Of a stretch of DNA of 64,000 nucleotides, positions 1 to 64,000 are shown piece after piece (the stretch's first letter is position 1; each line of letters begins with the position of its first letter). A model generated the notes under the pieces. The model saw nothing but the letters and a program-made list of their open reading frames with translations. It did not search any database and was not told the DNA's origin. The DNA is from Antedon mediterranea (Eukaryota > Echinodermata > Crinoidea > Comatulida > Antedonidae). The stretch spans positions 4,627,001-4,691,000 of the forward strand of contig NC_092680.1 in assembly GCF_964355755.1 (NCBI RefSeq), read 5' to 3'. A program made the translations under genes and the position numbers.

Positions 1-370
1 AGAATAGACATGGGTTTAGAGACTAATAATTAGGCCTAATAGTATTAATAGAAATTATAATTTTAACACGTAATTCTTTAGTAATAAATTATATTAAAAA
101 CACCATAAACTAAAGGCTGATTATTTCGACAATCCACACAAAACGCAGCTATTCGTCTATGAAATCGCACGCCGCAACAACAGCGGAGATAGGCCTAGAA
201 TCGTACCGCAATACGCTTAGGTGCACACACGGAACAAGAAAATTTAACTGATGAATTATTCATGTTTATTTTGTGAAGTTTCATGAGGGGGTGCCCAACT
301 TATGTACGAAAAAAAAAATCGCACCCCGGCGTGTCTCCGGAGATCACTCCGGAGTTTTGGTGTGAAAGGG
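1..370. other. AT-rich flank left of the tandem array
   Basis: No gene is seen. This flank is not similar to the sequence preceding copies 2 and 3, so the first repeat unit begins near 370. A small GC-rich patch at about 320-360 holds two CTCCGGAG palindromes. Confidence 0.5.
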
Positions 371-932
371 GTTTCCAAGTTATATACAGTATGCCTATTC
401 TCTTGTTGGCCTTTGATAAGAAAGTACACCATTCTTTACCATGGGTTGTGAGTTGACTAACATAAAGATCCATACGATTTAGATATATGCATTTTGCCTA
501 CATATAACAAAGAAATTAGACAGGTTTTCATCCTATAGGATAACCATTTATGCTGCCCTTGATATAAACAATATTTCACATGTCCAATCAAATGACGTCA
601 TGATTGGTAAGTAAGAGTAATAATGTCGATGATGACGATAAGATAATCACGATACAAAGATTTCTTATTCTTATTGATCATGACGTGATTTGATTGGATT
701 TAAAAACATTGTTTTATCATAATTTATTTAGATGTTTTATGTAAGTGTACCTTTTTAATCGTCGATCGTTAGTGAGCCTTTAGACTATCAATAGTTACGA
801 AGTACAGGTATTCTTTCCTAGGACGTATTCATGAGCAAAACATTTATGTTTTAAGGGTCACTGTACCCGGAAATAAGAATCTTTTATACAGATTGAGGTA
901 CAATGATGTAATAGTAATGTCAATCATAATGT

Positions 933-1005
933 GAATTTTCCGAGCACTTGCTTTATAACGAGCAGTAAATTACTGCTCGTTATAAAGCAAGTGCTCGGAA
1001 AATTC
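933..1005. repeat. Perfect 36-bp inverted repeat with 1-nt spacer
   Basis: The arms 933-968 and 970-1005 are exact reverse complements around a single A at 969. The right arm corresponds to sequence also present in units 2 and 3 (ttactgctcgttataaagc). The left arm is absent there. It is therefore a unit-1-specific inverted duplication. Confidence 0.95.
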
Positions 1006-1296
1006 CCCCATTTCTTTTTATATTCCTTTATTTATTTTATGTTTCGTATTGTTCAGCTCTTTTAAGTGAAATAACTATTTACTGAGTTAGACAAAGTAAA
1101 AACTTTCGATTCATGTTAACAAAGGATGCATCGTACCATGTACATTATTGACAATGTAATCATTTTAGTACTTCATTGGTTGTTGGGTTTACTGTACCTC
1201 GGATGCGTCACCAGCAATCTCACTTGATTTGTAGTGTCTTCAAATAATTTCAATATAAGTTAAGGTGAGTTCACTTATAATTTAATCAGATAAGTG

Positions 1297-1564
1297 ATGG
1301 AGTGGAGTTGTAGATTGGTGGTTATGATGCTTAGCTACCAATTTAAGGGTCCTGGGTTCAAGTTCTGTCATATGTCAGGATTTTTTCTCATGACAATTTA
1401 CAACTCCACTCCCAAAGACTTAATAATAAGTCTTTGTTTATATAGAGCATCTTGTGTATATGTTTCTCTTGTAAATGAGATTGCCACTTTTGAGAAGGAT
1501 AGTGAATGAATTCACTTGTGGTTATCCTTGGCAATTTGCCTAAAATGAGAATAAATCAAATAAA
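1297..1564 (+). mobile_element. tRNA-derived SINE private to unit 1
   Basis: A box-A-like stretch (tggtggttatgatg) is followed by a box-B-like gggttcaagttc near 1350-1370, typical of a tRNA-derived head. Positions 1299-1312 and 1399-1412 are a perfect 14-bp inverted repeat. The 3' end is A-rich (aataaatcaaataaaag). The orthologous place in unit 2 (near 9300) runs directly from aagtga into aaaggtata, so the element is an insertion. The flanking aagtga and aagtaa are a possible imperfect target duplication. Confidence 0.7.
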
Positions 1565-2540
1565 AGTAAAGGAATATTTTACTACAATGTGAATAGAAAC
1601 AGGCAATAGAGTGGTGCTTTGATCATTTCTTTTGGTGTTTATTTTCTATTATTGGTCTTACGTATAAAAAAAATACTTAATGTTACTTTTATAAGCAATC
1701 TTTGATTTGTCAATTGTTACAAAACATTAAGTGAAATATTTCACGATTATAAAGACTTTTTGTTTTAGACAATAATCTTATAATTTCATAGATGTATATC
1801 TGATCTGCGATAAACAGGATTATGAGGTAAAGATAAGAAAACAAGATCGAACGAAAAGCACTGAATTACTTGAGATGAAAAACTGTTTATATTAATATTT
1901 CTATTATTTGGTAAATTGAATTACCATTATATTATATAGCATAAGAATTGATGCTACACAAGCAAGTTAGAAACAGTCCGACTAAAGATGGAACAAGAAG
2001 GATTGAATTACTTGAGAGGATGTGCTGAATCTTTCAAGCGAAGTTTTAATTTGCGAGTTTTAGCAGATGATTCCGAAATTAAAGAAACTTACAAAACAGC
2101 TCAAGAAAAAGGAAAAGTACCTGTTAACAGAACTAAGGTTCTTATTCTGGGTGATCAAGGGGCCGGAAAAACGTCGACCTGCAGGCGTTTACAAGGAAAG
2201 GATTTTCGATCAGAAGAGCCTAGTACAATCGGAATAGAAACAAACACCGTTGAGGCGAAAGTCAGTGATGTTAATAGTAAATGGTGTGCAGTGACAAGCA
2301 CTCCACTTGAAGACTATGAAAGTTCTGCAGCGTGGTGGACAGTATCACGTGTGCTTAAACAGGATAAATATAAGGATAAGTTAAAGGCAATGAATACGTC
2401 TGAAAATAATACACGTCCTTCGATCCGAAAAGTATTACAGGACACATATTACCTAATGTTTCATATTATGCCTATGACAGTAATGTTCTGTTTTGGTGGA
2501 CTTACATTCGGATTCGGGCCAGTTGCATGGTTTTATATAA

Positions 2541-4087
2541 CTAGATGGCACGCTCGCTTCGCTCGCGTACCATCTAGGTCGTGCCCACAGATGGTTCTCG
2601 AATACACAGTATTTCCAGCGAGAAAAAAATGGAGATTTCAAATGTACGTACCGCAGGACTATAATACATTGTCGTTTACAGAAACGAATAAATATACACA
2701 ATGATTTATGTAGTCAACCAAAATTAGCACCCTGGGAATTACTTCCGAGAGAGAAACAAATTTTTTTATTCGGACTCATTTAAACAAACCCAATTTGTGT
2801 TTTGTATGTAACATTAAGGGTTGAGGGATGGGGAAAGAAGATAGGTACAAAGAGGAAACATTTTAAAATATATTCTTATCCACTCAGTAACGAAATATTG
2901 TTTTTAATGTTTTATAGGCCTATAAATAATATACCATTAAATACAGTAAAACATTTACGATTTAATACGGTACTTTGTTAAAACTCTCACTGTCATAGTC
3001 GATTGAAATAGTAAAGTACATGTAACGATACACCACTACGACGTTTATATATTTTTAAATTATTAATTAATACAAACGTTGAGAAGCAACTGTCAGTAAT
3101 AACGTTTATTTATTTGTATATTATATGTTTATAATCTAACAGTAGGGCCTACCCACACTCACAGTAATAAAGTTTATTTGTATATATTTTATATTACATC
3201 TAACAGTACCAACACTCACAGTAAGAAATTTGCTATTCAAATTGCGATCAAAAGTGGTTAATACCTTAACAGTATTGTACAGCATTGCAGTACTATTTAT
3301 GTTTATTCTCCAAGGGGGCCCATAAATCTAAATCTATACCTCTATGGTTAAACCAAATAATTTGGAATGTTTATTTGTATATTATATGTTTATAATCTAA
3401 CAGTAGGGCCTACCCACACTCACAGTAATAAAGTTTATTTGTATATATTTTTATATTACATCTAACAGTACCAACACTCACAGTAAGACATTTGCGATTC
3501 AAATTGCGATCAAAAGTGGTTAATACCTTAACAGTATTGTACAGCATTGCAATACTATTTATGTTTATTCTCCAAGGAGGCCCATAAATCTAAATCTATA
3601 CCTGTATGGTTAAACCAAATAATTTGGAATGTTCCATTCATCACAAATCAATACATTTGTAAAAACGTATATTAAATGTAACAAAATAGTATTTTTTAAA
3701 GAAAATCGGCCTGTCTTCAACATTATGATGCTGTACTCGAACTGTTCAACCGGTTTTCAGCTATTAAAAACAATTATCGTAGGAGGAGATAGAAAAATGC
3801 GAAGCCTCCTCGCATTTTTGTGGCGGGTATTTTTCAAGATGGACATCCATTAGACAGTGTATACCACGATCGGAAAACACCCCTATTTGGGGCAAATCTT
3901 TGAACCTAAATTCGTTTTAATCGTCAATAACTAATTATCTAACTTAATTTAATTAGTAAACAGGGTTACATCAGGTGGTTAAAATCAGTACCGAAAGTAC
4001 GAACCAACTTTACATACCATCGAGTAAAAATTCTAAAAGTAAGGCGCGATTTACCGAATTTTGCCCTTACGTAAATTTATATATAGA
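2541..4087 (-). mobile_element. Non-autonomous Helitron inserted in ROCO copy 1
   Basis: Comparison with copies 2 and 3 defines the insert to the base. Host sequence ends ...TATATAA at 2540 and resumes TTTGTC at 4088, with no target duplication. On the - strand the element begins TCTATATATAAATTTACG and ends GTGCCATCTAG. It lies between host A and T, which is the canonical Helitron signature (5' TC, 3' CTRR, A|T target). A GC-rich hairpin, arms 2541-2553 and 2565-2577, sits at the 3' terminus. No Rep or helicase coding sequence is present, so it is non-autonomous. It contains a 262-bp tandem duplication. Confidence 0.9.
3108..3632. repeat. 262-bp direct tandem duplication inside the Helitron
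   Basis: The block 3108-3370 is repeated almost perfectly at 3371-3632. Matching landmarks are ttatatgtttataatc at 3121 and 3382, and aatttggaat at 3359 and 3621. Only a few substitutions and one or two indels are seen, so the duplication is recent. Confidence 0.9.
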
Positions 4088-7000
4088 TTTGTCTTTCGGT
4101 ATTTTGTGATTTTCACAGTGCCTATCGCTTTGGCTGTGGTTGTACTATATGTATGGTACTCATAGATAGCGCTACACATTTTGGCCAGCAACATGTTATA
4201 CAATTTAATTTACAGATGTACGTAATGACTATAACAATTGTCTGCATGTATGGACTGGGGTCGTTCCTTGTTGGTGTGCTTATGACTACAGGTGGAAGGA
4301 CTGGCATCTGTATAGCTTTGTGTTGCATGATACATCCAAGCCATACCACCATTTCCCTCGAAGTCTTACTAGAACACTTATCTAATATGTTTTACAGTAT
4401 GAAATATTTAGAATTCTCAATTTATGGCGTTACTATATTGGCCATCTTTAGGATCATTCACACCAAAATATTTTCGCTTAGTCCAAGAAATATGATAATT
4501 GTATTGCTACTTAATATCATGCTTATAACAGCAGCGATATATTTCGGAAGGAACAGTTTTGTTGACGTTTGTACATTATTTTGTTTTACTTTTACTGTGT
4601 TTTTCTTAATTTGTGGGCTAATATTAGGAAGAAAATTAGTGGCGTATGGATATATCCCCCAACAGTATCTTTTTAAAAAGTCTATTGGGTTTATTGCTGG
4701 AATATCTATTGGCAAAATGTGTGGTTGGGAAATTGGCAACTTTAACCATCTAAGTATATCAGAGAAAGAGAATAACATTTCTATGTCAAGTTTGTTGACA
4801 TTTATTGCCCCGATTTGGGGGTTTATAATCTACGAATGGTTTTCTTACATGAAAGTAAAATCGACGTCATTGATACCAATTGTGCATATCAGAAAATCAA
4901 TGGAAGCAGATCTACGAAACGAATGTTCCATTGACGCAAGACTAAGTTTATGGGATTTTGCAGGACAAGAAATGTACTATAATACACACCACCTGTTTAT
5001 GCCAAAGCAGGGCGTATACTTGGTTGTTTTCAACGCTGTAGAGGCGATTTCTAATCCTGGTAGACACATTAAACGGCTACAATTCTGGTTACAATCTATT
5101 GCTATGCATGTTGATATTCAGAATGCTGTAGTGTTTCTTGTAGGAACAAGAAGAGGAAGTGTACCTGATGCAAATGCTTTTTCCACTTTTGATAAATTTG
5201 TAAATGCACATCTTTACAGAAGGTTTTCAAAATTTCTTGCTTTTCATCCAAGTGGACAACTTTGCTTTTTTATTGAAAACGCATTCAACTTTGATAAGGA
5301 GCTTAACATCTTACGAGAAAGGATATATAATGAAGTAACAAGATTGAAATATTTTTGCGAAATGTTTTCTGTAAAATACCTATTATTTAAAAACACTTTA
5401 AATGGATTTCGACATAGACAGTGTATTATTACGAGTGTAAAAGATATTGAAAATGAATTAATGTTAACAAGCAAAATATTTGTGAAATATGAAGTGCGTC
5501 AACTTTTGAATTTCTTTGATAAATCTGGAGATATCATATACAATGAACTTGATGAACTACTTCAAAATTATGTTGTTTGTGATCCTCAGGTATTAATAGA
5601 CATTCTGAAATTATTAGTGAATGTACCTGAACCACACAAAAGAAACAGAGCCGTGTCTGATCTTTGGCAGAGATTACAAGAAACTGGGATTGTAGACAGC
5701 AGACTGATGGAACACATTTGCCGAAACAAAGGAATTTGGAGAGTTTATCCTTATGTTATTCGGTACTTGGTGGGAACAGAGTTGATTTTTCCACTTACAA
5801 TAACTAATCAAGTTGATCAAGTTGGGACATTTTGTCTTCCTTGCAAATTGCCCAAAATTAATTTACAAGTTGAATTTGATTCTAATCATACTTCTAATAT
5901 ATTTTAATTCGATTTTGGTGAAGTTTTATTAGAATTTATATTTCTTCGACTTATTGCAAAATGCTGCCAAGTTTTTGATTGGCTTGAGGTCTATTATAAC
6001 TTTGCACATTTCAGAGCAAGTGAAACATGTTTGTTTCAAATAAACACTGAAACAGTTCCTTCGGACAGTATTTTCCAATACGATAGAAATCTCATCAAAC
6101 TTTCAGTTTTAAAGGAAATCCCGAGTCAGTCAGTTAATATCTTACAGAAAATGCATACTTTCATTGAAGAAATAATCCTACAAACGTTTAATCCGGAATA
6201 CTTTCATGATCAGTATCTTTTTGGTCCAGTATGTGAAAGATGTAGTTCTTTGGATGGAACAATGTGTTTGGTGAATCTTGTTGGAATAAATAACGATGCA
6301 TCGAATGAATACAGAGTAGATAAATATCACAAAGTGTATCACAAATCAAAGGTTATAATTATATGGTTATTTTACCTAAATTAATTATCTTGGTTAGTAG
6401 TGAGTAACGCCATAGTTAATTGATTAAGTTTTTGTTTTTAATATTATTTATACTAATTTGCTTTATAAATTCTTTTATTTTACAGTTCAGTTTTACCTGC
6501 TGTAGACCAACCTTCACCTAGTCAACTGTTTGATAAATTGATTAAACAATACAGTGTTGCATTAAGTGCATTAAGTTCACAGGAGAACACCTATTAAGGG
6601 ACACCGAAACTTTCCCCTTAATAGAGGTTTCTGCGGAGAAAAAAACAAATTTCAAAATGTATATACTAATTTAAATGATCTGGACAAGAAATGTTGAATA
6701 ATGATTAAAACTGTACCAGTCAACGTTTCACCAATGAAAACTATCATTTCAGAGAAAGTACGATAATTATTATGAGATCCATTTTTGTATTAATAATGCT
6801 ATAAATTCGGTCTGTTTTGTTGTTTTGTGATGGACAACGAGCTCTAGCTTGGGTTCGAATTTCTACGAATTATTTTTTAGTTGAAAATAAATACTGTTTT
6901 TCTTTTATTTTAGAAGTGAGATATTTAGAGAGTTAAGTTAATTTAGTAAATAGGTAAGGGATCTTTGTGATTCCCACCGTCATAAATGCATAGTCAACTG

Positions 7001-7960
7001 TCATAATACATACATTAAATCACAATAATCGCTATTTATTATATATAAGGGATGCCTCATGCCACCATAGGTATTTTGTCACCCGCGGCCTGTCGCCGCC
7101 TTCTGTCACATCAAAAATGCACAAATCGGGGTTTCAAGTTTTAAGAACATAAAACGACCATATACATGGCTGCAGTCGCGTGCAAAAATTTGAGTTAGTG
7201 TTTACCGACCGACCGACATAGTGAGCTAGAGTCGCGTTGCACGGAAATAAAAATTCTCGAATTAGCCTCAAAGAATTACGACTTCTGGTTATATACTGTA
7301 GAAAAATGCTTTATTTTAGGAAAGGACAATCTAGAAGTAAATAATGTTCAATGTATGTAATATGTTACTAATAAAGAAAGAAATATCGTTAATCGATTAA
7401 GTCGATAAATAACGATAGCGCGAACATTTGATTTGTGCCTTTGAAATTTTGTTTATTTTTCATTTATATATTCGTAATCAAAAATGTCCTGGGAACTTAA
7501 AAGCAACAGAGTCACCATAACAAGATATGTCTGGGCCCCGTTAGAGTTGAAACTCCCTTCCTCGAGTCGTCGTAACGCGAAAAAGTGAAAGATACAAAAT
7601 AACTTCTTTTATCGGATCTCCGAAGAAGATACCAATTGAAACTTGTTAAAAAAATCTTTTTGAGAAAGGTCTCCTACCATTTCTAAGTAGGCCTAAATAA
7701 AAAAATAAGCTTGTTGACAGAGAAAAATGGATGAAATAATAATATAGAAAGAAATTAATCAGAGGATCAGAGAGACTCAGTGAGATACCGACCGTCAACA
7801 ATTAAACAAAGTTTAGTTAACCGTCGCGACAACAAAACGGTGGCGTGCCTAACCTATTGTTTACTGCACATGCGCAACAACCTTTTACCTTGCTGGCTTT
7901 GCTTCGATGATTTCCTATGTTAGCGCTATGGAACAACAATTTATGCGACGACTCGGCCCG

Positions 7961-8022
7961 GTGATTGGCTGTGACGTGGTTGACATAACCACTAGCCAAT
8001 CACCAGGCACTAAAATATAAAT
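7961..8022 (+). promoter_or_regulatory. Palindromic CCAAT pair with CRE-like and TATA motifs
   Basis: gtgattggct (7961-7970) and agccaatcac (7994-8003) form an inverted CCAAT pair. They flank a TGACGTGG CRE-like site. A TATAAAT follows at 8016-8022. The same arrangement is kept in unit 2 at 15,241-15,302. It could be a core promoter for a transcript with a long 5' leader reaching the downstream ROCO gene about 2 kb away, or a promoter inside a mobile element. Function is inferred from motifs only. Confidence 0.35.
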
Positions 8023-9891
8023 ACAATCACATTGATAATTAAGGAAATTCATGAAAAAAAACTCTGCTTATCCATATATTAAAAACACGTTTATTGTACT
8101 GCACACCAGTACACACGATGACGACATACATGGTCAAATGCATAATTCAATATTCTATAGATTAACGCAATTGTTATTTTCAGTAGGTTTCATGAACAAT
8201 GTAAATATTTTATTAATGTTTTACCAATTACGTAAAATTACGATCGTAAGAAGAAAGTGAACTTTTCGTAGTCAGATTGTCATGAAATCAAATATGATTG
8301 TTTAGCAGTATCTTGTTGTTGTCAATTAATCCTCGACGCAGACATGTCAATAGAACAATCAGACTGCGCATACGATTTCTACATGGGTACGTTTTGTTGT
8401 CAACAAGTATAACAGTTGATACGCAGCGTTCTATAGAGGGTCGCGGTTAGAGACATGGAGTTGAAAGAGCGTGTTTACTAATAAATAACTTTCAAGTTAT
8501 GTACAGTATACGTATTCTCTTGTTGGGCTTCGATAAGCAAGTACATCATTCTTTACCATGGGTTGTGATTTGACTAACGTAAAGACCCATACGATTTAGA
8601 TATATATGAATTTTGCCTACATAAAACAAAGAAATTAGAAAGGTTTTCATCAAAATAAACATTTCACAAATGACGTCATGATTGATAAGAGCAATAATGT
8701 CGATGGTGACGCTATGATAATGACTATACAACGATTTTTTATTCTTAATGATCATGACGCGATTTGATTGGATTTAAAGACATTGTTCTATCATAATGTA
8801 TTTAGATGTTTTATGTAAGTGTACGTTTTTTATTGTCGATCGTTAGTGAGCCTTTATACTATCAATAGTTACGAAGTACAGGTATTCTTTCCTAAGACGT
8901 ATTCATGAGCAAAACATTTCTGTTTTAAGGGTCACTGTACCCGGAAATAAGAATCTTTTAAACAGATTGAGGTAAAATGATGTAATAATACTGTCGATCA
9001 TAATGTGTTTACTGCTCGTTATAAAGCAAAATTCCCCCATTTCTTTCTATATTCCTTTATTTATTTTATGTTTCTTATTGTCAAGCTTCTTTAAGTGAAA
9101 TAAACTTTCGATTCATAGTTAACAAAAGATGCTTTGGTACCCTGTACATTATTGACAATGTAATCATTTTAGCACTTCATTTTGTTGTTGGGTTTTCTGT
9201 ACCTCGGATGCGTCACCAGCAATCTCACTTGATTTGTAGTGTCTTCAAATAATTTCAATATAAGTTAAGGTGAGTTCAATTATAATTTAATCAGATAAGT
9301 GAAAAGGTATATTTTGCTACAATAGGAATAGAAACAAGCAATAGAGAACAATACTAATTTTGAAAACTTAAAAGTACATTTATTTTTATCATGGTAACGA
9401 ACAATTAAGCATATATTTTAACTATAAATATATATTAACAACCTGAAACTTGAAGAGCAAACAAATATGGATTAAGATTTACTTTAAAAGTGTAACAAAC
9501 AAATCACAAACATTCTGAAAAATACATGAATCGATCGAGGAATTGTCAAAATGTATGATCAATTGAAATTTTTCCTCAACCTACATGGCCTTAAAACCAA
9601 TTTCCTAGGTAGGTATCTATTCGTATCTTTGTGTAAAATAGATTGAATTGTGTAAACATTGCCTTTTTGGTGGGATCATTTCTTTTGGTGTTTATTTTCT
9701 ATTATTGGTCTTACGTATACAAAATTTATTTTCCTTTTAAGCAATCTTTGATTTGTCAATTGTTACAAAACATTATGTGAAATATTTCACGATTAGAAAA
9801 GACTTTTGTTTTACTCAATAATCTTATAATTTCATAGATGTATATCTGATCTGCGATAAACAGGATTATGAGGTAAAGATAAGAAAACAAG

Positions 9892-9954
9892 ATGGAACGA
9901 AAAGCACTGAATTACTTGAGAGGAAAAACTGTTTATATTAATATTTCAATTATT
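9892..9954 (+). other. Upstream ORF duplicating the ROCO N-terminus
   Basis: A 21-aa ORF starts MERKALNYLRG, almost the same as the true start MEQQGLNYLRG at 10,040, and ends at TAG (9952-9954). It lies 148 bp upstream of the main ATG. In copy 1 the equivalent ATG is ATC (near 1853). In copy 3 the two repeats have merged into one start (17,250). It may be a translational uORF or a relic of a 5' duplication. Confidence 0.55.
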
Positions 9955-10039
9955 TAGTAAATTGAATACGATACATAATTATATTATATAGCATAAGAAT
10001 TGATGCTACACAAGCAAGTAAGAGACAGTCCGATTAAAG

Positions 10040-13000
10040 ATGGAACAACAAGGATTGAATTACTTGAGAGGATGTGCTGAATCTTTCAAGCGAAGTTTTA
10101 ATTTGCGAGTTTTAGCAGATGATTCCAAAATTAAAGAAACTTACAAAAGAGCTCAAGAAAAAGGAAAAGTAACTGTTAACAGAACTAAGGTTCTTATTCT
10201 GGGTGATCATGGTGCCGGAAAAACGTCGACCTGCAGGCGTTTACAAGGAAAGGATTTCCGACCAGAAGAGCCTAGTACAATCGGAATAGAAACAAACACA
10301 GTTAAGACGAACGTTAGTGATGTTAATAGTAAATGGTGTGAGGTGACAAGCACTCCACTTGAAGACTATGAAAGTTCAGCAGCGTGGTGGACAGTATCAC
10401 GTGTGCTTAAACAGGATAAATATAAGGATAAGTTAAAGGCAATGAATACGTCTGAAAATACATATGCTTCGATCCGAAAAGTATTACAAGACACATATTA
10501 CCTAATGTTTCATATTATGCCTATGACAGTAATGTTCTGTTTTGGCGGACTTACATTCGGATTCGGGCCAGTTGCATGGCTTTATATTATTTGTCTTTCG
10601 GTATTTTGTGATTTTCACACTGCCTATCGATTTGGCTGTGGTTATACTATATGTATGGTACTCATAGATAGCGCTACACATTTTGGGCAGCAACAGGTCA
10701 TACAATTTAATTTACAGATTTACGTAATGACTATAACAATTGTCTGCATGTATGGACTGGGGTCGTTCCTTGTTGGTGTGCTTATGACTACAGGTGGAAG
10801 GACTGGCATCTGTATAGCTTTGTGTTGCATGATACATCCAAGCCATACCATAATTTCCCTCGAAGTCTTACTAGAACACTCATCTAAGATGTTTTACAGT
10901 TTGAAATATTTAGAATTCTCAATTTATGGAGTTACTATATTGACCATTTTTAGGATCATTCACACCAAAATATTTTCGCTTAGTCTAAGAAATGTGATAA
11001 TTGTATTGGTACTTAATATCATGCTTATAACAGCAGCGATATATTTCAGAAGGAACAATTTTGTTGACGTTTGTACATTATTTTGTTTTATTTCTACTGT
11101 GTTTTTCTTAATTTATGGGGTTATAATAGGAAGAAAATTTGTGGCGTATGGATATATCCCTCAAAACTATCTTTTTAAAAAGTCTATTGGGTTTATTGCT
11201 AGAATATATATTGGCAAGATATGTGGTTGGGAAATTTGCAATTTTAACCATCTAAGTATATCAGAGAAAGAAAATAGCCTTTCTATGTCAAGTTTGTTGA
11301 CATTTATTGTCCCGATTTGGGGGTTTATAATCTACGAATGGTTTTCTTACATGAAAGTAAAATCGACGTCATCGATACCAATTGTGCATATCAGAAAATC
11401 AATGGAAGCAGACCTACGAAACGAATGTTCCATTGAAGCCAGACTAAGTTTATGGGATTTTGCAGGACAGGAAATGTACTATAATACACACCATCTGTTT
11501 ATGCCAAAGCAAGGCGTATACTTGGTTGTTTTCCATGCTGTAGAAGCGATTTCTAATCCCGATAGACACATTAAACGGCTACAATTCTGGTTACAGTCTA
11601 TTGCTATGCATGTTGATATTGAGAATGCTGTAGTGTTTCTTGTAGGAACAAGAAGAGGAAGTGTACCTGATGCAAATGCGTTTTCCACTTTTGATAAATT
11701 TGTAAATGCACATCTTTTCAAAAGGTTTTCAAGATTGCTTGCTTTTCATCCTAGTGGACAACTTTGCTTTTTTATTGAAAACGCATTCAACTTTGATAAG
11801 GAGCTTAACATCTTACGAGAAAGAATATATAATGAAGTAACAAAATTGAAATATTTTTGCGAAATGTTTTCTGTAAAATACCTATTATTTAAAAACACTT
11901 TAAATGGATTTCGACATAGACTGTGTATTATTGCGAGTGTAAAAGATATTGAAGATGAATTAATGTTAACAAGCAAAATCTTTGTAAAATATGAAGTGCG
12001 TCAACTTTTGAATTTCTTTGATAAATCTGGAGATATCATATACAATGAACTTGATGAACTACTTCAGAATTATGTTGTTTGTGATCCTCAGGTATTAATA
12101 GACATTCTTAAATTATTAGTGAATGTACCTGAACCACACAGAAGAAACAGAGCCGTGTCTGACCTTTGGCAGAGATTACAAGAAACCGGAATTGTTGACA
12201 GTTTACTGATGGAACACATTTGCCGAAATAAAGGAATTTGGAGAGTTTATCCTTATGTGATTCGGTACTTGGTGGGAACAGAGTTGATGTTTCCACTTAC
12301 AATAACTAATCAAGTTGATCAAGTTGGAACATTTTGTCTTCCTTGCAAATTGCCCAAAATTTATTTACAACAAGGTGAATTTGATTCTAATCATACTTCT
12401 AATATATTTTACTTCGATTTTGGTGAAGTTTTACTAGAATTTATATTTCTTCGACTTATTGCAAAATGCTGCCAAGTTTTTGATTGGCTTGAGGTCTATT
12501 ATAACTTTGCACATTTCAGAACAAGTGAAACTTGTTTGTTTCAAATAAACACTGAAACAGTTTCTTCGGGCAGTATTTTCCTATACGATAGAAATCTCAT
12601 CAAACTTTCAATTTTAAAGGAAATCCCGAGTCAGTCAGTTAATATCTTACAGAAAATGCATACTTTCATTGAAGAAATAATCCTACAAACGTTTAATCCG
12701 GAATACTTTCATGATCAGTATCTTTTTGGTCCTGTGTGTGAAAGATGTAGTTCTTTGGATGGAACAATGTGTTTGGTGAATCTTGTTGCACTATGTAACG
12801 ATGCATCGAATGAATACAGAGTAGATACATATCACAAAGTGTATCACAAACCAGAGGTAATTATGGTTATTTTACCTAAATGTGCTTTATTAATTAATTA
12901 TCTTTGTTAGTAGTGAGAAGTAAAGCCATAGTTAATTGATTAGGTTTTTGTTTTTAATAATTATTATTTATACTAATTTGCTTTATAAATTATTTTATTT

Positions 13001-13041
13001 TGCAGTTCAGTTTTACCTGTTGTAGACCAACCTTTACCTAG
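10040..13041 (+). CDS. Membrane-inserted ROCO family GTPase, copy 2 (intact, 950 aa)
   Basis: Exons 10,040-12,856 and 13,006-13,041 (GAG|GTAATT ... TTTGCAG|TTC) join in phase 0. The last exon encodes FSFTCCRPTFT and a stop. Order: basic N-terminal helix (1-45); P-loop GDHGAGKTST (55-64); switch I STIG (79-82); hydrophobic block about 152-434 with 8-10 candidate membrane segments; G3 LWDFAGQ (471-477); G4 position VGTRRG (535-540), lacking the usual Asp; COR domain about 600-900, including FDKSGDIIYNELDELL; a Cys pair CERC near 900-903. Neither LRR nor kinase domain is seen. ROCO proteins bind GTP and dimerise through COR. A multi-pass insert inside Roc is not something I recognise. The number of helices should be even if both Roc halves face the cytosol. 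Membrane signalling is inferred, not shown. ATG 10,040 is chosen by agreement with copy 1. Confidence 0.88.
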
Positions 13042-13821
13042 ACAACTGTTTGATAAATTGATCAAGCAAACGGGTTATGTACGTGTACAGTGTTGCATTA
13101 AATACAGGACACCCCCTATCCAGGCGACATTACCGAAACTTTCCCTTTAATTTAAAAATGTATACACTAAATTAATTGATATGGACAAGAAATGTTGAAT
13201 AATGATTAAAACTGTATCAGTCAACGGTTCACCAATGAAAACTATCAAGTCAGAGAAAGTATCAAATTATTAAAAGATCCATTTTTGTATTAGTAGGCCT
13301 AATGCTATAAAAATTTGGTCTGTTTTGTTGTTTTGTGATGGACAATGAGCTCTAGCTTGGATTCGAATTTCTACGGATTTTTTTAGTTCAAAATAAATAT
13401 TGTTCTTCTTAAATGTATAAAGTATAATATTTAGAGAGTTAAGTTAATTTAGGAAATGGGTAAGGGATCTTTGCGATTCCCATCGTCATAAATGCATAGT
13501 CAACTTTAATGATGCATACATTAAATCACAGTAATCGTTGTTTATTATAAGGGATTCCTCTTGCCGCCGTAGGTATTTTTGTCACCTGCGGCCTTTCGCC
13601 GCCTTCTGTCACATCAAAAATGCACAAAGCGGGATTTCAAGTTCAAGAACATAATACAGGCCTAATACATGGCTGCAGTTGCGTGCTCCGACTGACCGAC
13701 CGACATATTGAGCTATAGAGTCTCGTTGCACACGACTAAAAATGGTTGAATTAGCCACAAATAATATCTTTCTAAATTATTACAGAGTGATATCGAATGA
13801 AAATTGTTTTCAGAAAATCAT

Positions 13822-14035
13822 ATAGATATCTAAAGAGTATTAGCCTAAGAACTAGAAAGAATTACGACTTCTATATACTGTACTTAGAAAAATGCTTTAG
13901 TTTCAGTTTCAGATTCAGATTCAGATTAGATATCTAAGCAGTATTAAGAAATAGAAAAGAATTACGACTTCTATATACTGTACTTAGAAAAATGCTTTAG
14001 TTTCAGTTTAAGATTCAGATTCAGATTCAGATTAG
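13822..14035. repeat. Roughly 104-bp tandem duplication with gattca microsatellite
   Basis: tagatatctaa...gaattacgacttctatatactgtac...gctttagtttcag occurs at about 13,822 and again at about 13,927. Each copy ends in (agattc)n. It is absent from unit 1. Confidence 0.8.
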
Positions 14036-14310
14036 ATTTATTAAGTCATTCATACATAGTACAATGATAATTGTTTTCTTGGCAGAAAAACACAAGCAAA
14101 ACAATACACACATAATATTTACATTCGTGATCAACATCTGGAACTAACAACTGATCACGCAATATAAAATACAAACGACCTAATGACTTGTCTTTGGAAC
14201 TCATTGTTGCGTAGTCTAATAGCGCTAGGTAAGAATGAACATTTATGTCTATTTGTTTTAACTGGAATTGTTGTAAATCTTCCAGATCTGGTAACTACTA
14301 ACTTATTGTT
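14028..14310 (-). mobile_element. 5'-truncated CR1/L2-like LINE fragment
   Basis: On the - strand an open segment (14,304 to stop TGA at 14,157-14,155) encodes TRSGRFTTIPVKTNRHKCSF followed by LPSAIRLRN. This matches the typical C-terminus of CR1/L2-type reverse transcriptase ORFs (...FLPSAIRLWN...). The 3' end runs into a short tandem repeat (tctgaatctgaa), as in CR1-like tails. It is present in unit 2 only, so it inserted after the unit duplication. Confidence 0.65.
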
Positions 14311-14738
14311 GAGAATATGTTCAATGTATGTAATATGTTACTAATAAAGAAAGAAATATCGTTAATCGATTAAGTTGATAAATAACGATAGCGCGAACAT
14401 TTGATTTCTAGCGTTGAACATTTTTTTTTCATTTTTCATTTATTTATTTATTCGAAATCAAAAATGTCCTGGGACCCCATGAAAAGCAACCGAGTCACCA
14501 TAACAATATATGTCTGGGCCCCCGTTAGAGTTGAAACTCCCTTCCTCGAGTCGTCGTAACCCGACAAAATGAAAGAAACAAAATAACTTCTTTTATCCGA
14601 TCTCATAAGAAGATACCAATTGAACAATCTGTTTGAGAAAGGTCTCCTACCAATTCTAAGTAGGCATAATTAAAAATAAACTTGCCGACAGAGAGCCCAC
14701 AATGTTACAAAACAAACTTTTTAGTGGCGCATGCGCCG

Positions 14739-14905
14739 TTAAGCCGATTCTCCACAGGTGAATTTGTTCGCGCGAATCGAAAGCGTCAGCTTATATGCAT
14801 TTTCATGTTTCCATCTTCCAAATCCCGCTTTACTCTACGCATGCGTATAAGCTGACGCTTTTGATTCGCGCAAAAAAATTCGTCTGGTGGACAATGGGTT
14901 TAAGC
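14739..14905. mobile_element. MITE with roughly 50-bp terminal inverted repeats
   Basis: ttaagcc...tccacaggtgaattt...cgtcagcttat (14,739-14,800) is mirrored by ataagctgacg...aattcgtctggtgga...gggtttaa (14,840-14,905). It is absent at the matching place in unit 1. No coding capacity is seen. Confidence 0.75.
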
Positions 14906-15240
14906 TGTACGACGTACGTCGACAACATGTGTCATAGCTACACGCGCGATGTTTCATCATTCACATCATCTGCTTCTTCAGAAAATGGCAGAAGCAAATG
15001 TTAGTACATGGAGGAAAAGATATAGATTGCGGGAAAGTTGATGAAATAATAATATAGAAGGAGATACTTCTAAAGCGGATCAGAGAGACACATTGAAACA
15101 CCGGCCGTCAACAAATAAACAAAGTTTAATTAACCGTCGCGACAACGAAACGGTCACGTGCCTAATCTAATGTTTACTGCACATGCGCAACAACATTTGA
15201 CCTTGCTGGCTATGCTTACAATAATTTATGCGACGGCCCG

Positions 15241-15302
15241 GTGATTGGCTGTGACGTGGATGACATAACCACTAGCCAATCACCAGGCACTAAAATATAA
15301 AT
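15241..15302 (+). promoter_or_regulatory. Second copy of the CCAAT/CRE/TATA arrangement
   Basis: gtgattggct (15,241-15,250), agccaatcac (15,274-15,283) and tataaat (15,296-15,302) keep the spacing seen in unit 1, about 1.95 kb upstream of copy 3. Conservation between the units may simply reflect common descent. Confidence 0.33.
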
Positions 15303-15375
15303 CAAATCATCATCAAATCAAATCAAAGTAACATTTATTTCTCTTGTCTTTAAAATAAACAGTACAAATTAATAC
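15303..15375 (-). mobile_element. LINE 3'-tail fragment
   Basis: On the - strand the sequence reads gaaataaatgttactttgat followed by ttgatttgatgatgatttga, the tandem-repeat tail typical of CR1-like elements. It interrupts sequence that is continuous in unit 1 near 8025. Confidence 0.45.
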
Positions 15376-17002
15376 TTTGATAATTAAGGAAATTCATCCA
15401 AAAAAAAAACACTGCTTATTCATATATTAAAAACACGTTTATTGTACTGCACACCAGTACACACGATAACGATATACATGGTCAAATGCATAATTCAATA
15501 TTCTATAGATTAACTCAATTGTTATTTTCAGTAGGTTTCATGAACAATGTAAATATTTTATTAATGTTTTACCAATTGCTTTAAATTACAGTCGTAAGAA
15601 AGTGAACTTTTCGAAGTCCGATTGTGATGAAATCAAAAGTGTTGTTCAGCAATATCTTGTTGTTGTCAATTAATCCTCGACGCAGACATGTCAATAGAAC
15701 AATTAGACTGCGCATACGATTTCTACATGGGTACGTTTTATTGTCAACAAATACAATAGTTGATTCGCAACGTTCTATAGAGGGCCGCGGTTAAAGACAT
15801 GGGGTTGAAAGAGCGTGTTTAATAAATAACTCCCAAGTTATGTACAGTATACCTATTGTCTTGTTGGGCTTCGATAAGAAAGTACATCGTTCTTTACCAT
15901 GGGTTGATTTGACTAACGTAATCCACAGTGCGTGGTTTTGTTACAATATGTTTACATGTCTAATCAAATAACGTCATGATTGGTAAAAGCAATAATGTCG
16001 ATGATGACGATATGATGACGATACAACGATTTCTTATTCTTATTAATCATGACGTGATTTGATTGGATTGAAACACATTGCTCTAGAATGAGAATTCTAT
16101 CATAATTTATTTAGATGTTTTATGTAGGCCTAAGTGTATGTTTTTTATTGTCGATCGTTAGTGAGCCTTACTATCAATAGTTATACAAAGTACATGTATT
16201 CTTTCCCAGGGCGTATTTATGAGCAAAACATTGTGTTTTAAGGGTCACTGTACCCGGAAATAAGAATCTTTTATACAGATTAAGTTACCATGATGTAATA
16301 GTACTGTCGATCATAATTTGTTTACTGCTCGTTATAAAGCAAAATTCCTCTTTTTTCTATATTCCTTTATGTGTTATGTTTCTTTTAGTGAAAAAGATAT
16401 TAAATGAACTGGAGAAGGTAAACACTTTCGATTCATACCGTAGTTAACAACGGATGCTTTTGTACCCTGTACATTATTGACAATGTAATCATTTTAGCAC
16501 TTCATTTGGTTGTTGGCTTTACGGTACCTCGGATGCGTCACAAGCGATCTTACATGTTGTGTTGAGCTAGATAATTTCAATTTAAGTTTAAGGTGAGTTC
16601 AATTATAATTGGACCAGATAAGTGAAAAAGAATATTTTGCTAAAATAGGAATAGAAACAAGCAATGTTAAGGTGAGTCTCTTAGTATTAATAGAGAACAA
16701 TGCTAATTTTGAAAAGTAAAAAGTAAATTTTGTAACGAACAAAATACTTTGGGAATTGTTAAATAAATGTGTTGTTATTGTCCAAACATTAACAACCTGA
16801 AACTTCATGAAAAAAAAATGAAAAAAATACAATGAAATAATACAGAAATCGTGAAGCCGTTAACTACAATTGCCGACTTCAGTTGGTGAGTCTAAAAAAG
16901 GAAAATAAAAATCAAAGCAAAAAACGGTATACATATATAAAGTCATCGGATAACATTTTTTGCCACACCGTTTCTTTTATTTTCTTAACTGCCTCTCTGA
17001 AG

Positions 17003-17178
17003 GGTCTTTCACACCTGTTCCAGCACGTTTCCGGTAAATCTAATCGAAAGTCAATATTTCGTTTTCACGTGGCTACGCGCATATCGATTGGCGCATAGCC
17101 GCGTGGAGCGTCGTGAAAACGAAATATTGATGTTCGATTCGCCGGACCGGAACCGGGCCGGAAGAGGTGTGAAAGACC
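17003..17178. mobile_element. MITE directly upstream of ROCO copy 3
   Basis: Outer ends ggtctttcacacctgttcc (17,003-17,021) and ggaagaggtgtgaaagacc (17,160-17,178) are inverted with one mismatch. Inner arms (aatatttcgttttcac and gtgaaaacgaaatatt) extend the palindrome through most of the element. It ends 71 bp before the copy 3 start codon, replacing part of the 5' region shared by copies 1 and 2. Confidence 0.8.
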
Positions 17179-17249
17179 ATTTACGTTTCATTTTTAAGTA
17201 CTGTATATCTGCTGCGAACACAATTATGAGGAAAAGATAAGGAAAGAAG

Positions 17250-20243
17250 ATGGAACGTAAAACACTGAATTACTTGAGAGGATGTACTGAATCTTTCAAG
17301 CGAAGTTTTAATTTGCGAGTTTTAGCAGATGATTCCGAAATTAAAGAAACTTACAAAACAGCTCAAGAAAAAGGAAAAGTAACTTTTAACAGAACTAAAG
17401 TTCTTATTCTGGGTGATCATGATGCCGGAAAAACCTCGACTTGCAGGCGTCTACAAGGAAAAGATTTTCGATCAGAAGAGCCTAGTACAATCGGAATAGA
17501 AACAAACACTGTTGAGACAAACGTTAGTGATGTTAATAGCAAATGGTGTGAGGTGACAACCACTCCATTAGAAGACTATGAAAGTTCAGCAGCGTGGTGG
17601 ACAGTATCTCGTGTGCTCAAACAGGATAAACCTAAGGATAAGTTAAAGGAAAATAATACGTCTGAAAATGATACACGTCCTTTGATCCGAAAAGTATTAC
17701 AGGACACATATTACCTAATGTTTTATATTATGCCTATGACAGTAATGTTTTGTTTTGGTGGACTTACATTTGGATTCGGGCCAGTTGCATGGTTTTATAT
17801 AATTTGTCTTTCGGTATTTTGTGATTTTCACAGTGCCTATCGCTTTGGCTGTGGTTGTACTATATGTATGGTACTCATAGATAGTGCTACACATTTTAGC
17901 CAACAACATGTCATACAATTTAATTTACAGATTTACGTAATGGCTATAACAATTGTCTGCATGTATGGACTGGGGTCGTTCCTTGTTGGTGTGCTTATGA
18001 CTACAGGTGGAAGGACTGGCATCTGTATAGCTTTGTGTTGCATGATACATCCAAACCATATGACAATATCCCTCGAAGTCTTACTAGAACACTTATCTAA
18101 GATGTTTTACAGTATGAAATATTTAGAGTTCACAATTTATGGAGTTACTATATTGACCATTTTTAGGATAATTCACACAAAAACAATATCGCTTAGTCTA
18201 CGAAATGTGATAATTGTATTGCTACTTAATATCATGCTTATAACAGCAGCGATATATTTAGGAAGGCACAATTTTGTTGACATTTTTACATTATTATTTT
18301 TTATTTTTACCTTGTTTTTCTTAATGTGTGGGCTAATAATAGGAAGAAAATTAGTGGCGTATGGATATATCCCCCAACAATACCTTTTTAAAAAGTCTAT
18401 TGGGTTTATTGCTGGAATATATATTGGCAAAATGTGTGGTTGGGAAATTGGCAATTTTAACCATCTAAGTATATCAGAGAAAGATCATAGCCTCTCTATG
18501 TCAAGTTTGTTGACATTTATTGCCCCGATGGGGGGGTTTATTATCTACGAATGGTTTTCTTACATGAAAGTAAAATCGACGTCATCGATACCAATTGTGC
18601 ATATCAGAAAATCAATGGAAGCAGATCTACGAAACGAATGTTCAATTGACGCAAGACTAAGTTTATGGGATTTTGCAGGACAAGAAATGTACTATAATAC
18701 ACACCACCTGTTTATGCCAAAGCAAGGCGTATACTTGGTTGTTTTCAATGCCTTAGAGGCGATTTCTAATCCTGGTAGACACATTAAACGGCTACAATTC
18801 TGGTTACAATCTATTGCTATGCATGTTGATATTGAGAATGCTGTAGTGTTTCTTGTAGGAACAAGAAGAGGAAGTGTACGTGATGCAAATGCTTTTTCCA
18901 CTTTTGATAAATTTGTGAATGCACATCTTTACAAAAGGTTTTCGAAATTGCTTGCTTTTCATCCAAGTGGACAACTTTGCTTTTTTATTGAAAACGCATT
19001 CAACTTTGATAAAGAGCTTAACATCTTACGAGAAAGGATATATAATGAAGTAACAAAATTGAAATATTTTTGCGAAATGTTTTCTGTAAAATACCTATTA
19101 TTTAAAAATACTTTAAATGGATTTCGACATAGACAATGTATTATTGCGAGTGTAAAAGATATTGAAAATGAATTAATGTTAACAAGCAAAATCTTTGTGA
19201 AATATGAGGTGCGTCAACTTCTGAATTTCTTTGATAAATCTGGAGATATCATATACAATGAACTTGATGAACTGCTTCAGAATTATGTTGTTTGTGATCC
19301 TCAGGTATTAATAGACATTCTGAAATTATTAGTGAATGTACCTAAACCACACAGAAGAAACAGAGCCGTGTCTGACCTTTGGCAAAGATTACAAGAAACT
19401 GGGATTGTTGATAGTAGACTTATGGAACACATTTGCCGAAATAAAGGAATTTGGAGAGTTTATCCTTATGTTATTCGGTACTTGGTAGGAACACAGTTGA
19501 TATTTCCACTTACAATAACCAATCAAGTTGATCAAGTTGGAACATTTTATCTTCCTTGCAAATTGCCCAAACATAATTTACACGGTGAATTTGATTCTAA
19601 TCATACTTCGAATATATTTTACTTCGATTTTGGTGAAGTTTTACTAGAATTTATATTTCTTCGACTTATTGCAAAATGCTGCCAAGTTTTTGATTGGCTT
19701 GAGGTCAATTATGACTTTGCACATTTCAGAGCAAGTGAAACATGTTTGTTTCAAATAAACACTGAAACAGTTTCTTCGGGCAGTATTTTTTTATACGATA
19801 GAAATCTCATCAAACTTTCAGTTTTAAAGGAAATACCGAGTCAGTCAGTTAATATCTTACAGAAAATGCATACTTTCATTGAAGAAATAATCCTACAAAC
19901 CTTTAATCCCGAAAACTTTCATGATCAGTACCTTTTTGGTTCAGTATGTGAAAGATGTAGTTCTTTGGATGGAGCAATGTGTTTGGTTAATCTTGTTGGA
20001 ATAAATAACGATGCATCGAATGAATACAGAGTAGATAAATATCACAAAGTGTACCACAAACCAAAGGTAATTACATGGTTATTTTACCTAAATGTGCTTT
20101 AATTAGTTATCTTGGTTAGTAGTGAGTAACGCCATAGTTAATTGATTTAGTTTTTGTTTTTAATTTTATTTATACTAATTTGCTTTATAAATTCTTTTAT
20201 TTTGCAGTTCAGTTTAAAATGCTGTAGACCAACCTTCACCTAG
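17250..20243 (+). CDS. Membrane-inserted ROCO family GTPase, copy 3 (intact, 950 aa)
   Basis: Exons 17,250-20,066 and 20,208-20,243 (AAG|GTAATT ... TTTGCAG|TTC); exon 1 is again 939 codons, and exon 2 encodes FSLKCCRPTFT. Domain order equals copy 2: P-loop GDHDAGKTST (Asp where the others have Gly, within the permissive GxxxxGK[ST] pattern), switch I STIG, hydrophobic block about 153-434, G3 WDFAGQ, degenerate G4 VGTRRGSV, COR. The start region MERKTLNYLRG resembles the upstream uORF of copy 2 rather than its true start. This is consistent with a deletion between the two N-terminal repeats. A MITE lies immediately upstream, so promoter and leader differ from the sister gene. Differences from copy 2 are scattered and the frame is fully open, which suggests maintained function. 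Confidence 0.88.
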
Positions 20244-21440
20244 ACAACTGTTTGATATATTGATCAACCAAACGAGGCATGTATACAGTGTTGCATTAAA
20301 TACAGGAGAATCCCTATTTAGGGAAACTGTCCACTTAATAGAGTTTTTTGCGGTGAAAAAACAAATTAATTGATCTGGACAAGACATTTTGACTAATGAT
20401 TAAAACTGTATCAGTCAACGTTTCACCAATGGAATTGTTATGAGATCCATTTTTGTATTATTATTGCTATAAATGACTAATTATTTAATCTGTTTTGTTG
20501 TTTTTGTGATGGAAAAAGAGCAAAACTAGGAGGTGAATCAACCATTTGGTTTCTCCGTTCCCTTAATAGGTTGTTCCCTCAGTAGGGGTTGGCCATGTGT
20601 TTCATATAAACATTTGCGCCTTGTTTCGAGTGAAAGTGTCCCTTAATATGGGTTTCCCCTGAATAGGGTGTCCAAGGAGGTTCTACTGTTCAATGTTAAA
20701 ATCCTAAGTGGGCCCACACTGGATAAATAGTGGTACCAGATAAATATGATTAATATTGTTAATGGTTAAGTTTCAATAGTAATACACCTATGCAAAAGAA
20801 AGAAATGTATTTTTCTTTTAACAATGGATAACCATGTCTTCGATGTTTATAATAAATATATAAATAATATTTCACTAATTTCAAATGACGCGTTGTATCG
20901 TAACGATTCTATTGTTCTAACTGTTAATTAAATCTAATAATGATATAAACATAGACAAACATATTTCAACTTTTAATTATTTTATAATAACGGTATATAA
21001 TAAGCCAAATTTTTAATAATGAAACTGAATATAAATTTTAACTACATTTTTAAATAGTTTTTTTTATATTTTAAACTGTATCCATACTGAATAATGTATC
21101 TATGTAACTTCTTGTCTGTTTTTTTATGTTTCTATGTAAAGCGCCTTTGAGCATGTTTTTTCATGAAAAGGGCGCTATATAAATGTGGTATATTTTTATT
21201 ATTAACTAATTAAATAATATGCACAGTTATGAATGTTATCAATTGGTAATAATATAGATATTCAATTACATATTTTAAACTGAACAAGTAAGTCCAGTTG
21301 AACAGATTTAATTTAATTTTGGTAAAATGAACTTGCATATAAAAATTACTTTTCTATAAGATCATTCATGCAATATGTTTATTGTACTATCCATTTATAC
21401 ACTTCGCTAAATGAAACTCATTGTACATATACATAACAAC
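20244..21440. other. Spacer between ROCO array and minisatellite
   Basis: Homology to the other units ends near 20,521. Beyond it is a patch with several cccttaata/gggtttccc-like segments (20,560-20,680) and then very AT-rich sequence. No gene is seen. Confidence 0.5.
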
Positions 21441-22832
21441 ACACGATACCAAACGATATACTCGTTATCAAACAATTATACTCGTTACCAAACGATATAC
21501 TCGTATACTCGTTACCAAACGATATACTCGTTACCAAACAATTATACTCGTTACCAAACGATATACTCGTTACCAAACGATATACTCGTTACCAAACGAT
21601 ATACTCGTTACCAAACGATATACTCGTTACCAAACGATATACTCGATACCAAACGATATACTCGATACCAAACGATATACTCGTTACCTAAAGATATACT
21701 CGTATACTCGTTACCAAACGATATACTCGTTACCAAACAATTATACTCGTTACCAAACGATATACTCGTTACCAAACGATATACTCGTTACCAAACGATA
21801 TACTCGTTATCAAACAATTATACTCGATACCAAACGATATACTCGTATACTCGTTACCAAACGATATACTCGTTACCAAACAATTATACTCGTTACCAAA
21901 CTATATACTCGTTACCAAACGATATACTCGTTACCAAACGATATACTCGTTACCAAACGATATACTCGTTACCAAACGATATACTCGTTACCAAACGATA
22001 TACTCGTTACCAAACGATATACTCGATACCAAACGATATACTCGATACCAAACGATATACTCGTTACCTAAAGATATACTCGTTACCAAACGATATACTC
22101 GTTACCAAACGATATACTCGTTACCTAAAGATATACTCGTTACCAAACGATATACTCGTTACCAAACGATATACTCGATACCAAACGATATACTTGTTAC
22201 CTAAAGATATACTCGTTACCAAACGATATACTCGTTACCAAACGATATACTCGTTACCTAAAGATATACTCGTTACCAAACGATATACTCGTTACCAAAC
22301 GATATACTCGTTACCTAAAGACTCGATACCAAACGATATAATCGTTACCAAACGATATACTCGTTACCAAACGATATACTCGTTACCAAACGATATACTC
22401 GATACCAAACGATATACGGTACTCGTTACCAAACGGTATACTCGTTAAGATATACTCGTTATCAAGAGATAACTCGTTATCAAGAGATATACTCGTTACC
22501 AAAATATATACTCGTTACCAAACGATATACTCGTAACCAAACGATATACTCGTTACCAAACGATATACTCGTTACCAAACGATATATACGTTACCAAACG
22601 ATATACTCGTAACCAAACGATATACGGTACTCGTTACCAAACGATATACTCGTTACCAAACGATATATACGTTACCAAACGATATACTCGTTACCAAACG
22701 ATATATACGTTACCAAACGATATACTCGTTACCAAACGATATATACGTTACCAAACGATATACTCGTTACCAAACGATATATACGTTACCAAACGATATA
22801 CTCGTTACCAAACGAGTATATCGTTTGAAATG
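21441..22832. repeat. 19-bp minisatellite, about 70 monomers, with higher-order structure
   Basis: The monomer is TATACTCGTTACCAAACGA (19 bp). Variants include GATACC, ACCTAAAGA, AACAATTATA (20 bp) and a short TATACTCG duplication. The variant order repeats with a 342-bp period (18 monomers): ctcgttatca at 21,461 and 21,803. Near the 3' end two variants alternate (TATATACG/TATACTCG, a 38-bp dimer). Each monomer contains the inverted pair TCGTT-ACCA-AACGA. Because 19 is not a multiple of 3 and the monomer lacks stops, all + frames are long open frames (345 aa and 216 aa); these are not credible genes. Confidence 0.97.
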
Positions 22833-25175
22833 TATGTAGACCGCGCTAAAGAGGTTTCGTTCTACCTGAGAATATTTTAAGACCATAATTGAATTTGTAC
22901 ATAGTTAATAGTATAAGTTGTTCTGCAAATCAATTATATTGTTTATTATACTCATCGCATTGTAAATTTGCTGAAACGGCTTATCTAATAAAATGTAAAT
23001 CATTTCATCTGGGTTTAGTTTTACTATTCAATGTGACTTACCTTGTCAGCTGGGGTTCTATTGTTAGCATCTGATCATTTTAAAAATATGCACAATCTGG
23101 TATTTTCCATTGGCAATGTTCATCATTACTTTCATTGCTCGTTTTTCCTTATTCAGTTGCGTATTTTCCACGTAGGCCTATCTCATCTGCTCATATTTAG
23201 CTCACATAATTTTCTTCTCCAAAGACCTTTTTAAACCTATATTTTCAGTTTATCACGCATATAAAACACGAAAACAATCACTATTTTGAACCTCTCTTTA
23301 GCAGTGTTTTCGCGGGTTGTTATACACGTCACATTATCTAGAGACACTTCTGGTTTATGTACCGCAGTGAGTAGTATGCAATTACCGTGCCAGTTCATGA
23401 AGATAAACCTGTCTTTAGTCATTGGGACCAAGTCGAAAAATATTTCGGTCATACTGGATTCGTTCCCTCAAGATGACGTTCATGAATATGCATATTTATG
23501 ACGTAACGATGAATTACGTAATAAAGCGCGTAAAAATAGACTATTACCAGCTGTTCAAGTACTTTACGGCGTAACGGGAAATGCTCGGTCTTGAGAACCG
23601 TCAGCTCTAGCTTGGGTTCGAATCTCAACGGATTTTTTTTAGTTGAAAATAAATATTGTTTTTCTTTTATTTAGAATGAGAGATATTTAGATTCAGGAAA
23701 TGTCAGGCCTAGGCCTAAACAATTTCCTTTATATTGGGGTGGGGGATGCGCGCTGCCGGCCTTCTCACCTGCATTATAAGACGATACAACATGGCTACAC
23801 ATTAAACTGTTCTATTGGCATCAACTTTATTGTCAATGTATTCCATGAAATAACCAAAATTTCAATTACAAAATTAGTATATAATGCAAATACAATAACG
23901 TAATGTGTAAGTACATGGAAAAGGTATTTAAATACGTTTACTATAAATTTAAGCACTCTTAAAGTACGGGTTCAGAAAGCTAATCAATTGTAAAAGGATG
24001 CCATGCAATAATTATGTTACTGACAATCACTACAAAATAATAAATAAATAGGAATAATAATACATCTAGGTTTTACAGCTGCGTCGGATTCGGATTGCGG
24101 CAACGGATAGAGGGCGCTTATACGAACCGACTAAGACTACTGTAATGGTTTGATTTTTTTTTAATCTACTCCAAAGAAAGGGCTTTATTGTAGTATTCCT
24201 CAAATATGCTTCTAATATTAGATAACATGCATTAGTAGGTGACAGCATTTTAATATATTAAACACTTGAGAAGGTATATACATTGAAGATATAGTAGAAA
24301 GTTAAAGCAATTCTAATTCGTACCAATAGGCCAGAAGTTAAGAGAAAATCTATTTGGCTATTTACACTTTCGTTGAGAATAAAAACATCACTATTGTGCC
24401 TATAAAAATAAAGCGTCTATGAATGGTGTGTCAATGACTTTTCTAAACAGTCTCAATTGCATCACTGTTGTGTTTCTATATATTAACTCACTTGGATTAT
24501 TAAACGTAATAAACAATATTTCTATAATTATTTCTATAATATAGTATAAATTAAAATAAACTAAATATTAAAGTATTTCTGTTTCTGTAAAACTACATTT
24601 TGGAATATTCATCTAAATATACTCTATATAACGTAGATTGTTTTAAAGAATCTCTTTTTGAAGTCGGACTAAGAAAAAATGCTTTATATTTACAAAAAAA
24701 AAATCTTGATAAACATAGTTTGTATTATCAGAGAAAGCTTTTTTCTGGTTAAGGAACGGATGTACTCAGTCTGGATGTACTGTGACATCAGGCTCGTCAT
24801 TCAAATATATCGTTTGACAACTCTAACCATAATTATTATATTTTTTTAATTGGTACAAATGTTTTACCCGTAGTTTTAATCAACTCAAAGAAACGCAATG
24901 CAAAATTTGTTAAAAACAATGGATTTTTTTCTCAGAATGTTTTTTTTTCTGAAACTGTACACATCACATTGCATTAATAAGTTTAAAGCGAATCTTATCC
25001 TTAACTATGTCATAATTACTGTATAAAGTTGTACAAATAGAAAGATGTTCGAGCCTAATTTTATATTATAAAATAAATATATTTAACATTCATTTTACAT
25101 ATCGTCGAGTATTATTTATAATGTTTTGTTACGCCCTCTATGTCTATGACATTCCTACTGTCTTTATATCGTGTA
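22833..25175. other. Intergenic region between minisatellite and TINAG-like gene
   Basis: Contains a SINE (23,478-23,690). Short unrelated ORFs are present on both strands around 23,040-23,500, without recognisable motifs. A GC-richer patch lies near 24,070-24,130 (gagggcgct). The gene's 3' UTR should lie just below 25,176 on the - strand; no canonical AATAAA was found there. Confidence 0.45.
23478..23690 (+). mobile_element. tRNA-derived SINE, family A
   Basis: tatttatgacgtaacgatga...aatagactattaccagct...ggcgtaacgggaaatgctcgg...ttgggttcgaatctcaacgg. The gggttcgaatctc segment is a polymerase III box B. A second copy with the same order lies at 53,590-53,760. Tail-like parts also occur in ROCO spacers near 6840 and 13,350. 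Confidence 0.65.
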
Positions 25176-28100
25176 TTATACATCTTTGCTCATCATTGCT
25201 GCATCTACTTTTCCCCAGGCTCCTACGACAAACGACTCAATTCCACACATATTTGAACCACGTTCGATACGGAAATAACCATCTTCTCCCCAGTTTCTTC
25301 CCCAAGAATTTGCACAGAGCTGAAAAAATAGTACAACATTCATTATGCACCCAGAACATTATTACTAGCTATCTGTAAAAGTATACTGATACACAAATAT
25401 CTTTACAGTTTCAATTTCAATTATATGAAGAACACTGACATTGGAGTTGGTTAATTATTTCTATTGGTTTATTAGTAAGTTAGTAGAACTATGCTGTTGC
25501 TGCGTGCTATGTATTTGCGCACATGTCATCAAATACTCGTGTAGAGTGTATTGTAGATAGTCCCTGTTAATTTTGTCAAGAACCTAAGTTAATTAAATAT
25601 CTTTTTCTGTTTAAAGCAATATGAAATCGCTTAATATATTAATTCATTTACATAACTTACCCAATATGGAACGCCGTTTTCGTCAGTGCCCCACCCAATG
25701 ATTCTCACCGAATGCCAACCACTTTGTTGATACTGTGGAGGTTCTTGGACTCGTGCGTAGCGGTATACTCCTCGTTTGTACATAAAGAAATCCGATTCCA
25801 CTAAGAAAGTTGCTGATTAAAGAAGACATGTAATAAAAACATTAGTTAAAATAAGTAAAGGCTATCAAAAATTCAACTTTAATTGGCTAGTGTTTCTTGC
25901 ATCATCGTTTTACACCTTTCCAACCTCACCAGAATTTTTAACTATCTTGAGACACCGAATTGTATTGGTTGTAATGAATACAGAAAACAAACAAAAGAAC
26001 ATATTAAAAACTCAACTCAAGATTTATAAACGTATACAACAAACGACTAACCTTGTACTGGACCATTTTTAAATATTTCGTGTTTAATTTCATTTTCCTA
26101 CAATAGAATAAATCGTAAATAAAATTGATCATGTAAATAATATTCGTAAAACTCAGTTGTACATGTGAACAGAACATAATAGTCGAAATGCGTTACGATG
26201 TATTATCTGTCACTGTCATTTTTAGTTCATTAAATAACTACTATATCTATAAAAAAAAAAAAAACTTTATATACTATACTTATATTTCTATTTAAAAGAA
26301 AAAAAAAAACTTTAAAACAATAAATATTCCCATGAATTTAAGAAATATTATGAAATTTCAAAGATCACTTACTTCTTGGCCAATTCTATAAGGAGGTGTT
26401 GACTTGTAGGCTTCGCTGTGGACATATTCATTAGGACAAGGTGAGTGTTCCGGTGGTGGCAACATACAGTGTCCCTTCTTCATCGTCATATCCGTGTCCA
26501 TACCACTTTTGTATGGATAGCACTCAGCAGTCACAATTCTAAGTGTAAATCATGTTATATTGTTTAATATAAGGATTAGAAATTACAGAATATTAATTAA
26601 TTATTTATGAATCCTATCAAAAAGCTAAAAGTTGGAGATCAATATAAACTCAATTGTCAGAGCCCGGTTTAGATCACGGGAACATTTCAGTGTTAGAGAG
26701 ACCTGTAAATAAGGAGCATTGTAACTTGCGACTACGACCTAGGACTTATCGAAACATTATGTATATTCTTAGTATCTAAAAATCACCAATACTGTGCCAA
26801 TAAATTGCGAGGAAGCACGTCGCAACTTCCACACATCAATACTACACACATAACCCAAACATTTGTTTTTTACTATTGGACATGAATTTGGAAGTATACG
26901 GTAATAAAACTCACCCTTTCTTTCTTAGAAAATACCATGCACGATCAGTATACCCTCCATCGCATCCTCTCTGACGTCTAGTATTGCATGACAGTAAATG
27001 TTGTGGAGATAAAATAACTTTCATCGTTCCCATAGATTGGATAGCCAGACGGTCAGATGCAACTGCTGTTGTTGAAAAAGCCCATGAACTTCCGCAATTA
27101 CCCTGATCCATAATTTCTTCGATGTAACCGGGCCACTTCTCTCGTGCATCAAATCTGTCTGGTACACTATGTTCCTCCATTTGAATTTTATTCATAGACA
27201 TCACCGTCTCATCAGGTTTCATTGTACCCAGTCTAAAACGGACTCCGCTTTCTAATGTCTTACCCCAAAACACGGTGTAGTTATCTGCAAACCATCTGAA
27301 AAAATAAGTACGAAAACAATAAATTAAAATAGAAAGTAATTTAGAAAGTAAATTTTTTCGATGCCACTGTTCACTTTCAATATCATTTATAAATCACAAG
27401 TTTTGTTTTCTTCTTTTTCAATTTATATTTACCCTTTAGTCAGCATCGCTAATTCTATTCCGACAACGCTGATTGATTTAGAGTTATAAAATATAAAAAG
27501 ATAACTTTCATGTGAAATAAAATAGTTGACCATACCCATTTTCTGTATTGCCATTGACTTTGTCAATTACATTTTCCCGTATAAGACAAGCATTCATTTC
27601 ACATTCAAATGCATATTTTCCAGATCCAGATTGTACTTCTTTACAAGTGCTGCAAATTAAAATATAACACAATATAAAATGATAACCAGCGCCCTCTAAC
27701 GTAAATTTGCTGTTTTTCAAGATTAAATTATACGTCAGTATAACTAAATAAAGTAAACTCTCTGCTAATACATTCCAAATTACACAATATTCACTGTTTA
27801 AAAAAAATTATAAATGAACCATCATTTCACACGATAAGAATATCAATGTACATTGGCAGCTCCGGGTTTGAGAGAAACATGGTCAATTTATTCCATGTTA
27901 CATTGGCGGTGGATTTGAAATCAAGACGATCCGCAAAAAGCTACATGATAGTAAAAACATATTGGCTAAATTTTACCGGTAAAGTATGAGTCACAAAACA
28001 AGGGGGTTTTCAATGGTATATCTTGCTGCTTTTGAGTTTATACCAAGAACTCAGAGAGGCCTAATAGATAAATTTACCAATATGCATATTATTGAAAACC

Positions 28101-29112
28101 AGTAAAGGACAGAAATATTGTGTGTCATTTACACTTCATAATCATCAAAAAGAAATTAATAATAACGGGCAAAATATATAAAAAACACCTGTACTGTCGT
28201 CGTGCACCCTTGGGTCAATCGATTAATACATATTTTGGTTGTTAATAATTCACTTATAGTAATGGAAACTAAATTGACAAAATGTTTGAAGAAAAGTATG
28301 TTTACCATCGGTTACAGTTTTCAGTATATGACAATCCCGCAGAAAATTTAGCACCATCATCACGAAGACAATCAACTAAAAACAATAATTATAACAATAT
28401 GAATCAATTTTTATAATATGTATTTGCTGTGCAGTATAGTTCCCTTACTATTAAAAAAATGTTTCTAAATATTGTTTTCAATATTTAATATACGTCCAAT
28501 CAAATGAAATCATGATTTGTAAGAGTAATAATAGCTGGCAATATTATTTTATCAAGACAACATAAATAAGTATCCTATAGGCCTATAGTTTTAGACTGAA
28601 CACTTTTTGTTTTGTTTTATGTAAGAAACTTTTATTTTTATCTATTTATCGTCGATCGTTATCGTCCTGGTGTGTAGCAGCCTTAACATTGGAGGTTAAT
28701 TGTACAATTCTGGCTCGTTTGCAGAACCTAGTGCATAGTTCGGTATACAGATCCATGTAGTTCATGTTGAATTAACTGTGGCTGTTATTATCTAACAAAC
28801 TGACAAACAAAAAAATAGATTTTTAGTCCTATCATTATGATGTTAAAGCTACTTACAGTCCGTTACGTGATCTGGCGGCAATGTAGGCTCGATATTAAGG
28901 CATTCACTAGAAAAATCCGGGCAACAGTCACCCGATTCAGTCCGGTCACAAAACTCATCACAATAACAATAATGACCGTCCATTGGTGTCAGACAACTAT
29001 CATCTCGACCAAAACAACATCCTCTTACTTCACAGTATTGCGCGTTGGCAATTGAAAAACAAACGGTTGCAATTAGCCAACATGAAAGCACCTTCACTAT
29101 GTTTCCGTCCAT
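25176..29112 (-). CDS. TINAG/TINAGL1-like secreted cathepsin B-fold pseudoprotease (442 aa)
   Basis: Eight coding exons: 29,112-28,857, 28,375-28,306, 27,649-27,536, 27,295-26,915, 26,538-26,373, 26,097-26,052, 25,812-25,661, 25,319-25,176. All introns are GT-AG and all phases join. Signal peptide about 1-24 (before QYCEVRG). Somatomedin-B-like cysteine module 27-71 (C27, CC32-33, CYC49-51, DCC62-64). VWC-like module about 88-130 with ENCNRCTC (104-111). Cathepsin B-like domain about 192-440. The oxyanion Gln (211), His378 and Asn399 of ANSWG are present, but the nucleophile position in NCGSSWAFS is Ser217, as in vertebrate TINAG and TINAGL1. The family consists of non-proteolytic basement-membrane proteins that bind laminin, collagen IV and integrins. 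The length is close to the usual 465-476 aa. An acceptor at 29,120-29,121 just before the ATG shows that there is at least one upstream untranslated exon. Confidence 0.93.
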
Positions 29113-29119
29113 CCTAGTT

Positions 29120-32100
29120 CTGTAAGAAAACAAATTATTATTCACACACAACTCTTAATACATTGTTAAAGCTCAGGTACAGGCATGGATTTTGAATATA
29201 ACATCTGGTTAAATGTACATAAAACAAATATGTGCAACAAAATCACGACGAAAACACACGAATTTCCCTTAAAATGACCAATTTTTCAACATTTTGCTAT
29301 AAAAGCCTGACCGACTTTTGTCAGTAGTTAGGTAGTTTAACAAATGTCTTACCATATCCGGTGACTCCCTAGAAAGTGCAAAAAAGGTTGGGGGTATAAT
29401 ACAGTGGACAATTGTTGATATAGCTATACCACAACGATATTTTCCCTAATTGTTTCAAAATGCTTCTCTATTACTGTGTAATTTGAACTATCCCCCATTG
29501 ATACGATTTTCAACAAAATAGTGTAGCACAATAATAAAATCCAAGAAATTATGAATCGATAATTATTAGAATGTATGATCAATAGAAATGTTTTGTTCGC
29601 ACGTGGCCTATGATGAAGTATCTCATTGCTCTTAACTAAACTATTTCGAAACTGTTTGATTTGGAATTACGAAATGTGTCGTGGGAATAGGTAATTCTCC
29701 AGTATGTGAATAAATCCCATGATTACCTAACGAAACAAAGTCGAAAACTTAAGTCACGATCATAAAATCGAACATTCCATTGTCAGATTGCCTTGCATTG
29801 ATGATTCCGACGAAACAAGTAAACACCTTTTAAAAAAAAACTAGGCCACGAAATTGGTACAACCCAGAAAAACACAACACGGGTTTTTAAATGGAAACAT
29901 CTTATATACCAGTTGAGTAACATACTATAAGAAGTGGTAACAGAGCCGAAAATCGATAAGTTATTCAACAAAATGTTAAATGTTTTTATAATACATCTTC
30001 ATTCCAACTTAATTTCTATCAGACTGTGTAATGCGATTAACGGGTATTTAGTCCCATTAGCGTCTTTCAATGGCGATAGAATATATCTTATTGTTTCTGT
30101 TTAAGTCCAGCATCAGAATGGCAGCAACGAAGACACGAGATACACTTTCTTATTGTCTGGTTAACTCAATGATACTAATTTGAAATAAAGGCAACATAAT
30201 ACAAAAGAAGATTTAGTTTAATCGTCCGATTTCAGAAAAAGACATTTAGTTTTGGTACTTTTAATGTATATAGTTTTATTCTTTGGTTCCCAGCCATACT
30301 TACGGTATCTAAAAAAGAAAAATGGTGGCCGGAAAAAAGATCTATCTTCTAAAGAAAGCTTGTGATCTACCCCAGCTCATTATAAACACTAAAGCGTGGT
30401 TCCCACTAGCGACGCAACACAAGGACGTAACGCAACGCAAGTGAATTGACCAATCACAAGCGATGGCTTATTCGCTTGTGATTGCTACCGCCGGTCTATA
30501 ACTTCGCTTGTCATTAGTTAAAACGCTTGCGTTGCGTTTACGTCCTTGCGTTTACGTCCTTGCGTTACGTTCTAGTGGGACCAAGCTTATGAGTTAAAAG
30601 TACCGTAGATGACGGACGCGTAAGAGAAGATTGTGACCATTTCCATTGACATGTGCACGCGCGCATTATTCAGTATAGGCCTACATTTAATAAAGACAAA
30701 ATAAATCACAATTCGGAATAATAATGGATAAAAGCAGGAAAAGTACTAAAAGACCTAAAAGGCCAACGTATTTTCACTCTGGTCCTACTGTAAAAATTCG
30801 AGCATTCTTTAATATAAATGTTACACATACTTATAATACTTTATCACTTCCACACGGTTTCATTGAAATCATTTTAATTAAAACCATCCATTCAACATTT
30901 TCTTTCAATATTACCTCATTTTTCATGTCCAAGTTAACTTTTTTTCTGTTTCTATTTTAAGAAACCAAAGAAGATTATCAATGAGCCTCGTTAAATCTAA
31001 ACCATTCAAAAATACCTTGCACACAAGTGTATCCTAGGCCATCATAAAACTAACATTCAATATTCTACAAATGTTTAGGGGTGACGATGAACAAATACAT
31101 ATACATATATCCGGTCATAAAACTAATAAAACACACATTGATAAGCACCGTAGTACACAACTTTGGTTGGAAAATCCCACTACCGGTACTTAGTAGGCCT
31201 ACTCGAGGATTTCAGCCATTCATGTATCTCTCGACTACGGTACATCATCATTAGTCTCTTCAACACTTACCTAAAAAATGTTTTGTATGAAATGAAGGGT
31301 TTTCCTCGGCTCTTAAAACATTCGTATTGTAGGCCTAAGGTACCTCTCTAGCAGGTGATCAGACGAGCACAATATCGATTAGTATAAGCAAACCGTTTAT
31401 TATTATTAACCCCTTAATTGCCTATCGGCTGAAATATTATCCTAGTCAGATAAGAAGAAAACTGTTGTGAATTAATTTATAAAATCACAAAATCAAGTTT
31501 TCTTTTTATTCCACAGGCGTGCTTCATTAGGTTCACACCATTCCAGTCAAACCGTTTTGAAGTTTGTTTATAACAACCCAGAGGATCAAAAGAATTATCC
31601 TCGCATTGGTGGTGTATTAAAGAAGGAACCAACGTAGCGAGGCTAAATCCATATGATTATCCAAGCTTACACGTTGAATATATTACATCGGCACAAACGG
31701 AATTAACAGGTTGTTAGCAAATGTTCTGTCCGATATGCGTTTCTTTAAATTCAAATTAAGTTGTAATTATCCAAGGGCAGATCCAGGATTTCTGAAAGGA
31801 GCTAATAATAGCCTTATGATGGGTACAAAGGCCCCACCCGCTTTCTCTCTTGTCCATCTTGTACAGGTCAACTGTAGTACGTATTGATGAGGAACATGAT
31901 AATGAGCCTAAATAAACACCTTTCTCTCCATAACTAATGTATAAAGTAGGCCAACTAAACAAAATCATTATACACGTAGTGGTAATATGTTAAAATAAAT
32001 TATATATAAAATTGTATACGTTTGAAGTGGGTGGAAGCACTTACGCTCTGCATCCCGCCAATGATCTTGCTATGCTATATATATGAAAACACTAGGGTTC

Positions 32101-32182
32101 TTTCCATTACAATTAAATAGGCCTACATTCTTTTTTCTTTACACATTATGGAAAGTATAGTTTTCAATCAAGATCCAAAACT
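29120..32182. other. Presumed 5' intron/intergenic region of the TINAG-like gene
   Basis: AT-rich sequence without a credible gene. It contains one MITE (30,392-30,588). ORFs at 29,783-29,971 (-) and 30,724-30,960 (+) lack any family signature. Confidence 0.4.
30392..30588. mobile_element. MITE, family with aagcgtggttcccactag ends
   Basis: The left end aagcgtggttcccactag (30,392-30,409) is mirrored by ctagtgggaccaagctt (30,572-30,588). Inside, caagtgaattgaccaatcacaagcgatgg and acgcttgcgttgcgtttacg form further inverted parts. Relatives lie at 51,126-51,330. Confidence 0.75.
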
Positions 32183-32347
32183 GAAAGTAACTCGGCCTGA
32201 GATTGAAAGTAACTCGGCCTGTGATTGAAAGTAACTCGGCCTGAGATTGAAAGTAACTCGGCCTGTGATTGAAAGTAACTCGGCCTGAGATTGAAAGTAA
32301 CTCGGCCTGAGATTGAAAGTAACTCGGCCTGAGATTGAAAGTAACTC
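32183..32347. repeat. 22-bp minisatellite, 7.5 copies
   Basis: The unit gaaagtaactcggcctgaga plus tt starts at 32,183, 32,205, 32,227, 32,249, 32,271, 32,293, 32,315 and, degenerating, 32,337. The only common variation is ctgaga/ctgtga. It gives a repetitive ORF on the - strand that is not a gene. Confidence 0.95.
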
Positions 32348-35300
32348 AATTTGATATTAAAATCAAGACCGTTTCCGATCGAAATTAAAATACGAATGAT
32401 AGGCCTAATACTGAATAAACAGCTCATATTGAACAAACAAAAGAGAGCGAATTAGTTTATGTATCCAGTGATTCTACATGCTTTGCAAAATCGCATAATT
32501 CAAGCGGACTCAGTCCAAGCGGACTCTTTCCACACATAAATACGGACTATACTGAAGTTACCATGATAGATGCTAATATCAATAAATACATAAATAAATA
32601 AGTAGCTTTAAAATACTACAAAATAAATAAAATTAGTTATAGAATTATTTCATAACCTACCTGTAGAGAAAATAGATGTTTAATATAGTTCTTTGACATA
32701 TCAACCCTACATGTTTTACTGTTTATTGTTTCGAGTCATGGACTTCGAACGACACAGTTATTATACATTAGACGTGCGATATAGCAAACATAGACAGTCT
32801 ACGTCAAATACAATAACTATCAATTTATAACTAGTTAATAAACGTAATGTTATTTTTAGAACTTATAACATTGTCATTTTGACAGGTACAGTACCACAAG
32901 GTCCAATATATAGTGTAAAGCTTTGTCTACACAATCAAACTTTATGTGACCAAAAAAATGTGATGTGCCCATATATGGACATGATGATGTCATCACTACC
33001 ATATTTAAGCATATCACATTAACCATATTATTAAAGAAGTGTAGACAGAGGTGAAAGCGAATAGAATAAGATTTGCGACATATACCACACATGTGTTTCC
33101 AAAAAGGAAATTTACGTTTTGGTTGCACTCCACTATTTTGTGTTCATTATTAAAAAGATCTAAGATTTAGAATGTATTTCTCCGCGGATTATAAAAAAAA
33201 AGAAAGAAAGCCGTAAATTAGATAGGCCCTACACTTGATTCCCACATTGATTACAATACAAAACAAGAAACGATAAAGTTGAAGTTTAAGATTAGTTTCA
33301 GCGAGAATAACCATTTGAAGTGGAAAACGGTTGAACTTACAAAACGCGGCCAGATCGTTTGAAGTTGTACGAGTTCTTAATTGTTCCTTATTATACAAAT
33401 TAGTTTGATTTGAGAATCGATTGAAACTATTTAGATTGTTTGTATTGAAAATTAGTACGCTTATTTTGGCTCTTAGCATACTAATTGATTTTACAGTTGA
33501 ATTGTTCCCGTACGGCCACCATTTTGTATCTATATCAAAATATTTGTGACGTTATACATGGGGAGCCTCACATATTATTATCTGATGGATAACTTGCTAC
33601 TTACAAAATTACTGTTTGTCTAACATACACTGATCTTCTTAAAATACATTTTTAATGTTTTTTATGCGCAGATGAAAAAGTCAGAAACAAAAATACATTG
33701 TTTATATGGATATCATTTCTTATTGTTATACTAAAACTATACATAGCCACAAACATTAAATAATTTTAGTAGGATACCTTGTTATTGAAAAATACGTTAT
33801 ATCATTTTAAAAATCCAGTAGAACTCATTAATTTAATTTCGCGTTACAAACAAGTCAGATTACACTTCGTCTAATCGTTTTACCGCGTTATTACATTATT
33901 ACAAGTATCTCTATTAAAATTGTGTTTTAACAAAAAAATTCAAGTGGACAGCATGATGTCAATAATTTTAAAAAAAACATATATAGGCCTACGTTATGGT
34001 ACATGTGTGATGAATTTAAATGAGAGGAATATATTAAATATGTGCAATATAAAACAATATTCATCCGTTCTCCATAAAGCTAAAAAGGGTTAATTTCGCC
34101 TGTTTTGATTTATTACGATACAAATTAGTACCGTACTATCTTGTCTATGTTGTCGTTGTGTCTAATTGTTAAGCTAAAGTTAAATAATATAACTTGGATA
34201 ACGGAAGAACTATTTATTTTACGACGTTATATGAATACCTGTACACTAGCAGAAAATGACCTTAGACCCCCATATTCATTTACGATAACAGCAACGCTAC
34301 CTCTGCTATTTGTCACTATTTTTGCAACTTCTAAAACGAAATCCTGTATAATATTACAAAAGTACAGTTAGCAACAATGTCATGCCAACACCTAAGAAGA
34401 ATTATCGTTAGAATTATATAGAAATAATAACAAAAGGCGCTTACCAAAAAGAACTGGAGTGTATAAAATCCAACAGCAGTCTGTTAGACAGACAGGGCTG
34501 AACACTACAATGCGCTCACGCACGGGTCATGGAGAGACAACCTGCTGTGACAGTATGCAAATGATTATGCAAATTACCTGAAAGTTTATATTCGCAGCGG
34601 TAGGGAATACCAAGGATATGATATCATAAAGAAAATGTATGATTCAATTGGTATATATTGGGGCAAATCAGGGTACATACATAAACTAGGCCTAAGGGTA
34701 TGTAAGTTGTGGTGGAGTTAGTGAAGGAGTTTCCGAAACTGTATTTATTATTATGTGTGTTGGTTTTTAGTAAGTTTCTGTTCTTATTTTATCAGTTCTT
34801 TTTATGGAAATCGATCTTTATTGTTTACCGTACTTCTATAATAATAAAATGGCGAAAGATATAATTGCTAATTTAAATAATCACTACAGTTTATTTCTAG
34901 TCAAACGTTGCCTATTAAAATGGAAACAAATAAAATCCCACAAACAGTTGTAAATTGATAAATGATATGTGGTATCCAACATTATTCTTATTTGGGTAAA
35001 AAAATAAAATTACAAAAAAAGAAGTAGCACATTGGCGATTATAAAATAACTAAATTATTTTATTTAATATTAGACAATGAAATTGAATACGACAATTGTA
35101 ACACTATAAAAGTTGAGAAACGCCTCACCAACTGAAATAACAATTACATACTTATAAGATCCTTATCAGGTTTTGAATATCAAACTGTTTTCGTGCAACT
35201 ACATGAAAACGTCAAAAATGTTATTACTAAACATTAATGTTTGCGGCACAGTTAACATACATGTTACAACATTTACAAGATAATTGGTTATAACAGCACT

Positions 35301-37453
35301 TTGATTAGATAATTTGATCTTCGAACGAAATCGGTGGAATTCTCGCTCGAAAATGAAATGACAAATTTGATCGTCTGTGGCCTCACAATACGGGGTGGCG
35401 GGCTATATGGTGACCTCAATAACCGACCTTCCTAAAGGCACGGTTTCCCTCCCATCGATTATCAAAGCAAGAACATACGTTCATATCGCATATTACAGCT
35501 ACTATGTATTTTCCAAATGTTATCAACGATTATTTTTTTTTAAATAATAATATCAAGGTATTTTAATAAAAGACGACTTAGTTTTTATTTCCTTCGTGGG
35601 TTAAACATTACCGTACCTTGTCTGTTGATTTTTTTATATATATATTTTATCTGTGTATTCTAATAAAAATGAATAACAATTATTATTAATAATTTTCAAT
35701 ACTTAATGGATTTTTTATATTATTTAACATCAAACAAACCTCAAATCCAATACGTTTACACACAAACGATTGTTTTCTATTTTTTTTTAATACAAGGCCT
35801 AATTAATAATGTTATCGAGAACGAAACAATCCTATTAATAAACCATAGTTATTATAACCACTCCTGTGAACAAAAACCAATCTAAGACCACTGTGCGTCA
35901 TCTAATGTCAGCTAAGGTTCAGTTTAAATTACATGAGAACAAACACCAAAACATTACATGATACCCAATATGCAAATTTACCAATTAATCACATACAAAA
36001 CTATAGGGGGCGTAATTAGTAGCTTTTTCCCGTCTTTAGCAGTCGCAGACTTAGCCTAGATAGCCTACAGACTTTGAACCAGATAAGAGTATTGCTAATT
36101 ATTAGGTTCACTCTTCTCTAATTAAATACTAAACTAATTCCTTCACCGTTTTAAAATCTTTATCAAGAAATCCGCATGTTCAGTCGAGAAATAACGCATG
36201 CGAAAAAGGTTGAATATAGAACCTCATTCTGGCTGTAGTAAGATAAATCGCAATGTTTATTGTATGTGATTTAAAGGATGTACTACTCCATTGACAATAA
36301 AAAGATCGACAGCTATAGATACAAACAAGTCATGTCAGACGAATGGTAATGTTACTAATAATTGAAAAGTAATAGTAAGTCTGTTTAAACTAAAATATCA
36401 AATAAAACTTACTGAAACATCTCTCAAAAAGATGTTGAAAACTGGCACCAAAATGTGTTTACAATAGTTGGAACACCTGATGAGTGGTTGAGTAGAAGTA
36501 ATAAAATACAGAACATACTGTTTCTAATAACGTTGGCAGTTTACAGGTAATATATTGTTAACATAAATACTGGAAGAAGATGAGAAAAGTACCGTAAACA
36601 AAAATAAACTACCCAGTAATAATTATAACCTCACAAAGTACAGTACGCGCACTTTTAGAGTGTACGCGTTTTGAAGACTACACAAATCAGAAATGCTGCA
36701 TTATTTGCGGGGGAGGGGTGGGAAAGCCAATATGATGCATACATCAGTAGGCCTAGACAATTAACACAAAATAAAAATGATGTAATGCAATATTTAATTA
36801 AACATTTGGGTTATGAGAAGAACTTCATCTGTTAGTTTTACATCATAAAGAAAAATAGTAAACCCAGCTTCAGATCTTATGATTTAAAAAAAAAGGTTAA
36901 ATTGTATAAGTATAACACAGTAAAGTGAAGTAACATAAACGAGGCACACATAATATCATATACTTAACATTTTTCCCGAGACCTAAACAGATGAAAGCAT
37001 TGTTCGCCAAAACATTTCTTGTTTGGAATTTAGATTTAATGTGAGGGCAAGTTCACTAGTATTCGCCTGCGGTCCAAAACGATTTGTTTTAGAGATTTCG
37101 TAACCCCGGGTGGGTACACCCGATACCTGGGCCTAAAGTAGTACAATATTAATAATACTGTATAAACAATAGTGAATGAATACTGCACATCTAAACTGCT
37201 AAAATAAAAAACAAGATATATATTTTTTTTAATAAATTAATAGAATATCAGATACATTGGAAATAAAAACCAATTTGATAGAACCATAGGCATATACTGA
37301 CATTTCCAGTACAGTCACCTCGGATATGTAGACAATGTAGACATCTAATCGTTTAAGTTAAATAATCATGTTAAACAATCAAAATATTCTATGAAAACAG
37401 TAAACCAATTATGAAAGTTATAAAATACATTGAAGATATTAATATTAACTTAC
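32348..37453. other. AT-rich region without a recognised gene
   Basis: Contains a MITE (32,916-33,050) and a possible untranslated exon on the - strand near 34,446-34,540. That stretch has two octamer-like atttgcat motifs upstream and ends in a TTTTTG|GTAAGCG donor. It may be a first exon of the TINAG-like gene; this is speculative. Otherwise I see nothing. Confidence 0.35.
32916..33050. mobile_element. MITE family M1, copy a
   Basis: The left end taaagctttgtctacac and right end gtgtagacagag are inverted. The interior shares aaaaaaatgtgatgtgccc and tatggacatgatgatgtcat with copies at 56,938, 59,772 and 62,769. Confidence 0.75.
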
Positions 37454-37535
37454 GATTCTTATAACAAGTTTGTCTTGTTCTGCTTTCTTCGTGTGTTCAC
37501 ACTGTTTAACATGTGTGTGTCGTACCTTTATAAAG
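37454..37535 (-). promoter_or_regulatory. Candidate TATA promoter with short untranslated first exon
   Basis: On the - strand CTTTATAAAGG (37,535-37,525) is followed about 30 nt later by the expected start region, and then a consensus 5' splice site ATC|GTAAGT with GT at 37,453-37,452. The implied first exon is about 46 nt. It could be a distal 5' exon of the TINAG-like gene, whose first coding exon begins with an acceptor 8 kb downstream, or of a non-coding RNA. Confidence 0.35.
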
Positions 37536-40500
37536 ACATGCATTAGAAAAACCTACGTATAATTTCCGTTTCACTGTTATCATTAAGCAATAATATTCCC
37601 GGAATAATTTACACCTATCTTGACATAGAGGAAATCCCACTTCAAAGGAAGGATCTTCATCACTTTTTGCTCGTTTTACGAGGAAATGTAGGCATCACAT
37701 TAGAAAAGGAAACTACATTTTTGGTACAGAAAACCTCAAGATGACCAGTAGATACCTGCATCAACAACAAACTAAAGACGATCAATAAGCCTATGAACCT
37801 CGAAATTACCTTTTTCGTTGAAAACGAGTTGCAACATTAGAAAAAAAACATATCAATTGTGCATTCAAAACAAAATCGACAATCTCAAGATGATCAGTGG
37901 TCCCATTTTCCCCGCCACAAGAAATTGTAACATAAGAAAAGAAAACATTATTGGCAGGCCTACAATTAAAAAACTTCGACAACCTTAAGATGACAGTGGA
38001 CTTTCATCAACAACAAACTATAGAAATCAGTTAGGTTAAGAGCCTAAAAAATTACCGGCGGCACCTCTCTTGTGTTGCAAATAAGTTGCATCTAAGAAAT
38101 GCAACATTAGAAACTACTATTAATTTCGTTTCAATGTAAATGTTTTTTATATATATATTATACAATAAATTTACTTACTTACACCTAAGGATGGCAGCGG
38201 TTTCTTCTCGTTAAAATGTTACTAAAGCTAAATTCACACGAATGTACAAAAAATAATCACTGATGTAGAGTAAAAACAAATGCAATAACCTAAAGAACGT
38301 CAGTAGGCCTACAAACCTCAACATGACCAGAGCGGAACCTTCTAGTTGAAACGACTTATTTTCCAAAAACAGGCCTATACAGTTAAGTAGGCCTACACCA
38401 CAATTCTTCTTTAGGCCTACAATGGCTTTACAAAGAACAAACACTCAAGATATAATTATGATGGAATAATCTTAGAGGACAAACTGTAATGACATAAGTT
38501 AATGAAGAGGAAGGTCAATGTTAAACTTGTTGGCATACTACCATTGTAACGTTGTCAAGATTTCGCTACAGGCAAAGATACATAAGTTGATTACTTAATT
38601 TGTATGTGTTCTTGAAACAGGGTCGGGGAGGATTCTAAATTACTCTGATTTTATTATGAGCAAACTTACTCATATAATTCAAAATAAACATTTATCAGTC
38701 TGTCAATCATTACGTAGTTCCTTGTCATGTAATAGACATGTCTAACTTCGACAACAGTACCAAATAGGCCTACATTTACTTTATGCAATATATTTTAATT
38801 TAATCAAAACATTATTATCTAGGCCTAATTGTCTAGAAGTGTAGAGCTGGTATTAAGCCAGAGACTGGGTCATCATAGAATGGACTTAAAGATCAGAAAG
38901 GCCTACAACTATATATATGGACATTTTGATAGAATATAAATATATTACAAATTGAATTTTGTTTCATCTTAATGGACATAAGAATACAGTAGGCCTAACT
39001 TGGTATCCATTTAACTAGAAGATAAAACGTACTTTATTATATCATAACCATATGGATTTGCCATTCTGGGTTAACACCTATTGCTGCCTCTTATAGGCTA
39101 CTATATTTATGTAGATCTACATTAGTTAATCAACACCCGCTATGCCAAATAATTTTTAGCCCTGACTTTGGTTCAGGTTAGGATACCATACGTGCTTAAA
39201 TTCTAGCGGGTAGAGGCGCGTCACGCTGGGTACCTGAGTATCGGTGATGAAACTGGAGTCGGCCTGAATTTGACTTGGCTAGCCCGTCGATCTCTGAGTC
39301 ATCGTAAAAGGTCGCAAAGTTGACCGTTAATTTTGGGCGTGGAGTTGGAATTTTAGATTGATGAAGTATAGTGTTTTCTTTACAAATTTTAATTTTTTTT
39401 TTCAAAAAATAAAATTGATGAATACTGATTAGATTAGATTACTGTCTATTCTCACTGCCATTATCTTAATCGCTTAATTCCGGCCTTCTCATATTGATCA
39501 ACATTTTTTAATTCTTGAAGTGGAGAGGGAGATGCATGACGGCTTCCCGTCGATGTTAGCCGCCAATGAAGGCTTTTGTCAATGCCGTGTGGTCAAATAT
39601 GTAACATTCAAAAATAATTAGATGGTAAGATATAACACGATAACACCTGGTTAATTCAACCCATCTTACATAATAATAATACATTTGTGAACTTCTTGCT
39701 GAAAAACATCAAATACACAGTGACTGACAAAGACGAAATTCTTATAGAAAATCATACAGAAGTGTTATCTATTATAACGTAACATTTTTTACAGGGCAAA
39801 TACGATACAAAATATACAGCATTAGGTTAATTAAACATTAAAATGTTAAAGCCCTTGACCACGCCCAAATATTCCGAATCTGCTACTTGAAATTAACCAT
39901 TATGAAGGATCTTGGTGACGAACATACGCTGCGACATTGAGTGCGAGAAAGACTATAACTACATTACTACTTTTAGGCTTCTGATGAGAAGGAAAGATGT
40001 CTGTGAAGCTAATTATGAAACCTACATTGAAAAAATAGGACACATCTGATCATGCTCTATCACGCTACAAATACACGGAACAATAATAATTATTAACATT
40101 CTTTATCATAACCAAAGAGGTGTAAAAGAAATAGGTAAAATGAATGTAAGATGAATAAATAATCATGATCCATTTCAATATTATTAGGATTGGCATCGGT
40201 AACAAAGATTGGCATCGGTAACATTCTCTTTTGGGTTCGAATAATACACCATCCTTGTTGTAGGAACAATAACAATATGGAACTTGGCCTACATAATCAT
40301 AATAACTATGCGCGTGATGATTACATAACTTCACAAAGATTGGATGAAAAGTAAAAATAACAATGTTGGTTAAATTTAATTAAATGTTTGGTAAACACAT
40401 TTTCCCGAGTCCGTTGTGACTTAGAACATCAATAACTATGTTGATTAATCGAATCCATAATCATTAAATTAAATTGCTGGGACTAAGTGAAAGTGATTTT

Positions 40501-43500
40501 TCCTGAGGGGTGGGATGTGATCAATAACTAAATTAATGGATTCGTCCTAAATCAGTAATATTGTTTTGAATCTCAATACTATAGCGTCAATAATTGAATG
40601 CTTTAGAGCAACATGGATGTTTTGACAGTAAATTCAGATTACAGTATTTCAACCTTTATTTTCACACACTGACTAAATTAGGGAAAATAACATTAATACC
40701 ATGCCTTACATTTCGTTCACACTGTCTTACATCGTTAACTTGGTAAAAGGGCGTACAAACTGAAAAATCTTTAGGGCCAAGGGAGATTCAAGTATAGGCT
40801 AGATTATAAATGTCTACCAAAGAACAATTTTAAATGACATAAATACATTACAAGCAGTTACTTTAGCAAGATATTAACAATTGAAATATTTATACTATAT
40901 CGCTGGTGGAAAGTATAATGGTGTAAAATATTCGAACTATCCCTGGATTACTAAAATAGGTCAATAGCGTTTATGGGACCTTAAAACGCGTCAGCAAGAT
41001 AAGTACATTGATGTTGAATTTCTTGCAATCCTTCACACATTAGTACAGCATTTTGATTGAAAGGTAATGATCTTTCAATGCAAAAGTTGAAATGATTATT
41101 GACATGTGTTGTGTAGACATTTAACACATTACTACTTGGCAGTCACTAGAGCTTCTTAACTCGCCACACAGATTAGAAAAACACGAAACGCTGGTACATA
41201 AAGAGATCGAAAAATATTGAAATAATGTTTATATTTATTTAAAGTTTGAATTTTTTTTTCTAGTTTCATAACATTTTTTAAATAATTGTAGGCCTTGTCA
41301 TAAAGCAAGGTATAGACTAATAGTTTAGGTTCTAGACCGAAATTAGTAAAAAGATAAATATTTTGGCATATGTGGCGTTTCATACGTATAGTACATGAGC
41401 TCGTTTTTTCAGACATATATAGATAGGCCAACCAAATTGTAGAGCACTTGATGCCATTGAGACTGATATGATATTGTGAATTTCCCCCTTATATAACTAA
41501 CGAGATTACGGACACTATTACACTACGATATGATACAGTAGCTTATCTTCCTAGATCTTTGTTAAACGAACTCTTTATATTTATGGAAATAGTTTCACAC
41601 GTTTTTGATTATTTTGGAATCAAGTCCGTGAGCAATCATCTAAAATCTATTCAGATAATGTGATGAATTATTTATTTAATGTATTGACACAAAAAAAGTA
41701 CAAGAGGTTAGAGTAGGCCTACTTGAGACAGTTTAAAGTTTCTAAAAAATGTTACTGAGGCCTATAGCATACTGAATAGGCGTAACATATCTCCGCATGT
41801 TGTCATTATTATTAGTACTAGTAGGTAAGGTATGGATAGCTTGCAAGTCAAGCCTAATAGTACGTACACACTTTAACCCGATTTTACAGCTATCGCTAGG
41901 TAGATGTTAACTGACTATTGACAGTCATCGACACGTTGTGCCATAATACAAACTCTGTAAAGATTCCAAACCACATAGCTAACATCCATTATCCCCAAGA
42001 ACAAATAAAAATCACTGATTTACCAAAAATCATAGTTTATAAATAGCTTTATCTAATAGTTTATTGGAGTCACGGATAACAGTACATACATTTTCAGGGC
42101 CTATTTTTCTTCGGCTAAATGAATTTAAGTTTGTATTTAATTGAATAGTAAAACGCAAATAATAGTTAGGCCTAATATCATTGCTCTCTGATTAATTACC
42201 GTATAGAAAGAATTGTAAGTCTAGCTAAAGCTTGGTCTTCCAGATCGCAATTCACAATCTATCAATACATTGATCCGAGTACTAAGAAGTTGTTGGTGAA
42301 ATTATTGACAGTGAAATTACTGAATCTGATCTCTGACCGCTATGTTCCCATGTTTATCTGTTTCTTCATGTTATCGTATTATTTGATACACTGACATATG
42401 GCTAAGTATGTAACTATAACTGATGTCATATCTTTATGTAAATTACATGATTAGATAACGAAAATGAAGTGAATACATCAATGCTCTTCTCTGTCGAAAG
42501 AACTCTCAATCACTTTCAACAAACTTTATTAACGTTATTTCGTACACAATTTCAGGTTTAATTTCAACTTGAATATCTTTGTAAAAGTACAAGAAATGAA
42601 TTAGAATTATAGAAAGATAGTCTTGACAGTATTTATGTTGCAAGTTACACTAGTTTAAAAAAAGTGTGCAGAAGGAGGCCAAAATAAGTTAGGAAATAAA
42701 CTTTAAGCCATGACCACCAGACAAAACAGCATTAAATACGTTTAGTAATCTAATAATCACATGTTAGTTCCATTGCTATATTAAAGAAAAAATACTAAAG
42801 GTATAATTGACCGAAAATCTTAATAAAAATTAATCATTGATCAAGCGCATTACTATATAAGAATAATGAAAATGTATTGTTTTGTAATTACTATACCGAA
42901 ACTATTGATTCCCTCAGTTGTTTTATACCAAAAAGATAGGTACCCCTTATTTTTTTTCTCCAGAAAGATAGGTATTACGGTAGAAGCAAGCGGAGCTTCC
43001 CTCATGTAGTTGACAAGGTAATTTGTCCAGACCCGGGAGACGCCCCGTGGTATTTATTTCAATCATCGAAACTATATAATGTAAAGTTTGAAAAACACCT
43101 GGTAAAGTTTAAATGTATAATTATTATATCAAATACAGTTAATATATGAATTTAATCTATCATTGGCTTACATGCCCGAGGGCGCTAACTCGACCATTGA
43201 TTGAGAAAAGTACTTGAATAAGCATAAATTCTTAAAACACTAGCCAATTCATAAAGAAAGTAGTCCTATATTTAGTATTTAAAAAAAATGATAACGATAC
43301 TTTCATTTCGGATGTACTTCCCACTTAAGCATTTTGAAATAGATGAAAAACGAACCCAACGAAATTCTTGATATTCGCGATAGACTCATCGATACCGAAA
43401 TTAAAAGTACGTCATCAATTCAATTTCAATTTCTATCTCATAACAAGTGCTATACACAGTACTCTTAAATTTGAGTAAAACAACATCGATGGCATCATTA

Positions 43501-44251
43501 TCGTTATCAATATCTTATCATCACAATTGTCATCAAAATCTTATCATCATTCATATTTTTATCATTAGCAACATCATTGTTTATTTACAGTATACTATCC
43601 TTAAATCATCACATGGATTCATTCACATTCAACTTCAAGTATTAATGTCAAAGTTTCGATCACTGTCTTCACACATGTTTACTTTAAACACAACACTCAA
43701 TTCGTTCTAGACACTAGTAAACCAACAACAGTATACAATTATTCAATGAATTATTAAACATACCTTACATTTGAGCATAATATACGGTATAGTCATCTAT
43801 CTCTCCAGGGGATCTTTTAATAGACTACGCCTTAAAAAGTTAAAAATCGTGATTTAGTTTATGTTTCCGACACCTGTTGAAACCGTTGATACCTATGTTT
43901 TTACCAGTATCGTTACGTCTGTAAGAAGTAGAGAGAGAGTAGAGTACAGATAGATAATAATGTCAGGAGTAACTGTTGGTCTGTCTGTCTGTTTGTTTCG
44001 GTAGATTGTTAACTAACATCAATTGTTATCGGTATTGTTAGCGAAGAGTGAAATTGCACTCTTCCCTCATGGTATTATATTGTCATTTTGTGTGTGACGT
44101 AAAAACACGGTATCAAACTTCCAATCCGTGAAATCAGCGATCTGAGAAATACTGTACAATTACGACTTAGAAATAACGAATGTTAGGCTACATTTAATCG
44201 ATAATATGCTTTCTCTGTTAATAATCAGTAATTATCTGTGTATATTTATGT
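37536..44251. other. Long AT-rich region with no recognised gene
   Basis: Read on both strands; only short ORFs without family motifs are present. A GC-richer patch lies at about 39,205-39,360. Many taggcctac/aggcctaa palindromic words are scattered here. No RNA gene or intact mobile element was identified. Confidence 0.4.
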
Positions 44252-44447
44252 TCATAAAAAGTTTGTAAATGACATATTTCCAGGAGGGAGTTGATAAACC
44301 TCAAATTCAACTTTGGTCTCTGAACTTCCAAACAGGTGTGCGTTAAGCAAGTGACATTCGTTATTCCACATGCCGAATGTGTCGTCGGCATAACATGTGG
44401 ATGATGAGTATAATATGTGCGTAGTGTTTACACGCAATGTGTCATGT
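44252..44447 (-). CDS. Candidate terminal exon of an unknown gene
   Basis: An acceptor-like gatgtttttcag ends at 44,448 and opens a 65-codon frame to TGA at 44,254-44,252. The composition is protein-like: HDTLRVNTTHILYSSS, DDTFGMWNNECHLLNAHLFG, KVEFEVYQLPPG. It is not low-complexity or repetitive, unlike most ORFs nearby. I do not recognise the family. Upstream exons were not found, although a donor-like exon exists at about 51,585-51,700 on the same strand. It may be a last exon or a gene relic. Confidence 0.3.
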
Positions 44448-44685
44448 CTGAAAAACATCAACTTTTATATTAAAACGATCATCAATCATCATGATCATCG
44501 TCTGAGTTTGAATGCTTTTATGTTTTCAAAAATACTTTAAATTGTTTGTGTTGACATGGTTTGTTGACTATTCATTATTAAATTGTTTCTGTTCATTTGA
44601 TTTGAAACGTCTATCAATGCCTGGTTTAATCGACAATTTGCAAACATTTCATCGTTTTGAAAATATATGAAGCAATATTTTTGTC

Positions 44686-45105
44686 TAGGTTGAGTCTTTT
44701 TTTTTTTCTTTTTTTTTATTCAGTATAAATATGCAAAAGAAAAACAAAACCGACACAGCGGTGACATGAGGCAAAACAAAATAAATTAAATTCTCAAAAG
44801 GCAAAAAGCAAACATAAAATGTATAAAAAGGTATATCTTCTTAGTTCTCCATTTACCCAAGACAATAAATTTCGTCTTGGTTTATCAAAATAAAATCTTA
44901 TAAAATCAGAAGTTTCCAGTCCTCATTAAATAACTCTATATTGTCGTTTATCAAATGTAAGTACTCTTCTATTTTTATAATACGACTTAAAAAATTAACC
45001 AGACCTGAATTTGATGGTTTAATATCAGAACATCTAGATATGTAAATAAAATATTTTACCAAAATGACAAGAATATTTACAGCATATAGCATAGGTTGAG
45101 TCTTT
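44686..45105 (-). mobile_element. 5'-truncated L1-clade-like LINE with 14-bp target duplication
   Basis: taggttgagtcttt occurs at 44,686-44,699 and 45,092-45,105, enclosing a 392-bp insert. A T-rich run follows the left copy, which is a poly(A) tail on the - strand. The insert's - strand encodes the end of an ORF (to stop at 44,900-44,898) with ILVILVKYFIYISRCSDIKP, resembling the C-terminal end of L1/Tx1-type ORF2 (aK.yIh..r......P). This is a typical truncated retrotransposition product. Confidence 0.75.
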
Positions 45106-45759
45106 ATAAAAATATTTATAGTGTCAATAATCTATGTTACGGAGAACAATTCATTCTACTCAGGCCATGATTCGAACCCAAGACGCTAACAATCACCAAA
45201 CCACAAATCTAGTTTAATTCATTAATGCATTCACTCAATCTTTTATTTAGGAATCTGAGTCTATAGAAAGTAAAATAATACGTGTAAATTATATCTGTAC
45301 TGTTACTGTACTAATTACCACTACTTATAAATTATAGGCCTAATTGATCATTTCTTATGACAATCCCACCCATTTGCTGACACAATGCCAACGGTCATAA
45401 TTTTTTTATTATAAAGTTTATCTTTAATAGTGAAATATACACTCTGGTTGTTGTTTACGTTGGCCTGAGGTGGACCTATGTTGTTTCTTTGTTGCATTTG
45501 AAGTGCTGAAGAGTTTATACTAGTTAGGGCCTACTCTGTGATTGCTACAACAGTCTATCAGAGTGTGTTGATTCAGTTGGTCTGCCAAAATGCTATGTTC
45601 TAACTTCATTGAGCAAATTGAAATATATACTTATTTTTAAGAGATGAAGAAAACAAACAACTTTAGTTAAGGTATGAAGCACATTTGTAATGTGTGTTAT
45701 GACGTTGACGAATTAATGTTTCTGATGTTATCACGAAATTATAATTATTTGAAATTGGC
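45106..45759. other. Short AT-rich stretch with a SINE-like tRNA fragment
   Basis: Around 45,160-45,215 the - strand reads tggtttggtgattgttagcg then ttgggttcgaatcatgg, a box A/box B-like arrangement. It is probably a degenerate SINE head. Nothing else is seen. Confidence 0.35.
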
Positions 45760-46075
45760 GATGGGGGTGGTTGTGGAGGTCTGGTTGTTATTTTTTGTGA
45801 CTGTTTTCCGGTGGTGGTTGTTTTGGTGGTGTGGTGGTGGTGGTGGTGGTGATGATGGTGGTGGTGTTGATGTTGGTGTTGATGGTGTTGTTGGTGGTGG
45901 TGTTGATAGTGGTGGTGGTGTTAATGGTGGTGGTGGTGATGTTGTTGTTGATGGTGGTACACGTGTTTATGGTTGTGGTGATTGTAGTGGAGATTGTGGT
46001 GTGGTGGTGGCGGTGGTGGTTGAAGATGACGGTGGTTTTACCAATGCTGATTGTTGTGATGATGATGGTTGATGA
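45760..46075. repeat. TGG/GGT-rich simple-sequence tract
   Basis: An imperfect (ggt)n/(gtt)n/(gat)n run of about 310 bp, with the purest part near 45,830-45,850. It is strongly strand-asymmetric (G/T on +). It yields Gly/Val-rich and Thr/Asn-rich artefactual ORFs on both strands. Runs of ggtggtggtggtgg could form two-tier G-quadruplexes. Confidence 0.95.
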
Positions 46076-49000
46076 ATGATAATGATGATCGACGACGTTA
46101 TTTGGCATTGATTGGTGAGTATAATTATTGATTAACACTAGGCTAAGTACAAAACAAGAAACGATTCTGTTTTTAAACCACTTTCACAAAAATTTAGTAT
46201 CAATTAAAAGTCTTAAGAAATAATTATTCCAAAATCGTATTGAATTGCTATAGTGTTATGTTTATTCCATTTACCACCTACCACTTATTGATCTCCAGGG
46301 CATATCGATTTCAAATTGCCATTGGATGTGTTTATTTTATTCGTACGTAACTTAAAAGCAACACAAAATGACTTTCCGTTCCTTTAACACACTGTATTTC
46401 TGAACTCAGGGGTGAGTGGATTACTATTCGGTACTAGAACGACTATTGAGGTTATTAACAACCGCAATCAGGATCATTACAAGTCGATACAATTTCTTTT
46501 TTCAATTTGGTCCAGTTCCAGTTTTTCTAATCACAATTTGGAAATTCTTACCACAATATACTTTATTAATTCGTCCGATTCAGTCGAAGCAACTCACGTA
46601 GAAATTTACCTCACACACGAGGCGTAACGCGTTTGGTTAGCATGAAATAGACGCAAATATTGTGAAACGCGATGACGTCACAAAAACTGGCGAGTTAGAT
46701 ACGTTATAGGCATATAACATTTTAAACAAATCGGATCTCGTAGTTAAACTATGAAGCTAAACAATAAATGTTATACTATTAAAAACATTTCATGACGTCA
46801 TGAAATATGGAATTAGATAACAATTTGGAAGATAGAAATTGTGATTTTTATATTGGGTAACACACTGGAAGTAGTATAGAATGACAATACTACCTCAACA
46901 TTAAGGGAATGAACTTGAATTTACCAAGGTCAGTTTCTTTAATTACATAGTACTCACCAATTAGGATGTATTGTAATTAATACCAGACATTACGTAACAT
47001 TTATAACAATAATAACTGTGCTTCAATCACATGTTTGACCGTGAAACAGTGTTTGACGACAAATAAAATGCAGAATTTTAACAAGAGAAATAATTATAAA
47101 CTGCATCATAAAATGTCATTGCCAAGTTGTTGACATAATTATATCAACAACTTGACCCAGCGAATGACATGCCACACCGAAAAGAAATCAAATGACCGGC
47201 GGATTAAACGACCGGTCGATAGAAAACGGATCATGAACGATGATACATTAAACAGTTGAGTGAAGAACATTTGGAAATCACAAAAAAAAACAGCAAACCA
47301 GTTCGCCCCTGTTGCAATCCACAACCAAAGGCGACTAAAAAAGGAAGCCAGAGAACCACTTTATGACCAGAATATGGTTAAAGTTATAGGTTAGCATGAC
47401 AATTAGTGACGTATACTTATATTTATCATTATTCTTACCTTTTTATAACAACAATTGTCTGATGTAAGCTGGCAATAAAGGATAAATTTAACAACTCGAG
47501 TTTAGCGGTGGCCTACGGTTTGTTTGTTTGTTTGTTTGTTTGCTTATTTTTACTCCTCGACAAAATGATGAACTCATAAAAAGGTAGAAACACCAGATAT
47601 TTATCTTTTTATTAATATTAAGTCAAAACTCCGTCTAGAACCTAGACTAAATATAAGGCCAAGGAGTTGAGTAAGGGCTCTCGCAGAATAAGAATAATAT
47701 AACAAGCTCGTCACAGTCAATCCCTTAAGCTTGTCAACATACAGCATAGCTGACGCATTATCCCGGAGTGTTGACGCATTTTGAAATGTCAGTCAATGGA
47801 TTGAATGAAGGACACTGAACATAATTACATAACGAGTTAAGATGTACGCAATAAATAGGCTAATGCATATATTTGCACCAGGTTGCATGAAAAAGGATTA
47901 AGAACGTATAAAGTCAATTTAATCAGGTTATGTATGACATCTGTCTATCCTTATTTTAGAATTATCGCTAATTTTACCGATAAAAATATTTCACAATGAC
48001 GTCTTAATTTACATGTAGGCGATTCTGTAGATTTTAATTGGCTATTCTAATTAAATATAATTATTTCAACATCTGTCAACATCTACGTGAAAAAGGTTGA
48101 AAAAACAGTTTTTAAAAACGCAGTCAATTAACACGAATTGTTGTGCACGTACAGCGATTATCTGACATAGACATCATTAAACAAGTAGGCCTAAAAATTA
48201 AGAAATGAATATAGACAGGACATCTCGCCAAAATGAACGAACAATGTACAAAATTATCACGGAATGACTCCGGCAGGCACAGGAGACCGAGTTAAAGACC
48301 AAATGGAGCTAGAGATTTCGGTTGTAGAATTTGCATGATAGTACACCCATGATAAGAGCACGTACAGCACAGAAACGAATCGCTTTGGGAAGCATTCACT
48401 GATGACGTGGCTGAAACGAGGATGAATGATGACGCAATTGTTGGCCATAACTCTCATCGTCCAAGAGGAACGTTCAATGATGTAACGGAGAGAATCGGTG
48501 AGGAAGATAAAAAAATCAGGCATAAAATGTTACTACCAATACTGTTTCTTGAATGTTTTGTGTAATTGTGATACTATAAGCCTATTTTGTAAACACATTC
48601 TGGTTTTTTTTTGTAGCGTTTTAATAAGGGTCTCACGATGACATTAATAAGTATACCCTACATATTTTAATACCGATGTATTGCATAAAATAACAATAAC
48701 AACATCTTGAATATCAAGGTCAAACGCATTGCCTGATAATTGTTAATCATGTTGATTGCATAATCTTGGGACTTGACATTCGCTCTCAGTGAGACGAAGG
48801 CAATGAGTATGGTTGCAATTTATAGCACTAAAGTTGTAAACATAATCAGATTTAGCTGTAAAATAACTAAATGTTTTAGTGACGTAGGTCTATGTTAGAT
48901 AATAGACTAACCGCAGCAGTGAACGCATTACTATTACATTTTACGGTTTAAAAGTGGTGAAAAGAGAATAATACATTTATGGTGGACAAATGGGCGGGAC

Positions 49001-51125
49001 GACATTTGACAACGCGTTAGATTATTTATCGCCTGTCATATCAATATTTGTAATGATATAATAACTCACAGGTGACTTTTAAAATCTGTCGTGACATTAG
49101 TATATGTCAGTCAAGATATCGATCATAATAAAACAACATTATCATTAAATATTATCTTTTCCACCATGTTGATAATTGTAATGTGTTTGATACGATAGTA
49201 TTTGTCATTTTTACAACTAGGTACAAATGAAATGTGATTGGTTTATTTACATTTGATATACATACAATATACAAATATAATGAAAAAAAAAAAAACAATA
49301 AATTAAAGAGATTTAACAAACTTGCTTTTAAATAGGCCTACATGAATAGAATTATAAGCAAACTATTGTCGGCAACGTTTAGTGTTTTGATTCCGAGTTA
49401 TCAGTCTAGCAGTTTGGCTCTTAAATACACAACTTAATTTACTAAATTAATTACCGGTAATGATTTGATTAAAAACAGACAATTCTTCACTGGAAAGTAG
49501 AAATATATGAATATATAACATCAATAAAAATACATACTTATGAAAGAAAGTGATGACTGATCTGACCAATATAACATAACATGGGATTATTATGTCTATG
49601 CAATACGTCGATTACGTAAGTATAAGTTTCAAAATTATCATATAAGAATCGATATGATGCTTTAATACACTTTGGAACATCTAATCAAGGAAGGTTTTGT
49701 TATAAAACGAACGGACGGGATATTTATGACACTATTGGGTCACGATTATATTCGATAACGTAAGTATAAGTTTCAAAATTATTATATAATCGATAATGGT
49801 GCTTTAGTACACTTTGGCCCACCTCCCTTCTAGGGACATCTAGTCAAGAAACACACCTATTTTGAGAACATTTTCCTGTAAAACTACAAGAGATTCACGA
49901 TCCAGATACACTTATATTAAGGGGATATTTTTGGGTCACGAAAGTGATCATTGTATTAATGAATAACAAACATTTGTTGACAAGTTGGCGTTCAAATTGC
50001 CCAATTTAAGGCATGCGTTTATTGCATGTTTCGGGCCTACATTACAATGGATTGTATAACAAATGAGGACGAACTCCTTGTGGACGCTTTCGCTTCATCA
50101 ACATCTTTTCTACATGAGCGAACTTCGTAATTCGAATCTCTTCAGCAAATAAATGAAATTCAATACAAATAACAACAACTTGAAAAGTTTTCTTTTCCAG
50201 ACAAAAACTAACTTTAAAAGGTATTCCCCTATGACAAAGAAGCTATACATTTTGTGCAGTGATTGACGGGGCCTAGACGATACACAGTGGATTCGAACAA
50301 TACATTTACTAAAGCTAAACTTTATAGGGTTAAAATAATCTGCCTTTATAATGTATCACAGTATATAGGTAAACAAAATAGTACCTACACAAAAAAACAA
50401 AGGGTAACATAACAGCTGTTTTGGGTTTATTAAAATTCTTCATTCATTATTATTCCTTATTTATAGTTATAATTATGAAACAATAGTGACTACCATGTCC
50501 CTGTTACCCTCTTCAGCATCGGCGTGCAACACGCCCGCGATTATCATTCTATAATAATTATATTACCACCAAAACAACTGACGTAAGTTAATGACAATAA
50601 GCTCGAGGAAAATTAGTTGTATAAGGTTTAAATATCAATAAACAATATATTCTAACATTCTGACATTAAATTGGTAACTTCAACACGTTGGTACTATGTA
50701 TGCCTAAAACATTCCATGTTTCTCTCACCATTTCATTTATTAATGAATGGTCGACGATTCGTGCTTTAAACGTACAAAGCATATTATGAGACAGTGGGGG
50801 TAGACCTGTAAGTCATTAATGGTTGTTGTTGATTCCGGCTTTTCTGGTACTGACAGCGTTGATGTGAAAATATCATGAACTTTGATACTTAAGTATACGC
50901 CAGACATGATATGATTGGTTATGAATTGATATAAATCATTTCTACATGATGTGGAAGGCATGATTGATGATTGATATGCTGCAATGTGCCATAGACCTAG
51001 ATAGATGACTTAGACAATGTAAAAACAAAACAACATGCTTAGAACACAAGGTCTAACGCTTTGTTTTGTAGGGGTGAGGGGATCTTTTACCCCCAGGTTT
51101 ACTACAGCCGGAAGCCTCCTTATAT

Positions 51126-51330
51126 ACTTGGTTTCCACACAAGGAAGTAACTCAACGTAAGTGATTTGACGAATCACAAGCGATGGATTCACTGCAGGTC
51201 AACTCGCTTGCGTTGCGTCAAAACGTCCTTACGTTGGGAAAATCACCTTAACGCTTGGTTCCTACTACAGATACAAACCAAGGACGTAACGTAACGTAAG
51301 TGAGTTGACCAATCGCAAGGGATGGATTAT
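51126..51330. mobile_element. Two adjacent fragments related to the 30.4-kb MITE
   Basis: cttggtttccacac...aatcacaagcgatgga...cgcttgcgttgcgtca (51,126-51,242) and cgcttggttcctacta...aaggacgtaacgtaacg...gttgaccaatcgcaagg (51,252-51,325) both resemble parts of the element at 30,392-30,588. The arrangement suggests nested or tandem insertion. Confidence 0.6.
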
Positions 51331-52816
51331 TCGAACTGTCTCATATCATTTGGTCATCACGCATACTATGCGGATGCGGATATTCAAGGAATGGCTGACC
51401 TACATACATCCCGCTGTGAGTCCTACTCTCATGGAAACCGGGGTGAAAATTATGTTGGTATAAAGTCTTATATTTTACATTTATAAAAAATATATAGCCA
51501 CTTCGCCCTGTTAAATGAACGAAAATAGGCACACAGCATGTATGTAAAATTGTTTTTCAAATGTTGAATAAAAATGTTACTCACCTGCTGAACGTATTGT
51601 GTTAATTTTCGCGGTAATTTTGGTTTGATTTTCAGACGAATAAAATCAGTCACGGTTTAGTCTAAGTGCGATGATGCCTGTCCGTCGTACACCGGCTTTC
51701 CCCACACCCGAGCCACACGCTCAAACACGATATGTCCACTATTTCAACTAATTCTTACAAAACAATGGTGAATTATGTGAAGTCAGATACAAACAATTTG
51801 AATGTTAGTAGTGTTATTGTTGAAGAATGCTTATCGTTTTATATACCACCTATCGCTACAAGATATGATTTGGTCTCATAATTGTTGTGATTGAATAGAA
51901 CTTTTTTTCATAAATGGAAGACTCCATTTTATAAAGGGGGAATTTTACAAAATTAAGGTCTACCTTCGTTCGAGTATCATACGTAGTATACAATATTACG
52001 TAGGATTTAATATCTTTATCTGCTTATTGATTTTACTTTGTTTTTGTTTTTTTAAATGATGAATATTTACCTTACGCAATATTAAAGTAAAACAGTATAT
52101 GCACATTTACAATATTTATTGACACAATGATTACAATCTCAAAATATGTAAACAAAAACAACAATTTTCAGCTGTGACGTAATTTTACATTATTAATATT
52201 GTTGCACGTAATTTTTACAAAATAGTATTTGACTAAAAAGTCTATTTTGGTCAACTAATGATTCTGTAATGGTTTAAAATAGACTTAGATTTGGGTGAGC
52301 CATTTCAACCAATCATTGAGGGTAAGATGATGTGTTTGTAACACATAAAATAAATACACTTGATGTCTTATTGAGTTTGATAAACTAGACTATTTCTTAC
52401 TGAAGAACATACGCCTCTAGAAAAAAAAGTAAAAGTAGCCTACGTTTAGTATATACTAACAAACCAGTATTCTGTTGATTTTATAGCCTACGGCGCCATC
52501 TACAGCTTGAAGTTGCAACGTACAGTAGGCCACAGATATTTTATACTGTCGTACATGATTTACTATAAACATAAAAAACGAAGGTGAACCAACAGACATT
52601 TTTAAAGGAAAGAGGTTTACTTGTTGGCCTAGGACTGACATTTTAAAAGTATAAGTGCAATTTATGAGAACCTAGCAGCTTATTTTTCAAAATTGTCTTA
52701 CAGCCTCCAACATGGTAGAGCGTTGCCAATATAGGAGCCAGCGAGGCATGCAATTTAATTGATCCATGTTTATGACAATACTTTAACACAACAAGCCTAA
52801 TTTTATTGTCAGTCGG

Positions 52817-52954
52817 CTAAGCTAACCGGTCAGCGATTTTTTCCTCGTACGATAGTTCTTCCATCCATCGGTTCGTTTCAGCCTCAATCAATTCTCTTCC
52901 GTACGCCAGCTCACCGATGCGTGACAACGTATACACACCGCGAGCTAACTTCAG
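52817..52954 (-). pseudogene. Coding-like remnant ending in a stop followed by AATAAA
   Basis: A 45-codon frame on the - strand includes RGVYTLSRIGELAYGRELIE and NRWMEELSYEEKIADRLA, then TAG. AATAAA follows about 10 nt later. The composition is that of a soluble helical protein, and local GC is higher than the surroundings. Upstream the same frame has a TGA (52,957-52,955) after another open stretch, so it may be a broken short gene. Alternatively it is a 3' exon: a neighbouring frame starts ATGGCCGCA at 52,994. I do not recognise the family. Confidence 0.35.
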
Positions 52955-53321
52955 TCACACCCAAAGATCGTATAGCGCCACGTAGTGCGGCCATACACAC
53001 CAACTACCATAAACGTTTATTATTCATAACATATTATTACAATACAATATCTTGCATGAATCGGACATTTCGCTACCAATGTAGCAACTTGATTAACAAA
53101 ATAAAAAAAAAAATGTGGCGTGTTGACCGCGAATGACTAACAATCTAATTTCCCACTACACCTGCACAACCATTGCATAAGAACCACGGCATACCAAACC
53201 GTTTCGTACACCTGTGATGAAAATAATAAATTCAATTTCCTTTAAAATTGAGGGCGGCAAACATAACATTTATGAGATCGAATACAGGTTGACAAAAAAA
53301 ATTAATAAAAAAAAAGATGTT

Positions 53322-53575
53322 AAATGTGCGCTCCCTGCCTCAGCACTAAGGCCCTGCCACAGCCTTTTTGGGGTCGTTCCCAGCACATCACCAGATGCAT
53401 TGATGTTGTCGCCTCATGATGTGTGGTGGAAAGGGGGACGTATAATTCTGTGAACCCCAAACACAGTTGGTCGCATACCTTTAACTCTATTCCACCGACC
53501 AGCGTGGGACTTGAACCCACGACATACGTGTTGTTAACACGACGCTCAGGCGACTGAGCTAACTGATTATTTTGG
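53322..53575 (-). mobile_element. tRNA-derived SINE, family B
   Basis: On the - strand: TAGCTCAGTCG (box A), an anticodon-like stem CGTG-TTAACAA-CACG (AAC, Val-like), and a perfect T arm GTGGG-TTCAAGT-CCCAC carrying box B. The acceptor stem does not pair (about AATAATC against GCTGGTC), so this is not a working tRNA. A body of about 170 bp follows (gcgacaacatcaatgcatct...ggctgtggcagggc), ending in a T/A-rich tail. Confidence 0.75.
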
Positions 53576-53589
53576 TTTTAAAAAGGTTA

Positions 53590-53760
53590 ATATGATATTT
53601 ATGACGTAATGATGAATTACGTAATACGCGTATAAATAGACTATTATCAGCTATTTAGTCATATACTACTTTGTAGCGTAACAGGTAATGCTCAGGTTTG
53701 AGTGCTCTCAGCTCGAGTTCGAACCTCTACGGATTTTTTTTTTAAATTTAAAATAATGAA
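53590..53760 (+). mobile_element. tRNA-derived SINE, family A (second copy)
   Basis: tatttatgacgtaatgatga...aatagactattatcagct...tagcgtaacaggtaatgctc...gagttcgaacctctacgg then a T-run. It has the same order as 23,478-23,690. A more decayed relative may lie at 53,930-54,030. Confidence 0.65.
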
Positions 53761-56700
53761 TATGTTTAATGAAAGTGATTTGGAAAAATGAAAGCATCAT
53801 TATTTTATTTTTGTCCGTCCGTAATTAACAACACTCCTTATTTTTTTTTTATTTAATACTATTACTAGGCCTAGGCCCTAGCCTATATTGCAAAAATATA
53901 AAACATTGAGGGTTAGGGTCAGATTGTCGGCTGTTTCGACATGTGCTTTGTGTAAACGGGTAGGCTCCGTTTTGAGTAGGGCCTACTCTCAGCTACATAC
54001 TGGTTTCGATTTCCACGGATACATATATATAGGCCTATATATATTTTTTTTGGAATTATGACGATATCGACAACGCTGAAAAAATGAAATCAGCAGCAGA
54101 GTTTCAGCAGTTATTTTTACAAAACGTTATTTGAAATACAACATCGATTTTTTTTTCATATTTTATTTCATTCATATTTTCTCTACAAAAGTGTGAATTA
54201 TATATACGACAAAAAGACGCACGTATCGCGTGGTTGTGCCGAAACATGAAGTGAAGATAGCTGAAGGATTGTCAGTATCTGTCAGGAGAATAAATGCAAC
54301 AGCGCCACCAATATGCAGTTGACGCGTCAACTTTTAATTGTTGTATTATACTTGTTTTTCTTGATATGATACGTTACTGGTTTGAGTATGGTTTTAACCT
54401 CAAACCTACGTTTATTCTTCAATTAACATATACAATAAAGTATTATAATATTAGACATTTTTTATAGTAGTTCTGAACGTAAAACACTTATGCTATCATT
54501 TTTTATTCCAGTGTTACTGGTGTTAGTACTATACTAACTACATTATAAATAAAGATATTATTGCGATGTATTTACATGTAATCGTGAAATAAATACATTC
54601 AATGCTATATAATACACTGCGATTAGAAGTTAGCACTGTAGGACGGGCATTTATCAATTTTGTTGACTTTTGAAAATTAAGTGCGGTGCCTGAAAAACGA
54701 ATACATTAAAACCAGACCATTTAGGAGATATAAACAATTCATTCCTAGGCCTACATAGCTAACTGTCGGGATTCAAAATGGGTTTTTTTTAATAAAAAAA
54801 AAACATTTTGATTTTTAATTTTAAAAAAACCCGAATAGATTTTGATTGTCATGTTCATCCTATGAATTTGAATATTGTTTATTACAGAATATTCAACCAC
54901 GGGAAATTGGTGGTCAACCTTATTTATTTTTAATCTAATTCTTTCTACAAATATGATTTAATGTCAATTAATAAAAAAAGGTAGCTTATTATTGCGACGT
55001 ATTTACATGTACCTAGCAAAGCTTGTGTAGGCCTATACCATGTATTACTTTTTAGTTTAAAAAAAGATTATGTACAGTCGGAAATCCTGTGCACAGTGTA
55101 CGTGTATGTTTTTATACTTTGTAAAATAATATTATTATACAAATAAAAACATGATGAAAATAAAATGTTATAAATAAATGTTATATATTGTATAAAAGAA
55201 AATTGCGTCACGATTCTGTTTTTATTATAGCTTAGCTATCTTTAATTGGTATTTATTTCTTCGGGCTTATTATATGTTTATTTCTATTTATCTATCCAAC
55301 ATTTTTTTAGTTTACTTTTGCCATAGACCTATTCCATTAAATATGACATTATGACGTGCAATGTTTAATTAGGATATCTTAGTATGCTTAACAAATAATA
55401 CGTCATTCCCCTTACCAAAGAAAATACTATTAAAATGAAGTCGGGTAGCTTCAAAACAAAATCATAAACATCGCCCTCTATGGCTTGATCATCCCTCACA
55501 AAAAAGGGTTGTTGTTCCAAAGGTCATCGTGTGACCGGAGATAGATAGGATGTTGAAAGTTTACCTGTTTCGCCGAGAAATACAGAAGTTTGTGATAAGA
55601 AAAACAAATTAATGAGTTGTCTGGTGATAATTAATTGAACTGTCAAACAAATGAAATGTATTTCAATTGTATAATTCATTTATTGTTTATCAGATTATAG
55701 AATTTCGCAGGAAATATCTAGACTTGTCGGCAGAGCAGGTGGATTGGAAGAAGGGTGGAGACATTCGCAACCCTTCCTTTTGAGAGAAAGAAGTGAGGTC
55801 GCGGAGGTTCTCAGCTTTCTTCCTTGGGACAAAAAAGTTGCCTAGGCCTAGTAGGCTAGGCTAGTTTTTGAAGAATATCGACATCTTTTCTACGCTAAGT
55901 ATGTCATAATTTTTTACTGTTTGTTGTTTTTTATGTTGTCATGGTTATTAAACTGGCCGCTATATACATTACAGTGGTTATTTTTTACATGATAAAAAAT
56001 GTATGAATGAGTGGTGGATAAAAATAAAAAACACATCACATTCACAGAAGTGTCAGTGACTGTCATTAGACAGGCTAGGCCACGTTTCAGTAGTGGTGGT
56101 CCTACTAAAACCAGCCCGGAGCACCCAATGTGCTCGGAGAGCACCCAATTTGCCCCGACTGAGAGCGCCTGGACCGCTCGAGGTACTGGAAAAACACTCA
56201 AATGGCTGCCACGGATTATGCTTTTTTACATTTTTAAGACCGTTTCATTTTTACTAGAATTACTGTGATTAAATAGGCCTAGATGATTTGATCGTGCATG
56301 GTGTATATTAACTAAATTTATAATTAGTTAAAAAATTTTACAAACCCGACACTTTTTTAAATTTATTTATAATAATATACTTTTACATTCATTTATTACA
56401 GTCATATCATCATTATTTGCCATCAATTACAGTATAACACTTTTATAAAAAGATGAAGTACAGTAGTTGAAATCAATAAATTGAAACGCATAAAACTGGC
56501 GATCCAATTAATTTATCTTAATACTTAGAACATCATAGGCCTATCATGCCTCTCAGTTTATAACAAAAACTTATCCTGTGTCTGAACTAATACTACTACT
56601 GTATGCAATTGCAAGGGTTTTTTTCGGGCGCGGTGGGCAGGTTTTTGTAGGACCCGTCATTAGTGCACTGTGGCTTAAACAGGCCAGCCTACAGTAGTTG

Positions 56701-56937
56701 AAGAAGAACCTATCCTTGCCATTTCATTGTTAGTTACTGTACACATTTCTATATTGTTGTGCCATTCAGTTTAACATCTAATGATGTGTAATCTATTTCA
56801 TAACAAATTAATTAGTGTAGTGTTCTACTATAAACAAGATTTATTTTCAAGTTGAATAAAAATATTACTAATTATACTTTTATTGTGTGACCCCTTTTTT
56901 AAGTAATAATGTAGGGTTTTTAATCAAAAACAAGTGC
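53761..56937. other. Intergenic region upstream of RAB23
   Basis: Mostly AT-rich. Two higher-GC patches, 55,700-55,850 and 56,060-56,220, are the most likely places for the RAB23 promoter and untranslated first exon, since the first coding exon begins after a splice acceptor. CTCGAG|GTACTG near 56,180 is one possible donor. This is an inference from composition only. Confidence 0.35.
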
Positions 56938-57098
56938 AAAGCTCTGTCTTCACTATCAAACTAGTTTGACAAAAAAAGTATGATGTGCCCAAATATGGTA
57001 GTGATGCCTACATATGGTAGTGATATGACATCATGTCCCTATATGGGCACATCACATTTTTTGTCGCATAAAGTTTGATAGTGTGGACAAAGCTTAAA
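56938..57098. mobile_element. MITE family M1, copy b (most complete)
   Basis: aaagctctgtcttcactatc...(left) and gatagtgtggacaaagctt (right) are inverted. The interior aaaaaaagtatgatgtgccc is mirrored by gggcacatcacattttttgt, so the whole element is nearly palindromic. Confidence 0.85.
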
Positions 57099-58706
57099 GT
57101 TTTCAATCAACATTCCAACACCATATCAATTGTACTTGGCAAACTAAACTTCCCTTTGTAACTGTCCAAGCAGTGTAAACATCTTCTGCTTCATTAAAAG
57201 CACTTTGGTGTTCTAAACAAAAAAATACCTTGGCTTCATTGCAATAGCTGAAAACAATGAATTATTCCTTTTAAAGACTTTTTTGTAATTTTATAAAGTT
57301 GCAATGTTAAATTGTTAATTCTGTTTACAGCATACAGTAATACTGTACACCAAGGTACAGTACAGGACTTACAGTAATGTGTTTGTGAAGAATGTGCTGT
57401 AACCTGTTGGCCTGTCCCAATACTTACCTAATTTTCATGTAATAAAAACAAAGTGCCAAGGGTCCGAGAGGCACACCTAATCATCTGCATTAAAATTAAT
57501 TACATATACCGAGTATGTAAGTGCCAGGATCGAGGGTATGAAATTTGGAGAAAATCTGGGAATGGCCTGATTACAGTACTAAACTTAAATTGCCTTAAAA
57601 ATGGATTTACACCAAAATTTGTATTTTAATATTATTAGGTTATTGAATGTTAGCATCCCTCGTTTTTACAAACATACTGTAGTACATCTGCCCGTGGGAT
57701 TATACTAGGTTGAACATGGGATTATACTAGGTTGAACATGGGATTATTCTAGGTTGAACATGGGATTATACTGTTTGGTGTCACACGCTACAGTACATTT
57801 TACATTACATTTACATGTCTCAATTGGGTCACATACTGTAGCACTGCAAACCGAAATGGCCTGTTGTGAGCAGTCCACCATAAATTAATTGGTACGGATA
57901 CAGCAGTACTATAGTATTTTGTTTGCACTTTACAGATTGCAATCATTTTATTGAGGATGCTTGTTATGTTATAGTACCTGATCAATACCTTCCTGATTAA
58001 TTTCACATGTCCATGAATGAAATAGAAGCAGTCCTTGATACTTGAAATGTCAGTGATACACACTGTACTTCACTTTTAAAATTATGCTTGTTTCATGTAA
58101 TTAATTGGTACGAGAAGAGATCATTTAATGATTAAAGTTATATACCAGTACCACTTGTTTTCATTACTGTATGATATTAAATTGTAATAATGGATTGTTG
58201 GTATCATTAAATTGATGAGAAAGAGGTAGGTTGTTTAAGCAAGCATTCATGTGACATTTACGGTGTATATAAAAGATTGTACCGTTATATGGGGATCTGA
58301 TAGGGAAACCTATACTTTGGAATATTGAGTGACCAGGTATTATAGCTAAGATTCCCATGACAACCTTTGACCTGAAATCAAAGTTGGCTTGTTAACATCT
58401 CTACAGTACCCTGTACATAAGATTTAATTTCACATAGTAAAGAATTATATATTTAGTTGTCATTTTTTTAAATAGTATGTAAAATTAACAGTACAGTTTA
58501 CATAACAATATTATTTATTTATTATAATTACAATAAATTCATTAGTTTTTACTGATTACTAATATTACTGAGCCAACCAAAATACATTTCCACTATAGTT
58601 AATCCTAATTATTCATGATTAAACTAAATGCTTGATTACTTGTACTGTATGTACAATATATTCCATATATATCCCAATTATTAATTTTTCATATTTTTTT
58701 TAACAG
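57099..58706. other. Presumed 5' intron of RAB23
   Basis: AT-rich with many ctgtac/acagta words. It contains the 22-bp minisatellite at 57,696-57,772. No gene is recognised. It ends in a strong polypyrimidine tract and AG at 58,705-58,706. Confidence 0.4.
57696..57772. repeat. 22-bp minisatellite, 3.5 copies
   Basis: gggattatactaggttgaac plus at starts at 57,696, 57,718, 57,740 and 57,762 (partial). Confidence 0.93.
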
Positions 58707-58730
58707 GTTCTTTCAATTAAACTATAAAAC

Positions 58731-61700
58731 ATGAAAGAGGAAGACATTGAGATTGCCATCAAGGTGATTGTAGTTGGCAATGGAGCTGTCGGCAAATCCA
58801 GTATGATTCAACGCTACTGCAAAGGAATATTCACCGCAGATTACAAAAAGACAATTGGTGTCGACTTTCTAGAAAAACAAATTGAGTAAGTCTATTATTA
58901 AACGCTTTTTCTTAATAATAATAAGTAGCGCATTTCTATCTACAGTAGAGCACATTGATACCTCGGTCATTTTTTGGATCAAATTCATGTATAGAACATA
59001 CTCCCATATAATGCAGCTAGTAGTCAGCGCAAAGTTGTCTTTTGATCTCAACCGGGTACCCATTTTATACACCTGGTTGGAGAGAGGCAACTGTACAGTA
59101 TTAAGTATTAAGTGTCTTGCCTATTAGGATACATGCGGCGACAGTTGGATTTGAATCACGTTCTCAGATGAGTTACAATCCAACGCCACAGGCCCTCACA
59201 TGCGTCTTTATTATAACAATTAACATCTAGCACTGGAATTTCTGATCTAACAAATTGAATACCACGACAAACACAAAACATTTAAATACTGTACAGTATT
59301 TAAAATGAATGGACAATTTTTCTGTATTTCAATTAAAAACTAGAGTATTATGTAATTTGATTAATTACTTTGTTACAATACTGTACAAAGTATGCTGTAG
59401 GCCAACTGTACCTGTGTGGCATTACGTTGTCTGTACAATATGTGCATATTGTTTATGTTTGAACTATCACAGTAATCGTACTCTAAAGACGAAAGTGGTC
59501 AGAAAACGTGCTTGGATTAAATGAGCTTTAGACTTGACAGTAATTACGCTGATATTTAAGATCGTGTTCGTGAATAATGGTAAACTGATATAAAAAAACT
59601 GTGATTTCACGATTCGCTGTCAACACTTTTTTGCAATGGCTTCATCGGTTGCCATGGATATCGGGATTGAACTGTTTTTCATAAAATCTCTTGTCACATA
59701 AAGGAGATTTATTCGCTAGATATTACCATCTCAGCAAACTCTACGGTCTTTAATTTCCAGCATTTATTTCTAAAGCTTTGTCTATACTATCAAACTTTAG
59801 AAATAAATGCTGGAAATTAAAGATCGTAGAGTTTGCTGAGATGGTAGTGATATACCCAAACATTTTTTTGTCACATAAATTTGATAATGTAGACAGAGCT
59901 TTAGTTACCTTAATATTAAGAATCTCCTTTTGCACTTTGTCAAGTACTAACTGTATGTAGATTTTTTTACTTTTATGATAATTTTCCTAATAAATTCAAA
60001 TCAAATCAATAATTCATCTTAAAAACACAATTATTTGCTAATGACCTAACAACTGTGTGCAGATAGTAGTCTGTTTAAATGAATAAATACTATTATTGTG
60101 TACAGTACATTCCAGGTGACCTACATTATTCATTTTTTCATATTTTTTATCTTTATTTCATAATCAGATTACATATAATATACAGTATAACACGCACACA
60201 TTTCTCCCTTTTACACACCTTTGAAAATGTTGTAATTTTTTTTTTATTTTTCAGAATTAACGATGAGGAAGTGAGAATGATGTTATGGGACACAGCAGGC
60301 CAGGAGGAATTTGATGCCATCACTAAATCTTATTATCGTGGTAATTATTACTGTTTTACAGAATCCAAAGCACTAATTTGATCCTAAATATACAAAGCTG
60401 AAGAACAGTCACACACTAACCCTGTAGATAATTTGTTTTCATAGTGCCATGACAGACTTTTAATTAGAGATATTTACTTTACATTACAAGTGTGTTATCG
60501 TGCCTTACAATAGATATTTAAATGGTAGATGCTCATGATGTGAATATAAAAATCTACAGTAGCATGTAATTCATTGTTTAAATAATACTTTAAATCATGA
60601 ATAATACCACCAAACTTACGAGTTAAGACTGACTATAGCGAGGCATTTAATAAAAATTGTTGTTTTATTATGCTAATTACTTACTCATTTACATACACAT
60701 GTCCTATTGGTATATAAGCACTCTAGGCGTTGTTTACTGTTCTGATGATGAGAATAGTTTCTCGAAACATGTCACATTTACATTTTAAGGCAGTTTGCCT
60801 TTTTATTAAATGCCTCGCTGTAGTCATCCTAATAACACTGTACCTTTAAATATTGCTTATATTAATGTTGTCTATTACGTGTCTACTGTAGCTTACAGTA
60901 CCTGGATGAACCAACATAGGCCTTATCCCCTTCAAGGGGAGAACATAACCCGAAAAGTGAAAATTGTTCTGAACTCCCCTTCAAGACAGTGGTATGGCCC
61001 TTGTACCTTTAAATATTGCTTGTAATTTGTTGTCTATTATAAATATTTCTAGCTTACCTGAATGAACCGACATAAGTCTTATCCCCTTCATGGGGAGAAT
61101 ATAACCCGAAAATTTAAAATTGTTCCTGAACTCCCCTCCAAGACAGTGGTATCACCCGTGTACCTTTAAATATTGCTTGTAATTTGTTATTAAAATATGA
61201 TATTGATAAATAATGATGTAACTGTATACAGAGTTATTATACAGAGTTCAAATGCTGATCAGTGTGTTTGCTTTAAATTCCAATTATCTGTCTAATATTA
61301 ATAATATAAACAACATATATTTATTCTATGTTATTAAAGTGTGAATATTATATTAATAAATAAAACTGATCAATTTCATAATATCTATATCACTTTAGTA
61401 GCATACAGTTAATGTAAATTTAAACAATAACAATATTATTATAAAACAACTAAAACACTATTGGGCCTAGACTGTTGGTTTGGGTATTAGGAGGTGTAAT
61501 TTGTAAAGCACAAACAAGCTTTTACTGGTTGTTTACGGTGTAGTGGAAGAAAATGGTACTGTGCTTTTCAGGTCTTGTGGTTTTCTAAAAATAAAAAAAC
61601 CACAATAAAAAAACCAGAAAAGGCATGCATTTTGTTTTTCTCTTCATCCGCAGTAAGATAATTTACCTAGTGCGCCACCAAACTCTACTCCCTAGTTACT

Positions 61701-63479
61701 TAAATAAATCAACAGTATAACACTTCTTTAATCGCCTATATAAATATTTCTCACTATTGTAGTGGGGAAGCCAGGAAATTATGGGTGGATGTTAATATCA
61801 TTAGGTATACCTGCCAACCTTGACATAACTATTTCTATGCAATCTTTATCTTGGTTTTTGTAGGTGCTCAAGCATGCGTCTTAGCCTTCTCCACCGTAGA
61901 TCGTGACTCATTTGAAGCAATAGAATCTTGGAAACGAAAAGTAGAAGATGAAGTATCATCTATCCCGATGGTTCTTATACAAAATAAAATTGATTTGGTT
62001 GATGATGCAGTTTTAGAACCGTAAGTTGCTGAAACATAGTTTAAACCTAACATTTCAATTCAATTCATCTTTTGTTTCAGACAAACTGTTCATATAGATA
62101 TACAGTATACAATAAAAAATCAAAGAAATACAAAGCATTATGTACAGTGATGACAACCATAACAAAATCATAGTAGTGCCTCTATCCATTTGATATTGAT
62201 ATTGATATCATTCGTTTCTTTATTTCAATATTTCATTTTTTATATAGTTTAGAGAGATTATAGTAATTCAGTTAAATATGCAGAGATATCATTTCCCTGT
62301 GTAGCTACTGTACCTACAGAAGAAATTGCGCAAGTAGGACATGACTAAATGATGTTTATATTGTTTGAAGGTTTGCATGGCGAAAATCAATATGTTGACA
62401 TAAATTAAACGTTATGTAGTTCTGAAACTAAGAAACTCAAAGAAAAAAGTTCTTTTCAGGATTACTGTACAGATACATGTTTACTGAAAACTTTATACAA
62501 CATATGAATTATTTATTACAAAAAATGATCTAATTATCACATAAATGTTATTTATGTTTGATTGATAATTATTTTTTTATTTTGTTTCAGAGAAGAAGCT
62601 GAAGCATTAGCAAAGCGTTTAAAATTAAGATTTTATCGAACGTCTGTAAAAGAAAATCTAAACATAGAGGACGTGTTTCGATATTTAGCCGATAAATATA
62701 TCCAAAAGTTACAATCAACCGAAACGGAAGACAATGAAACAACCAATGCTAAAATTGGTAAGTATAGTATGTGACAAAAAAATGTGATGTGCCCATTATA
62801 TGGACATGATTATGTCATATCACTACCATATTTGGGCATATCACTACTATATTTGGGCATATCACTACTATATTTGGGCATATCACTACTATATTTGGGC
62901 ACATCACACTTTTTTTGTCAAACTATAGTTTGATAGTATAGACAGAGCTTTAGAGAAACTATGTCATGGGTAATATACTCCACCTCTCTATTTTAGGGAA
63001 GCATATGAACACTCCCTTTAGGTCACATTTAGGAACCTACAGTATTCTAAAGTCTGTCCCACAGAAATTTCTATGAAATGTAGCATCCCTGTGGCATCCA
63101 TTTTAAAGGAATTTTAGTCATGGGACTAAACAAGAAATATATGTATTCATTGTGTTACCTAACCCTTTTCAGACATTTCAGACAGTGTTTTATTTTACTA
63201 TTATTATAAATAATGCATATAACATAATGGTGTCAAAATACTATAAAATGAGGAAATTTATTTTAGGACTTCTACTAAAACAGCACTCTACAAATAGAAT
63301 ATATAGAAGTGCTAAAATAATTGTTTTATTTTACAGGTATTTTTAATATATCAACACCCACATCTACCACGACAAATTCAGGTGAAAAGAATGTAGATGG
63401 CGTTATACAACTGAAACCAAACAAGCAAAGAACGAAGGGAAAGAAACATCCATTGAAGGCCTTTTGTACTATCCTCTAA
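58731..63479 (+). CDS. RAB23: RAB23 small GTPase (235 aa)
   Basis: Coding exons 58,731-58,885, 60,255-60,340, 61,864-62,020, 62,591-62,757 and 63,337-63,479; all introns are GT-AG and phases agree. Rab23 is the Rab that restrains Hedgehog signalling and works at the primary cilium and in vesicle traffic. Motifs: P-loop GNGAVGKSS (16-24), switch I KKTIGVDF, G3 WDTAGQEEFDAITK, G4 QNKIDL, G5 RTSVKE. The stretch EEAEALAKRLKLRFYRTSVK is essentially that of vertebrate RAB23. The basic C-terminal tail (KPNKQRTKGKK) is also typical. It ends CTIL, a CaaX box whose final Leu favours geranylgeranylation. Length matches the usual 237 aa. An acceptor 25 bases before the ATG shows an upstream untranslated exon. 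The start is set by homology (MKEEDIEIAIKV). Confidence 0.97.
59723..59847. repeat. 53-bp near-perfect inverted repeat (hairpin) in RAB23 intron 1
   Basis: Arms 59,723-59,775 and 59,795-59,847 pair with two mismatches around a 19-nt loop. The arms contain ccatctcagcaaactctac and its complement. The right arm lies within a MITE M1 copy and replaces its normal interior. Confidence 0.95.
59772..59904. mobile_element. MITE family M1, copy c (rearranged)
   Basis: Ends aaagctttgtctatactatc and gataatgtagacagagctt match the family. The right interior tggtagtgatataccc...tttttttgtcacata is retained. The left interior has been replaced by an inverted copy of the left flank. Confidence 0.8.
60631..60825. 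mobile_element. MITE with 26-bp terminal inverted repeats in RAB23 intron 2
   Basis: Left end 60,631-60,656 (gactatagcgaggcatttaa...) and right end 60,800-60,825 (...ttaaatgcctcgctgtagtc) are inverted with a single mismatch. The interior has no coding capacity. Confidence 0.85.
60841..61190. repeat. Roughly 160-bp tandem duplication in RAB23 intron 2
   Basis: tacctttaaatattgctt recurs at 60,841, 61,004 and 61,161 (periods 163 and 157). Each unit also holds ttatccccttca.ggggaga and gaactcccct.caagacagtgg. The third copy is partial. Confidence 0.9.
62769..62953. mobile_element. MITE family M1, copy d, 5'-truncated, next to a RAB23 splice donor
   Basis: The right end gatagtatagacagagcttt is intact. 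The left terminal repeat is missing, and the element starts at atgtgacaaaaaaatgtgat, 11 bases after the end of coding exon 4 (62,757). It contains a 21-bp tandem repeat (atatttgggcatatcactac) starting at 62,828, 62,849, 62,870 and 62,891. Confidence 0.82.
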
Positions 63480-64000
63480 AATAATGGAATCTTCCATCTT
63501 ATATGTTCGCATGTGTTTTCTTCCGGAATATTCCAATATACCAGGTTTTCTGGAGAATTATGACTTTTTAGGCTGATGTATAATGTTTAGCCAGGATAAA
63601 GTCAAATCATCACATTTCCCAGGAGTATAAATTGGCCCATTTTGTATGGATCAATAAGCCACCTTGAATTACTCCTAAGAACAGATTGACACTCCAGTGT
63701 ATAATGTGAGCATGCAATTGTTACTTATGAAAGTACCGGTATATATACTCTCCAAGCATACTATCTTGTTGAGCTTTGATATTTAATATAATAATGTCAT
63801 CACATCATTTATCCACCAGATTGTCAGTGCTGTATCATCACATTATAACAAGCAAATTCTGTAAAGCATCTCATGTGGTGCCTGTATTTTTAGGGGTTAC
63901 TGTGGGTAGGTTATATGCATGATATAGGCATCACATGTGAAACACATGAGTTTCTAGAAATGTTTATCACAAGCAAATTCCTTAATAAAGCATCTCATGT
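63480..64000 (+). other. RAB23 3' UTR
   Basis: Follows the TAA stop. AATAAA at 63,984-63,989 is the first canonical poly(A) signal. cacaagcaaattc and aaagcatctcatgt occur twice (63,846-63,880 and 63,967-64,000), a short direct duplication around the likely polyadenylation site. The cleavage site may lie beyond the window. Confidence 0.6.

Follow-up and report, generated by a model that had tools for sequence, protein, structure and literature searches.

A 64,000-nt stretch of the genome of the crinoid Antedon mediterranea (here referred to as the window) contains an open reading frame (ORF) that reads as a ROCO GTPase whose Roc domain is interrupted by a long hydrophobic segment. The locus raises the question of whether this segment is a genuine part of the protein and, if so, what a membrane domain could do inside a GTPase switch.

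Organization of the split-Roc gene in the window

The ORF, designated P0001, spans positions 10022 to 12910 on the plus strand, encodes 962 amino acids (aa), and is open throughout; the model Met is residue 7, and all residue numbers given here follow P0001. The order of its parts is the first half of Roc, a hydrophobic block of approximately 280 residues, the second half of Roc (from DFAGQE onward), and the COR region. Exon 1 of the split-Roc gene (10040 to 12856, plus strand) is an open frame of 939 codons from the ATG to an inferred splice donor (GAG/GTAATT; final exon base, 12856). An inferred intron at 12857 to 13005 (plus strand; GTAATT...TTTTGCAG) would lead to a last exon at 13006 to 13041 (plus strand) encoding FSFTCCRPTFT and a stop codon, which was proposed from the sequence only and whose end is the end coordinate given in the first-pass annotation. 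An in-frame GTA-type donor was present at the exon end in 15 of the 16 near-full copies of the gene that we found in the genome (see below); in copy L015, the frame is shifted at the exon end, and the donor is visible in the DNA. A pattern search detected a last-exon-like stretch downstream of half of the fetched copies (7/14) and none behind the second copy in the window (within 19900 to 20500). The split-Roc gene probably has more than one exon. The earlier one-exon reading holds in that Roc, block, Roc, and COR are read through one open exon, but the in-frame donor suggests a further short exon.

The window contains a second intact copy, whose exon 1 lies at 17250 to 20066 (plus strand). 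The same layout in all 16 near-full copies in the genome, these two included, makes it very unlikely that it results from an annotation join. A third copy (1952 to 6384) is broken: its 5′ part lies at 1952 to 2557 and its 3′ part, which is preceded by inserted DNA and contains an in-frame stop, at 4087 to 6384 (both plus strand). The insertion, of approximately 1.5 kb, falls within the membrane block.

GTPase motifs and the COR region flank the block

The first half of Roc (residues 54 to 135; 10181 to 10426, plus strand) comprises β1, the P-loop, switch I, β2, and a conserved stretch, TPLEDYESSAAWWTVSRVLK. Within it, the P-loop (G1) reads GDHGAGKTS from residue 61 (10202 to 10228, plus strand), and the switch I region with the G2 threonine reads PSTIGIE from residue 84 (10271 to 10291, plus strand). 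The second half (residues 451 to 610; 11372 to 11851, plus strand) covers β3, switch II, and the G4 and G5 region, with the G3 motif WDFAGQE from residue 478 (11453 to 11473, plus strand) and a G4-like VGTRRG from residue 541 (11642 to 11659, plus strand). G1 and G3 are thereby separated by approximately 410 residues, and switch I and G3 are separated by approximately 390. The Pfam Roc profile matched P0001 in two stretches (whole-protein E value of 5 × 10−20), the better of which, residues 457 to 544, corresponds to profile positions 37 to 117 of 119, and it was found in all 15 family members scanned. In a PDB sequence search, LRRK2 chains aligned to residues 465 to 568, and chains named "Leucine-rich-repeat protein" and "Rab family protein," which we take to be bacterial Roco proteins, aligned to residues 41 to 94. 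The motif positions and the two-part Pfam match confirmed the separation of the P-loop and switch I from G3 that had been proposed for this locus.

The A-G-K-T-S of the P-loop was invariant across 15 aligned copies, while the P-loop and G3 motifs as a whole varied slightly among the 16 copies (e.g., GDHDAGKTS and WDFSGQE). Two features weigh against the reading as an integral-membrane ROCO GTPase. The final position of the G4-like motif, usually Asp, is Gly in nine, Glu in five, and Asp in two of the 16 copies; the ROCO G4-G5 motifs are described as variable in the accessible text of PMC6337361. The COR-A match of P0001 is weak (Pfam E value of 0.02, under the curated cut-off). COR-A was nevertheless reported, weakly, for all 15 members scanned (best E value of 6 × 10−4), and the COR part of the family matched the COR exon of an ordinary ROCO gene of the same genome (E value of 3.7 × 10−5 in a set of 779 ORFs). 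On this likeness and the weak COR-A match, we assigned residues 611 to 945 (11852 to 12856, plus strand) as the COR region, which thus follows Roc in the usual place, as expected from the first-pass annotation. Leucine-rich repeat (LRR), kinase, and ankyrin parts gave no Pfam match in the ORF. The Roc domain of P0001 is not contiguous, with approximately 390 residues including the membrane block between switch I and G3; since the other tested sequence features are present in order, we regard this as a variant feature rather than as an exclusion from the ROCO proteins. By its parts, the predicted split-Roc protein is a ROCO.

The block is constrained coding sequence in a gene family

A search of the genome (354 Mb, 18 contigs) with P0001 yielded at least 44 matching segments (47 scored of 77 candidates). 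Sixteen of these were near-full copies: the two in the window, seven further copies on contig C11 at 4.57 to 4.63 Mb, four at 17.54 to 17.60 Mb and two at 19.23 to 19.24 Mb of the same contig, and one on contig C4. The remaining segments were fragments, broken copies, or distant matches. Exon identity to the window copy was 52 to 92 % for 14 of the 15 other near-full copies; L015, 49 % identical to P0001 in its genome match, was omitted from this comparison because of the frame shift near its end and was retained in the alignment and in the dN/dS, codon, and residue counts. Copy L006 contains a single TAG in its matching stretch, located behind the inferred splice donor. A genome search with the L015 block returned 33 matches at loci shared with the P0001 search, except for one fragment (C11:19239933) that adjoins the pair of copies at 19.23 Mb.

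Across residues 150 to 450, the 16 copies contained no in-frame stop codon, compared with 401 and 236 stops in the other two forward frames, and residues 136 to 450 spanned 311 to 322 codons, in frame, among the copies. Differences in the block at codon positions 1, 2, and 3 amounted to 0.29, 0.20, and 0.42, respectively. The median pairwise dN/dS of the block was 0.33, with a maximum of 0.50 (97 of 120 pairs; all medians exclude pairs with dS outside 0.02 to 1.5). The corresponding medians were 0.12 for the first half of Roc (residues 54 to 133; 103/120 pairs), 0.29 for its second half and 0.30 for COR (92/120 pairs each), and 0.28 for the N terminus (93/120 pairs). The frame open in 16 of 16 copies, the stops in the other frames, and the dN/dS of 0.33 show that the block is coding sequence under constraint rather than an intron. 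The initial description of a Roc domain split by a multi-pass block and followed by COR through one exon was thus borne out, and it now applies to a constrained family of 16 copies.

Divergence is unevenly distributed along the protein. Median identity was lowest in the block (57 %), compared with 72 % in the N terminus and 79 to 87 % in the Roc halves and COR. Pooled differences at fourfold sites, counted only where the first two bases agree, were highest in the linker and block, at 0.42. The N terminus followed with 0.36, the first and second halves of Roc had 0.34 and 0.23, and the corresponding values for the halves of COR were 0.25 and 0.35; the block was also the part with the highest fourfold divergence within cluster A and between both clusters. 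Gene conversion that acts on the second half of Roc and the beginning of COR but spares the diverging block would explain this pattern. The uneven silent-site divergence also fits a common Roc-COR output that would be combined with differing membrane inputs.

The block is a predicted polytopic membrane domain

The membrane block comprises residues 158 to 437 (10493 to 11332, plus strand), with up to 10 predicted spans and both ends predicted to be cytosolic. In P0001, eight separate 20-residue segments exceeded the GES threshold, all of them within residues 162 to 438. Family-mean hydropathy combined with a simple topology model gave 4 to 10 spans depending on the threshold. The 8 to 10 candidate segments counted originally agree with both P0001 itself and the upper range of the family average. 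In all five parameter settings, the best topology was N-in/C-in with an even number of spans (10, 8, 4, 6, and 10), ten being obtained at the two permissive ones. The model is home-made and crude, its span number shifts with the threshold, and the Lys and Arg residues of the charged flanks (residues 130 to 157 and 438 to 470) push it toward N-in/C-in. An even span count is a requirement for a G domain that is reassembled in the cytosol, and the model supports a cytosolic location of both Roc halves with up to ten spans between them.

Invariant positions were more frequent in predicted inner loops (13/44) than in predicted outer loops (2/40; Fisher P value of 0.004). However, when the inner and outer labels were redistributed among the nine loops, 8 of 126 arrangements reached the same contrast in entropy, and a shift of the topology by +3 or +6 residues enlarged it; we therefore take loop conservation as mild support only. 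Between residues 150 and 450, 38 polar, Cys, Gly, Pro, Tyr, or Trp positions were invariant in all 16 copies, including D197, H199, R203, D216, R260, H272, and R371. A Pfam search with the 16 blocks (E value of ≤10) returned eight families, each matching one member only (best E value of 0.021), and a PDB profile search with the block gave no match at an E value of ≤10. In prokaryote genomes, 23 stretches matched one of two block peptide patterns, none of which was confirmed. AlphaFold models were of low confidence (pLDDT of 30.8 for the full length and 37.3 for the block) and unusable.

Site of the insertion and ordinary ROCO genes of the genome

Because the first Roc piece passes switch I and the second begins just before G3, the insertion point is between switch I and switch II. 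Alignments to Pfam and LRRK2 suggest that the insert occupies the β2-β3 (interswitch) turn, as we presume from the usual strand order. The locus had been described as having its nucleotide site closed around the bundle; Roc is indeed split by the block, but the alignments place the insert between the two switches, so that the bundle could hang from one edge of the G domain.

Two ordinary ROCO loci of the genome (L019 and L020), read by eye, have long G2-G3 linkers distributed over several exons. In L019, STDGID...W lies in one exon, and 70 residues precede the W of WDFAGQ in another, which gives a linker of at least approximately 108 residues provided that both exons come from the same gene; as the two differ in splice phase, an additional exon may lie in between. 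The pattern in L020 resembles that in L019, and an LRRK-like locus (L021) has a short linker. The usual distance of 40 to 60 residues from the P-loop and switch I to G3, assumed in the first-pass annotation, fits Ras and LRRK, but the linkers of L019 and L020 are longer. Judging from these two loci, the linker apparently had considerable and variable length before it took up the block, and our guess is that the block possibly arose by insertion into an intron of this linker.

At least 120 COR-A matches were obtained in this genome at an E value of ≤0.01 (150 scored of 190 candidates), seven of them above the Pfam cut-off, in regions on contig C3 (approximately 12 Mb and 19 to 25 Mb), C4 (16 to 19.7 Mb), and C1 (2.3 to 3.4 Mb; e.g., L029). 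The one C3 locus that we read contained ROCO-like G4 and COR exons. Ordinary ROCO genes may have undergone a very large expansion in Antedon mediterranea.

A pair of Roc-only genes with the same layout

A gene at C3:1707353-1709050 (566-aa ORF; L016:1054-2751, minus strand) encodes a P-loop-like segment, a hydrophobic block, and the second half of Roc, followed by a stop codon. A second gene, at C1:9760927-9762537 (L025:3428-5101, minus strand), has the same order and is 67 % identical to it. Both have lost the P-loop Ser/Thr and DFAGQ, and the COR part was found in neither; GT-containing stretches occur just upstream of the stop, and splicing to further exons is possible. The pairwise dN of 0.21 and dS of 0.58 indicate that the pair is under constraint. 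The Roc half is homologous to that of the split-Roc family (hhalign, 98.3 % for the C3 gene; HMM E values of approximately 1 × 10−12 for C3 and 6 × 10−10 for C1). When the block profile alone was run against 1,000 shuffles plus the two genes, shuffles were reported, and neither gene was at an E value of ≤1,000. With a Roc-block-Roc profile, the alignment of the C3 gene ran via approximately two-thirds of the block into the Roc half, and the scoring alignment of the C1 gene was confined to the Roc half. In the search for a known family of the block, the two genes gave stray matches only (best E value of 0.19). Since the profiles do not support homology of these blocks with those of the C11 family, we credit the pair with the same layout and not with the same bundle. 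It is possible that both genes encode pseudo-GTPase membrane proteins.

Proposed mechanism and alternative explanations

The reading frame, the order of the parts, the gene family, and the coding constraint were observed directly. The explanation that we consider the most satisfactory, and somewhat probable, is an integral-membrane ROCO GTPase with a polytopic bundle inserted at the interswitch turn of Roc, reassembly of the two halves, and coupling of the bundle to the switch. It is favored by the succession of G1 and switch I ahead of the block and of G3 and COR behind it, by the same order of parts in the C3 and C1 genes, and by the long G2-G3 linkers of the two ordinary ROCO loci. The bundle of up to ten helices would constitute a domain-in-domain insert in the β2-β3 turn, and an even number of spans would keep the two Roc halves on the cytosolic side, allowing them to form one G domain with COR next to it. 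As the chain ends are expected side by side at the hairpin turn, the G domain could adopt its fold while the bundle projects from one edge. Binding of a ligand, lipid, or ion, or a transport event, would change the shape of the bundle, whose cytosolic loops and two tethers would then exert or relieve tension on the interswitch hairpin. Switch I and switch II would shift as a result, and the change would pass to COR and its partners. Through the same parts, the GTP state could in reverse gate the bundle. The assembled G domain, the coupling of bundle and nucleotide, its direction, and the ligand are what we infer from sequence features. More tentatively, the genes might represent a new class of receptor or gated membrane protein with its bundle in the interswitch, diversified in this lineage into a clustered family whose members have Roc-COR as a common output and differ in their membrane modules. 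In that case, no separate receptor, guanine nucleotide exchange factor (GEF), or adaptor would be required between a membrane event and the GTPase switch.

The closest alternative, which is possible but doubtful, shares this anatomy and overlaps with the preferred explanation but runs in the opposite direction: the block would be a transporter, channel, or lipid enzyme that serves as the output, and Roc-COR would be its nucleotide-dependent gate. The invariant charged and His residues within or beside predicted spans would suit such a function; however, the lack of any family match for the block means that no transport or enzyme class is indicated, and the C3 and C1 genes keep a hydrophobic block without the P-loop and G3 residues. 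The degenerate motifs of that pair imply that a hydrophobic block can persist without a normal GTP site. We regard it as unlikely that the block merely anchors Roc-COR to the membrane with no role in switching. No other part of the protein diverges as much as the block, and the ROCO G2-G3 linkers of L019 and L020 seem tolerant of length change, as a plain anchor would allow, yet up to ten spans far exceed the need for anchoring, and an anchor would hardly account for 38 invariant positions, D197, H199, and R203 among them.

Two further readings have very little probability. Kinship of the block with XK-related scramblases, which had been suggested initially, would be in keeping with what we recall as a similar number of spans, but XK-related (PF09815) was absent from the Pfam families matched by the 16 blocks at an E value of ≤10, and a search of the same genome located XK-related exons (seven matches) at two other loci, with no match at any split-Roc gene. 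We therefore abandoned this suggestion. Slightly less probable still is that the block is a non-coding intron or an annotation artefact that is spliced out. The ordinary multi-exon ROCO genes of the genome do have introns between G1 and G3, but the approximately 300 codons remain open in all 16 copies, their length varies by whole codons, and the order of divergence at codon positions (3 > 1 > 2) and the dN/dS are those of coding sequence, on which grounds this reading was rejected. The nested-bundle ROCO remains our preferred explanation.

Relation to known GTPases

To our knowledge, the split-Roc protein would be the first case of a multi-pass membrane domain enclosed within a G domain. With the ROCO proteins LRRK1/2, MFHAS1, DAPK1, and bacterial Roco, the split-Roc protein has in common the P-loop, the switch I Thr, W-D-F-A-G-Q, and COR; it differs from them by the membrane block within Roc and by having no LRR, kinase, or ankyrin match. 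Heterotrimeric Gα proteins carry a soluble helical domain inserted in the Ras-like G domain before switch I, so that both have a whole-domain insert near switch I, whereas that of split-Roc is hydrophobic and lies between switch I and switch II. In the Arf interswitch toggle, the β2-β3 hairpin links membrane binding and nucleotide state. The lever proposed for split-Roc would be the same hairpin, but in Arf this hairpin is short, the N terminus forms an amphipathic helix, and a membrane-spanning insert is absent. FeoB and other GTPase-membrane fusions combine a G domain and a polytopic membrane part in one chain; there, an intact G domain is fused end to end with the membrane part, whereas that of split-Roc is interrupted. 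LRRK2 is linked to Parkinson's disease.

The accessible text of PMC6337361 distinguishes three ROCO groups, with LRR, LRR-kinase, and kinase-death-domain layouts. According to the part of PMC11378527 that was available, the Roc domains of brown-algal LRR-ROCO receptors range from 77 to 467 aa owing to truncations or insertions; these genes are clustered and expanded, as in the split-Roc family, but their Roc insert is there described only as non-conserved sequence, unlike the split-Roc block. Some Ectocarpus ROCOs have a C-terminal domain homologous to transmembrane proteins (PMC4104024, available in part), which is C-terminal to Roc-COR, whereas the split-Roc block is inside Roc. The accessible text of the openly licensed literature, which largely excludes subscription papers and preprints, yielded no description of the split-Roc membrane layout, in agreement with the original remark that no characterized protein of this design was known to its author. 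LRRK2-type ROCOs work at membranes, to which they are recruited from the cytosol, and the membrane input to their switch is incompletely understood (PMC6337361, as far as accessible). A natural ROCO with a membrane part in the interswitch would allow membrane-switch coupling to be tested directly, and split-Roc would reveal the site at which a G domain can accommodate a very large insert.

Other features of the window

Besides the split-Roc copies, the window contains exons of a small GTPase gene, presumably Rab23-like, on the plus strand (58728 to 58889, 60.26 to 60.38 kb, 61.8 to 62.0 kb, and 62.56 to 62.77 kb). Exons at 26911 to 29154 (minus strand) encode a Cys-rich part and a cathepsin-like part, which we take to resemble a tubulointerstitial nephritis antigen-like protein. 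A long low-complexity tandem repeat (TRYQTIYSLPND...), open in several frames, occupies 21411 to 22880.
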